Shown: piece after piece, positions 1-64,000 of the stretch | Layout of the letters: each line of letters starts with the position of its first letter | Position numbering within the stretch: position 1 is the first letter of the stretch | From: Brachycybe producta | Lineage: Eukaryota > Arthropoda > Diplopoda > Playtdesmida > Andrognathidae | NCBI GenBank assembly: GCA_036925085.1 | Contig: JAUPFP010000003.1 | Location: forward strand, 2,967,001 to 3,031,000 | Reading direction: 5' to 3' | DNA length: 64,000 nt | Notes under the pieces: model-generated | The model's database searches: none | What the model was told of the DNA's origin: nothing | What the model saw: only the letters and a program-made list of their open reading frames with translations | Made by a program: the position numbers and the translations under genes

Positions 1-24
1 AGAAAGAAAAAACCAAACTAGAAT

Positions 25-103
25 GTGTTTTAGAAACTAGAAGGGTAGCATCAATCACTTAAGTTATATTTTCAGGTTTATATCTTTCAAAATAAGCTTT
101 TTT
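25..103 (+). repeat. Family A MITE, left arm
   Basis: Begins tgtgttttagaaactagaag and follows the family A arm as far as the cttttt block, where family K interrupts it. The family A interior (ttgacaaaaattaaaaaata) resumes at about 629, so the two pieces were once one copy. Confidence 0.75.
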
Positions 104-618
104 AGCGAAATTTCGTACGAAATAAATTTATTTACGAAATCCATTATTTTGACGTCATTTCCGGCTGATTTTCGTTACAACACAAATATTTCGTACGAAA
201 TGAGGCGCATTTCTTACCGAAATTATAAAATTATTTCGTAGTTGGATTTCGTAGAAACGAAATAAACGCACATGCGCAGAAAGGTTTAACGCTGTTTGAG
301 AAAGTTGAAAACGACGCCATTTTTCCACCGCTTCGATGGAAAACGACGTCGTTCTAAAAGGAATAAGCAACCTTACATGAAAGATTTCCGATTAAAGCAA
401 GAATATTAAGTGAAAAGAACAATAAAAATTAAAAAATCTACATTTAGTGGCGATTAATTAGTCAAAAATTACCACACAAATCGCCGTAAAAGATGAATGA
501 TTTCGTTTACGTTTTCGGGTTGCTTCGCTAACTACAATTACGAAATTGAAACGAAAACGAAATCACTTAATTTAAATATATAAATTTCGTGAAACTTAAT
601 TTCGTACGAAATTTCGCT
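104..618. mobile_element. Family K non-autonomous DNA element inserted in a family A copy
   Basis: The ends are perfect 20-bp inverted repeats, agcgaaatttcgtacgaaat at 104-123 and its complement at 599-618. The interior is rich in the palindrome TTTCGTACGAAA and holds a TGACGTCA at about 151. Family A sequence lies on both sides, so this element came in later. No coding capacity is visible. Confidence 0.75.
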
Positions 619-659
619 AAGTCCCTATTGACAAAAATTAAAAAATATTGTCAGCTTTA

Positions 660-1062
660 TTTAAGTGTCTCAATCGGTGGCCCAAGAGTCAATTTTAAGT
701 ATGAATTCCATGAGCGCCACTGCCCTCAACAAGAAAAACGGGAACTTCTTGAATCCTTGTGCTTTTTCAAAGTTTTTTTTGGAACTTCTGGAGCCAGTTG
801 AGCGTTCCTGAGGCCTTTTTTTTTTTAAAAAAACTTTCAGAGCATTTAAATATTTTTCGATTTTTGGGCCGTTTTTTGAAAAAAAAAGCCAAAGACTTAG
901 TTTTTTACCCATTTTTTTTCCCCAATTTTAGAAATTCTTCTTCTTCAAAAAAAGCATAATTGCAGTTGGTCCTAAGGATAAAGATTACGACTGGCATTTG
1001 GAGGCCACAAATTGAGAAACATTTGATTGATATTACTGCATAAACATCCGAGTCCCTACTAA
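660..1062. repeat. Family C repeat, diverged copy
   Basis: Shares ctcaatcggtggcccaagag with the 8663 and 9022 copies at its left end. At its right end it shares gccacaaattgagaaacatt followed by atattactgcataaacatcc. The middle is A/T-run rich and diverged. No gene. Confidence 0.65.
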
Positions 1063-1239
1063 TAAGCTAATACTGTATAACGACCTGTAACTTAATTATC
1101 GTGTTATTATTAGTGATACATTGCAAATATTGCAGACCGTTTTTGCTAACAATTATAATTTAGGAATGTGGCCAATTTTATTACACACTTTTCGGATGAA
1201 CTTTAGATGAATTCGAAATGTTTTATTTTTGAAAGATAT

Positions 1240-1330
1240 TAGTGATGGCCGATTTAGATTCGATATATCGATATTTTTAAAAAAATATCAAGTATCGTTG
1301 ATACTTTTTAAAATATCGAATATCGAAATG
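1240..1330. repeat. ATCGAT/ATATCG palindrome-rich segment
   Basis: Contains tcgatatatcgatattttta followed by near-complementary aaaatatcgaatatcga. It looks like a small decayed inverted repeat, with no other signal. Confidence 0.4.
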
Positions 1331-1349
1331 TTTAACTCAAGTTTCTATG

Positions 1350-1554
1350 ACAGCCAATTAGAAATCGGGACGAACTTCAGTTGGCTCCGCCCTTTTTATG
1401 ACAAACGCAACTTCTAATTGGTTGGTTATGTAGTCTGCCGTCACATGCTCCGCCCTTTTCAACGTCAGACTACATAACCAGCCAATTAGAACTTGCCAGT
1501 CGTCATAACAAACGCGGAGCCAACTGAAGTTTTGACCTATTTCTAACTGCCTGT
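1350..1554. mobile_element. Family B MITE
   Basis: A full-length palindromic copy of about 205 bp. The left end is acagccaattagaaatcggg, with cagttggctccgccc inside it, and the right end is tatttctaactgcctgt. The central CRE-like word is decayed to tgccgtcac. Confidence 0.8.
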
Positions 1555-1682
1555 TAAGTGATTGAATTACACTTCTAGTTTCTAAAAAAGAACATTGAAT
1601 TTCTGCTTATACTGTTGCTTTTACAAATGCGGAATTGACCAGAGTTCAATTTCATTTGCATATTAAGCAATGGCTGTGATAT

Positions 1683-1766
1683 AATAACGATAGTCTGTGA
1701 TTTTAACATACTTTGTAATAATAAGTATTATTACAAAGTATGTTAAAATCACAGACTATCGTTATT
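1683..1766. repeat. Perfect 41-bp inverted repeat with a 2-nt loop
   Basis: Positions 1683-1723 are exactly complementary to 1726-1766, leaving only AG (1724-1725) between the arms. No other copy of this arm was seen in the window. The arms do not match families A-L. See findings. Confidence 0.9.
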
Positions 1767-1849
1767 TAATCGTTATTTGGCAACGATTTTCAAGTCTAAA
1801 TTTTTCAAAATATATTTTCATGCACAACCGTTTCCAATGTTGTTCATAT

Positions 1850-1925
1850 TATGTTTTCCGTTTTTGCACCTGAAAGACAATATAATCAAGAGTTCGAGAA
1901 GGCCCCGTTTACACTTTTAAACAGT
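1850..1925 (-). repeat. Family A MITE, outer right arm fragment
   Basis: Carries the family A outer arm: ttttgcacctgaaagacaat, then aatcaagagttcgagaaggc and cccgtttacactt. The inner palindrome is missing here. Confidence 0.65.
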
Positions 1926-2007
1926 TTTTCAGTAAGCTAGCTCGAATATCAGTCAATTTCTTAAGAATTTCCCAATGTAACTTCCCTTATAGGAAAAAAT
2001 ACTTACA

Positions 2008-2583
2008 ACTAGGGACGGGACATTCGTATCCTCGAAACCCGTGAATCTTGAAAAATATTCGAGATTCGAAAACTCGAATCTTCGCGCTTTTTTTTCGTCT
2101 TTCGAATCCTAACCTTTAAAAAAAAAACTTAAAAACTTTGGTAAAATTTAAAAATGGGACATTCGAATCTTTGAATCCCGCGAATCTTGAAAAATATTCG
2201 AGATTCGAAAACTCGAATCTTCGCCGATTTTTTCGTCTTTCAAATCTTTCGAATCCCAACCTTAAAAAAACCTGTTAAAAACTATGGTAAAAATTAGTTT
2301 TAACTCCATTGACGTCCAATAGAAACGGTTAACTAACACAAAAAACCGGCAATTGTTGCAATTTCAGTGGTTATCCGGATCACCAATGGATCACCTAGTG
2401 GCCTGACCCTGAGTGAAGCCACACTGTGTTTTTTATTATTAATAATTTAATATTTAATATTATTTCATTTATTTGTATCTTCTTAATGAATAATATAGGA
2501 TTCTTATATTTGAAGGATTCGAGAGATTCGAGAACCTTTTAGGATTCGGATTCGAGAAAATTTAGGATTCGTCCCACCTCTAC
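2008..2583 (+). repeat. Family D element in a fucosyltransferase intron
   Basis: Starts gggacgggacattcgtatcc and ends ggattcgtcccacctctac. The first part of the unit is duplicated (about 2013-2100 and 2156-2250). The core ttgacgtccaatagaaacgg and the block before aataatttaatatttaat recur at 37497, 39262 and 46852. It ends about 40 bp before the acceptor of the GT10 exon and so lies in that gene's last intron. Confidence 0.75.
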
Positions 2584-2621
2584 TTGCAACCAAATAATAC
2601 GATTTTGTTTCATTTTTCCAG

Positions 2622-2985
2622 TAACGACGTATTACCAATCGTAATGGGCGCTCGAAGAGAAGACTACGAAAGAGCATCGCCACCCAATTCCTTCATTCAC
2701 GTCGAAGACTTTGATTCGCCTAAAGAACTAGCCGAATATTTGCACGTGTTGGACCGCAACGATACCTTGTACAACGAATACTTTCAGTGGAAGGGAAGTG
2801 GCGAATTTATCAATACGTATTTTTGGTGCAGAGTTTGTGCCATGCTTCACGATAGACCTTCACCGAAGGTTTACGAAGACATTAACATTTGGTGGCGAGG
2901 TCCTGGAACTTGCGTCAATAAAAGATGGGACGGAGCTCAATCGGACAATCGTGCTTCTCACGGATTTCGTATGAGGTTGTACTGA
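2622..2985 (+). CDS. Alpha-1,3-fucosyltransferase (GT10), last coding exon
   Basis: Encodes the C-terminal 120 residues of a glycosyltransferase family 10 enzyme, a type II Golgi membrane protein moving fucose from GDP-fucose to an acceptor glycan. The family's C-terminal signature is clear: PIVMGARREDYERASPPNSF, then IHVEDF, SPKELAEYL and LDRNDTLYNEYFQWK. After it come a Cys-containing FWCRVCAMLHD block and WWRGPGTCV, typical of invertebrate core (FucTA-like) enzymes. The exon begins after tttcatttttccag (AG at 2620-2621), its first base completing a split codon, and ends at a TGA at 2983-2985. The stem, membrane anchor and donor-binding N-terminal part lie upstream of the window. No AATAAA was seen before family A at 3222. 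Acceptor specificity cannot be read from this exon. Confidence 0.93.
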
Positions 2986-3221
2986 TTTCGTAACGACCAC
3001 AACGATGTTGTCGTTAACGAGAAAAAAAAAAGTACCGATTTTCGAGAGAGAAAGTCTTGTCTGTCTCCGTACTGCCAACAAACATTCCTCATATCCCGTT
3101 TGATACTTCAGGATGCAACTGTAAGGACTGGTGTGGCATCACGAGAGAAAAGTGAAGCAAACCAAATTGAGAAATCATAATTTGGTTGGAATGTTTTTTT
3201 TTTGACTTTCGAACTTTTAAT

Positions 3222-3515
3222 TATTCTGTCTTTTAGAAGAGCAAAATTAAAAGAAACTAGAAAGTTATTTAGAGACTAGAAAGGTAGCTCAATCACTTTC
3301 GGGTTTAAAATAAACTTTTTTTTAGACGAAAATTAAAAAAAATGTCGCATAAAAAGTTCATTTTGAAAGATATCAACATGAAAATATCCTTAAGTGATTG
3401 AGCTACCCCTTCTAGTTTCTAAAAACACTTTCAAGTTTCTCTTCATTTTGCACCTGTACCGACAGAATAATGAAGAGTTCGAGAGGCCCCGTTTACACGT
3501 TAAAACCACGCCAAG
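3222..3515. mobile_element. Family A MITE, full length
   Basis: A palindrome of about 290 bp. The left arm runs from the outer ctgtcttttagaagagcaaa through agactagaaaggtagctc. The right arm holds aagtgattgagctacccctt, ctagtttct and gagttcgagaggccccgttt. It lies 240 bp downstream of the GT10 stop codon. Confidence 0.85.
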
Positions 3516-3749
3516 TACGAAGTTTTGTTGTACAAAAAACAACTTTCCATTATTTTCAATATTGGAATTGATTTTCTAGTCTGCATATCGTCACAAGTTT
3601 GTCAAGATAATCAAAGATTTCGAGAGCATAATATATAATGATAATAATAATGGTATTATTTTTCGTTCTTGTTGAAAACATGAATTTTTGTCTAAGGCCC
3701 TTTTCTGTAGGGCCCGGCCCACCTCACTGTCCACTACTAAGGCCCTTGG

Positions 3750-3830
3750 CCAAAGCCGTAACTAGGGAAAGGCGAGCGAGGCACCTTCCTCGGGCGCAAA
3801 GCTCAGTTAGCTAGTTATGGCTTTTCTCTG
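3750..3830. repeat. Small inverted repeat
   Basis: ggccaaagccgtaactag near the left end is complementary to ctagttatggctttt at the right. It resembles a MITE of about 80 bp. Confidence 0.5.
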
Positions 3831-3844
3831 TGGCACAAGGAAAA

Positions 3845-3982
3845 CGTTTCGACTGCAAAATGAAGTCGGGTTGTCGCCAAAACAGGCCACTTTGGCCTCT
3901 TGTGGACCACATTCTAACCATCGCAGTGGACTCGAAAGTGGTCGGTTTGGGCGACAACCCCGACTTCATTCTGCAGTTCGAA
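3845..3982. mobile_element. Palindromic MITE, about 50-bp arms
   Basis: ttcgactgcaaaatgaagtc, gggttgtcgcc and cactttgg on the left are matched in reverse complement by cgaaagtgg, gggcgacaaccccgacttca and ttctgcagttcga on the right. Open frames across it come from this symmetry. Related words occur at 63755-63800. Confidence 0.8.
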
Positions 3983-4204
3983 AAGTGGGCCCAGGTGCTA
4001 AATATACGGGCCTAAAGTAAGTCGGTAAGGGATTGGGATCGGTCGACTCAACCTGAGAATTACATTCCATAATTGTGTCCAGTGATAAAACTAATGAATC
4101 GAAAATATGAAGATACAATGTATTGTATGTATATATAGAGGTAGCTCAACAAAGAGCTATTACCAATAAAGTATGGAGCATTTTATGACATAGTTGAATG
4201 CAGT

Positions 4205-4218
4205 CAATAGATGGCGCC
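4205..4218 (+). promoter_or_regulatory. CTCF-like core motif
   Basis: tcaatagatggcgc matches the AGATGGCGC core of bilaterian CTCF sites and the extended CAATAGATGGCGC form found elsewhere in this window. Confidence 0.35.
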
Positions 4219-4295
4219 ACTTCTACATAAATATTTGTAAAGCAAACCTTGTGTAATATGTTTGGTAAAACCGGCCATGTTCGTTTGTCACCTCA

Positions 4296-4442
4296 CAGCT
4301 TCTAATTGGCTAGTTATGAAGTCTGACGTCACATGCTCCGCCCTTTTCAACGTCAGACTACATAACCAGCCAATTAGACGTTGCCAGTCGTCATAACAAG
4401 GGCGGAGCCAACTGAAGTTTTCACTTAATTCTAACAACCTGT
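4296..4442. mobile_element. Family B MITE, left end truncated
   Basis: Contains cttctaattggctagttatg, a central tgacgtcacatgctccgccc, and a right arm ending aattctaacaacctgt. The outer left arm is absent. Confidence 0.75.
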
Positions 4443-4534
4443 GTCCAAATGGACTATTCTGGATCTGATATAAATCTGCTCTTACTCTATATTGAGACGT
4501 CATTGCAGAAAGCAATGACGTCATTGTGCATTTC

Positions 4535-4640
4535 TTTAATTTTATTGGGGTCTATGGGATCAATAGAAAAATGATACTAGCGCTCTTTGTGGAGTTTTTT
4601 CAAAATAATTTTACGATGTAGCCTCTTTAAAAGCTCATTC
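4535..4640 (+). repeat. Family F terminal fragment
   Basis: tctatgggatcaatagaaaa, tagcgctctttgtggag and cgatgtagcctctt match the right end of the family F copies at 35095 and 51636. Confidence 0.7.
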
Positions 4641-4792
4641 ACTCAACGTCATTTTTCTCTAACATGGAATTGAGCTACCTCTATGTATTTATTATAGAAA
4701 ACACTACTCCCCAATAATTTTTACTGGTCAGTTCATAAAGAGAATGGTCCGTGGTCAAGTTCTTCTATAAAAATAGTTATTCCATTGCCCAG

Positions 4793-5023
4793 ACTAGCAT
4801 TAACCCATTAGAATTTTTCATAGCGCATGCGCATTGCCGTCCATCGATTTCTATAGGAAAGTATTGCAGATTTGCGCTAGCAGCGCCATCTATTGATCAC
4901 CAATGAAACCTGTCGATGAGACGTTCACGTAGGGGTAGTTTTCACTTGTCATCCCTTTCCTATATAAAACGATGGACGGCAATGCGCATGCGCTATGAAA
5001 AATTCTAATGGGCTAATGCTAGT
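4793..5023. mobile_element. Family G MITE
   Basis: Near-complementary arms of about 65 bp: actagcattaacccattaga with catagcgcatgcgcattgcc on the left, mirrored by ggcaatgcgcatgcgctatg with tctaatgggctaatgctagt on the right. The spacer holds gcgccatctattga at 4883-4896, a CTCF-like word on the minus strand. Confidence 0.85.
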
Positions 5024-5528
5024 ATTGTCCAGTCACTCTAGTCAAAAAAAATATCATGATTTTAATTAATTATGTGTATTACAGGTCAATTTTGCACATT
5101 TTTAGCAGATTTTTTTAATCGCATTATGTAGAAGGTTCTCTGAGCCCCTTATAATTCATGGGCCACGGGGGGCCCCATCTTACAAGTTACACCTCAATAC
5201 AAACATTTGTATAAAGAAAACGCGTTCTCTTTGTTTTTGTTTTGAGTTTTAAATGTATTTTTCTTCTCTCTAAATATAGAGTTAAAAGTTGTTAATTTTT
5301 ATCATTTTGTTGTTCAAATTGTAAAATCTATATATTTATTATGTTTGCGTATCAATAGTGATCAATTTTTTTCTTCTTCTTCTTCTCGAGTGTGTTTTTT
5401 TAATTGTTAAAAAGCAATTATTGCAGGTATCGCATGCTAGTTGGTGCATCGGATAATCAATTTTGCTATCCGCTGATAACCGGATATACAATTTTATTTT
5501 TCTGAAAAATACTTGTATAAATTGCAAG

Positions 5529-5543
5529 GTAGATGGCGCCTGC
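5529..5543 (+). promoter_or_regulatory. CTCF-like core motif
   Basis: gtagatggcgcctgc contains AGATGGCGC. It lies outside any recognised MITE. Confidence 0.3.
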
Positions 5544-5602
5544 AATCTCCATAGGTGGCAAACTACACTCGCCGCCAGTTGAAATCGAATGCAGTCTTTT
5601 AG

Positions 5603-5702
5603 ACAGGCAATTAGAAAACGGGATAAACAGACGTTGGCTCTGCCCTTTTTACGGCGAACGCAACTTCTAATTGGTTGGTTATGTAGTCTGACGTCACATG
5701 CT
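5603..5702 (+). repeat. Family B MITE, left arm only
   Basis: acaggcaattagaaaacggg followed by the usual arm, ending at the central ctgacgtcacatg. The right arm is missing and unrelated sequence follows. Confidence 0.75.
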
Positions 5703-5794
5703 TTTTCTGCGCGCCATCGCTGCCAATGATTTTGATTTCGCCGCCGCCGCCGATGATTTCATTTTCCTAGTCGGCTCCCACCTTTATATCTGAA

Positions 5795-6070
5795 GAGCAA
5801 AACTATCAAACTTGTTTTAGAAACTAGAAGGGTAGCTCAATCACTTAAGCGTATTTTCAAGTTGATATCTTTCAAAATTAACTTTTTATAGGCAAAAATT
5901 TCGTCATTATCAAACTGACATAAAAAGTTTATTTTAAAAGATATTAACTTGAAAACACGCTGAAGTGATTGAGCTACCCTTCTAGTCTCTAAAACACGTT
6001 CAAGTTTCTCTTAATTTTGCATCCGAAAGACAGAATAATCAGAATTCGAGAACCGTTAACAATTTAAAAG
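5795..6070. mobile_element. Family A MITE, full length
   Basis: ttagaaactagaagggtagc at about 5817 and agtgattgagctacccttct at about 5962 are the inner arms. The outer arms carry agagcaaaact and aagacagaataatcagaatt. Confidence 0.85.
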
Positions 6071-6124
6071 CAACTTACGCAAAAAAACTAAAATAAAACA
6101 TATATGACGAACAATTATTTTAAT

Positions 6125-6680
6125 GAAGTTCATTTTTGGCGCCAAATTTTTCATTTACCTTAAAACAGACGACGCCGTCGAGAAGTGTTTGATATACTTT
6201 TTTTTTACATTTACGAGCGCAACTAACAACTTGGTAGCGCGATAGAAATATAGTTTCGCAAAAACTTTGATAAATTTCACATTTTCATTCTTTTTTACAT
6301 AAAAAAATCGAGAAAAACAAGAAGTTAACAAAGAAAAGTGTCCGAAGTTGAAAGTTAACTTGCCTCCATGTTGTGACGTCACATCACTGTTGCCAACTAC
6401 TCAGCTTTTCATTATTTGTAGTACAGTCAATAGATTTGACTGACAATAAACCAAAGCTTATGACGTCAGCGGGGTTGAGAAAATATAGAATTATATGAAT
6501 TTATATCATTATGTTTGACTCAAAAAGTGTAATAACAAAATAATGCAAAAATCAATTTGTTTCGATTGTTGTAAACGTTTGATATCATCCCTTATCTATT
6601 ATATTAAATGTTACAATCCTAAATTTCTTTTGTCAACCCCTTGTACGTCACAAGTTTAATTTTATGGTAAAGCAACTATA
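6125..6680 (-). repeat. Family J CRE-rich repeat
   Basis: Shares several blocks in inverted orientation with 25840-26380: ggcgccaaa with aaacagacgacgccgtcg, ccatgttgtgacgtcac, tgacgtcagcggggttg and gtcaaccccttgtacgtcac. The two copies are diverged. The coding potential is not convincing. Confidence 0.55.
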
Positions 6681-8215
6681 AATAATTGTTTTTATAAAAT
6701 TAAGTTTGTCTGTTATTTGAATATATTTTTAGCTTTCTAAAGAAATTATTTTTTATAATTTTCTTCAATGAGAATTGATCATATTTATAAAGAAAATTAT
6801 TTTAATAGAAACAATTTGTTTTTGCGTAGCTGGCAACAGCGACAACCTTTAAAATATCGATAAACGTCTACATACTGAAGCGTTTTATTTTACACTCAAT
6901 GACATCTCGTCACATACAATACGTCAAATAATTGAAGTATAAAAGGTGTACGAAAATGGCACCTATAATATAATAAAGGGTAAAATCGCCATATTCATCA
7001 ACCTCTTCGTTTACATAATGCTTCAATTTTGCAAGAAAAAATGATAGCGCATGCCTTTCATTAAAAACTGTAACACACAATGACTTTACGTCACGTTTAT
7101 GATTATCTTTTTTGACATAAGATAACTAATATGGCGTATGTTACTAATTTACTACGTTGAATTACACGAAAATAGCCGCCATATTGGAATAACCTTTTTT
7201 CATTAATTTATCTTCCGACCTGACGTCAGATTTATACAAATTTAAAGCAACACTATACCGCTAAAGATAAATCGATGTATAACGGACTGTGCTAATTGTA
7301 ACAAATTTATTCATCCATATGACGTCACATCAATTTTACGTCACCATGTTGATTAAAAATAACGATAAAAAATGCACAATAAAATTACGTCATGACCTTT
7401 CTGATTATTGAATTCATTTACGTAAAAAATTTTTCCACATCACATGGTTGATAAACGTCATTGTAGAAATTGAAGCGGAGTTTTTTTTTTAGAGCGTGCC
7501 TTCCTTGACGTATTTATAATATCCAGACATACATAAGTCATAATAAAATCTCGTGAAATCTCGCGAGAAACACTTGGCAAACTCGAGCGATCTATAATTT
7601 TTTTTTATTCCTCTCTCCGTTGAAGAACAATAAAAAGGCCGTTTTCCTCAGGTAGGAGCTGAATTTTTTTATGTTTTTTCTTACTTATTTACATTTTAAA
7701 CAAATCTAAAACGTTTCATTACTAATTGTTAATACTATAACATCATTCATATATAGTATATTCAGTAAAAAAACATTATTTTTCATCTAAAAATTAGAAA
7801 TTACTTTGTATAAATGGAAACACAGATGAAGAAAAAAAAATCCATTGGTTATTTTCAATGGCCGACATGACAGTTAAAAAATTTCCTCATCTTTTTTTTC
7901 TGCATTTTATACCAAAAACAATTCATTCTTTTCTGACCGGAAACGATAGATATATCGTAACTACATTAATATGCAAGAATTTTTTGGAAACTTTAAACCT
8001 GCGTTTTTCATTTTAAAAAAGCGCTTTTAAAAAAAAAAACAACTAGAAAGCGGCTCGCGAGCCATTTTTTTTAAAAAAGTCTTTTTTTTAAAATAATTTT
8101 CTTTCTATTACGTCATCGTTAAACAAAAGATATTTCTTTGCTCGTGCAAGCGGTTTGTGTGCACGTTAAGAAACGATGACGTCACCATTGTTTCTATGTG
8201 AGGTGCATTGAACTG
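6681..8215. other. Unassigned AT-rich stretch with many CGTCA words
   Basis: No coding exon was recognised. CRE-like words recur: cgtcacata near 6907, ctgacgtcag near 7220, atgacgtcaca near 7319, acgtcatga near 7388 and gatgacgtcacc near 8176. Between them are A/T runs. Confidence 0.5.
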
Positions 8216-8217
8216 AC

Positions 8218-8370
8218 AAAGAGGAGGGAGGAGGAGGATAGGGGGGAAGGTGGTGGGATAGGAGGAAAGGGGTGGTGGTGGGTGGAGAGACGTTGAGTGA
8301 CCTTCAGGAAGATTTCGAGGGAATTTTTTTTTTTTGAAAGGTGGGTGGTGAGGGGGTGGGTGGATGGGAA
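8218..8370 (+). repeat. G-rich purine tract
   Basis: Dense gaggaggaggatagggggg and ggtggtgggtgg runs on the + strand could form G-quadruplexes. This is low-complexity sequence, not coding. Confidence 0.7.
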
Positions 8371-8662
8371 GATTTCGAGTTTGATGACTTTTAATAGTGA
8401 TGGTTAGTCAACTTTTGGCACGCGAGCCAATTGATTCTCAACATCATTTTGGCTCCGCGAAAGAGAGAATGCGCGCGTTGAGAAAAGATGAAAACGTGTG
8501 ACGTAGTTTTTCTTTTGTATTATTCGTAAGCCGCTGAGCACGTGCCGCGTGGTTGTCTCTCTCACTCGATGTAAACAAAAGAAAAATGTGTTGCGTTGGT
8601 GTAGAGAGAGTTGATTTTTGAATGAAAAGGGGGGTGGAAGGAAGTTGTGCATTTATAATTAA

Positions 8663-8985
8663 TAGAGCTCGGATTTTTATGCAAATATCAAAGCAAAATG
8701 TTTCTCAATTTGTGGCCCAAGAGCCAATTGCGAAGTAACCAATCTCCTATTTAGAAGAATCAATCAACAATTGAGGTTTTATTTTTCAAATCAAAAACAC
8801 TGCTTAGAGGCTAGAATTTTCAAGTTGACAACTGATAGTAACTAGACATTTTAGCCTCTAACCAGCCCTTTATGATTAGAAAGAAAAAAAAAAGCATAAT
8901 GTTGATGATTATTACTTCACAATTGGCATTTGTAACCACAAATTGACAAACATTTTGCTTTGATATTTTCATTAAAATCCGAACC
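8663..8985. mobile_element. Family C MITE
   Basis: Starts gagctcggatttttatgcaa and ends in the complement (tttgatattttcattaaaat, then ccgaac). Inside are tgtggcccaagagccaattg and a second inverted pair, tagaggctagaatttt/tagcctctaaccag. A nearly identical copy follows at 9022. Confidence 0.8.
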
Positions 8986-9021
8986 CTATTTATGATGATG
9001 CATTTTTATGAAACAATTATT

Positions 9022-9332
9022 AGGACTCGGATTTTTATACAAATATCAAAGCAAAATGTTTCTCAATATGTGGCCCAAGAGCCAATTGCGAAGTAACCAA
9101 TCTCTCCCTTTAGAAGACCAATCAACAATTATAAATTTTTCAATGAAAAAACATTTAGTTAGAGGCTAGTACTCTAGTTGACAACTGATAGTAAACAGAC
9201 ATTTAGCCTCTAACCAGCGTTTTTGAATAGATTAAGCAATAATTGCAGTTGTTCTAATGAGATAATTACTTCACAATTGGGCCACAAATTGTGAAACATT
9301 TCCTTTTGATATTTGCATAAAAATCAGAACGT
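9022..9332. mobile_element. Family C MITE, second copy
   Basis: Starts ggactcggatttttatacaa and ends tttgatatttgcataaaaat. It has the same internal inverted repeat as the 8663 copy and lies 36 bp after it in the same orientation, so a tandem duplication is possible. Confidence 0.8.
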
Positions 9333-9818
9333 TGATAATTAAGTCCAAAAATGGACTCTTCTTTCATTCAACCCTTTTAATTTTACGGTTTTTACCCTCC
9401 ATTCCTTCCCTCTCTTTATAAGAAGAGTCCAAGTTTTACTCTTGTTTTTTGAGGTCATTGACAGGAGACATAATAATGAAAGGAAGGAAGGAAGGAGGGG
9501 GGGGGGGGGAGAAACTTTAAAGAGAAGCAATTCCGCAGTGTGATAAGCTCCGCCTCCTCACACAGTTTGAAGAAGACGTAGTTAAGTTTTAATTGGCTCC
9601 TTACACTTCGAATTATGTTCTCATTGTTTTTTTTTAAATTTTAATGGAGCTGTATTAAGCTCCGCCCCAATCTTAGTGTTTGTAATGGAGGGGACCAATA
9701 AACTAATCCCGTTTGATGCTGCTTATAATGAAGCTGTAATTGGCTCCTCCCACTTCCAATTACGGCTAATGAAACAATTTTTAAACTTCTCATTGGGTTT
9801 AAAGAAGCTGTATTAAGC

Positions 9819-9993
9819 ACAAGCATGTAAAGACAGGGAGAAGCAGACGTTTGCTCCGCCCTTTTATAAGCGTCAGACCAAATATCAAGCAATTAGAAAT
9901 TGAAAAGGGCGGAGCATATGAGGTCAGACCACATAACAAACCAATTAAAAGTTGCCAGTCCTCATAAAAGGGGCGGAACAAACGTTTGCGTGT
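9819..9993. mobile_element. Family B-related MITE at a shared target site
   Basis: The arms include gcagacgtttgctccgccct and its mirror ggggcggaacaaacgtttgc. It is flanked by GTATTAAGC at 9810-9818 and again at 9994-10002. Confidence 0.75.
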
Positions 9994-10002
9994 GTATTAA
10001 GC

Positions 10003-10208
10003 ACAGGCAATTAGAAATCGGGACAAACAAAAGTTGGCTCCGCCCTTGTTATGAAGACTGGCAACTTCTAATTTGTTTGTTGTGTGGTTCGTCGTTGAAA
10101 AGGGCGGAGCATGTGACGTCAGACTACATAACCAACCAATTAGAAGTTGCGGTCGTCATAAAAAGGGGCGGAGCCGACTTCTGTTTGTCCCGATTTCTAA
10201 TTGCCTGT
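10003..10208. mobile_element. Family B MITE, full length, with 9-bp target duplication
   Basis: acaggcaattagaaatcggg at the left and cccgatttctaattgcctgt at the right, with tgtgacgtcagac in the centre. It is flanked by GTATTAAGC at 9994-10002 and 10209-10217. A 9-bp duplication fits Mutator-like (MULE) transposition, which is an inference because no transposase is present. Confidence 0.88.
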
Positions 10209-10419
10209 GTATTAAGCTCCTCAGCATTATTGTTCGTAATGGAGGAGCCAATAAACCAATCCTGTTTGTGTGTTACTTATATTGTGAGCTGTAATTGGCT
10301 CCTCCCACTTTCAATTACGTCGAAGAAAAATCCTCCAATGGAGAAGCCGTTTTAAATTCATGAATCATGATTTAACAAAAACCAATTAAAAAGCTTTTTA
10401 AAAGCAACTTACGACAAGA

Positions 10420-10615
10420 ATTTGAAACTTATTTGAAACTAGAAGAGTAAACGAACACGAAAATGTAATTTACACAATGATTATAATCTTTAAAAATAAA
10501 CTTTTTACTGTAATTTTTGGAAACCGTAAAATTGTTATAAAAAGTTTTATTTTTTTTAAAGATATTATAGAAAAATTATCTATTCATCTTAGTTTACTGT
10601 TCTAGTTTCTAAAAA
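10420..10615. repeat. Family A-related MITE, diverged
   Basis: ttgaaactagaagagtaaac at the left and agtttactgttctagtttct at the right form a palindrome resembling family A. The interior differs (aaataaactttttactgtaa). Confidence 0.65.
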
Positions 10616-10629
10616 AATAAACAAAAGAT

Positions 10630-10826
10630 ACAGGCAATTAGAAATCGGGACAAACAGAAGTTGGCTCCGCCCTTTTTATGACGACCGACAACTTCTAATT
10701 GGTTGGTTATGTAATCTGACTCCGCCCTTTTCAACGCCAAACCACACAACAAACCAATTAGAAGTTGCCGGTCGTCATAAAAAGGGTGGAGCCAACTTCT
10801 GTTCGTCCCGATTTCTAATTGCCTGT
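10630..10826. mobile_element. Family B MITE
   Basis: acaggcaattagaaatcggg at the left and cccgatttctaattgcctgt at the right, both intact. The central CRE word is lost (taatctgactccgccc). It sits beside the diverged family A copy. Confidence 0.85.
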
Positions 10827-11284
10827 AGAAAATAATTTTTATAATTAGCCTCCTCCTTCCACTCTTCAATTCAAGGAAAATTCTATTAAGCTCCGCCCAA
10901 CTTCAACTAAGCACCTCCCACTTTTTCAATTGTTTTTCAAGACAGGCAGGCAGTTGGTCCACGTGGAGCCAGAAAAAAAATTCTGTTAGCCCCGCCCTTT
11001 TATGAGCAATCATCAGACCAATAACAAACAGAATCAAACGCGTAAAAAACCTAAATAACCAATGAGAACGAACTTTTCTGGCTGCGTCCCTCAGCTGCTT
11101 CTGTTTTAAAGTGGTTGTGTGAGAGACTATTTATGTCAACAAAAAAAAGTTTAATGTAATTTTGACATAAATGGCGCTTCATACGTAGCAAAATCTTATT
11201 TAAAAAAAAAAACGCTTTTTGTAATAAACTTTTAACTCGTTTTTTTTTTTAAACTTTTTTTTAGTTTTTCGAGGATACATTTAA
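10827..11284 (+). promoter_or_regulatory. Presumed eIF4G2 upstream and 5' leader region
   Basis: Holds a decayed family L unit near 10850-10950, then unassigned AT-rich sequence. A pyrimidine run ending ttttttttag (AG at 11263-11264) lies 69 bp before the GUG candidate. It could be the acceptor of a leader intron or a trans-splice site. An in-frame stop (TAA, 11282-11284) closes the frame upstream. No TATA box is clear. Confidence 0.4.
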
Positions 11285-11332
11285 ACATTCGTTGGGCCTT
11301 TTACTTTTCGGAGCTACGATCTTGATCTTCCC

Positions 11333-11359
11333 GTGGCGGGCCACATAGTCTTAAAGACG
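11333..11359 (+). promoter_or_regulatory. EIF4G2: Non-AUG start region of eIF4G2
   Basis: From the in-frame TAA at 11282 to the end of exon 1 there is no in-frame ATG, yet the frame encodes GGASRCSGG, matching the start of vertebrate eIF4G2 (GGASRFS). Two candidates are in frame: GTG at 11333 and ACG at 11357. ACG aligns without gaps to the vertebrate GUG and has A at -3 and G at +4. GTG at 11333 has the conserved codon but C at -3. Exon 1 ends in phase 2 and fits the next exon (AG+G = Arg). Confidence 0.8.
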
Positions 11360-14300
11360 GACGGGCAGAGAGGACCGGGTGGTGCTTCTCGATGCTCGGG
11401 AGGAAGGTCTGTCTTGTCTGAACTTGTTTTCTTTCCAATAGATCCGCCATTTTTTTTATTTCTAACCATAATTCTTTTTATTTACATTTTTCCTTGCAGT
11501 ATAGCTCCTCCCCTTTTTACTAACTCCGCCCCCTTTAAAGAGCGTTACAGGGAGGTTGATTCAGTTCCTTTTTGCTGATGCTCAAGATAATTTTTCCCGC
11601 TTCTTTTACTGGTGTTTAGCACTTAACCTGGTTTAGGATCAGCTGATTTATGATTTCTGATTTATTAATCTGTCTTTCAGGTCAACTTTCAAAGTGTTTT
11701 AGAAACTAGAAGGGTAGCTTCAATCACTTTTACGGCCATTTTCGTGTTGATGTCGTTCAAAATAAGCTTTTTCCTAACCAAAAATTAAAAAAAAAACATT
11801 GCTTAAAGTTGGGTCGTTTTAAAACTGACATTAAAAAGTTTATTTTGAAAGATATCAATCAAAAATCTGAAAAAAATCCTTAACTGATTGAGAGCTACTC
11901 TTCTAGTTTCTAAAAAAAAAAAACTTTCTAGTTTTTTCTTAAGGTGATTTTAAAGTGTAAACGCCCCTTAAATTAATGATTATTCTGTCTTTCTGGTGCA
12001 AAATTAAGAAAAACATTGAAGTGTTTTAGAAACTAGAAGGGTAGCTTCAATCATTCATGTTGATATCTTTCAAAATAACCTTTTTTAAAATTTCAAAATA
12101 AGCTTTCCAAAAATTAAAAAAAAAATTATCGCCTGCTTTAAAGTTGGATCATTTTAAAACTCAAATAAAAAAAGCTTATTTTGAACGATATCAACATGAA
12201 TGATTGAAGCTACCCTTCTAGTTTCTAAAACACTTTCTAGTTTTTCTTAATTTTTTGCTCTTCTGAAAAACAGAGAAGTAATCAAAGTTAGGAAACGCCC
12301 CCTTCATTATTACACTCCGCCTCCTCTCTAAATAGGTGTTCCAATAATACACAGGCAAGTGTGCTCAGCAGAATACAATCGTTTGCCCCGCCCCCTTGGT
12401 TTGTTTTTTGGTCAGATGTGTCACATGCCCCGCCCTTTTCAATTTCTAATTAGTTGATATTTTATCTGACGATCATAAAAGGGGGCGGGGGAAACGATTG
12501 TAGGGTGCTGAGCACACTTGCCTGTGTCAATAATACAGTGTTTCACTTTGGTTTTTATTTTTGGTGTCAAGGGTTTGGAATTTCTAAATATTTATTCTTA
12601 TCGTGACCTAGAAATTGTTTATAATCAACAATCACAATAATAAAAACAAATGTTAGCACAAAAAAAAGTGGATTACTAGATCACCGATTTTTATTATCAG
12701 ATTCATTTCAGCATACGATGAGATTGGAACAAGTAAATATACACAGTGGAAACAAAAGTTTAAAAAAGCCTCTTATCACACTAGCAACCTCCAATGCAAT
12801 TCAACTTGCAATGCAACCTGTGATGTGACTTTGCAACTAGAACTTTGTAATAAACTTCTATATCACACTATATGCAACCTCTAGTTCCCAATCAAGTTTT
12901 CAAAACTTCGTTTATGTCAAGGGAATCGACACATTCTGGTGAATCTCGTACGGTGGTATCGGAAGATATTTTACTTTTAATCTGCGTTTTACTCAATGTT
13001 AAAATTTCAATTCTATTCTGGATTATCCAAGTAAAAATGCAGCTAAAAAGTAGAATGACTTTCCATCCACACGAGGATCTGCTGTCAATCTTAGTGAAAA
13101 TCGTACTTATGATTTTCTTCAATGTCTGCCCCCTTGGTTTGTGTGTCCATATTGGGATCAACTAACAGGAAGTTCATAAACCGGAAGTCATGAAACAGGG
13201 AATTCGTTCAATGTTACATATATGTCATTTCTGGCAAACGACCTGATTGGTTGTTTGTCAGAAAGTTGACTTGAAAAAGTCTCTCAAAGTTGAACCTGTT
13301 CAACTCTGTGAGACTTGAGTTTGACACTAAGTTGAAAGGAAAGTTTCATCAAAAGTTGCATGTTGCGTATCACACTATAAACATTGAAGTTGCAATGTCA
13401 CATTGCACGTTTTATTGCATTAAAAGTTGCTAGTGTGATACGGGCTTTATTCTATCAAAGTTTCATCGAAAGTCTCGCAGAAGTTGAACATGTGCAATTG
13501 AATGCGAAACTGAGTCTTATCACTCATCATGTGTTTTCCACTGTTCTCCCCCCCCCTTTAAAAGTGGGCCTTCTGGGGCCGAGCCCGGCCCACTCATCAG
13601 GTTAACCCCCTTAATTCATTTGATTTTAATGTATGGTGCTCGCGGTTTTTAATGATTTCTGACATTTTTGGAGGTAAAATCTGTATTTGTTTTCCGTTCA
13701 GGGACGAGCCTCAGCGTTCCCTGGCCGCTAGCGTTGCCCAACAGGCTATTCGCAGATGGGTCCCTCCGTCAAGCATTAAACGAGATGCCTTCACCCAACA
13801 AGAAAAAAATGACCTCGTTTTCCGCAGAGTGCGTGGGTGAGTAGAGAGTTCCCCCCATATTACCCCTCCTCCTTAAGTCTCACCGTACGTTCAACGGTTT
13901 TGGACTTTAGGAATGTACAAAACTGATTACCCATTTTTTTGTTGTTGTTAAAAATAAAGAATTCTTAATAAACTCACCCCGGAGAAATTCCACAAGTTGA
14001 GCAATGAGTTACTTCGGACCGGCTTAGATTCTCCGACCATTCTCAAAGGTGTCATCTTACTGGTGAGAGACTTGCTCGATTGGAACGATTTTTTCAGTTT
14101 AGAGCAGTTACTGTTGCGAACTGGGCTGTCGTCGGCAGTAGTACAGTTCGGTTTGTAGCAGCTGCTGTTATAAACTATACTGTGGCAGTGGCGCGGTTCG
14201 ATTTATAGTGGATTTATGTTTGAGAGCAGTTCTAGTTCTAAATTGGACAGTGGCACGATTGAGTTCCGAGAAGTTCCTGTTGTAGACCGGACTGTGACAA

Positions 14301-14933
14301 TGGCACGGTTCCATTTATAGCAGATGGTGTTGTGAACTGTGACTGTTGCATCAATGGTACTGTTTGGTTTAGAGCGGTTTCGGTTGTAAACTGGACTGTG
14401 GCAGTAGTACTGGTCTTAGAGCAGTTCCCGTTGTAAATTGGACACTAGCGCGGTTCATTTCGGAGCATTTTATGTTGTAATCCAGCTGGTACAGTTCGGT
14501 TTAGAGCTGTTAATGTTAGTAACTGAATAGTGGCAATGGTACGGTTTTCAATTGAGAACATTTTGCTTTTATAAATCGAGCCAGAAGCTGCCTCTTCCGT
14601 TCGTTGCGTGCAGAAAGAGAGTAACAAGTAATCCGTCTTCTTTTCAATCACAAAGATCTTTGAAAAAGCCCTCGATGAACCCAAGTACAGTTCTATGTAT
14701 GCGCAGCTATGTCGCAAACTATGTGAAGACGCTCCAAACTTTGAGAAGCAAAGCAGTGCCTCCGTGAGTTGCCCGTTATCCCTTTCGAGAACGACTAGAA
14801 CGTTTCAGATTTGATTTGTAACGTTGCGTAGATTTTCTTTGTGCAGACATTCAGACGCCTTTTACTTAGCAAGTGTCAGGACGAGTTCGAAAACAGAAGC
14901 AAAGCGACAGAAGGTACATTTTTGCAACCCTGG

Positions 14934-14972
<39 letters not shown>

Positions 14973-17900
14973 AACTTACTTGTATTTCTTTGTGACACCG
15001 CAGCGTTCGATAAGAAAGATGGACCGCTTACGGCAGAGGAGGAGGAGCAGCGTACGCTCGCAAAGCATAAGATGCTCGGTAACATCAAATTCATTGGCGA
15101 ATTGGGCAAACTCGAAATGCTCCACGAAAGCATTCTTCACAAGTGCGTCCAACAACTGCTGGAGAAGAAAAAACAGAGACGCGGTTACGGAATCAAAGAT
15201 GTTGCCGAGGACATTGAGTGCCTCTGTCAGATAATGAGAACCTGCGGTCGTATCCTTGACACTGATAAGGCACGATCGCTCATGGATCAGTACTTTGATC
15301 GCATGAAGACGCTCGCTAACAACCCTGAGCTTCCGTCGCGTATACGCTTCATGTTGCAGGACGTACTGGAGTTGCGCGAGAAGAAGGTAACTTCTTACGA
15401 GAAAAGATCAAGTCGCTATACGTCGAACAACTGTTGGATGGAGCTTTAAAACAGCTTTATGAGCAACTAAACTGTAAAATATGCAAATGAAAGCGAACGA
15501 CTGGTTATTCTGCTGCGTTTTCGGAAGAGCAACACTAAGGAGAAACTGAAAGTGTTAGAAACTAGAACGGGTAGCTGAATTACTCAACAGTATTTTCATT
15601 TTTGTTATATTTCAAAATAAACTTTTTATGGACAAAACTTGAAAAATATTGTCTACTTAAAAGTTGTGTTAATTTAAAACTGACATAAAAAGCTTATTTT
15701 GAAAGATACCATTCTAGTTTCTAAAACACGTTCGTGTTTATCTTCATTTTGCATCCGATTGCAAAATAACACAACGGAATCGAACTCCGGTTATTTTATG
15801 TTTTAAAAGTAACATTAATAAAGAAATTCAATTGAGTTTTAGAAACTAGAAGGGTAGCTCAATCACTTTAGGGTATTTTCACGATTATTATCTTTCAAAA
15901 TAAGCTTTTTATGTCAGTTTGAAAATGACTCACCTTGAAGCAGACAATATTTTTTAAATTTTTGTCAATAGAAAGTTTATTTTGAAAAATATCAACATCA
16001 AAATAACCTCAAGTGATTGATCTAACCTTCTAGTTTCTAAAACACTTTCAATTTCTTTTGAATAAAGAATAATCACTTCTAGCGACATTTCGACATGAAT
16101 GTCACCTTAAGAATTTAGTAGTTGCTTGACGTCGACGAAACAGTTGCTAACAATCGTGTAGCAAGGGAGAGAAAACACAAGACTTACGTTCTGTTTCTTG
16201 TTTAGCGTTGGGTCCCACGTAAAGTCCTTACGGATCACGGTCCGAAAACAATTCAGCAAGTCCGTGAAGAAGCCGCAAAGGTAGATCTTCGGAAGACGAT
16301 CGGTTAACTTTTTCCTTACCGAATTATCTTTTTTTTCCGTTTCAGGACTTCGGCTATTACATACCACCTCCGAGCACCGGACGGAACCCAACAATGGGAA
16401 TTGCACCGAATTATCGTGGCTCGCGAAGCCGTGGTGGCATGGATGATGTTTTCGGACCAGTTGGTTTGTCATTATGTCTTTTTAGAGACGGGAGGATTAA
16501 AAGTACGAAACTGAAAATAGATGAATTTTGTTGTTGTCTTTTAATGAAGAGGGTTTTAATCTCGGAACTGGACCCGGAGTCATTGCAAACGATCATTACA
16601 ATGGTTTCACTCCTAATCATGTTGGACGTCAGAACCGCAACAATATTCCTGGTTCCGGTAGGTTCTATTTTTGGTCGCTTTTCCTGTGTTTGCATTTTAC
16701 GCTTTCAATAATTATGTTAATAAAAAGTCATGCAATTGAATGGAAATCTTCGTTATAATGCATTTTGGAAGCAACATTAATAAGAAATTGAAAGTGTTTT
16801 AGAAACTAGAAGGGTAGCTGAGTGACAAAAGAATATTTTCATGTCGATATCTTTCAAAATAAACATTTTACGGACACAAATTTAAAAATATCGTCTGCTT
16901 AAAGATAGTTTATTTGTAAACGGACATAAAAAAAATTTTATTTTGAAAGATATCAACGTGAAACTTAGTTTCTGAAACACATTCAAGTGTCTCTTAATTT
17001 TGCTCTTGTAAGACAGAATAACCAAAATTCTAAGATCGCTATGTTTTTCTAATAAGGTTCGTACTCCATGAGTGGCGGCAGCGGTGGTCAGATGCCGATG
17101 TCTCTTCTATATCCGAACCGACAGAATATGTCGCAAAACAGCCACAATAATCAATACACTTCACAGCAACAGCAGCAGCAACAACAACAACAGTTGCAAC
17201 AACAACACGGTTAACACACAAAGAAAAACAAAAAAAAAACAAGCTCCGAACTTGCATTTATAATAACGAGGTCGGTTTCTTCTCTTGTTCGCTCGTTAAC
17301 AGGTGTGAAAGATCTTCCGCCGCGTTTTATGAAGAAATCTCCTTTGTCGAGCAATTTGGACGACATAAGTTTACGTCCAGCTCAGAATTCGATGATGTTG
17401 AAGCCAAAAATACCGAGTTTCTTGTCGAAATCGGTCAGTCCGGTTACAAACCAGGTTCCGTTGTCGCTCAACAATCATCAAGAGAACAATACATTGCAGC
17501 CGCAATCGTTAACCAATCAGAAACCGAATCCGAATCTGAATCCTCTTCTCAAAGAGGTTTTTTTCTAAATCACTGGCGTTTTTTTTTCCGCAATACTTTT
17601 GCGTTTCTAATGTGTTTTTTGTGTCGGCAGAGTAACATATTGATCAAACAGACCTCAATCGATAAAAACAAAGTAAACAAAAAGGATCTCGGACCATCGA
17701 AGTCTGAGACTTTAAAGACTTTGGTAAACGAACTTACGGAAAAGATCGTTCGATCGAATGCTAAATTCGGTATTTTCTTTGCAGGAAAATTATCTTAACG
17801 AGTTCTTAACCAGTCAAGACACAACTAAAGCTATCGAATTCATTAAAGAATTGAAAGCACCGAAGAAGTTGGTTATTTTTCTTACAAATTCTGTTCTTTC

Positions 17901-20165
17901 GTTCGATTGTTTTTCATTCGATTCTTTGCTGTCTTATTTAGTTACATGTCTGACATTGCTCTTCTCCTGATGGTGAAAACATTGGAGAAATCAGGTGAAA
18001 AAAATCGTTTAAAATCAATGGTTAAGTAACGAAACTAAACGACGTTACCTTTAATTGCAGACAGTGACCGTGACCTCGTCAGTAAACTAGTATCGTTGAT
18101 GAAGAAGGAGGATATCTTGGGATCGACTCACTTCATCGAAGTTCGTTAACGGGTTCTCTCTTCGTGTTTGAATTAAATTTCCGTCTTAACGTCTTTTTTT
18201 CTCTTGTCCTTTTCAAGGGATTCAAGATCCTTGTTCAGCAGATGTCGGAACTGGAATCGGATGTTCCACGTGTGAAGTCTCACGTTGCCGGGTTCGCTGC
18301 CCGTGCGATCGTAGAGGATCTAGTGTCGTTAGCCGATGTCGCAGGTTATGAAAGTTCCTTTCGTGTTTTGAAATCGAATCTTGGTGTGTTTTTTTTTAAC
18401 TTTTTTTGTTTCAAATCGATACAGAACCTCTAGAGAATGGATCTCACTATCCGTTGTTCTTACTGTGTCTGCAGCAACTTCATAAACTGCAGGGTAAACA
18501 ATGGTTAAGTACGACTTTTAATGAAAGCAAAGTCAACTTACAGAATATGTTGCCTGGTCAGTTTTGATACCAATTTGATTTTGTTGCTCTTTCGCTCGCA
18601 TTTATGGCCAAAGTAACGAGTCTTGTTATTTTCTAAATAGAAATCGATCGTAGTAAGGAACGTCTGACCGACATTCTCGAAGATCGTGGACTCAGTTTTC
18701 TGTTTCCGCTCTTGCGTATTCAAGCGGATCTTTGGAAACAGGTAAACCGAAGCCAAAAAACGGTACACTTCTAACTGTTAACATATGAGGTTGATCGCAG
18801 CGGCGAGCTGACAAAAGTAACGCTGCGCTAAGCTGCAAAATTAATGCCGCGGTGAAAGTAATGCTGTGCTCAGCTGACAAAGTAACGCCGCGGCGAGCTG
18901 CCATTAGTTACTTTGGAACAATTACTTTAAGAGAATATGTGGTGCACCAAATTAATAAGCCACAACTCAGTGATCTCGTACAAACTCCATTAATGTTTTG
19001 CAATCCAATTGTAATCTTGAAGATACAAGCCGATCAGAATCCGGGCGTCTTCTACAAATGGGTGAAGGAGAACGTCGACGTTTCTCAGCAGACGGCACCT
19101 GGATTCATAAATGCGCTAGTTTCATGGTACGTTCCTCCGCCTCTTTCATTCGTTACCTTTTTATCGCTAACCGGGTTAACGATTTCATAGTTTGTTGAAG
19201 TACATTACGTTGAGGTCTACTTTGGCCGAAGGCGTCGATCTAAGTGTTGCTCCGGACAAAGCTTTAGTAGAAAAAGAAAAGGAATTGTTAGAGAAATACA
19301 AGGTCTTTTTTTCGTTCGTTTCGCTTTTCATTCTTGTTTCTATTCGAAATTGATGATCGTTTTTGTGTTTGTTTTTCTTGAAGCCGGTTTTCCAGTTATT
19401 CTTACACGATCACATAAACCTACAAGTCGTTGCGCTTTACGCACTTCAAGTTCACTGTCATAACTACAATTTTCCGAAAGGTTTGAACTCTGTGTTTTAG
19501 TTAAAACAACAAGGGTGGTGATTATTTAACGGGTTTTATAAACAGCTGATTATTGTGTCTTTCAGATGAGCAAAATGAAGAGAAACTGGAAAGTGTTTTA
19601 GAAATTAGAAGGGTAATTCAATCACTTAAGGCTAACTTCATGTTGCTATCTTTTAAAATAAACCTTTTAAAGACCAAAATTTATAAAATATCGTCTTGAT
19701 TAAAGGTGAGGCATTTTCAAACTGACCCTAAAACGTTTATTTTGAAAGATATCAACATAAAAAAATACCCTTCAGTGGTTGAGCCACCCTTCTAGTTTCT
19801 TAAACACATTCAACCTTCTGAAAGACAGAATAATCAAGAGTTCGAAGCCGCTTTACACTTTAAACCTTTTAAGTGTTTTTTTCTTTCGTAATTAAAAAGG
19901 AATGCTTCTACGTTGGTTCATGGCGATGTACTCGCAAGATCTAATCGAAGAAGAAGCGTTTCTAAAATGGAAGGAAGATATAAGCGATCAGTTTCTCGGA
20001 AAGGGAAAAGCTCTTTTTCAGGTTTCAATGATATCGAACGAGCAAACGTAATCAAAGTTAGTTAACTTTTTTTTAACTCGTTATCTTTAACAGGTAAATA
20101 CTTGGTTGACTTGGTTGGAGGAAGCCGAAGAGGAAGACGAAGCTTCCGATGATGGAGACAATTAA
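11333..20165 (+). CDS. EIF4G2: Eukaryotic translation initiation factor 4 gamma 2 (DAP5/p97/NAT1)
   Basis: An eIF4G relative lacking the eIF4E-binding region; it recruits eIF4A, eIF3 and eIF2 for cap-independent or eIF3d-dependent translation in the cytoplasm. 23 coding exons join in phase: 11333-11406, 13702-13836, 13960-14062, 14656-14763, 14847-14913, 15004-15386, 16206-16280, 16346-16459, 16552-16657, 17057-17209, 17303-17556, 17631-17723, 17785-17867, 17942-17994, 18061-18140, 18218-18344, 18425-18556, 18641-18741, 19023-19126, 19191-19302, 19384-19480, 19900-20021, 20094-20165. The product is 907 residues from ACG 11357 or 915 from GUG 11333; human is 907. Counting from ACG: MIF4G at about 62-290 (ILNKLTPEKFHKL, GNIKFIGELGKLEMLHESIL, LEDP-type helices), then a linker with GTGPGVI, a poly-Q run and DLPPRF/ISLRPAQ, MA3 at about 525-650 (FAARAIVEDLVSLADVA, HYPLFLLCLQQLHKL), and W2 at about 720-900 (FYKWVKENV, LYALQVHCHNYNFPKGMLLR) ending in the acidic WLTWLEEAEEEDE. 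Exon edges are inferred from splice sites and homology. Confidence 0.97.
11665..11944. mobile_element. Family A MITE in eIF4G2 intron 1
   Basis: agtgttttagaaactagaag at the left and actcttctagtttct at the right, with ataagctttttcc and aaaagtttattttgaaagat as the inner arms. Confidence 0.82.
11945..12300. mobile_element. Family A MITE, second copy in eIF4G2 intron 1
   Basis: Follows the first copy directly. Its outer left arm (gattattctgtctttctggt) starts where the previous outer arm ends. The inner arms are gaaactagaagggtagcttc and gaagctacccttctagtttc. Confidence 0.8.
12351..12527. mobile_element. Family B variant MITE (ACAGGCAAGTG type)
   Basis: acaggcaagtgtgctcagca at the left and tgctgagcacacttgcctgt at the right. 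Inner arms are caatcgtttgccccgccc and its mirror. The flanks share CAATAATAC (9 bp), a target duplication as in the main family. Confidence 0.82.
12765..13452. mobile_element. Non-autonomous DNA element with TCACACTAGCAAC ends
   Basis: Ends are cttatcacactagcaacctc at about 12772 and the complement agttgctagtgtgatacggg near 13427. Sub-terminal gcaatgcaac words recur at both ends. Small internal frames show no transposase. It lies inside eIF4G2 intron 1. Confidence 0.7.
14101..14560 (+). repeat. Degenerate minisatellite in eIF4G2 intron 2
   Basis: About nine copies of a unit of roughly 45-55 bp built on agagcagtt, gttgtaaactgga, tgtggcagtggcac and ggttcggttt. It fills most of the 593-bp intron (14063-14655). 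Confidence 0.8.
14914..15003 (+). other. EIF4G2: In-frame 90-bp intron of eIF4G2 holding a GA microsatellite
   Basis: The intron runs from gtacat to cgcag. It is 90 bp, a multiple of three, and has no in-frame stop. Retention would insert 30 residues, including an Arg-Glu repeat from the GA run at about 14938-14968, between exons encoding MIF4G helices. Confidence 0.75.
15520..15800. mobile_element. Family A MITE in eIF4G2 intron 6
   Basis: gttagaaactagaacgggta at the left and ataccattctagtttctaaa at the right. Outer arms carry aagagcaacactaaggagaa and cttcattttgcatccg. With the next copy it fills the intron. Confidence 0.82.
15830..16075. mobile_element. Family A MITE, second copy in eIF4G2 intron 6
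   Basis: agttttagaaactagaaggg at the left and taaccttctagtttctaaaa at the right. Two palindromes in one 819-bp intron (15387-16205) would each fold in the pre-mRNA. Confidence 0.82.
16785..17025. mobile_element. Family A MITE in eIF4G2 intron 9
   Basis: gtgttttagaaactagaagg at the left. The right inner arm is shortened (aaacttagtttctgaaacac), followed by the outer ttaattttgctcttgtaaga. Confidence 0.8.
17164..17205 (+). repeat. CAA/CAG run coding poly-Gln in eIF4G2
   Basis: Ten glutamine codons, one Leu, then three more Gln at the end of exon 10, in the disordered linker between MIF4G and MA3. The CAA/CAG mixture suggests an old, partly stabilised microsatellite. Confidence 0.9.
19545..19885. 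mobile_element. Family A MITE in eIF4G2 intron 21
   Basis: tgttttagaaattagaaggg at the left and agccacccttctagtttctt at the right, with outer arms gtctttcagatgagcaaaat and tctgaaagacagaataatca. It accounts for most of the 419-bp intron. Confidence 0.82.
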
Positions 20166-20271
20166 AAGGAGAAAGAAAAAAATTGGGGTAAAAGAAAACC
20201 ACGGGTGAGAATTTACGAGGAGGGGAAGAAAAAGTCCACATAAAACGGTTTCTTCTAGAAAAAACAAACAA

Positions 20272-20277
20272 AATAAA
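20272..20277 (+). terminator. Candidate polyadenylation signal of eIF4G2
   Basis: AATAAA 107 bp after the stop codon, in an A-rich context and followed by T-rich sequence near 20318. It is the first AATAAA after the coding end. Confidence 0.6.
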
Positions 20278-20559
20278 AACGTCGCTTTCAAAACGATGTT
20301 TTGACGTAAAAAAACACTTTTTTTAACAATGAAATTTAAAGAGATCGATAAAAAAAATTCTTCGTTAAATATGATAATTCGTAACTTTTTACATAAAAAA
20401 AAATTTACAAGAAATACGAAAAAGCGTCACTTTAACCATCTTTGTCTCTCTATTTTCTTAGCTGAAAGTTCGTTTTTGTTTTCTTTCTGTTCGTTAGCAG
20501 AATTGATTTTTTAGTTGCGATTTTAAATGAGGCTTGAAATTTAAAGAGTCAAACTTTGC

Positions 20560-20985
20560 ACTTTGAACCCTATTGACAAGAGAAAATCCTTCCCTTTTAT
20601 AGGCTACTCAATAAGAGGGCGTTTTTTTCTAAGTTTGAACCCTGCTTTGAGGGTTTACGGTGAACTTCGAGTGCTTATGTTCTAAATTCGACACTTGGCC
20701 CTTGAACTTCAACTTGAAACCTCTGAGAAGAAGGTCCAAACATAGAAAAATCTCATATTGGAGGCTACTCAATAAAACAAGGGTTTTTTTTTTCTAAGGG
20801 TGAACTCTGCTTCGAGGGTTTACGGTGAGCTTCTTTCAAGGACACACTTAGCACTTGAACTTCAACTTGAAACCTCTGAGAAGAGGTTCCAATATAGAAA
20901 ATTCCTCTATTCGAGGTTACTCAATAAAACGAGTTTTTCTAAAGTTTCAACCATGCTTTTGAGGGTTCAAGTTGAACTTTTTTAA
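20560..20985 (+). repeat. Tandem repeat of about 155 bp downstream of eIF4G2
   Basis: ggctactcaataa recurs near 20602, 20763 and (ggtta form) 20915. Each is followed by gttttt(t)ctaa, a gagggttta/c block and cttgaacttcaacttgaaac. About three copies, diverged. Confidence 0.82.
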
Positions 20986-20999
20986 CTGTTAAATTTCGA

Positions 21000-21695
21000 A
21001 TTCAAGAAGAACACTTCAACTTGAGCGGAATGGAGCGCAAGAAATACACCCTTTCAGATAAATTACCTGTGTTTTCATCTCATCGCGCCGAATGTAATTA
21101 TTTGCGCTTTGTTCCGCTTCTGTAAACTGCTAAATGCTTTTTTTGCTGTTTAACCGCTATGTTTTTTTATTTTTTCTGCTACCTCCACGTCACTGCTAGC
21201 CTCCAACTCCAACCCTTTGGCGTTGTCCCAGCTAGAATCGCTCCCCCCTCCCAAAAAAATATCGTTCCAGCTAGATCCAGCCGCCATATAAGTAGATTTT
21301 GATAATAAGATATACTATTTGAGTTCAGAAAGTAAAACAGCCTGTGATGTGAAACAATAAGACACAAAATAGGTGGAGGAATACAACACAGAGATAAACA
21401 CAAGATGAGAAAAGAAACATAATTACATAAGAAACAACAGTAAGGAAAAATTAAAAGTACGAAAGAAGAGAGAAACACGTTAATACATACACGAAGGGAA
21501 AAAAAATTAAAGAAAAAGCCAAAAAAACCTCGGCAATACGGAATAGTGCCGTCACTATTCCGTATTGCCGGTTGCTTTGGACGTTTAATTGTTAGGGCCG
21601 TAATCTTAATGATTGCTAAGTCGAATTTAAGTGCTAAAGTAAATGAACCTTTGATAGGAAGTTTCATGTAAAAGTTGAAGAGTTTAGCACTAGCC
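21000..21695. other. Unassigned stretch
   Basis: A 162-codon minus-strand frame (21179-21667) has low-complexity hydrophobic sequence, no recognisable domain and no supporting signals. A short inverted repeat, cggcaatacggaatagtg/cactattccgtattgccg, lies at 21532-21570. Confidence 0.5.
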
Positions 21696-21699
21696 TTGA

Positions 21700-21875
21700 A
21701 TTAGAAATCATTAAAGCTCGTAGCACATTACATCGGATCGGAACATTTTGATAACAAAGCATTTTAATAAGAGTCCTCCGCACACTAGCTTGGATTGGAT
21801 CTTATACACCACTTTGGCTTGGCCTCCATTGAAATGCTTGTTATCAAAATGTTCCGTTCCGATGTAGTGTGCTAC
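21700..21875. mobile_element. Palindromic MITE
   Basis: tagcacattacatcggatcg then gaacattttgataacaagc-type sequence at the left is mirrored by gcttgttatcaaaatgttcc then ccgatgtagtgtgcta at the right. Arms are about 45 bp. Confidence 0.8.
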
Positions 21876-22762
21876 AACTTTTAGAAATACGGCCCTAAGA
21901 TCGTAACCAGAGCCTTACGTTTGCTAACTTTACAAAAAAAAAACCTCGTAAAAAAGACAAGACGAGCAAAATCTATTGTTCTGAACTTCAAAAATTTTTT
22001 ATTAAAATTTGTTTCTTTGCATTTTTTTTTTTGCACTGAAATAATTTTTTCTCAAAATTTAAAAACGTGGAATTTCGATCAAAAATCTGCTCATAAAATA
22101 ATATCCACCACCACATTTTTCAATAATATAATTTTTGTTTATCGTGTTTCGACTTCTTTCTTTTGGCTGCCTTTTTTTTTAAAAAAAATATTTAATTTAT
22201 TTATAATATTTTTATTATATATTTTGCAAGCATTTAAAATGAAAAAGATAGAAACTACTGTTGCCAAGTAATAATAATAATTAATAATCAGGGTTATTGG
22301 AATTAATTATATAATAATAAGAAATCAATCAACATTAAAATTAAAAAAAGAGGAACTGTTTTAATTTTTAATGATTTTGTTTGGTTGAGAAAAAGGTTTA
22401 AAGCCAAATATATAATATTTTTGTTTTTCTTAGTTTTTCAAGATCTGATAGATTAAATATATTTCTAGGAATCTTTAATTTGCGTCCGGTCGGTTGGTCG
22501 TTTTTTCGGCTTCGCTCGAAAAAAAACAACCCATTCTTGCTTTTGTTTTACTCTTTACGTCCCTCCTGAACTCGTTAACTATTTTTTTTTGTTGCTTTTT
22601 ACGTAGATATTTATTTGTGACCGCATTTTTTATTTTCTTCTTGTTAATCGAAAGGGAAATCGGAAATTTGTTCAACTTCTCGTAAAGTTCCGATCTTAGA
22701 GATACTTTTCTTACGAAAAACAAAACCTTCTTAAATCCTCGATATGGTAAAAAAAAACAGTT

Positions 22763-23130
22763 CTCCACATCAAGCTGACAAAAAATACAACACGAGTTCG
22801 GGACAAAAACGCCTGAAAAGCTGATTCTGAAATAAAAGCTGAAACAGCTGTCGGCAGTTATTCAAAGAAACAAAACCACAACAAATTTGTGACACAAGAC
22901 AAACAAATATGGTTTTGTTTTCAGAATATATGTTTTTGACAAAATATTGTGTAATATCAAGACGAAACAAAAACCTTTTTTGATGTTTACTGACTTTGCG
23001 GCGGGACATGGAATTGTTTGTGAAACTGCAGATAAAACACAAAAGTCGCAGAAATGTTTTAGAATTGTCGCCAATTTGTTTCGAAACGCTATGTTTGTGT
23101 TTTTGTCAGCTTAATGTGAACCCGGCCTAA
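22763..23130. mobile_element. Family I MITE
   Basis: Left end ccacatcaagctgacaaaaa, right end ttttgtcagcttaatgtgaa. Shared interior words are gagttcgggacaaaaacgcc, aaccacaacaaatttgtg and tgtttactgact. Related copies lie at 28835 and 54780. Confidence 0.78.
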
Positions 23131-24689
23131 TAAAACACAAAAAACACTTTTGTAACAAATTTCAAAAACTTTGTGGAGAGAATAAACATCTCACACAAAA
23201 GTTCAGAAGTTTGTTGCAGCCACCATTTTACAACAGATTTTGCACTCTGACTTTTCTCTCGAGAAAGTTAACTCCGTAAACGAGAACAAATGAGTTAACT
23301 CTAAGAGGACAGTCAGATTGAAATAACTTTTCCACTTAAGTCAGTCACTTACGTGTCTAGTTTTGGTCAAAGTTTTAACTTCAAGTGGGTTTTTTCTTTG
23401 AAGTTTTAACTTCCAAACATTGAAAACTTGCGACCGAATTCTTAAACAAAACATTGCTTTAAGATAAAGAATTAAGCAGAAAGTGGAACCTAACCTTAAA
23501 AATTCTTTATAAATTTCATTGCTGAAAATTACCAGGTCGTGTTTTAAGCAAAGTTTTAGAATTTACTGAGGTTAACTTCGAAGACACGAAAACAGTTAAA
23601 CTTTTTAGTTGAATCTCCTAAAAAAAACACACGAAACTATGAGAAATTTGTCTTGAAAGTTAACTTCTCATTCTTGACAGTTAACTTCCACATTCTTGAC
23701 ATTTTACTCTCGCAAAATAATTTTAAATAATCGCAAATAAAGCAATTACGATTTATTTTTAAATTTCACAAGAAACTTTTATGAGAAATTTTCTCGAGTA
23801 GTCTTGATAGTTAACTCACGAAAATTTCTCTTTTATTTAAAAACTGTAATCTCCAATAGATGATTTTAAATAAATTACAAATAAAGCAATTAATGATTTT
23901 GTTTTACAATTTGAATGTTTTGAATAAATTGTAAAAATGAAAAAACACCTATAAAAAAGGAACACATTTTTACATTTGTGATTTTATATAATTCATTAAA
24001 ATAATTTAAAAAAAAATACCGCCCCCTATCCATATTTAAAAAAAATGCTCAAGAATTTATTCAAAGAAGATGAAATTAATTTTAATGATATCTTGTCTGT
24101 GTATGTTTGTTCGTGAAAATGCTAAATTTGGTCGGTTCTTGAAATAATGAATTTTTTTTAATTAAATTAAATGTATGAATTTTTTTTTTGGTTTTTGCTA
24201 TGTGACATTGATGGTTTGTGTGACGTTTTATTTAGTAAACTTTTTAATTAGAAAAAAAAAATACTTGTAGCAATTCCTATTATTATTTTTCTCTTTGTTT
24301 TTTTATTATTATTATATTAAGTGAACTTGTATTAGGAATTGTTTCGTTTAATTATTAAAAAGAAACCACATTTCGTTGGATTTCGTATGGTTTTTCAGTT
24401 AAGTTCTTTTCATAGAAAATTGATATTTAGCTGTATTTTGATAGTTAATTAGGTTTTTGAAGCACTTTGTAATAACGTTTTTATTATGAAATGCATTGAG
24501 GAAAACTACCTGTAATAGTTTTCACGTTGAAAGAAATGCATTGAGAATTGAGGACACCCTGTAGTAATGTATATATTTTATTTTACCTTAGTTTTTTTTT
24601 TACATAGAATATATATGGGTATTGTTTTTGGATTAGGAACTGCTAGCATCCAAACTAAGGCTGTGTGTGCACAAAACGGGCTGCGAATA
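23131..24689. other. Unassigned AT-rich stretch
   Basis: No exon was recognised. 23260-23830 repeats loose agttaactt(c/t) and ttcttgacagttaac words. The rest is A/T runs. Confidence 0.5.
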
Positions 24690-24990
24690 GCCTAATACTT
24701 AGTACACACCTGATAATTTAAATGCATTTAAATAATAAACGTGTTCTACAGAGCCCTGTGAAAGACAAAAACAATATGTCGAATTCAATCTATTCAGTTA
24801 ATAATCTGAAAATAGTGAGTTAATACTTAAATATAAACTATTGGCAAAATATTGATTTAGCATTTTAATTTAAAATATTAATAATAATGTCAATTTTTAT
24901 TTGGTTCATGTCCTTAACTGGATTCCGTATAATTCACCCTAAACACATTTAATTTGAATTCATTTAAATCTTGTGTGTACATCGTATTAT
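24690..24990. mobile_element. Family E MITE
   Basis: Starts taatacttagtacacacctg and ends tgtgtgtacatcgtatta, its complement. Shared interior includes acgtgttctacagagcc and ccttaactggattccgtata. Other copies: 34446 and 43455. Confidence 0.85.
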
Positions 24991-25202
24991 CTATACTTGA
25001 GCTAAAAGCATTCAAAGTTAAATGTGTTTAGTTTAATTATACGGAGTACAGTTAATATCTGAACAAAATGAAAAAACAAATACAAATTTAATATATTTAA
25101 ACTAGTGGGGTAACCCGTCATAAATGACGAGAGCAAAATTCACAGGCAATTGTGCGCATGCGCGTCGTTTTTTCCTTTTTTTACTCCTTTCATTTCAATT
25201 TC

Positions 25203-25320
25203 AGTCACCCCCTCCCACTTTTCTCTCTCTCTCCCCCTTCTACACTTTCCAAACTTTTCTCCTCACCCCCTCCCACTTTTCTCTCTCTCTCTCTCTTCTC
25301 CCTTCTACACTTTCCAAAGG
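25203..25320 (+). repeat. Duplicated CT-rich unit of about 60 bp
   Basis: caccccctcccacttttctc, a CT run and ttctacactttccaaa occur twice in tandem. The open frames across it are low-complexity artefacts. Confidence 0.8.
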
Positions 25321-25433
25321 AAGAGTTCAACATATAGTTGACCTTGAGAAAAAAAAACAGTTCATTTATTCAAATTTATATAAATTCCGACGTGCTTCAA
25401 TGGTTTTTGTTACTTCACACACACAGACCTGGG

Positions 25434-25470
<37 letters not shown>
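25434..25470. repeat. (TA)n microsatellite
   Basis: An uninterrupted alternating TA tract of about 36 bp, prone to cruciform formation. Confidence 0.9.
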
Positions 25471-25476
<6 letters not shown>

Positions 25477-25839
25477 ATGTGTTAAGACACGCTGTAATTA
25501 TGGTTTTTATTGAGGAAATGCGTTGATAAACACCCTGTTATAACTTATATAATACATCTTATTGAAAAAAATGTATTCAGTTTGAGGTCACCCTGTATTC
25601 CGTATTATAACATACGAAGAAAATAGTTCCCCTTCCGCACTTTAAAAAACACTATTACAGGATGATCTCCTGTGATGTGTAACCGCTAAAAAGTAGTTTT
25701 CTCCTTTCGAGACTAATAATTATAATTTGTGAATATTTTGCATTGTAATGATTATATTTCGTTATGTAATCAAGCTCGTTGTATTCAGTTTCATCCTATT
25801 TATTTGGTATTAGCTTAATTATGACTGCCTTATTATAAG

Positions 25840-26380
25840 AAGAACCTTGTGACGTCACTAGGGTTGGACACAAATTTAAGCTTAATGTGTTTTTGGTCTG
25901 ATATAAAAAAGGGTAATAATAACAAAAGGATTGTTTAAAATTGTGGCAAATCTTTGAATATTCCTTTCCTCTATCAAACTAAATGACAATTCTAAATTTT
26001 TTGTCAACCTCTCTGACATCACAAGCTTCTTAGCCTGAGGCAAATATGGATTTTTTTTGTTCACAACATGACGTCACAGGATAGCGTAGGGATACATTAT
26101 CATAGGTTGTAAAATGAGTAAACAGTCTGTAACAATATCGCATCATTCGGTTAAGTTAATGAAATTTCAACGAGAAAATACTAAAATTTGACCGAAAATG
26201 ACTGAAATTTCGTTACGTGTTGTTACTTTAAACTCGCGAGAACATATTTTATATTTCTGTGTAAAATTGTGACAAGTTTTTAGATGTTTTTAACTTGTTT
26301 TACGGCGTCGTCTGCGTCACATTAGGTAAACTTTTTGGCGCGAAAAAAAGTGAGTGGAAAAGCCCCCCAAAACAGGGTAA
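25840..26380 (+). repeat. Family J CRE-rich repeat, second copy
   Basis: tgtgacgtcactagggttgg, gtcaacctctctgacatcac, acaacatgacgtcacagg and ggcgtcgtctgcgtcac occur in the same order as the complement of 6125-6680. Confidence 0.55.
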
Positions 26381-26510
26381 GAATCACTTAAATCATACTT
26401 TTTCATATGTAAATATCGAATTTATATATTAAAATTAACATTTTATAACTAAAAATCGTATTTTTTGATGAAAAATTGATGAAATTTGACTTGGAGTTTC
26501 ACTAATAATA

Positions 26511-26530
26511 CATATCGATATATCGATATG
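26511..26530. repeat. Perfect 20-bp palindrome
   Basis: catatcgatatatcgatatg equals its own reverse complement. It contains two ATCGAT words. Confidence 0.85.
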
Positions 26531-26845
26531 AATTTTTTCTCTATCACTCAGTGGTGCGTAAGATTATATCGATTGTCTAGTGACGTAAAACGCGTCATAT
26601 CAAATGATTTTCTACAGCTAAGGCAATTACATAGACCCTCATGTTAAAGCAATATCCGCCATTTTGGTTTGTAGAAGGGATCAGCTATTTCATTGAAATA
26701 CATTGAATCTCATTGCCTTTAACCATAGAATTAATGTTACTTTAAACCTTTCTTGCATATAATTGCTAATTTCTATTCTTTTTTTATTAATAATTTAAAT
26801 TGTTATATTTTTAAGAGGTAACAGGACACAGAGGTAATTTACTAA

Positions 26846-27051
26846 ACAGGCGATTAGAAATCGGGACGCGCAAAAGTTGGTTCCGCCCTTTTTATGACGA
26901 CCGGCAACTTCTAATTGGTTGGTTATGTAGTCTGACGTCCCATGCTCCGCCGTTTTCAACGTCGAACCACACAATAAACCAATTAGAAGTTGCCGGTCGT
27001 CATAAACAGGGCGGAGCCAACTTTTGTTTGTCCCCTTTTCTAATTGCCTGT
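26846..27051. mobile_element. Family B MITE
   Basis: acaggcgattagaaatcggg at the left and ccccttttctaattgcctgt at the right. The central CRE is altered to tgacgtccc. It abuts a short GT repeat. Confidence 0.85.
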
Positions 27052-27071
27052 GTGTGTGTGTTCACATGAAA

Positions 27072-27084
27072 GCGCCATCTATTG
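27072..27084 (-). promoter_or_regulatory. CTCF-like core motif
   Basis: gcgccatctattg is the complement of CAATAGATGGCGC. A second lies 40 bp on. Confidence 0.35.
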
Positions 27085-27123
27085 TTCATTTGAGTAAACA
27101 AGTGAAATTTCTTTTGGTTAAGC

Positions 27124-27137
27124 GCGCCATCTATTGG
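27124..27137 (-). promoter_or_regulatory. CTCF-like core motif
   Basis: gcgccatctattgg, in the same orientation as the site at 27072. Paired sites of like orientation are outside the neighbouring MITE. Confidence 0.35.
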
Positions 27138-27587
27138 CTAGATATGCAAATTGAATTAGGAGGAGTAGATATTGTCAAAAAAAAAAAAAAGGTTTAAAAA
27201 CATTTTCTGATTATAATTTTGATTTATTGTTGAATTAGTAATGACAGAACCGATTTTAAGCCCGGATTTTTGTGTCTTATATGTCTAAATATTGACAATC
27301 TAATGAGAAACGAGAATCTGAAACTTAAATCCAAAAGCCCCCCCTTTTTATATTTCGCTCTAATTAGCTAATCAGAAGAGAACTTTTATAATTCACGTAA
27401 CATTATAGATAGATAGTCTTCTGTGGTTTTCATTCTAATTTGTTATGGAATTAAAACACGAAAGGAAAAATAAGTGGAGGAAAGGAGGGGGGGGGGGGGA
27501 GTTACTAATTAGGCACATGTCTCGATATACACAACGCGCATGCGCGGCAATTAGAAATTCAGCAAATTGTCCGCACGCGCGCGCCAC

Positions 27588-27954
27588 ACAGGCAATTGTG
27601 CTCAGCATTAGAATTTCTTTTGCTCCGCCCTTTTATGAACGTCATCAATTTCTAATTGGTTTGTTAGGCCTACTGGGTCTGACGTCATAAAAGAGTCGAA
27701 CCACAAAAGAAATTCTAATGCTGAGTACAATACAGGCATTTAGAAATCGGGACGAACACAAGTTGGCTCCGCCCTTTTTATGACGACCGGCAACTTCTAA
27801 TTGGTTTGTTGTGTGGTTCGACGTTGAAAAGGGGCGGAGCATGTGACGTCAGACTACATAACCAACCAATTAGAAGTTGCCCGTTGTCATAAAAAGGGCG
27901 GAGCCAACTTGTGTTCGTCCCGATTTCTAAATGCCTTTGGGCACAATTGCCTGT
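27588..27954. mobile_element. Family B variant MITE interrupted by a second MITE
   Basis: Left end acaggcaattgtgctcagca. The right end is split: attctaatgctgagtacaat before the insert and cacaattgcctgt after it. The flanks share CGCGCCACA (9 bp). The insert is 27732-27938. Confidence 0.82.
27732..27938. mobile_element. Family B MITE nested in the right arm of another
   Basis: acaggcatttagaaatcggg at the left and cccgatttctaaatgccttt at the right, central tgtgacgtcagac. It is flanked by gagtacaat and gggcacaat, a 9-bp duplication now differing at two bases. Confidence 0.85.
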
Positions 27955-27979
27955 CGCGCCACATTTTAAGATGGTTTTC

Positions 27980-28184
27980 ACAGGCAGTTAGAAAACGGGA
28001 CAAACAGAAGTTGGCTCCGCCCTTTTTATGATGAACGGCAACTTCTAATTGGTTTGTTGTGTGGTTCGACGTTGAAAAGGGCTGAGCATGTGACGTCAGA
28101 CTACATAATCAACCAATTAGAAGTTGCGTTCGTCATAAAAAAGGCGGGGCCAATTGAAGTTCATCTCGTTTTCTAATTGCCTGT
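27980..28184. mobile_element. Family B MITE
   Basis: acaggcagttagaaaacggg at the left and ctcgttttctaattgcctgt at the right, central tgtgacgtcagac. It lies 25 bp after the nested pair. Confidence 0.85.
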
Positions 28185-28221
28185 AATAAAGCGCGTCAGC
28201 GAGTCACACAAAGTATATCGC

Positions 28222-28235
28222 GCGCCCTCTATTGA
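28222..28235 (-). promoter_or_regulatory. CTCF-like core motif
   Basis: gcgccctctattga; its complement carries AGAGGGCGC, the vertebrate-type CTCF core. Confidence 0.38.
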
Positions 28236-28339
28236 CCAAATGAGATATTAAAATATTAAAAACACCCAAATTACAAATAATATCAAAGAATGAAGAGAAG
28301 AAAAAAAAATCAACTCTCTCAATATATAGTTTGTTAATG

Positions 28340-28700
28340 ACATCACATATCCTAATTTGCATAAACAACTTTTGTGAAAAGCTAATTTGCATATTAGCGG
28401 AAATATAATCGCGTTTTAATATCCTGTTCTAACCTTCAGCCACGTACCCTCCTCCCTCCCCTTCTTTCTTATTTTTTTTCCATTTTCTTCTCATCAAGTG
28501 TCTTCCTACATAATTAGTAAATGGTTTAATTTCTACTCTCTCCACCCAACCCCTCTCGAGTCTCCTTTCAAACACAAGGATTCAAAATCCCGAAGTTTTT
28601 CTCTTTTTTTTTCCAATTACCGGGCGTTATCATTTGCATAAGAAGAAAGAGAATCTATAATTAACATTAATTATATGCAAATAAACTTTTAAAGAAAGAA
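28340..28700. other. Non-repetitive island with four octamer words
   Basis: ATTTGCAT at 28355, 28385 and 28632 and ATGCAAAT at 28675, with aattaacattaattat between the last two. No coding potential. Possibly regulatory. Confidence 0.35.
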
Positions 28701-28834
28701 GAAAAAAAAAATCTTGTCTTCTCATTATAGAAAATGAATTAAAAAAAATACAAGATTGAAATTTCTTAAAAGAAAAACTAATAGAAAAATTGAGAGAACT
28801 ACACCTTGAGAGTAAAACTCTCTCAGGTGGGTAA

Positions 28835-29405
28835 GGCCCCGGTCCACATCAAGCTGACAAACGTGCAACATTGAATTCGAGACAAAAACGCCAGGAAAAA
28901 AGCAGATTATGAAAAACAAAACAAAACTGAAACAACTGTCAGACAAAACCACCACAAAAACATCAGAAAAAAGCAGATTATGAAAAACAAAACAAAACTG
29001 AAACAACTGTCAAACAAAACAACAACAAAAACATCAGAAAAAAACAGATTATGAAAAACAAAACAAAATTGAAAGAACTGTTAGCTGTTATTCAAAGACA
29101 AAACCACAACAAATTTGTGCGCCACAAAACAAACAAATTTGGATTTTGTTTTTGTATTTCTATAGCTGTCCTCTTACGTAAACTACGCAAATGTTCTGTT
29201 TTTGTTTTAATACTAACTGTCCACAACTGCAACAGACAACAGTTGACAAAATGTTGCATAATTCCGAGACAAAACACAAACATTTTGATGTTTACCGACT
29301 TAAGCCGGAAGACATGGAATAGTTTGTGAAACAGCAGACAAAAAACAAAACAGAAAAGCCTCAGAAATATATTAGAATGATCGCCAATTTTGCCTCGAAA
29401 CATCA
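28835..29405. mobile_element. Family I MITE with internal triplication
   Basis: Starts ccacatcaagctgacaaacg. A unit of about 70 bp (agcagattatgaaaaacaaa, then aactgaaacaactgtc) is repeated three times at 28893-29075. Right-hand words include aaaccacaacaaatttgtg and tgatgtttaccgactt. Confidence 0.75.
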
Positions 29406-29830
29406 AAAGTTACTCTCAAGTGCCAAAACACTACGCTCGTAAAATGGTAAAACTGGCAAGAAAGTTCAAGTTAAAAAAGTTTTTCTTCAATGTGAAATAA
29501 TGTAAAAGTTATTCTCAAGGGTGAAATCACTTTCAGATAGTAAAACTAACAAGGATACGTAAGTTACAAGTTTCTCTCAAGTCTAAAATAAGTTAAAAAT
29601 TACTCTCAAGTGTGAAAACACTCTCAGATAGTAAAACTAACAAGAATACGTAAGTTACAAGTTTTTCTCAAGTCTAAAATAAGTTAAAAAAATTACTCTC
29701 AAGAGTAAAAACACTCTCAGGTAAAGTGGAATTCGTAGGAAATTAGTAAGTTACAGTTTCTCTCCAGTTAGAAATGTTAAAAGTTACTCTCAAGTGTGAA
29801 AACACTCTCAGATAGTAAAAATAAAGACAA
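29405..29830 (+). repeat. Tandem repeat of about 95 bp
   Basis: About four copies of gttactctcaagtgtgaaaa, cactctcagatagtaaaact and aagttacaagtttctctcaa. Similar words at 28800-28830 suggest the family I element landed inside this array. Confidence 0.8.
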
Positions 29831-30674
29831 GAGTAATAAGTAGTAAGAAAGAAAAACAATTTGTCACAAAGAACGACAGCTGAAGAAATTAATTTTTTTT
29901 AATTAAGTTTGTTAAGAAAAAAAAAAAGTAAGAAATATTTTCTACAAATAAAAACAGAAGATTAAAAAAGTGCAAATTAAGAAATAAAACTTTTGTCGTT
30001 CTTATTGTAACTCTCTCTCTCTCACTCTTCTTTCTACTAATTAATATTCCATGATGATACTTTCTAGTTTTTTATATTGCACTTATTTTTTTCTCTTAAG
30101 TTAGGCAACTAATGTTCTAAAAAAAAGACACAAGAAAAAAAAAGGTGGGGAGGAGGAGGCTATAAAAAATAGATGCTTAATTATGCACACAAATACACAA
30201 AAAAAATGCTAATGAAAGACGAAAAAGTAATTACAGGCATTCGACTTAACGGTACTTTTTAATTACATTTATATGAAGAACAAAGTTAAGAATAAAAATA
30301 AAGAAGAGAAAAAAAAAAGATTTGTATTTTTGAATCTGCTTACCCCCTCCCCAACCCACCCACAAAAAAAAAACACACAAAAACAATGGAAAATAACACA
30401 CACAACACATGAAAAGACATCACACATGGAAATCACACACTTTTAACACACATGGAAATCACAGAAAGCAAAAACAAAAAACCACACACATAAATAGAAA
30501 TATAGCAAAGGGTAGAATCCGAACCGAATTCTACTCGGTTCGGAACCCGTTCTTATCAGTTCGACTTATACTGGTGAACCGGTTCTATCAGTTTCAGTAA
30601 ATTGGCAAACCAGTTCTGAACCGCTGACATTTCTACATAATCATAAACATGCAGAAACACGCAGAAGAAGACTA

Positions 30675-30895
30675 ATGTCCGTTTAGGGCAAACGTCCCTT
30701 TAGAACAAATCTCCCTTTAGGGCAAGTGTATATAGGGCAAACATCCCTTTAGGACAAATACCCCTTTAAGGAAAATGTCCCTTTAGGGCAAGTGTATAAA
30801 GGGCAAACATCCCTTTAGAACAAATGTCCCTTTTGGGCAAGTGTATATAGGGCAACCATCCCTTTAGAACAAATGCCCCTTTAAGACAAATGTCA
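30675..30895 (+). repeat. Tandem repeat (TCCCTTTAGGGCAAGTGTAT unit)
   Basis: Words gggcaaacatccctttag, acaaat(g/a)(t/c)ccc and gggcaagtgtata recur every 48-68 bp for about four rounds. Confidence 0.82.
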
Positions 30896-31361
30896 CACTC
30901 ACTACAGTGACGCCACCTGATGGACAAAAGCAAAATAAATATCTGTAAAGAGAAACACCACACAGTGAGACTTTACACACATAAGACATACAACACACAC
31001 AGGAATCAAGAAGAAAAATTAAAAACAACTTACACGTGCGAAAAATAGTCATTAATATTTAAATTGGATGAAGAAGAAGCGAAAAAAAACTAGAAAACTT
31101 TTCCATTTCATTCTCTTTTTTTTGGTGTCAGTTACAATTTATAAGAAAGAGAACAAAAAAACCATCCTTTAGACTTTTTTTTCTAATGGAAAAGTTACAA
31201 CAACAACAAAAAAGAGTCTCCAAAGAGATGATTCTAAATTAATTAGGCCTTTTTTATATATTAATTATAATTCACTACATATTCTAAATTTATTCCAATT
31301 CAAGAGGTAACACCAAGATACATTATACATAGGGTAACTCAACTAAGAGCTCTTCCTATGG

Positions 31362-31560
31362 ACAGGCAATTAGAAAACGGGATGAACAGAAGTTGGCTCC
31401 GCCCTTTTTATGACGAACGCAACTTCTAATTGGTTGGTTATATGTAGTCTGACGTCACATGCTCCGCCCTTTTCAACGTCGAACCACACAACAAACCAAT
31501 TAGAAGTTGCCGTTCGTCATAAAATGGGAGGAGCCAACTTCTGTTCATCCCATTTTCTAA
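31362..31560. mobile_element. Family B MITE, right terminus lost
   Basis: acaggcaattagaaaacggg at the left, central ctgacgtcacatgc. The right arm stops at catcccattttctaat, without the gcctgt end. Confidence 0.8.
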
Positions 31561-31794
31561 TGGAGCATTTCGTGCCAAAACTGAGTGTGGCCAATAAAGG
31601 GCGCAGACTGTACTTAGTACTTCAGTTACTAATACGATTACAGAGCGCACGAGGATTCACAGAGGCGCATGGGATTTCTCTAAAATAGCTAGGCATACTG
31701 TACGAGAGTCACCACCTGTGCCATCCTCATTGGCAAGATGTCTGCCTTTTAGCTTCAAAAAGCACAGTCATCTCTGCGAAACATTAAAATTTTG

Positions 31795-31925
31795 TTGGCC
31801 CCGCCCTTTTATGAGCATCACACCAAATATCAACCAATTAGAATTTGAAAAGGGCGTTGCATGTGACATCAGACCCAGTAACAAACCAATTAGAAATTGA
31901 TAACGCTCATAAAATGGGGCCTGTT
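31795..31925. mobile_element. Family B variant MITE, internal portion
   Basis: ttggccccgcccttttatga at the left and ctcataaaatggggcc at the right. The centre is tgtgacatcagaccc. Confidence 0.65.
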
Positions 31926-31934
31926 TAAAAATCC

Positions 31935-32126
31935 ACAGGCAAGTAAGTGCAGTAAAATACAGTCATTTGCCCCACCTTTTTATGAGCATCATACCAAATA
32001 CTAACCAATTAGAAATTGAAAAGGGCGGGGCCTGTGACGTCAGACTAAATAAAAAACCAATTAGAAGTTGCCGTTCTTCATAAAAGGGCGGGGCAAACGA
32101 CTGTTTCACTGTCCTTACTTGCCTGT
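31935..32126. mobile_element. Family B variant MITE (ACAGGCAAGTA type)
   Basis: acaggcaagtaagtgcagta at the left and ctgtccttacttgcctgt at the right, central tgtgacgtcagac. Confidence 0.8.
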
Positions 32127-32178
32127 CAAAAAGCAGACGACTTTTCACTCATTTTTTTGACATAGAGTTGCTTGACCA

Positions 32179-32305
32179 GGGGCGTAGCTTTGGACCTGCC
32201 GCACCTGAGCACTCCCACCACTGAGGGGCGCATTTTGGAGGTGCAAAGGGGGGCGCAATGTTTTAAGCAGCTGGGAACGCAACCGAGTCACAGCTACGCC
32301 AGTGT
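32179..32305. repeat. Small element with GGGGCGTAGCT ends
   Basis: ccaggggcgtagct at the left, agctacgccagtg at the right. The interior includes gaggggcgcattttgg. Confidence 0.55.
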
Positions 32306-32383
32306 GCTTTTACCTTTATAATGTAAATGTAGCTTTGGGTAACACAATTTATTCATTTTGTGTTCAAGTTCTTCTATAAGACG

Positions 32384-32398
32384 GTAGATGGCGCTCAC
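32384..32398 (+). promoter_or_regulatory. CTCF-like core motif
   Basis: gtagatggcgctcac contains AGATGGCGC; no MITE covers it. Confidence 0.3.
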
Positions 32399-32489
32399 AA
32401 CACTGCACAAGTGGTTGTTACAAATATTCAAATATAATATGTATAACAACTATAAACCAACATAAGATGGGTTTTAAATTGTAAACACC

Positions 32490-32695
32490 TCTTGACTAAA
32501 CTCCAATTATTCTGTCTTTCAGGTGCAAAATGAAAGAGAAACTTGAAAGTGTTTTAGAAACTAGAAAGGGTAACTCAATCACTTAAAGAGGGTAAAACTA
32601 GGGGTTAAAATTGAGGTTAAAATTGGATCATTTTTAAAAATATCAATATGAAAATTACTCTGCAGTGATTGAGCAACCCTTTCTCTTAATTATGC
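32490..32695. repeat. Family A MITE
   Basis: attattctgtctttcaggtg, then gttttagaaactagaaaggg. The right arm is shortened (gtgattgagcaaccctttct). Confidence 0.75.
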
Positions 32696-33064
32696 TCCTT
32701 TTATTTCTACTTAAGACATATTTTTTGTTTTCGGAACTACACGAGTGTAATTTGTTTTATTTTGTTAAAAAGTACGTTATATTTAAGGAGAGGAAGGGGG
32801 GGGGGGGGTCTCCTAAAAGGAACGGAGCCGGGACAGGTGATCATTCGAGGATCCTCTTGTCAAAATTTGATAGATTAACAGATCGCACTAGTAGGAGGAG
32901 GAGGAGGAGGCTGGCTGTGTACAAAATTTCAGCTTTCTCTAGGTTTATGGAGGAAGTTGGTTAAAATCTAGGAGAAATACAGTACAAGTCCCAACCTGCA
33001 AACGGACAATGATCACATGTCACGTTTAAAAAACTTGGAATAGAAAATATTTAACAAAATTTTA

Positions 33065-33320
33065 AAAAAATTCATTCCCAGAATACATTTCCAAAATTCA
33101 TTCCTAGAATACATTTCCAAAATTCATTCTAAAAATTTATTCCCAAAATTTACTTCCAGAATACATTCTTCAAATTCATTCCCAGAATACATTCCCAAAA
33201 TTCACTTCCAGAATACATTCCAAAAATACATTCCCAAAATTAATTCTAAAAATTCATTCCCAAAATTCACTCCCAGAATACATTTTCAAAATTCATTCTA
33301 AAAAATCTTTCCCAGAATTC
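33065..33320 (+). repeat. Tandem repeat of about 19 bp
   Basis: Variants of attcattcccagaatacat and ttccaaaattcattc repeat about thirteen times. Confidence 0.85.
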
Positions 33321-33719
33321 ATTAAAACAAATTTTTCCTTCAAAAATGTAATTATGAAAAAAAAAGAATTAAAAAAAGAGGAAATAAACAAAAATATTTA
33401 CAAAAAGTGATTTAAGTAAGAATTACAGATCACTTCCGGTTTCAAAAAACGAATCAACTTCCTCTCTCTCTCTTTCTGAACCCCCTTTAACTCCCCCTTA
33501 AAAATCACAGCCTCATAAAAGAGAATAGAAAAGGAATATTAATTACTTGAACTAGAAAGAATCTAATTTCCTTCTTTTTCTAAATTGAAAAGGAGGAGGA
33601 ATGAAAAACCATTTGCGGTTTCTCTCTCTCTTTCATTCTCTCTCTCTCGTTCATTCATTAAAAACATCTTTCTTTCTCTCTCTCTCTCTCTTTTTTTTTA
33701 CTAAACACAAATCTAATAA

Positions 33720-34060
33720 TGCTCTATGCTAATTGCAAATGAGTGTTTTAGCTTGCTTACTTTTTCACATAATACAAATTTCATTATTTATTCTTTTACA
33801 AAGTGAGCCACAAAATTATGAAACAAAAACATTTTTCTTCCCATTATAACACGCTTAATTACAGCGCTTGCTGAGAGCTTCATTTTATGACAATGTAGCA
33901 GACATTAATTCAGCTGCACAAAGAACGCATTGCAGTTATTATTATTGGGTTTATAATTTTCAGTTTTGACAACTGGCATTTCATATGCTGCAATTGGACT
34001 TTTTGTCCCTCTGCTGCAGGCCTTCTTGGCTGCTTGCAAAGTATTTTTTTTTCTAATTGA
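33720..34060. promoter_or_regulatory. Candidate conserved non-coding element
   Basis: A single-copy island, more complex than its flanks, with dense developmental words: gctaattgcaaatgag near 33730, TAATTA at 33856, CAGCTG at 33911 next to CACAAAG, CATATG at 33982 and two CTGCAG near 34012. Short frames across it show no known domain. The enhancer role is inference. Confidence 0.4.
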
Positions 34061-34171
34061 AATTCAAAAACAGAAGAAAAAAATTGGGAATGAATCGTTT
34101 TATTCTCTTTATTTAAAAAAAAAAAGCAAAAATGATGAGGAAAGTGAATGTGTTTTAGAAACTAGAAGGGT

Positions 34172-34351
34172 GGCGCTGATCAAGCGCCAAATTGAACTAA
34201 CGCCAAACTGAATAACCGCCAAATGAAAAAAAACGCCAAACTGAATAACCGCCAAATGAAAAAAAAACGCCAAACTGAATAAAAGCCAAAAATTTGGCGG
34301 TTATTCAAATAGTTCGGCGTTTGTTCAATTTGGCGCTTATTCAGTCGCCCC
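34172..34351. mobile_element. CGCCAAA MITE inserted in a family A fragment
   Basis: Ends tggcgctgatcaagcgccaa and ttggcgcttattcagtcgcc are inverted. The middle repeats cgccaaactgaataaccgcc two to three times. The flanks share actagaagggt at 34161-34171 and 34352-34362; the true target duplication is 7-11 bp because end bases are ambiguous. Confidence 0.8.
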
Positions 34352-34445
34352 ACTAGAAGGGTAGCTCTGGCCCTGCTGTCTGCATCAATAACAGAGTATA
34401 ATAAAAAGTAAATTTACCTACCTTTTGGGTTTAATTCAGTCTATA

Positions 34446-34764
34446 AAGTAATACCTAGTACACACACCTGATAATTTAAATGCATTTAAATAATAAACGT
34501 GTTCTACAGAGCCCTGTGAAGGACAAACAAACAATATGTCGTCGAATTCAATTTATTCAGTTAATTTATCTCAAAATATTGAGTTAATACTTAAATATTG
34601 AAACTATTGACAAAATATTGATTTAGTATTTTCAATTTAAAATATTAATAATAAAAGTCAATTTTTATTTGGTGTTCATGTCCTTAACTGGATTCCGTAT
34701 AATTCACCTATAAACACATTTAATTTGAATTCATTTAACTCATGCATGTGTGTACAAGGTATTA
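34446..34764. mobile_element. Family E MITE, best copy
   Basis: taatacctagtacacacacc at the left and tgtgtgtacaaggtatta at the right. The interior matches 24690 and 43455. Confidence 0.87.
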
Positions 34765-35094
34765 GAAACACGTTGAACACAATGAAAGTCGCAAAACTTG
34801 TTCCTTTGTTGAAAGTACTTGACATCAAAGATATTTAGTAATATCTGAAAAATAAATAAAATTAAATTTTTCTTGAAAAATGTTTAAAAAAATTAAAAAA
34901 AAAACTCAGCAAGATTTATTTAATATTTAATTTAAATTTAAATTAAATAAAATCAGATTTTATTTATTTAAAAACAAACCCAATGAATAAATCAAATATT
35001 CACATAACATCCACACAATATTTATTGGTAAAACAATTACAATAATTTATTTCCGCTATTGAAGGCAAGTGAATGCAAGTTTTGCATGAAAAAA

Positions 35095-35805
35095 CTTCGG
35101 CAATAAATTTATTTTTCTTATTTAAAGTTGTCCAATTTTGATGGTTCAAAGTGCAATGTGCACCTTAAATATATGCTGATCGAGTGATAGAATGACAAAA
35201 AATTGGAAAGTGTGTTTCTATTTTTAAAAAGTATTTCGAAATCGAGAATTTCTAACTTTTATGTTAAACTCCATTGAGTGCGCGCTTGTAAGAAGAAAAA
35301 AAGCATACATTAAAATGCTTGTAAAAATACCTAAAAAAAATTTTAAAAACCAGAAAAAAAATCAGCACTTGCGCCAATGTGATGGCTTCACTGTGGTTTT
35401 TTAAAATTATTTTTATATATTTTTACGAGCATTTTTATGAATGTTTTTTGCTTACGAGCGCATACTCAATGGAGTTTAACATAAAGATTTAGAAAATCGC
35501 CATTTTGAAATTTTTTTTTAAAAAAATAGAAGGACACTTACCAATTTTTTGTCATTCTATCACTAGATCAGCACATATTTAAGGTGCACATTGCACTTTG
35601 AACCATCAAAATTGGACAACTTTAAATATGAAAAATAAACATATTTCCGCCGCGACTGTGTTTATTTTAAAAATTAACATTTTTTCTTTAACATCGAGGT
35701 CTATGGGACTCAATAGAAAAACGATGCTAACGCTCTTTGTGGAGATTTTTCGAAGTAATTTTGCGATGTAGCCTCTTAAGCTTCAAGTGAATGACGTCAT
35801 CATTT
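35095..35805. mobile_element. Family F long palindrome, left end truncated
   Basis: aaagttgtccaattttgatg near 35127 is mirrored by accatcaaaattggacaact near 35600, and ttaaactccattgagtgcgc by actcaatggagtttaac. The right end has gctctttgtggagatttttc and gcgatgtagcctct. Confidence 0.85.
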
Positions 35806-36482
35806 TCTCTCTCTTATGATATATATTTTTTTTTCATTCCATTGAAAAGCAGTGTTTCTTTTAGGCTTTTTTCATGAGAGACACATATGAAGCCAACATT
35901 TATTCTCTTCTTTTCTCCACACAAACATCCAATGCATCATTCGTTATCTTGAAAGGCATTTTATCTAAATATATAAAAAAAAACCGCACCAACTTCTTAG
36001 TGGTTTATGTTTGCGTTTTTTTTTTCTTCTCCCTAAAATACTGAAAACATCAACTCTCAACTCTCACAGTCATAATATGAAGAAGAAAAAAAATGTTGAG
36101 AGAGAAATTGAAGGGAAGTTGCCAAAAAAAAACCCTCTGAATTCGCCTAATTGTGATAGGGAAGGAAAATTTTGCGGTTTGATGGCAAAAACGAGTGAAA
36201 AATCGTTTAAACCACAAACTTTATTATGAGGTTGTCTGTCTCTGGGCGGTAATCATCATTTAAAGAGAGAGAAAGTGAAAAACGGCTTTTATCAGGAGCG
36301 TTTTTATCGGTAAAAAAGGAATAAGTAAAAAAAATCCGAGGTTCTTTTCAAATGATTGAAGGAACATCAGTCTGAGAAAAGAGAGGAAATTATGCTTCAT
36401 ATTTCATATTTTCACCTCCTTTCTAACCCCCTTTCCCCCCCCCCCCCCCTAAGAAAATAAAGGGAGAAAGGCATAACCTTCA

Positions 36483-36689
36483 AAGGCAGTTAGAAATCGG
36501 GCAGAACTTCAGTTGGCTCCGCCCTTGTTATGACGAACGGCAACTTCTAATTGGTTTGTTGTGTGGTTCGACGTTGAAAAGGGCGGAGCATGTAACGTCA
36601 GACTACATAACCAACCAATTAGAAGTTGCCGGTCGTCATAACAAGGGCGGGGCCAACTGAATTTCTCCCCGGATTTCTAACTTGCCTTT
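36483..36689. mobile_element. Family B MITE
   Basis: aaggcagttagaaatcgggc at the left, gatttctaacttgccttt at the right, central catgtaacgtcagac. Flanks ataaccttca and ataaccctcc are a 10-bp duplication with two differences. Confidence 0.85.
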
Positions 36690-36773
36690 ATAACCCTCCA
36701 CCTCCCTCTAAAAATCTTGTGGGCCACAAAAAACATCCTGAAAAAAAGTCTCCACAAACAATATATTTAATTA

Positions 36774-36980
36774 ACAGGCAATTAGAAATCGGGACAAACA
36801 GAAGTTAGCTCCGCCCCTTTTTATGACAACCGGCAACTTCTAATTAGTTGGTTATGTAGTCTGACGTCACATGCTCCGCCCTTTTCAACGTCGAACCACA
36901 CAACAAACCAATTAGAAGTTGGCAGTCGTCATAAAAAGGGTGGAGCTGACTTCTGTTTGTCCCGATTTCTAATTGCCTGT
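36774..36980. mobile_element. Family B MITE with 10-bp target duplication
   Basis: acaggcaattagaaatcggg at the left and cccgatttctaattgcctgt at the right, central ctgacgtcacatgc. It is flanked by TATTTAATTA at 36764-36773 and 36981-36990. Confidence 0.9.
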
Positions 36981-36990
36981 TATTTAATTA

Positions 36991-37496
36991 ATGTGTTCAC
37001 ACACACACAAGCAGGTTTGGTTATCATTTTCTTCATAACAAACTCACTGACACCCCTCTCATAGAGAGTAAAGGGTTTTTTTAGGGTGGTTTTTCCCCCT
37101 CCCTCCAACCACCCCATTTATCCTCTATGTGGTTCGATGCGCATTTGGTGGTTCACAGTAATTTACGACCACTGATAACATGTCTCTCCCATTACTTATA
37201 TCAGTGGTCCTGTCTTAAATGACGTCGTTCTATCAAGGGGCCCTCATGATTGTGTTGTGTGAGTCTATATAAATATGGGTTATGAAAATTCAATTAGGAC
37301 CTCATATTGCATTATATTATAGCCTAGAGGTATCTCTACTTGCTTTCATTATCAAGTGTTGTTGTCTTCCATTGAAACCATTTTTTAGAAGGTTTTGAAC
37401 AAACATTGGCCCTTGTGAGACTCTGTACTATAGAAACAAAATTAAGGGCCCTACTCTGGAAGCAGCTCCATAGGGCCTCCATTTCCATTTGTTAAG
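36991..37496. other. Unassigned stretch
   Basis: No gene or repeat family was recognised. It contains a C-rich segment near 37086-37115 and nothing else of note. Confidence 0.4.
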
Positions 37497-37904
37497 ATTA
37501 GAGATATGGGACATTCGAGTCTTCGAATCCCCGCGAATCTTGAAAAAATATTCGAGATTCGTAAACTCGAATCTTCGCCGCTTTTTTCGTCTTTTTCGAA
37601 TCTTTCGAATCCTAACCTTAAAAAACTTGTTAAAAACTTTGGTAGAATTAGTTTTAACTTCAATTGACGTCCAATAGAAGCGTTCACTAACAAAAAAAAA
37701 CCGGCGATTGTTGCAATTTCGGTGGTTATCCGGGGATCACCTTGTGGCCTGACCCTGAGTGGCGCCACATTGTGTTTTTTATTATTAATAATTTAATATT
37801 TAATATTATTTCATTTATTTGTATCTTCTTAATGAATAATATAGGATTCTTATATGAAGGATTCGGATTCGTGAAAATTAAGGATTCGTACCACCTCTAG
37901 TTAA
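37497..37904 (+). repeat. Family D element
   Basis: tatgggacattcgagtcttc at the left, ggattcgtaccacctctag at the right. The core ttgacgtccaatagaagcgt is well kept. Confidence 0.82.
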
Positions 37905-38129
37905 AGATGGTTTAAAGAGACACACCCCCTTTACGCCCCCCCCCTTTATTTTTTTTATCAGTTATTACAGTTCAATAGGTTTTAAATGTAAAAATTTTAG
38001 ACGTTTATTTTTTATCATTTCAACAAAAAAATGAAGAAAAAAAGTTGAATTTTGTATCATTTTTTTCTTATTATTAAATTCAAACATTTTTGTGTAAAAT
38101 GTTTAGCATTTTAATTTCCTCACTTATTC

Positions 38130-38152
38130 AGAAGAGAGAGAGAGAGAGAGTT

Positions 38153-38197
<45 letters not shown>

Positions 38198-38320
38198 TGG
38201 ATAGAAAGAGAGAACGAAAAAGAATCAAGAGTGAAAAAGAGTAAGAAAGCCAGGAGAGAGAGAGGGAAAGGGAGAGAGAGAAAGAGAGAGAGAGAGAGAC
38301 AGACAGAAAGAAAGAAAGGA
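38130..38320 (+). repeat. GA-rich microsatellite
   Basis: gagaga tracts with gaaaga interruptions. Long charged or Ser/Leu frames here on either strand are artefacts of it. Confidence 0.92.
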
Positions 38321-38636
38321 GAAAGTATGAAAAAAAAAATGTTGTATAAACTTCATTTTTTAACAAAAAATAGCACAAAATTCACAGAAAAAATGGAGAT
38401 AAATACAGAAGAGGGGAAAAAAAATTACAGACACGTCCCATTGAGGTATCATGTTACTTTTGAGGTTAAAAAAGGGCGAGAAAAAACTGATATGAAAAAG
38501 GGGAGAGGATATAAGGAGAGAGAGAGAGAATAAAAACCCCTGAAATTTTTGACAAGTTCCTTTTTTTTTTCAATATTCACTATTTTTTCATTCAAAAAAA
38601 AAGTTTTATTTATGGAAAAAAAATTTCAGAATATTT

Positions 38637-38667
<31 letters not shown>

Positions 38668-39079
38668 ATATATATTTCTATATAAAAGGAAGGAAAGAAT
38701 ATGAAAACTCATCGGCCGTGATATGGGTCCATGAGGTGGTACCGAAAAAGATAACGTGGTAATAAGGGGTGGTGGGAAGAATATGAGCCAAAAAAAAAAA
38801 AACCGGTATTTTTTTCTACTTATTCTTCCTTTATGTCTTTCTATATAGAGATATATTTAGGAAATTTTTATAGTCGCGTATGTGTGCGCATGACGTAAAC
38901 ATTTTCTCGTAAAAGGGCCATTTAGGTGGGCCAACAATAGGCCCTTATAGAAGTTCATTATGTGTAGGAATATCTTAGTAAGGTCCGTTTCACACAGGAA
39001 CACATTGTGTCGCCACAGGATTTTTTTTTGGTTGCATTAGAATTGGCAAGTGTGTTCGATTCCAGGTGGTTTCTACTTC

Positions 39080-39250
39080 TCTTGATTATTTCTGTCTTTC
39101 AGGTGTGAAATAAAAAATTTGAAAGTGTTTTAGAAACTAGAAGGGGTAAATAGAGAAAAATTAATAATATTTTTTAAGAAAAAACTTTGTCAATAAAAAT
39201 TTTATTTTGAAAGATGTCAACATGAAAGTACTCTTTAAGTGATTCACATT
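39080..39250. repeat. Family A MITE, internally deleted
   Basis: tctgtctttcaggtgtgaaa and tgttttagaaactagaaggg at the left. The right arm ends early, after ctctttaagtgatt. Confidence 0.75.
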
Positions 39251-39261
39251 TAAATGACATT

Positions 39262-39662
39262 AAAAGAGGTGGAATAAATGGGATTCTCGAATCCGAATCC
39301 TAAAAATTTCTCGAATCTTTCATATAAGAATCCTCTATTATTCATTAAGAAGATAAGAATAAATGAAATAATATTTAATATTAAATTATTAATAATTAAA
39401 AAAAAATAGTGTGACACTCAGGGTCGCAATAAGGTGATCCATTGGTGAACCGGATAACCACCGAAATTGCAACAATCGCCGTTTTTTTTGTTAGTGAACG
39501 CTTCTATTGGACGTCAATTGGAGTTAAAACTAATTTTACCAAAGTTTTAACAGTTTTTTTAAAAGTTATGATTCGAAAGACGAAAAAAGCGCGTAGATTC
39601 GAGTTTTCGAATCTCGAATATTTTTCAAGATTCGTTGGATTCGAATATCCCATTCCCTAATA
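39262..39662 (-). repeat. Family D element, reverse orientation
   Basis: Starts gtggaataaatgggattctc and continues through the complement of the conserved core, ending gaatatcccattccct. Confidence 0.8.
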
Positions 39663-39727
39663 AGAAATATTCTTTGATAAGTAGTTTGATAAATCTCTTT
39701 TAAAACTTATTTCTTGTTATAATTATG

Positions 39728-39900
39728 TTCGAGAGAGAGAGAGAGAGAGAGAAAGAGAAAAAGAGATGGAGAGAGAGAGAGAAAAAGAGAAAGAGAAAAA
39801 GAGATGGAGAGAGAGAGAAAAAGAGAAAGAAAAAGAGATGGAGAGAGAGAGATGGAGAGAGAAGAGAGAGATATGGAGAGAGAGAGAGAGAGAGAGAGAG
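39728..39900 (+). repeat. GA-rich microsatellite
   Basis: gagagaga with agagatgg and aaaagaga interruptions in a loose higher-order unit. Confidence 0.92.
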
Positions 39901-40469
39901 AAAAAAAAATAATAATAAAAAGGGGGAGGTTTACAAAAAGGTAAATAATTACAATTTCTAAAATTGATATGATGGTTTTCAATACAGAAAAGAATGAAGT
40001 TTCGAGACTAGAAAAAAATAATTGCCTTAATTTTTGTTGCCCTATCTTTCTTATATATTAAATATTAGGAGGTTTCGTAAAAATGATAATTGTGTTACTT
40101 TTATTATTATTATTATTATTACTAAAAATATATCTTTACATATTTTTTTGTTTAGCCTCGAAGCGGATTTAAGGATGTGTTTGTTTCTTATTACTTTTTA
40201 TTGTTATTTTTCTCACACAAAATACACGAAAACAAAACAAAAAAAGATAAAAACTGTCTATTGTTATTAATATTTAACAAAATGTTGTTATTGTTATTGT
40301 TTTGTGTTTACATTTTATCAATTTAAAGAAAAAAAAATTGTCAATTGTTATTTTTGTAACAAGTTTTATATACTATGTTACTTGAATATGTTATTTCCTC
40401 TTAAGTTTATTTAAAATTAAGTTTAATTTAAAGTGTGAACACGCCTCTCGAACTCGGATTATTCTGTCT

Positions 40470-40905
40470 TAAGCCCCGTTTTCACGATAGTTGCTGCTGT
40501 CACGTGAGAGCAACTATCGCGAGAACTATCTTCGTGAAGACCAACATGATAGTCACTATCACACTGTTGCGATAGTCACTATCACAACTATCTCGTTTGA
40601 CTATAGATAGTTGAATAGTACTGTCGCAATATAGTAATAGTTGCTGTGTGACGGCTGCTTTGTAGGGAAAAATATTCAACTTTGTAGGGAAATTTGGCTT
40701 CTGGAGGGAGAGAGAGAGACAACACTGTTGTTGACTCAATGATATCTGTGAAGTAAGACGTCACACTTGTCATGTGACAGAAATATCACGTTGTTACTTC
40801 AAGACATGTATAGACAGTTACTATCGTGAGAGTGAACTATCTGCAACTTTCATGACAGCTACTCTCACGATAGAAGTATTGCCACCGTGAAAACGAGACT
40901 TTAAG
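40470..40905. mobile_element. DNA element rich in ACTATC/GATAGT words
   Basis: aagccccgttttcacgatag at the left is complementary to ccaccgtgaaaacgagactt at the right. gatagt and actatc recur inside. No transposase frame. Confidence 0.72.
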
Positions 40906-41261
40906 TCTTTTCTTAAAACGTTATTTTTTCTTCAGAAAAATCGTCTTATTAAACATCAATTAATGCTGCATGTGTACTTTTATGTCCTTCTGTTATAGGC
41001 CTATTTGGCTGCTAGCAGAATACTAATTGTGACTTTTTTTTTAGCTTTGAAAACAAATGTGATATTTTCTTGCTCCTGTAATAAGGCAATCACACAATGC
41101 ACTCACCTCTCTCCATTGACTTCCATTGAAGCATTGATGTTGTTAAATGGGACTGGCTCACTATAGCTACCAAAAAAATATATAGACCTATTTTTTTCAT
41201 CAAAAGGGTCACTACAGTTACCAAAAAATACAGTCCTTTTTTATCATCATATAGTTTAGGT

Positions 41262-41590
41262 AAGGTTCGGTTAGGTTTCATTAGGTTCGGGTTAGGTTTC
41301 ATTAGGTTCGGGTTAGGTTTCATTAGGTTCGGGTTAGGTTTCATTAGGTTCGGGTTAGGTTTCATTAGGTTCGGTTAGGTTTCATTAGGTAAGGTTCGGT
41401 TCGGTTAGGTTAGGATTCATAAGGTTCGGTTTGGTTTCATTAGGTAAGGTTCGGTTAGGTTTTGTTTCATTAGGTAAGGTTCGGTTAGGTTTCATTAGGT
41501 TCGGTTAGGTTTTTAAAGGTTCGGTTAGGTTTGGTTTCATTAGGTGAGATAGGTAAAGTTCGGTTAGGTTTCATTATAGTTCGTTCGGTA
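41262..41590 (+). repeat. Telomere-like TTAGGTTCGG array
   Basis: Repeats of ttaggttcggttaggtttca in units of about 20 bp, with interruptions such as taaggttcgg. TTAGG is an ancestral telomere word in several invertebrate groups. A minus-strand frame (KPNPNLM repeat) is an artefact. Confidence 0.85.
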
Positions 41591-41594
41591 TTGT

Positions 41595-41805
41595 AATGTT
41601 GATATCTTTCAAAATAAACTTTTTATTGACAAAAATTTTTTAAAAAAAAACAACTTAATTTTTGTCTATAAAAAGTTTATTTTGAAAGATATCAATATGA
41701 ATGAAAGTAGGCCTACTGTTAAAGTGATTGAGCTACCCCCTTCTAGTTTCTATTTCACACCTCCTGAAAGACAGAAATAATCAAGAGTTCATTTACACAT
41801 ACAAT
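41595..41805. mobile_element. Family A MITE
   Basis: gttgatatctttcaaaataa and ttattttgaaagatatcaat are the inner arms. The right side continues gattgagctacccccttcta. The left outer arm is replaced by the TTAGG array. Confidence 0.75.
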
Positions 41806-41814
41806 TGTTTATTT

Positions 41815-41965
41815 TTTAAGATATTGGCCACTGAAAACACTTTTAGCATCATCTTTTACCATTCTAGTTTTGAAAACAATTTGAATTCTTTTTTTCATAA
41901 TGTTTTTTTTTTAAAAGAAAAACGTTCGCTTGACGTTTTTGCGTCCAAAAAAACGTCTGTAGAGA
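41815..41965 (+). repeat. Dispersed repeat shared with 50120-50240
   Basis: ctagttttgaaaacaatttg, cataatgttt and cgcttgacgtttttg recur in reverse complement at 50120-50240. Confidence 0.65.
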
Positions 41966-42607
41966 GCTTATAAAAAAACAAAATGAATATGAACTGGGTA
42001 ACCTTAAAAAGTTTTGAAAAGTTCGTTTTTTTTTTTCGAGCCATCGAACAAAAAGCGGAAATCCAAAGATCAATTTTTGGAACTAATGTCGGACATGCCG
42101 TAGTTCCGATAATCAAAAGATTTCATATAATCGAACTCCCCATTAAAAAAAGTAGAAAAAAGTAAGAAAAAAAAAAACGATTGCAAAGAAATTTAATTTC
42201 CATGAGTCGTATTTTCATAAGAATAATAAAAAAAAAATAAGTTCGATTACTGACAGTTCCGATAATCGACGCTCTCTCTACTGTACAAGTTATTTGAAGA
42301 CACCCCTGTATTATTAAAAGAAACACCGATCTTTTTTTCTAACCGGAAATTTTTTCTCACTTCCACTTTTTTCTGTATTTTTTCTTCTTCTCCAGAATTA
42401 AATATGAAATTTGTATGGTGTGCATTAGTACCTAATTGTTGCCCATCAGCAAAAGAAGAAAACGAACCTCCCAAAAAATTATCTTTTCTCTCGTAAAAGA
42501 CACACATAACGAAATAACGAAATGTGTTTATACTTTTAATATTATGAGCAATATTAAATAATACAACTGACGCCTTTTAAGTTGAACTTAAAATGAAAAT
42601 AAAATAG

Positions 42608-42695
42608 ATAGAGAGAGAGAGAGCAAGAGAGAGAGTGAGAAAGAGAGAGTGAGAGAGAAAGAAAAAGAGAGAGAGAGAGAAAGAAAGAGAGAGAA

Positions 42696-42740
<45 letters not shown>
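42608..42740 (+). repeat. GA-rich microsatellite
   Basis: gagagaga with gaaagaga and gtgaga interruptions. Confidence 0.92.
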
Positions 42741-42844
42741 CGCCCATATCTCATTTAACTTTCTGAAAAAAAGTAACTTCCAACCCATTTATATAATAAT
42801 ACACCTTATACATATTAAATTGATATCAACATTTTCATAGAATG

Positions 42845-43370
42845 TATGTTACTGTCAATTTGCGGAATAAGTCAATCTGCAGATTGCCCAGGAAATCTAC
42901 AAAACCACCAACCTGCTAGTGAATCTGCAAAATTCAACACCTAGAATGTATTGAATTTTGCAGACTCACTAGCAGATTGCCTAGGCAATATGCAGATTGA
43001 CAGTAACATATGTACAGCGTACATATGTTTCCGGCAATGTGTGAAATGCAAGCATTATATATAATGCCCAGGAAATCTATAGAACGCATGACATTTCTAG
43101 GCAAAAGATGAAAATGTCTTATTTTAAACATACAATATACTTTCCCTAGGCATTCTATAGAATATTAGGTTGGTTGTTTTGCAGATTGCCTAGGAAATCT
43201 GCAGATTGACAGTAACATGTGTACAGCGTACATATGTTACCGGCAATGTGTGAAATGCAAGCATTATATATAATGCCCAGGAAATCTATAGAATGCATGA
43301 CATTTCTAGGCAAAAGATGAAAATGTCTTATTTTAAACATACAATATACTTTCCTCTAGGCATTCTATAT
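42845..43370 (+). repeat. Direct duplication of about 175 bp rich in CCTAGG
   Basis: gcagattgacagtaacat, acagcgtacatatgtt, ccggcaatgtgtgaaatgca and tgacatttctaggcaaaaga occur at about 42990-43142 and again about 209 bp downstream. Several local inverted words (tgcctaggca, gtacatatgtac) are embedded. Confidence 0.85.
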
Positions 43371-43454
43371 AATACCTAGGCATTATACAGACCGACAAGT
43401 AGTATTTAGGTAAAGTATGGAAAGAGTGTCATGAAGGTTATAGGTTACGTTACG

Positions 43455-43735
43455 TTATACCTAGTACACACAGCTGATAATTTAAATGCATTTAAATAAT
43501 AAACGTGTTCTACAGAGCCCCGTGAAGGACAAACAAACAATATATCGAATTCAATTTATTCAGTTAATTAATCTGAAAATATTGAGTTAATACTTAAATA
43601 TAAATTATATAAACTATTGACATTAAAATATTGATTTATTATTTCAATTTAAAATATTAATAATAAAGTCACTTTTTATTTGGGTTTATGTCCTTAACTG
43701 GATTCCGTATAATTCACCTACAAGGTACAAGGTAT
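43455..43735. mobile_element. Family E MITE
   Basis: atacctagtacacacagctg at the left; the right end is shortened (aattcacctacaaggtacaa, then ggtatta). Confidence 0.82.
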
Positions 43736-44264
43736 TAGGTGACAATAGAAACATCATTGGTGGAAGTATATTTTATACTTTGCCGGTTTTTCCTTTTTGG
43801 CATTGCAATTGAAATGATTAGAAAATATGTGAAATATTAAGCGTTTCCATACTGTGACGCCCCATTTACGGCATTTTTACAGATTTCCTAGGTATTATAT
43901 ACAATGCCTGCATTTCACACACACATTGCTAGTAACATATATATATATTCGTAAATGTAAAAGTGTGAAAGAAGAAAAAGGAGAGAGAAAAAAAAACATG
44001 CAATAATTATGAAGACACATCAAACTTGATTTTTCTTTTCCTCCCTCTCTCCCTCTCTCCTTGGGGGCAAATTCCTAATTAGAAATGGGGAATCCTTAAC
44101 AGTGGTAATTACCTTATCTCTAGCAACAAAGTAAAGAGAAAAAAAATCTTATGAGCTTTTATTAAAGAGTCATATCATAAGTATTAAGAAGAAAGAAAGA
44201 AAGAAGACATAAATGAGTTTGAACTCACATCTATATAATAATAATTCCATAAAATATATATATA

Positions 44265-44271
<7 letters not shown>

Positions 44272-44295
<24 letters not shown>

Positions 44296-44330
44296 TAGAG
44301 AGTGAAAGAGAAAGAGAGAGAAAGAGAGAC
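44272..44330 (+). repeat. GA microsatellite
   Basis: gagagaga with short aaagaga interruptions. Confidence 0.9.
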
Positions 44331-44794
44331 CAGTTTAGGATGAGAATCACTTTTGGCTTTTCTATTTTTTAACACTGATGATGATGATGTAATTTACAAA
44401 ATGTTAAAAACCCACAAAATGATTGGAGGAGGCCCTAAGGGTGTGTTTCCAAGCTGAGACAAATTCTGAGACAACATCAACAGGAAATTTAAAATTATTA
44501 GAAACTAGAAGTGCAAACAACTGCTAAATCTGAGGAGAAAAAAAAATGCTACAAACAAGATGAATAAAAAAAGAGCTGAGCAACAAAAAACCCCTAAAAA
44601 AGTAAAAGCTTTTACTCTTACTTGTAAGTACAGAAGTAAATACTTATTACTTTTAGCAAGTAGTAAATGTATTTGTCACATGAATAATACAAAGTAAATA
44701 CTACCAAATGTACAGTAAATGCTAGTAAATATTCAAGGCTACTCTTGATAATCCTAGCATATGCTACCTCAGTAAAAGTAAAGGGTTATTTAAT

Positions 44795-45175
44795 ACGATT
44801 TGAAGCATTTGCTTTGACTTTTATTTTATGTGACAAAAGATTTGCTTTTACTTTATGCTACATAGCATTTGCTTTGACTTTTACTCTATGCTACATAGCA
44901 TTTGCTTTGACTTTTACTCTATGCTACATAGCATTTGCTTTGACTTTTACTCTATGCTACATAGCATTTGCTTTGACTTTTACTCTATGCTACATAGCAT
45001 TTGCTTTGACTTTTACTCTATGCTACATAGCATTTGCTTTGACTTTTACTTTATGCTACATAGCATTTGCTTTGACTTTTACTCTATGCTACATAGCATT
45101 TGCTTTGACTTTTACTCTATGCTACATAGCATTTGCTTTGACTTTTACTTTATGCTACATAGCATTTGCATTTGA
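44795..45175 (+). repeat. 33-bp tandem array, open in more than one frame
   Basis: About nine near-identical units of agcatttgctttgacttttacttatgctacat type, with only C/T changes, plus degenerate copies at the left. Because 33 is a multiple of three, two + strand frames stay open (FALTFTLCYIA and MLHSICFDFYS repeats). No codon signal or domain supports a gene. Confidence 0.9.
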
Positions 45176-45363
45176 CCCAACCAATACATTTACTATTCTA
45201 GTTTCTAACAAACTTTCAAAATATATTATGAAAGTTGCGTCTAAAAAAAATGGAAGTTCTACATTTAAAAAATAAAACATACAAAATGAAATATGATTTT
45301 TCAAAATGGGCCCATTTAATAGTTCAAAAAATGCAGACACAAACACACACATATAAAAAACGA

Positions 45364-45376
45364 GCGCCCTCTGGTG
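45364..45376 (-). promoter_or_regulatory. CTCF-like motif, best match in the window
   Basis: gcgccctctggtg is the complement of CACCAGAGGGCGC, the canonical CTCF core known from vertebrates and conserved in many bilaterians. Unique sequence surrounds it. Confidence 0.45.
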
Positions 45377-45544
45377 AGTATATTATAATAGCCATTTAAA
45401 AAAACCATAGAGAGAAATTCTCATATCTTTATAACCCTTTTTTTTATGAAAAGCAGTTAGTTTTGCAAACCTCAGCCCAACTATAAATGGCTATATAGGC
45501 CCCCCATTTACATCCCCTCTCTTTTCTGTGTTCTCCGCATCTCA

Positions 45545-46045
45545 CTTCCGGTTTCTCCTCTCTTTTCCCCCCTCCTCCCAACATTTTCGTGGTTATTCAT
45601 CATTAACAGCAGTAACATTGCATTTCCGGTTTAAGCAACGGACTTTGCAAAGCCACTGAGTTTCCCACAACCGGATATGATTTCCATGAATGCTGATAAC
45701 AAAACAGCTTCTTTCTTCTTTTTTTTTGGGGGGAAAATGGGGTGGGAGGAGGATGGAGGAGGCTACATTATTCCTCCCTCCATCCCATTTACCCCTTACT
45801 TTTACACATCTTCTCCCCTTAATATTTCTTATGAGTCTCTCTCTCTATTCAGAGGCCTATGAAAGATTGCGGCTTTTAATGGTGTTAACGCCATCCTAAT
45901 CATCATTAGCATGAAATAGACATTTTTCATAGACACATCACGTGATGATGATGATGATGATGGCAACTGACCACGCTAACAGTGATTGCCTTAATCTAAG
46001 GGGCAACACATAAAGGAGCAAAGTGTTGCTGCCACATCAAACTAT
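45545..46045. other. Non-repetitive island, possible regulatory region
   Basis: gttattcatcattaacagca near 45595, tgcaaagccactgag, tgaatgctgataac and aatcatcattagcatg near 45898. A short gatgatgat run precedes ggcaactgaccacgctaaca. No coding frame is convincing. Confidence 0.3.
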
Positions 46046-46049
46046 TTGA

Positions 46050-46575
46050 TAACTTGGAGGCTCGGATTTTTATGCAATATCAAGTGCATGTTTCTCAATC
46101 TGTGGGCGGCACAGAGCCGTCTTTAAGTCTTTTGTGGTCCCTGGCACAAGATTTATTTGAGGCCCCCCCCAACCATGCTTTACTTATTTGTAAGGCATGG
46201 TTGGGGGCCTCAAAACGAGCCAGTGTTCTATATATAAAAAGTATTCATAATTCCATAATTTCCATTGTATGAATTGGAACAGGACTTTTATGAATAGGCC
46301 TATTTTTTTTTAAATTAGTAAAATGTTTTTGATGTCTCGGATAAATTGAAATTAAAGATTTAAAAATACAAAAAATAGTGACAATTAACTGACTGAGAGG
46401 TCCTAGTTTAGACAGAGGCCCTGCGCCAGGGCCCCCTATTAAGATGGCACTGTGTGGGCCAATTGTGAAGTAACAATTCTCGTTTAGATCAACAAACAAA
46501 ACATCTGATTAGAGGCTAGAAGTCTAGTTGATTACTGATAGTAACCAGACGTCTTATAGCCTCTAACCAGACTTT
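46050..46575. mobile_element. Family C MITE with a nested palindromic insert
   Basis: ggaggctcggatttttatgc at the left and a right half with attagaggctagaagtct and agcctctaaccag. About 46110-46455 is foreign: cacagagccgtctttaag at its left mirrors ttaagatggcactgtg at its right. It holds an inner hairpin, aaccatgctttac/gtaaggcatggtt. Confidence 0.72.
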
Positions 46576-46845
46576 TTGATTAGAAAAAACTTGAAAGGTA
46601 GCTCAATTACTTAAAAGATAATACGGGTTCATGTTGATATTTTTCAAAAATATTTTAAACTGACATAAAAAAAAAAGTTTATTTTGAAAGATATCTTATA
46701 TGAAATTATAAACTTAATTGATTGAGTTACCCTTCTAGTTTCTAAAAACACATTGAAACTTCTCTTTATTTTGCTCTTCAGAAAGATAGAATAACCAAAG
46801 AGTTTGAAAGACGCGTTTACAGTTTAAAACCCACCTTAACACGTA
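46575..46845. mobile_element. Family A MITE
   Basis: gaaaggtagctcaattactt at the left and attgagttacccttctagtt at the right. The outer arm contains cagaaagatagaataaccaa. Confidence 0.78.
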
Positions 46846-46851
46846 AAAACT

Positions 46852-47385
46852 AGAGGTGGGACGAATCCTAAATTTTCTCGAATCCGAATCCTAAAAGGTT
46901 CTCGAATCCGAATCCTAAAAGGTTCTCGAATCCGAATCCTAAAAGGTTCTCGAATCCGAATCCTAAAAGGTTCTCGAATCCGAATCCTAAAAGGTTCTCG
47001 AATCTCTCGAATCCTTCATATAAGAATCCTATATTATTCATTAAGAAGATACAAATAAATGAAATAATATTAAATATTAAATTATTAATAATAATAAACC
47101 AAGTGTGGCTTCACTCAGGGTCAGGCCACAAGGGGATCCATTGGTGATCCGGATACCAACCGAAATTGCAACAATCGCCGGGTTTTTTTGTTAGTGAACA
47201 CTTCTATTGGACGTCAATTGGAGTTAAAACTAATTTTACCAAAGTTTTTAACAGTTTTTTTTTAAAGGTTAGGATTCGAAAGATGAAAAAAAGCGGCTAA
47301 GATTCGAGTTTTCGAATCTCGAATATTTTTTCAATATTCGCGGGATTTGCGAGAGGATTCGAATGTCTCATACCCTCCTTAATCA
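46852..47385 (-). repeat. Family D element with a 24-bp expansion
   Basis: Reverse orientation. gaatccgaatcctaaaaggt with tctc repeats five to six times at 46875-47000, where other copies have one or two. The remainder matches the family core. Confidence 0.85.
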
Positions 47386-47929
47386 TCCGAATACAGCCCC
47401 AAAATACAAATCGACATCCTAGAGACTAGAACACGTAATCTGTGTGATGATTATTCTTTTTTTTCTGAAGTTAAAATCTGTTTGTACAAAATATTCACAC
47501 GAACAAAACACAAAATTCAAAAGTGATTTTTATCCGAATAATATAATAGAAGTCACACATAATAACCGAATATATGGTTACATTTTATTTTGCTATCTTT
47601 TTCGTTATCTGTCTCTCTCTTTGCCTTTAAGATTAGAGGGCCCTATGTATATAAATGGCACCCAAAAGAAAAAAAAATGGAGGGAGAGAGAGAGAGAAAT
47701 GGTCCCTTTCAACCAATAGAATGTATTGTGTCTAAGGATGGACATTCGATATGATTTTTTACCGGTTTTTTTTGCCTTTTTCTCCCCTCTTCCCACCTCC
47801 ACCATTCATCTCTTTGATGCAAAAGCTTCTTCTTTTAAGACAGATATAAAAGTGATGGCCAACATGTGGCCCAATTTAACAAGAGCTAAAAACTGGATAT
47901 TAAAGTCAAAAATTTGAAGAAGAAAAAAA

Positions 47930-49345
47930 AACGGCTAAAGAAAACAAAAAGCTAAATTTAAGACACATTTTCGTAAAAGTTCTGAACTTACTTGCTGAAG
48001 AGTGAACTAAACAAAAGTGCTAAACTAATAAAGAGCCCTAATTGGACAAATGTTAAGCTAATAAAGAATGAAGTCACATAAATGCTAAAATGTAGACACT
48101 ATAGCTAAACTAATGAAGAATGAAACTGAATTAAGTGCTAAAATGGACAGGATTTTAATTGATAAAGAATAAAACTAAAATAAAGGCAGCTAAAGTGAAA
48201 ACTTTGTGTTCAATATTTTGTCTTTTACCTCATATCAAGTTTAGCTCTTATCTATTTTCCATGTCCATGTTCCATAGACTTATTGTTGTCCAGTTTACCT
48301 GTTGTCCAAGCTTACTTGTTGCCCAATTTACCAGTTCTTGACCAGTTTAGCTCTTTTCCAATTCACATCTTGTCCAGTTTTAGCATTTTTTTAAAAGATT
48401 AGTTATTATTCTAAACTGGATGTCTTATACAGTTTAGCTTTTTTTCAGTTTAATCAGTGTAGAATTTAGCTCTTTTTTAGTTTAGCTCTTGTCCACTTTA
48501 GTTTTTGTTTAAATTAGCTTATTTTTCAGTTTAGCTTTTTTTAAGTTTAGTTCTTAATCTAAACTGGATGTCTTATACAATTTAGCTCTTTTTTCACTTT
48601 AATTTTTGTGTAGTTTAGCTTTTTTTCGTTTTAATCAGTGTAGAATTTAGCTCTTTTTTAGTTTAGCTCTTGTCCACTTTAGTTTTTGTTTAAATTAGCT
48701 TATTTTTCAGTTTAGCTTTTTTTAAGTTTAGTTCTTAATCTAAACTGGATGTCTTATACAATTTAGCTCTTTTTTCACTTTAATTTTTGTGTAGTTTAGC
48801 TTTTTTTCGTTTTAATCAGTGTAGAATTTAGCTCTTTTTTATTTTAGTTCTTGTCCACTTTAGTTTTTGTTTAAATTAGCTTATTTTTCAGTTTAGTTCT
48901 TTTTAAGTTTAGTTATTATTCAGCTTATTTGTCAGTTTAGCTTTTTTAAGTTTAGTTCTTATTCTAAACTAGATGTCTTATACAGTTTAGCTCTTTTTTC
49001 ACTTTCATTAGTGTAGAATTTAGCTCTTTTTTAGCGCAGCTCTTTGTCCACTTTATCTGTGGGCACTTTAGCTTGTCAGTTTAGCTGTTGTCTAGCTTAG
49101 TTTTTGTGTAGTTTAGCTTATTTTTTATTTTACTTCTTGTCCACTTTAGTTTTTGTCGAGTTTGGCTAATTTTTCAGTTTAGCTGTCGTCCAGCTTAGTT
49201 CATGTCCAATTTATTTCTTATCTTAGTTTACTTCTTGTCCAGTTTAGCTTTTTTTCCAGTTTAGCCCTTTTTTTTTCATTTTACTGCTTATCCAATTTAC
49301 TGCTTTGTCCAGTTTTTAGTTTCTTTTTAGCTCGTGTCCAGAATT
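47930..49345 (-). repeat. Long minisatellite of CAGTTTAGCTCTTGTCCA words
   Basis: About 1.4 kb of agtttagct, cttgtcca and ttaatttttgtg words. Inside it, a block of about 180 bp (aagtttagttcttaatctaa, actggatgtcttatac onward) is duplicated near 48533 and 48713. The complementary words form the array at 56345-56840. Confidence 0.85.
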
Positions 49346-49553
49346 TCACATAATTCTATTCAAGTGCCACGTGTTCCTTTCGAATAATTACTAAACTGGC
49401 CCAGATATCTAAAAAAGTTGATCACAGCCAAAAATGTTAGCCGATAGAATCAGAGAAATATTCCTATTGTATTGTGTTGTATATTGAGCTCTTTTGTGGT
49501 TTCTATTCAGAGGAACCACCAAAAACGATACCCGTGTTTTCTTGTGTGTTTAA

Positions 49554-49613
49554 CCCCCCCCCCCCCCCCCCCCCCCCTCTATATATATATATTTGATATT
49601 TGGGGGGGGGGGG
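49554..49613. repeat. C24 ... G12 homopolymer pair
   Basis: 24 consecutive C (49554-49577), a short TA-rich spacer, then 12 consecutive G (49602-49613), making a strong hairpin of pure G:C. Further C or G runs occur near 9499, 27487, 36437 and 62611. Confidence 0.9.
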
Positions 49614-50119
49614 TGAAAGAGGGGGGTCCTCTCTCTTTTATATACAAATCTAACACATTTGCGATCAAATATACATAAAATCGTATTGAATGACCACACC
49701 ATTTATTAAAATTCATCATTTTTCAAAAATAAAAATAAAAATCCACCCTCAAAACGACCCCCACCAGATTCAAATAAGCAGAAGTAATGACTTCACATTT
49801 AGAAAACACATTTAAAACCAAAAATAATCTCACTTTCTCTTTCTATTGGTTATTCATAAAAATACATTATAATGGTCACTGGTCAAAGTAGAAAAATCAG
49901 TTACTGTGAAAAGTAACTGGTCAATTTATGAAAAAAACAAACAAACACCGGATTTCAGTTGTAAATCAGCACATTGTCTAGAAATTTTTAAGGCAATGTC
50001 TGAACAAATGTTTATATTAATAAACTAATTAGAATAATAAACTTAAAGTGGCTGAATAGATATTCAATTTGATTTTGTTCACCACTATACGGCGCCACTG
50101 CAGTGGCTAGACTTTTTTT

Positions 50120-50240
50120 TTTTTTTTTTGGTAAAATTTGGTTGCAAAAACGTCAAGCGAATGTTTTTTTCAGAAACAACATTATGAAAACAATTCAAAT
50201 TGTTTTCAAAACTAGAATGGTAAAAGATTATTTTAAAAGT
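50120..50240 (-). repeat. Dispersed repeat, inverted copy of 41815-41965
   Basis: caaaaacgtcaagcgaatgt, acattatgaaaacaattcaa and ttttcaaaactagaatggta are complementary to the earlier copy. Confidence 0.65.
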
Positions 50241-50480
50241 TTTTTCAATGGTTAATATCTTAAAAAGTAAACGATATTATAGTTCAGTTTGAAAAATGAC
50301 TCGTTTTTTCGGTTTTTCTATATCGATATTTCATGAAAATATTATTTTCGCCTTTTTCAAACTGTGATAAAAAGTTTATTTTGAAAGATATCATCATGAA
50401 AAAAACTTTTAGCATTATCGCCAACTATTCTAGTTTCTAAAACACTTCTAGTTTTTTGTTATTTTTCTCTCCAGAAAAAG
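50195..50480. repeat. Family A-related MITE, diverged
   Basis: aaaactagaatggtaaaaga at the left and ccaactattctagtttctaa at the right. The centre has two sets of inner arms. Confidence 0.6.
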
Positions 50481-50999
50481 CCGCATTCTAAAAATGCGAT
50501 GCTTTAAAAGTTGAGCTTTTAAATCTTTCTATGACTCATTACATTGAAAAAGTATTTCATTTTAAGTTTAGCTTTATTTTAAGCAATGTTTTTTTAAAAA
50601 AATACTGTATAGTAACCAAATTTCGGAAAAATCTGATTTGTTGCCGAAAAAAACGTAATAACGATGGTTCCTCCCTTCAAATTCCAGAAAAAGAATTTTT
50701 GAGTTATTTCCACACAAAATTGGATGTAAAAATATTCACGGATGAACGAAATATGGAAGTTATGAATAATATTATTACTTTCACCGTGTAAAATGGTCAC
50801 ATTTGCCGATGTTGTCGTCGTCATCATCATCATCATCACCGGACATTGTCCACTGATGACCACAACGTTATCGCATAAAAAGCGATGATGAATAAAGATG
50901 GATGAAAATTCATAAAAAGAGAATAATATTTTATGCAGAAATTGCATATAAAAATCATCAAAGTGAAAAATAAGTCATTCTGCAAAATGACTAGTGAAA

Positions 51000-51500
51000 T
51001 CTAGATTTCACCCCTTCTAGTTTTTTGTTAGGTTATTTTCAAACTAACATAAAAAGCTTATTTTGAAAGATATCAAACATGAAAATACCCTTAAGTCATT
51101 ACAGGAGAAACTATAAAGTGTTTTAGAAACTAGAAGGGTTATAGCTTGAATGACTTAAGGGTATTTTCATGTTTAATATCTTTCAAAATAAGCTTTTTTT
51201 AGTCAGTTTAAAAAATGGTCCAACTTTTAAGTTATAAAATGTTTATTTTGAAAGATATCAACATGAAAAATACCCTGAAGTGATTGAGCTACCCTTCTAG
51301 TTTCTAAAATACTTTTCAAGCTCGAAGAGCTAAATTAAGAAAAAATTGAAATTGTTTTAAAAACTAGAAGGGTAGAGATCAATCTTTTATGGCTATTTTC
51401 ATACTCTTCTAGTTTCTAAAACATTTTCTAGTTTCTCTTTTGTTCCTGAAAAAAACAAAATAATTAGTGGTTCGAGAGACGCCTTTTCACTTTAAAACCA
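51000..51500. repeat. Cluster of three family A copies
   Basis: Arms near 51015-51105, a complete palindrome 51113-51325 (ttagaaactagaagggttat to gagctacccttctagtttct), and a short copy near 51350-51450. Confidence 0.8.
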
Positions 51501-51514
51501 CCTTAAGAAAAACT

Positions 51515-52500
51515 TAAAATGTGTTTTAAATACTAGAAGGGTAAGAGCTCAATCGCGTAAGGGTCCTTTTAATGTTGATATAGTTCAAAATAAAACTTTT
51601 TATACATACACTTAAAATATCGTCTGTTTAAAGTTGTCATTTTGTATCACAAAAATTCTTTGAAAAATCTCCGCAAAGAGCGCTAGTATCGTTTTTCTCT
51701 TGAGCCCATAGACCCGATGTTAAAGAAAAAATGTTTAATTTTTAAAATTACACAGTTGCGACGGCAATATGTTTATTTTTCATATTTAAAGTTGTCCAAT
51801 TTTAATGGTTCAAAGTGCAATGTACACCTTAAATATATGCTGATCGAGTGATAGAATGACAAAAAATTGGTAAGTGCGGTTCTATTTTTAAAAAACTATT
51901 TCAAAATCGCGTATTTTTAACTCTTTATGTTAAACTCCATTGAGTACGCGCGCTCATAAGCAAAAAAAACATCCATTAAAATGTTGGTAAAAAATACCTA
52001 AAAAATAATTTTAAAAAACCACAATTAAACCACAGTGAAGCCAACACATTGGCGCACGTGCTGAATTTTTTTCTGGTTTTTTAAAATTATTTTTAGGTAT
52101 TTTTACGAGCATTTTAATGAACGTTTTTTGCTTAAGAGCGCGTACTCAATGGAGTTTAACATAAGAGTTAGAAATTCTCGATTTTGAAATATGTTTTTTA
52201 AAAATAGAAGCACACTTTCCAATTTTTTGTCATTATATCACTTGATCAGCATATATTTAAAGTGCACATTGTACTTTGAACCATCAAAATTGGACAACTT
52301 TAAACATGAAAAATAAACATATTGCCGCCGCGACTGCTGTGTATTTTAAAAATTAAACGTTTTTTCTTTAACATTGGATCTATGGACTCAATAAAAAAAC
52401 GATGCTAGCGCTCTTTGTGAAGAATTTTCGAAGTAATTTTGTGATGTAGCCTTTGAAGTGATTGAGCTACCCTTCTAGTTTCTAAAAACACATTAAAAAA
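51515..52500. repeat. Family A MITE split by a family F element
   Basis: The left part 51515-51635 (ttttaaatactagaagggta, then aaaatatcgtctg) and the right part 52453-52500 (aagtgattgagctacccttc) are halves of one copy. Confidence 0.78.
51636..52452. mobile_element. Family F long palindromic element, whole
   Basis: About 817 bp with near-complementary halves: tgaaaaatctccgcaaagag, cgtttttctcttgagcccat and tgtccaattttaatggttca on the left, mirrored on the right up to ctctttgtgaagaattttcg. Two flanks of family A show where it landed. No protein frame. Confidence 0.88.
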
Positions 52501-52599
52501 TTTTTTTTTTCAAATTACTTTTAAATTAATTTTTTTCTCATAAAATATAATCATTTTGATTGAATATGTTTAGATATAAATAAATATATATATTTTAAT

Positions 52600-52835
52600 A
52601 TCGCTAACATTGCAAAGTGACGTGTACGCGCATAATTAGCATAATCTGTCACGTCCTCTGCATTAATTACTAATCTCTTGTTAGTCATCAACTGGAGGAA
52701 ATTAATCAAGTGAAGAGATGGTTTTATCGGAGTTTAGTAAGCGAAAAACCGGAAATTCATCGCCTCGCCACATTAATCTCTCTTTCCATTCATTCGATGT
52801 GTGTGTGTTTATACATAATATGCAAATTAAAACAC
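52600..52835. other. Non-repetitive island, possible regulatory region
   Basis: gcgcataattagcataatct, ctgcattaattactaatctc and ATGCAAAT at 52820, with little low complexity. No exon or splice support. Confidence 0.3.
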
Positions 52836-53064
52836 ATTAGAATAATGAACATCAGCAAAAACAACAAAAAAAAAACAGCTAAAACACAAAACAGCTAAAA
52901 TACAATTTTCCTATCAAAGCTTTTATTGAAAAGAAAAAATCACAAAATTCAAAAAGCTTTCTTGAATTTCAAATCAATATTGAATTTATTGTCACAACAA
53001 TTTCAGGAGACGAGAAAAATTTATTCAAAATTTGACAAAAACGATTGGCTTGGCTTTCATTTAA

Positions 53065-53880
53065 ATTGGTTCCGAAATCTAGAACACAAAACCTTCTAAA
53101 AGTGGTTAATTTGCAACCAAAGCCTTAACAAAGTAGTTAATTTCAAACTAAAGCCTTTAGAAGGTGGTTAATTTGCAACAAAATACCCAAAAAACCTTCA
53201 AAACGTAATTAATTTGCAACTAAAGTTTTCAAAAGTGGTTAATTTGAACTCAAAATCTTTAAAAAGGTCGTTAATTTGCAATAAAAACCATCAAAATGTG
53301 TTTAAAGTTACAATCAACGCCTTTAAAAGGTGGTTAATTTCCAATAAAAACCATAAAAATGTTTTTAAAGTTAAATCAGAGCCTTTCTTTAATAGGTGGT
53401 TAAGTTTAAATGAAATACCCAAACCCGTCAAAAGGTGGTTAATTGGCAACCAAGGCCTTTAAAGGTGGTTAATTTGCAAACAAGGCCTTTAAAGGTGGTT
53501 AATTTGCAAACAAGGCCTTTAAAGGTGGTTAATTTGCAAACAAGGCCTTTAAAGGTGGTTAATTTGCAAACAAGGCCTTTAAAAGGTGGTTAATTTGCAA
53601 ACAAGGCCTTTAAAAGGTGGTTAATTTGCAAACAAGGCCTTTAAAAGGTGGTTAATTTGCAAACGAGGCCTTTAAAAGGTGGTTAATTTGCAAACGAGGC
53701 CTTCAAAAGGTGGTTAAAGTTACAATGAAAGCCTTCAATAGGTGGTTAAGTCTTAACCAAAGGTTTCAAAAAGTGGTGATTTTTGCCAAAAAAAAAAAGG
53801 ACCAAAGCCTTCAGAAGGTGGTTCATTTGAAACCAAAACCTTCAAAAGGTGTTTGAGTTGCAAACAAATTTTAGTTGCAA
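53065..53880 (+). repeat. 30-31-bp tandem array (GGTGGTTAATTTGCAAACAA)
   Basis: Degenerate copies from about 53080, then nine near-identical units at 53460-53705 (aaaggtggttaatttgcaaa, caaggccttt), degenerate again to 53880. Confidence 0.9.
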
Positions 53881-54589
53881 CCAAAAAAACACAACCAAAT
53901 TTGATTTACAAACTTGACCCGAGTTTGGTTAAAAAGTAGACTATCAATTTATTTATTTAAAAAAAAAAACCCTACACCTGATACAACAACATCGCCACCT
54001 AGTATTAAATTACTAAAATGTTATAAAACTTATTTAAAATTTCTCCATAGCAACCCGTTTATGAGTACTTGAAAGCTTTAATCGCATTTTCTACTCAAAT
54101 TCAAAAGAAGATTGGAGGGGGGGAGGGGGAGGAGGGTATGGCCCCTCCCCCCCCCCTTTATTAGTATGCAAATTAGCTAAATGACAAAGCGAGATCTAGT
54201 GTTACTTATGGGTGGCACATTTTTTTACTCTCTCTCTCTCTCTCATTCTTTCTTTCAAAAATAACCCATCTCCAAAGCAACTGATACACAAATTATACAA
54301 TATACACACACATACTAAGGGGGAGAGGGGGTTTAAGGGGGGAAAAAGGTTCAATTTCCATTTAAATAGATCATATTAATGACTAGAAGAGTCAAAATAA
54401 GAAGAAGAGAAGAAAAAAAGAGCTTCTTTGTGGATGTGATCATAAGAATTTCAAAGATAATCATCATTATAATGCTTATTTTATATCAATAGTTGTTTTT
54501 TTGTTCAAATGACACGGTAGCCATTATTATACAGAATGTATCAAAAATTATAAAAGTATTTCCCTTCTAATTCAAGTGTCACTTTATTG

Positions 54590-54775
54590 CCTTGTTTCCA
54601 CTGGAGTTAAAATTTGAACTTAGTTTGCAGATTTCAACTGATGAAAAATTGAACAAACGTGGCCCTTTTGCCTAGGATAGTGAATGGGCGGAAGGGCCTT
54701 GTTTGTTCTATTTTTCACCAGTTGAAATCTGCAAACAAGTTCAAATTTGAACCCCAGTGAAAACAAGGCATTAAA
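54590..54775. mobile_element. Palindromic MITE
   Basis: gccttgtttccactggagtt with tttgcagatttcaactgatg at the left is mirrored by accagttgaaatctgcaaac and cagtgaaaacaaggc at the right. Arms are about 75 bp. Confidence 0.82.
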
Positions 54776-54779
54776 AACT

Positions 54780-55175
54780 TTTTTTTTTAAAAAAAGACAA
54801 CAAAAGTGCAACATGAATTCGAGACAAAAATACAACAAAAACGCTAGAAAAGCCATGTTTTCAAAAACAAAAACAAAACTGAAACAACTGTCAGCAGTAT
54901 ACTCAAGACAAAACCACAACAAATTTGTGACACAAAACACAAACAAATTTGGGTTTTGTTTTTTGTTTCTCTAGCTGTCCTTTACGTAAACTACGCAACT
55001 GTTCTGTTGTTGTTTTAATACTAAATGTCCACAACTGCACAGACTAGCGTTAGCAAAATTGTTGCGTATTACAGAGACAAAACAAAAACATTTTCATGTT
55101 TACCGATTTAAGCCGGGGACATGTAATTGTTTGTGAAATTACAGTGTGTTTTGTCAGCTTGATGGGGATGCGTTC
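54780..55175. mobile_element. Family I MITE
   Basis: acatgaattcgagacaaaaa, aaaccacaacaaatttgtga, ctgtcctttacgtaaactac and ttttgtcagcttgatgggga. Confidence 0.78.
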
Positions 55176-55189
55176 TAATCCACAAAGCC

Positions 55190-55612
55190 CACTGGGCCCA
55201 TGAAGTCTACAAACCCACTTGCCCCCATGAAGTACACAAGGCCCATGAAGAAAAAATCTCACTGGACCAATGAAGTCCACAAAGCTCATTTGGCCCATGA
55301 GTTACACAAAGACCACATATGGCCAATAGTCTACAAACCTCACTTGGCCAATAAAGTCCACAAACCTCACTTGGCCAATAAAGTCCACAAACCTCACTTG
55401 GCCAATAAAGTCCACAAACCTCACTTGGCCAATAAAGTACACAAACCTCACTTGGCCCATAAGGTACATAAAGCCCACATAACCCATGAAGTCCACAAAG
55501 CTCTCTCTTGGCAAATAAAGTCCACAAAGCTCACTTGGACCATTAGGTACACAAAGCCCACTAGGCCAATGAAGTCCACAAAGCCCACCGAGGCCCACGT
55601 GGGCCTCTACTT
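55190..55612 (+). repeat. 27-bp tandem array (AAGTCCACAAACCTCACTTGG)
   Basis: aagtccacaaacctcacttg plus gccaata repeats exactly about four times at 55340-55445, with variants on both sides. As 27 is a multiple of three, frames on both strands stay open (KVHKPHLAN repeat); no gene is implied. Confidence 0.9.
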
Positions 55613-55659
55613 TTGAAACAGCTCTTTTCTCTCTAATAAAAGGGGATGAAAATTGTGTA

Positions 55660-55835
55660 TTTCTTGAGCTCAATCTCTAGAGAGATATGGATTCTATTCC
55701 GTTTTCTCCCATTTGCATATTTAGATCGCTAATTGTTATGCAAAACTAATTTGCTGTGGCAACTTCACTTCGTTGTTGGCATAGTAATTTTAATTTATGA
55801 AATAAGAGACGGTTCCTCTCTCATTTAAAATGGGA
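55660..55835. other. Non-repetitive island with octamer word
   Basis: ATTTGCAT at 55711, then tcgctaattgttatgcaaaa, ctaatttgctgtggcaactt and gttggcatagtaattttaat. No coding support. Confidence 0.32.
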
Positions 55836-56267
55836 TCTTATACTTAAAAGTAGAAAAAAAAGGTGCAGATAGAAATAAAGATTTAAGGTCGTGTTTCTTC
55901 CAAAATGGAAATTTCATAAATACAAAAATATCCCCCCCCCCACCGCCCTCCATAAAGAAAAAAAAACTTCAAAGATAAATTAGTAACTAATTTTAATTAG
56001 AATTTGTGTAAAAGATCATCTTATTTTTTTACATTTAAAAACAAAAACAATTATTTATAATGCAGAGAAATATCGGTAAAAAAAAAATTCCGTCAACAGA
56101 AACAGAAAATAAGATTCATGAAGAAGAAGAAATAAATTGGTTGAAATTGAATCAAAGAGTTCAAGTTTTTAGAAATAAAATAATTATTAACTAAGAATGC
56201 CATAAATTTAAAATATATTTAAAAACAAACAGGAGTAGAAATTATAATTAAGTTGCATGTTATTCGC

Positions 56268-56281
56268 AATAGATGGCGTAA
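56268..56281 (+). promoter_or_regulatory. CTCF-like core motif
   Basis: caatagatggcgta shares the extended CAATAGATGGCG form. Confidence 0.28.
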
Positions 56282-56344
56282 CCATCTTCAGTAAACCAAA
56301 AACAAGAAAAAGTTCCGAGATATCAATAATAAGTAAGGGTAGGT

Positions 56345-56840
56345 AGACTCAATAAAAAAAAGCTAAATTGTACAACAGCTAAATGACAAGAACTAAATTG
56401 TATAAGAGCTGAAATGGATAATAACAAAACTAGACAGGACCACAAGAGCTAAAAATAAAAACACAAAAACTAAACTGGATCTGAAGTAAATTAGAAAAGA
56501 GCTAAATGACACAAGAACTAAACTGGGAAAAAAAGCTAAATGACACAAGAACTAAACTGGACAAGAGCTAAATGACTGAAGTACCAACTGGACAAGAACT
56601 AAACTGGAAAAAAGGCTAAATGACACAAGAGCTGAACTGGACAAGAGCTAAATGACTGAAGTACCAACTGGACAAGAACTAAACTGGAAAAAAAGCTAAA
56701 TAACTGAAGTACCAACTGGACAAGAACTAAACTGGAAAAAAAGCTAAATGACAAGAGCTGAACTGGACAAAAAATAAACTTGACAGGAGCTCAGCAGAAC
56801 AAAAGCTAAACTGGAAAGACGCTGAACGTGATTGGAACTG
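56345..56840 (+). repeat. Minisatellite of GCTAAACTGGACAAGA words
   Basis: agctaaatgac, aagaactaaactgga and gaagtaccaactggacaaga recur about twenty times. It is the reverse complement of the words at 47930-49345. Confidence 0.87.
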
Positions 56841-56849
56841 AATTGGACA

Positions 56850-57055
56850 AAGTGTTTTAAAAACTAGAAGATTAGCTCCATCACTTAAGGGTATTTTCAT
56901 GTTGATATCTTTCAAAATAAACTTTTTATAGATTAAAATTGCGTCAGTTGGGTCATTTTTAAACTCACACGAAAAGTTTATTTTGAAAGCTATCAACATG
57001 AACTGACACTTAAGTGATGGAGCTATCCTTCTAGTTTTTAAAACACTTTCAACAC
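56850..57055. mobile_element. Family A MITE
   Basis: gtgttttaaaaactagaaga at the left and ctatccttctagtttttaaa at the right, with intact inner arms. Confidence 0.83.
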
Positions 57056-57654
57056 ATACACGTATACTGTGTCGGAGACACGAAGTTTGAATTATGTACA
57101 CTATGATTCAAATATACTTGACACTCAAAACTCAAAAAGATAACACAACCAGTAGTGTTAAGTCACTTTAGAATTTTAGTAGAAAAGCAGAAACACACAA
57201 CTAATAGAAAAATTACCATAGAAATTAATTAGTTTAGAAAGAAAGAGAGAGAGAGAAAAACACATAAAATACAAACAAAATGGATACAAATCCACAAAAA
57301 TGAAAATGAAACTTATAAAAATAACTAACAAACAACAAGAGATCCCCGACAATCGTTAATTCATTGAGGCTAACATAATCCATCCTCCACCTCATCCTCT
57401 CTCTCTCTCTCTCTCTCTCTCTACCACCACACAAAAACCCAATTAAAACTAAATTGGACATCCAAATATATATAAATGGCCACAGTTGACTGAGAAAGAA
57501 ACAAGGAGAGAATGAGAAAGAGAGAGAGATAGGCAGAGAAAGAACCACAGAAAGAGAGAAAGCCAACGAGAGAATGAAAATGACTATTGATACTAATCAG
57601 CATCTCACTTAAAAATCCAAGCATTTGCTTCACTTTATATACTAGAAGGAAAGA

Positions 57655-58025
57655 GAGAAAGAGAGAGCAAAAGTGAGAAAGCAAGAGAGAGAGAGAAAGA
57701 GAGAGAAAGTGAGAGAGAGAGAGAAAGAAAGAGAGCAAGAGAGAGAGAAGGATAGAGAGAAAGCAAGAGAGAAAGTGAAAGAGAAGGATAGAGAAAGCAA
57801 GAGAGAAAGAGCGAGATAGAGCAAGAGAGAGAGAGAGAGAGAGCAAGAGAGAAAGTGAAAGAGAAGGATAGAGAAAGCAAGAGAGAAAGAGCGAGATAGA
57901 GCAAGAGAGAGAGAGAGAGCAAGAGAGAAAGTGAAAGAGAAGGATAGAGAAAGCAAGAGAGAAAGAGCGAGATAGAGCAAGAGAGAGAGAGAGAGAGCAA
58001 GAGAGGGAGAGAGAGCGAGAGAGAT
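57655..58025 (+). repeat. GA-rich higher-order repeat of about 75 bp
   Basis: gagagaaagtgaaagagaag, gatagagaaagcaag and gagcgagatagagcaag recur three times (from about 57768, 57845 and 57920). Ser/Leu-rich minus-strand frames here are artefacts. Confidence 0.9.
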
Positions 58026-58754
58026 AGATAGAAATACAAATATACATTAAGAGTGTTGGCAAAAATGGCTGAACACCCTCCGATGCCATGTACATATTAC
58101 ATTACACAGACGCCATTTGTGGCCAATTAGTGGACAAAACCCATTGTTTCCGAACTCAACTCTTAAAATATTGACTACATTTATTGTATACAATTACACA
58201 TCCATTCACTATGGATTTTTTTGTTGTCGTTGCGAGTGTTTCACCCTTTTTCTTCTTTTTTTTTTAAAAAAAGCATTTCGTTTAAATAAAAACCGCAAAT
58301 GAGGTTGAGGTCACAAAAAAAAAAGTACGACGAGGCTAGGTCCCACATGCAGATAAAAGTCTACTCAAAATAGAATATTCTAATTTGTGAAGAACGTGGT
58401 TAGAAAAATAAAAAACCGGGTAAATTATTAGGACATGCGGTATTATATTATCAGCTAACAGGAAGGGAAGAATCACACATACTGAAAAAAAAAAATCCCA
58501 CTTTGTGAGGCATTCTTCCCCCAGGTTCATTATTCTTTACGGCTGGTCTCTCTAATCTTTCAAAACTCCCTTCCTTCTAGAAATTCAAACATGTCCTATG
58601 TTTCTATTGTAATGTATGAGAACTCTTGCACGCGACTGAAAGCAGAAATGTAGAGGAGACATTTTTATGAAGATTTATAGCTTCATGCATGTTTTTAAAT
58701 TAAAGTAAGGAAATTGTTTTAAAAACTAGAAGAGTAAAAGTTATCTTTTCGTAA

Positions 58755-59490
58755 GTTTTCCACTTTGGATCTACAAAGCCCATTAGTCCCATGAGGAACA
58801 CAAGGTCAATGAGCTGGGATTTTGTTAAAAATCCACAAACCCGTGAGATTTTATAAACTCACCAGACATAGGAATCCCACAAAGCCCATCTCTGGCACAT
58901 CAAAGCACATGAAGCCAACAAGATCCAAAAAAAAAACTCATAGAACCCATCAGGTCTATAAATCCATACAAAGTCCAACCAAACACACGAAGCTCACAAA
59001 GTCCACCAGACCCATAATGCCCACCAGACCCATAATGCCCACCAGACTCATGATGTCCACAAAGTCCACCATATCCATAATGCCCACAAAGCCTACTAGA
59101 CCCATAATGCCCACAAAGCCCACCAGGCACATCAAAAGCCCATGAAGCCCACGAGATCGAGAAAACTCACAAAATCTCTCAGGTCTATAAATCTTACAAA
59201 GTCCAACCAAACACATGAAGGCCATAAAGTCCACCAGACCCAAGATACCCGCAAATTCCACCAGATTCATGATACCCACAAAGCCCACCAGAACCATGAA
59301 TCCCACAAAACCCACCAGGCACATCAAAAGCCCATGAAGCCCACGAGATCCAGTAAATTCACAGAATCCATCAGGTCTATAAATCCTACGAAGTCCAACC
59401 AAACACACGAAGTCCGTCTACCAGACCCAAGATACCTACCAGACCCACAAAGCTAACCAGACCTACAAAGCTCACCAGTCCCATGGACTT
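58755..59490 (+). repeat. Composite repeat of CCCACAAAGCCCACCAGA words
   Basis: Short units (cccataatgcccaccaga) lie within longer units of about 190-230 bp marked by aagtccaaccaaacacacga near 58971, 59198 and 59390. It shares cacaaagcccac words with 55190-55612. Confidence 0.87.
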
Positions 59491-59807
59491 TTTTTCTCCA
59501 TGAAGTTATTATTAGCCAATGGGCCAGACTGAGCTTGACTTATGCAAAAACAGAATAAATCACACTTTTATTCCCATCATTCTCCTTCAATTTGCATATA
59601 TTTTATTTTGTGCAAAATGGCTACTCTTATAAAAAAAACATAAAACGTATCAACGTATATTTAACGCTTAGCACAAACAATAAAATGAAAATCAAGTCAA
59701 TTTCTAATGTTATGTTTTTGTGGGTTTAAACAACTACCATCCATCCCTTAGCTACACAAATCGATCGAGTCTCTCATTCTATTTCCATTCCATTCCTCAT
59801 CCTCCTC

Positions 59808-59848
59808 CTCCTCCTCCATGAGGAGGAGGAGGAGGATGGGGGGCTGGC
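59808..59848. repeat. Perfect 19-bp purine/pyrimidine inverted repeat
   Basis: catcctcctcctcctcctc at 59808-59826, a 3-nt loop, and its exact complement at 59830-59848. Mirror-type purine tracts of this kind can also form triplex DNA. Confidence 0.88.
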
Positions 59849-60351
59849 TCCCCCACCCATCCTTCCAACAACAACTGAACTAATACTTTCAGTAGCACTA
59901 CAGCCATTTACTCTTAAATTACAAGCTATTTGTGCAGAGTAAACTCTAGAATCTCTCTCTCTCTCTCTACTCTCCCTATCCAACCCCCAATCCTCCTCCT
60001 TCTCCTCTTGAAGTGGATTGAGAAGTGGGTGGTGGTGGTGTAACACTAACATACACTAGAGTATGTATATATATATAAACAGCATCACTCTAATGTTAAA
60101 CTGGTTGCTCTCTCTTCTCTCTCTTATTTTTTCTCCTTTCTAGTCTCCATTCTCTCTATCCATTTATATATGAAAGCAATGAGCCAATTTAGCCAATCTG
60201 CCAGCTCGGATTAACACGGTTAGAGAGTCGATGTTAAAAGGGTAGAAAGAGAGTAAAAAAAAACGTAGAGAGTGAAAAAAATAATCAACGTCAAAACAAG
60301 ATGAGATTCGGATGAAAGTCGTTCGGTTTTAGCTTCTTCTAGTTTCTTACG

Positions 60352-60376
60352 ATGATGATGATGATGATGATGATGA
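60352..60376 (+). repeat. (GAT)n microsatellite
   Basis: Eight GAT units. A His-rich minus-strand frame is an artefact. Confidence 0.9.
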
Positions 60377-60699
60377 TGGTAAAAGTGTGGTTTAGCATCG
60401 TTCTGTCTTGCCGAGTGGAGAAGCGACATTGACGGCATCTCATAATAGTTTTATCGGAGTTTTTTTCTTCTTCCGTTATTTTTCTCTGTTATCTTATATG
60501 AAATGAACATTGGATCGTTTCTAGTTTTTTAAGTTAATTATTTACTAATTATATTGAGGTTTTTAATGATTTTAATTTAACTGGACGTTTAAGAGACATT
60601 TAATATCATACAATGATAAGGTAAGAGATAACACATGTTGCATCTCATTTGCATATTTTTTATTGTTTTTCGGCTTTTTCTTTTTGATCTTTCAGTGGT

Positions 60700-61595
60700 G
60701 GTCTTGATTATTTCTATCTTTCAAAGGAACAAAATTAAGAAAAACTTGAATGTGTTTTAAAAACTAGAAGGGTAATACAATCACTTAATATTTTAATGTT
60801 GGATATCTTTCAAAATAAGCTTTTTATGTCAGTTTGAAAATGACTCAGGTGGTTTTAAAGAGTAAATTCTCTGAAAACTCTGATTATTCCATCTCTCAAG
60901 AGCATAATAAAGAGAAACTTGAACGTGTTTTAGAAACTAGAAGGGTAAATCAACCACTTAAGAGTGTTTTCATATTGATATCTTTCAAAATAAACTTTTT
61001 ATAGACAAAAATTAGAAAAAAAATATCGTCTGCTTAAAGTTGTGCCATTTTCAAACTGACATAAAAAGCTTATTTTGAAAGATGTCAACATGAAAATACC
61101 CTTAAGTGGTTGAGCCACCCTTCTAGTTTCTTAAACACTTTCAAGTTCCTTTTAATTTTAGAACTGAAAGACAGAATAATAAGAGTTCAAGAGGCGTTTA
61201 CAACATTTTTTTAAAACACCTTAAAATGATCTTTGAACAGCCAATTTTCGAACTCTTGACTATTCTAGTCTTTTTCAGGTGCAAAATGAAGAGAAACTTG
61301 AAATTGTTTTAGAAACTAGAAAGGTAGCTCAATTATTTAAGAATATTTTCACGTTGATATATTTCAAAATAAGCTTTTTTCATCAGTTTGAAAATGATCC
61401 AACTTTAAAGTATTGACGGAATTTTTATAAAATTTTGTCATAAATGAAAAGTTTATTTTGAAAGATTATCAATATGAAAATAATAATAAGTGATTCCGTT
61501 ACCATTCTAGTTTCTAAAACAATTTTAATTTCTCTTAACTGAAAGACAAGAAATACCCAGAGTTCAAAGGGCATTTTAACACTTTAAACCAGGCG
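60700..61595. mobile_element. Three consecutive family A copies
   Basis: About 60710-60890 (right half reduced), 60895-61240 (full palindrome, ttagaaactagaagggtaaa to gagccacccttctagtttct) and 61250-61595 (ttagaaactagaaaggtagc to gttaccattctagtttctaa). All share the outer arm with gtctttcaggtgcaaaat words. Confidence 0.85.
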
Positions 61596-61599
61596 TCTC

Positions 61600-62280
61600 A
61601 TTGTAGTAAGTCATAAAATTGTGACATGTGTCACTCTTTGTGCGCTATAATTTTAATGACTGTCATTTTATGCTTTAAATTACTCAATGGCAATAATATG
61701 ACAATAATTGTCATAATAGTATTATGTAATTTACTTTTGTAACAGTTACAAGGTTGCAAGTTAGATATGACATTTTACTGTCACATAACAGTCTTAATTT
61801 CTTTCTTCATAAAATTGTCACAGTTAGACATCATGATATCACTCCTTGTGTCTTATTTTATGATTGTCACATTATTTTGTACACTAGTCAATGGCAGTCA
61901 TATGACAATATTGGCCAATAATATTCTATAATTTGTTTTTGTGACTATTAGAAGGTTACGAGCTAGATATGATAATTTATAGTCATACGACAGTTTTATT
62001 TTTTTTCTGTAATGACCCCTCAGAGTTCAAGGGGCGTTTTACACTTTAAAAGAAAAATGTCATAAAATTATGTCAGTCATACCTTATGTGCTATTATTTT
62101 ATGATTGTCATAGTATTATGTACACTAGTCAATGGCAGTCATATGACAATATTTGTCATAATAATATTTTGTAAATTGCTTTTGTGACTTTTAGAAGGTT
62201 ACAAGTTAGATGTGACAATTTACTGTCATATGACTGTCTTAATTTCTTTCTGTAATGAGCCCTAGGTTAAAGGGTGGTTC
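61600..62280 (+). repeat. Tandem repeat of about 205-240 bp
   Basis: Three units marked by caatggcagtcatatgacaa (61687, 61891 and 62130), preceded by ttattttatgattgtcacat and followed by agaaggttacaagttagat. The unit is full of TGTCA/TGACA words. Confidence 0.87.
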
Positions 62281-62699
62281 AACCCTTTCAGTCTCAGGTT
62301 ATTTTCTAGTTTTTTAGAAGTGGCAACTGTAAAAAAATAGATAGATAGAGAGAGCGAGAGAGAGAGATAAAAGACTAGATAAGGAGGGATTGGTAATCCT
62401 ACGACCAACTTTCATTAACGGGTTTCTCTCTCTCCTTCTCTCTCTCTCATTCTATCTCGTGTTCTAAACACCCATCTAAAGCATTAACGTATTTACTCCT
62501 CGTCTAGTTTTTTTCCCCATCATCCCCTCTAGTATATAACTAACAATAATATAGAGAGACGTCCTCCATTTTTCCCTCCCTTTTAACCCCACCCACCCCT
62601 TATTGTGAAACCCCCCCCCCCCCCCTCTCCTCACTTCTCCCATCCAATTCAACTATGAGAAATACTAATCCCTTCATTATTGCTCTGTATTTGCTCTAG

Positions 62700-63400
62700 A
62701 TAAATTGGGTAGATAGAGAGACAGAAAGAAGCTGGCAAAAGCAATAATAACAGAATGAGAGTGCGCGCGATAGAGTGAAAGATAGTGGGTCAGAGTGAAA
62801 GGAAGAGAGTGAGATCAGACTGAAAGATGGTGGGACAGAGTGCAAGCTAGAAAGGCAAAGAGTGAGATAGAGTGAAAGATAGAAAGGAAGAGAGTGAGAT
62901 AGAGTGAAAGATAGAAAGGAAGAGTGAGATAGAGTGAAAAATAGAAAGGAAGAGAGTGAGATAGTGAAAGACAGTGGAATAGACTGAAAGATGGTGGGGC
63001 AGAGTGAAAGCTAGAAAGGCAAAGAGTGAGATAGAAAGGAAGAGAGTGAGATAGAGTCAAAGATAGAAAACGAAGATAGTGAGATAGAGTGAAAGATAGA
63101 AAAGGAAGAGTGAGATAGTGAAATATAGAAAGGAAGAGTGTGAGATAATGATAGATAGAAAGGAAGAGTGTTGAATAGTGAAAGATAGTGGGACAGAGTC
63201 AAAGTGAAAGATAGTCAGATAGTGAGATAGTAGGGCAGGATGAAAGATAATTTGGTAGAGTGTATGACATGAGGAAGAGTGAAACAGCAAGAAAGAATGT
63301 GAGATAGTAAACCTGAGATAGAATGAAAGAAACCTACGGGAAGAGAATGAGATAGAGTGACAGAAAGATATACGAGCGTAAGAAAGCGAGAAAAATAATT
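62700..63400 (+). repeat. GA-rich minisatellite of about 30 bp
   Basis: gagtgagatagagtgaaaga and tagaaaggaagagagtgaga repeat throughout. Ser/His/Leu frames on the minus strand are artefacts. Confidence 0.9.
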
Positions 63401-63849
63401 TTCTGATTGGATGAATTGTGACAGATTTAAAGAGGGGTTAAAAACTAGAAGGGGAATATGAAAAGCGATTCTTTTTTTGAGAGAGGGAGGGAAATCCACG
63501 TGTGATCCATCTTTCGAGCCACGTGACCATGTTTTCAGTGAGTTTAAAGGGGGCGGGGTGAGAGACGGATGGCACAATATGTTAATGGGACGTCCCATAT
63601 GAGAATGGTGGTTATCTTTTGGATACAATATTTACAAAAGCTCTTCTAGCATTTTAATTTCAATTGAAACCAACTCTAATGGATTTGATTGATCGGTTTA
63701 GTTATTAAAATAAAAGCCGAATGTTAAAACCTGCAACTGATTACTCAGAACACCCCTCATGGCACACAGACCACTTTTAGTGGTCGGGTTTGACTGCAAA
63801 ATGAGTTTCTTAATTTGCTAATTTGAAAGTTTAAAACGATTGCTTCTGA

Positions 63850-64000
63850 TAGTTTATCGACAGTTTTCTTAACTGAAAAGTTTTCTTGAGTTTTCTTGAC
63901 AGTTTACTTGATGGTTTTCTTAACTGAAAAGTTTTCTTGATGGTTTTCTTAACTGAAAAGTTTTCTTGATGGTTTTCTTAACTGAAAAGTTTTCTTGAGT
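63850..64000 (+). repeat. 29-bp tandem array running off the window end
   Basis: gttttcttgatggttttctt and aactgaaaa form a 29-bp unit, at least four copies, still continuing at 64000. Confidence 0.88.

Follow-up and report, generated by a model that had tools for sequence, protein, structure and literature searches.

The plus strand of the window (the whole 64-kb stretch of DNA analysed here) carries an intact eIF4G2 (DAP5/NAT1) gene with 23 coding exons, whose reading frame runs from 11285 to 20165. The exon junctions of this model were picked by hand from the frame, the splice signals, and the similarity to the human protein. Four open frames were submitted to Pfam and one of them was matched, to MIF4G (9.6e-36). 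In the comparison with PDB chains, the predicted protein is closest to human eIF4G2 (3l6a, 2.3e-121; 4iul, 1.7e-99), followed by eIF4G1 (6zmw, 1.2e-75). Both the MIF4G and the C-terminal regions are nearer to eIF4G2 than to eIF4G1, and the C-terminal part, which presumably consists of the MA3 and W2 domains, matches 3l6a. As regards an N-terminal extension of the eIF4E- and PABP-binding type, the frame is shut upstream by the TAA at 11282, and a candidate acceptor at 11314 lies past this stop. A CAG/CAA run encoding polyglutamine (17160-17209), whose length may vary, closes exon 10.

A search of the 295-Mb genome with the protein places 21 of the 23 matches listed in the eIF4G2 locus. The other two, near 1.82 and 1.83 Mb of the same contig, match a MIF4G stretch at 38% identity and look like eIF4G1-type exons. 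One copy of eIF4G2 is seen among the matches listed, none of these 23 is a retrocopy displaying the mature 5′ end, and the DNA of exon 1 has a single match, which is its own locus. Elsewhere in the window, a plus-strand frame at 2566-2985 corresponds to Glyco_transf_10 (fucosyltransferase; E 1.6e-27), the only match of seven frames scanned, and probably belongs to the neighbouring gene upstream. A tandem repeat whose unit encodes ICFDFYSMLHS lies at 44834-45175 of the plus strand and is open in two overlapping frames of that strand. No RNA families or tRNAs were found in the window.

Table 1. Features at the 5′ end of the eIF4G2 gene and coding exons of the model (window coordinates; contexts scored out of seven).
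Feature	Position	Strand	Remarks
In-frame stop TAA	11282..11284	+	5′ of the candidate start codons
Exon 1	11285..11406	+	Read from the base following the TAA up to the donor AAG/GTCTGT; 11285 is the limit of the frame, not a mapped 5′ end
Possible 3′ splice acceptor	11314 (first base after)	+	Score 4.4; past the TAA, would permit an upstream exon
GTG	11333..11335	+	Alternative or secondary start; tcccGTGgcg, C at -3, G at +4, 3/7
ATA	11345..11347	+	In-frame near-cognate; context 4/7
ACG	11357..11359	+	Proposed main start; aaagACGgac, A at -3, G at +4, 6/7
GGASRCSGG codons	11378..11404	+	Resemble the human eIF4G2 N-terminus
ATG	11392..11394	+	First ATG past the candidate starts; out of frame; ctcgATGctc, 3/7
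Exon 2	13702..13836	+	Spliced gene model
Exons 3-23 and introns	13960..20165	+	End at TAA 20163-20165; MIF4G by Pfam

Exon 1 itself offers no in-frame AUG. The in-frame TAA reported in the preliminary description is present, and from this stop to the donor after 11406 the genomic exon contains no in-frame ATG, as was also reported there. On the plus strand between 11172 and 11391, no ATG starts in any of the three frames. The ORF of the out-of-frame ATG at 11392 has 14 codons when read by eye and is closed by a TAG in exon 2. The first in-frame ATG of the spliced frame is found at offset 399 from 11285, which is codon 110 if the ACG at 11357 is counted as codon 1, and sits inside the stretch aligned to the MIF4G domain of human eIF4G2. 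Between the upstream stop and the conserved coding sequence there is no in-frame AUG in the genomic DNA, provided that no upstream exon is joined past the TAA, and a non-AUG start of this eIF4G2 is well supported.

Exon 1 as drawn is likely to be real in view of its donor score, its phase, the GGASR 5-mer, and its codon use taken together. Evaluated with a matrix built from the other 21 donors, its donor scores 7.8 and leads all 22 donors of the gene. On both strands of the window, 55 of 6523 GTs reach this value, and among the 157 GTs from 10830 to exon 2 only one, after 13600, outscores it (7.9 vs 7.8). The exon ends in phase 2, the phase required by exon 2, in agreement with the preliminary description. 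In human eIF4G2, GGASR lies seven codons after the GUG start. The sequence GGASRCSGG had been read as a match to the start of vertebrate eIF4G2; the reading of the frame is correct, but the similarity alone is weak evidence, because 22 of 3915 phase-2 GT sites on both strands of the window (exon 1 included) score at least as high against the human N-terminus as exon 1 does, and so do 2284 of 20000 shuffled exon-1 peptides. Among the 432 phase-2 GT sites upstream of exon 2, the exon-1 donor ranks fourth, level with a second donor that follows the identical peptide. Four of the 3915 sites share an exact 5-mer with the human sequence: two are donors that follow the GGASR peptide, and the other two come after GGGGS, which is unrelated. 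In a codon-use test trained on exons 2-23 against introns, the frame looks coding in 11309-11356 (+4.0 bits) and in 11357-11404 (+5.3 bits), but not in 11285-11332 (-7.1 bits). Stretches this short make the test noisy: one of the wrong frames scores +4.8 bits in 11285-11332.

It could be supposed that the first coding exon lies elsewhere and that GGASR is a chance match, for which the nonsignificant similarity score would speak. The top-scoring donor, the correct phase, and the fact that GGASR stands behind no phase-2 site other than the two donors following the exon-1 peptide make this highly improbable. A further alternative is an upstream exon with an ordinary in-frame AUG, spliced past the TAA, for instance at 11314, in which case there would be no non-AUG start at all. 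Nine AGs were scored in 11180-11400, six of them past the TAA, with values of 4.4 (11314), -1.0 (11357), -3.8 (11349), and, for the remaining three, -6 or lower. The real acceptors of the gene have left-out scores from -2.3 to 10.9, and 5 of the 22 are under 4.4; since the value at 11314 is within this range, an upstream AUG exon could be joined there, and the coding-like codon use from 11309 fits such a junction. An acceptor at 11357 is conceivable. The T-rich AG before 11265 was discarded as an acceptor, with a score of just 0.85 and a position 5′ of the TAA. However, AUG-bearing single exons of the right phase with a donor score of at least 5 are few: there are three in 3000-11200 and four in 3000-13700, versus 13 in an equal-length reverse-strand control (complement of about 50300-61000), so that no excess is seen. 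One of the three is a lone Met codon within a repeat arm. This search covered single exons from 3000 on, with a donor threshold so strict that, by left-out scores, 8 of the 22 donors of eIF4G2 itself would fall below it. In addition, orthologues elsewhere are reported with non-AUG starts in passages of PMC9977666, and we consider an upstream AUG exon quite unlikely. A repeat search of 9000-13700 finds 9585-10827 packed with inverted and direct repeats of the mobile-element type, leaving about 450 bases of nonrepeat sequence between their end at 10827 and exon 1. Repeats also occur in intron 1, at 12000-12254 and 12349-12527; the palindromic, MITE-like units of the upstream region and of this intron measure approximately 180-255 bases.

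Near-cognate initiation at the front of eIF4G2 is the best reading of these data. Four near-cognate codons precede GGASR in frame, GTG at 11333, ATA at 11345, AAG at 11354, and ACG at 11357. The choice between GTG and ACG offered in the preliminary description involves two codons which are indeed in frame, but ATA and AAG had been missed. AAG is described in part of PMC9789052 as essentially unrecognised as a start. The best mammalian non-AUG start is predicted in a passage of PMC9082881 to be (C/A)(A/G)(C/A)(A/C/G)CUGGAU. By this rule, which is mammalian and may not be the organism's own, the ACG has the best context among the 20 codons, near-cognates and AUG, that lie in 11264-11406; the two positions flanking it are as previously stated, and the runner-up is an out-of-frame ATT (5/7). 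Under the same mammalian rule, 6/7 is reached by 261 of the 9474 near-cognates on the plus strand of the window. The ACG is also seven codons ahead of GGASR, in agreement with the register with the vertebrate GUG that had been proposed. Given its better context and its alignment with the human start position, the ACG is clearly favoured over the GTG as the main start. The argument that translation from the ACG gives exactly 907 residues, as in human, is to be dropped, as the protein of the model has 909 residues when counted from the ACG and 917 when counted from the GTG, and equality of length would be no evidence anyway.

Main initiation at the GTG, with the ACG in a minor role, appears unlikely; the start would then be GUG, as in vertebrates, but displaced outward by eight codons. 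The GTG is the first in-frame near-cognate past the TAA, would be met by scanning ribosomes before the ACG, and has the favourable base at +4. Furthermore, GUG is placed above ACG in the ranking of non-AUG starts of human extensions given in part of PMC9789052, and the 8-codon segment between the two shows coding-like use in frame (+3.0 bits). On the other hand, it has C at -3 and less than half of the context positions, it is out of register with the human start, and in the predicted fold, where both codons are mostly paired, it is paired more strongly than the ACG (unpaired probability 0.16 vs 0.35). Folding of the leader as a whole is not exceptional (z -0.78). The stability of the 60 nt from +13 after the ACG is reached by only 2 of 87 other CDS windows, but it is explained by the G+C content, since 299 of 500 mononucleotide shuffles of the stretch are equally stable. 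RNA structure in the leader was rejected as an initiation enhancer, as it is no stronger than that of shuffles.

With moderate confidence, we propose that the eIF4G2 mRNA has no in-frame AUG at its 5′ end and that its main start is the ACG at 11357, regulated by the stringency of start-codon selection. The model builds on what the sequence shows, namely the frame, the stop, the splice phase, the codon contexts, and a genomic exon free of in-frame AUGs, and it would involve use of the ACG, leaky scanning, and a regulatory role. Scanning 43S complexes would initiate with Met-tRNAi mainly at the ACG, in its strong context, and minor starts may occur at the GTG or at the ATA. Ribosomes passing the near-cognates would reach the out-of-frame AUG at 11392, in poor context, whose short ORF yields no eIF4G2. 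As bypassing ribosomes would be lost to this ORF, the output of eIF4G2 would depend on start-codon stringency, that is, on the levels of eIF1 and eIF5. Further upstream, the ATGs at 11133, 11154, and 11171 (plus strand, 11133-11188) have frames which, read by eye, close within nine codons and would be leader uORFs if transcription begins farther 5′. It has been reported that the mouse eIF4G2 leader has translated short AUG uORFs (PMC4574750) and that eIF4G2 reporter expression from a GUG start responds very strongly to eIF1 (PMC10742948). By analogy, eIF1 sensitivity, uORFs, and leaky-start behaviour may likewise characterise this gene.

According to a review (PMC9977666, citing Takahashi 2005), the start of eIF4G2 is GUG in mammals and other vertebrates, and non-AUG codons likewise serve its orthologues in Halocynthia roretzi and Drosophila melanogaster. 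A non-AUG start in an invertebrate eIF4G2, such as the one proposed here, is thus of an already known kind; only the codon may be new, unless the codons of Drosophila and Halocynthia include ACG. Among the papers listed by searches on eIF4G2/DAP5/NAT1 and non-AUG or ACG starts, none mentions an ACG start for eIF4G2 in its title or in the opening of its abstract. Vertebrate EIF4G2 (DAP5/NAT1/p97) is the same gene, with a near-cognate codon equally far from GGASR. It differs in that the codon is GUG, here probably ACG, and in the residues preceding GGASR. Human EIF4G2 is also described in part of PMC9082881 as having a minor upstream AUU start and, 3′ of the GUG, a short out-of-frame AUG ORF, a feature shared with the gene described here. 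Human TRPV6, an unrelated gene, is similar in having ACG as the sole start of a protein, as stated in part of PMC9789052; the same source states that the preference for non-AUG codons in genes with no AUG to fall back on has still to be explained.

It may tentatively be suggested, although we hold it to be doubtful, that the ACG occupies the homologous position at which vertebrates use GUG and that the conserved trait is a weak, stringency-sensitive start rather than the codon. If the codon varies among lineages and is always near-cognate and never AUG, the weak start itself would be the selected trait, and such a start would probably act as feedback on a factor which takes part in start selection. 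Pattern matches in the prokaryote and virus contig collections (163 and 23) include no confirmed relative.

Some observations on the mitochondrial sequences of this assembly are added here. Judged by general sequence features, the source is probably an arthropod, and one that falls outside Pancrustacea. Copies of mitochondrial COX1 are found on large contigs, at L003 (C1, 12697416-12698753) and at L004-L007 (C17). One of these copies is almost complete and has, apart from TGAs, a single TAA; the others are partial, and they are either numts or assembly joins. On the mitochondrial contig, 15359 bases long, the COX1 frame is open for 511 codons under code 5, and a COX2 frame comes after one stop codon. 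ND4L, ND4, and ND5 share the strand of COX1, and ND1 lies on the opposite strand, the genes other than COX1 being named by eye. This arrangement is unlike that of the Strigamia maritima mitochondrion, in which nad5-nad4-nad4l are on the minus strand, as given in part of PMC4368715.
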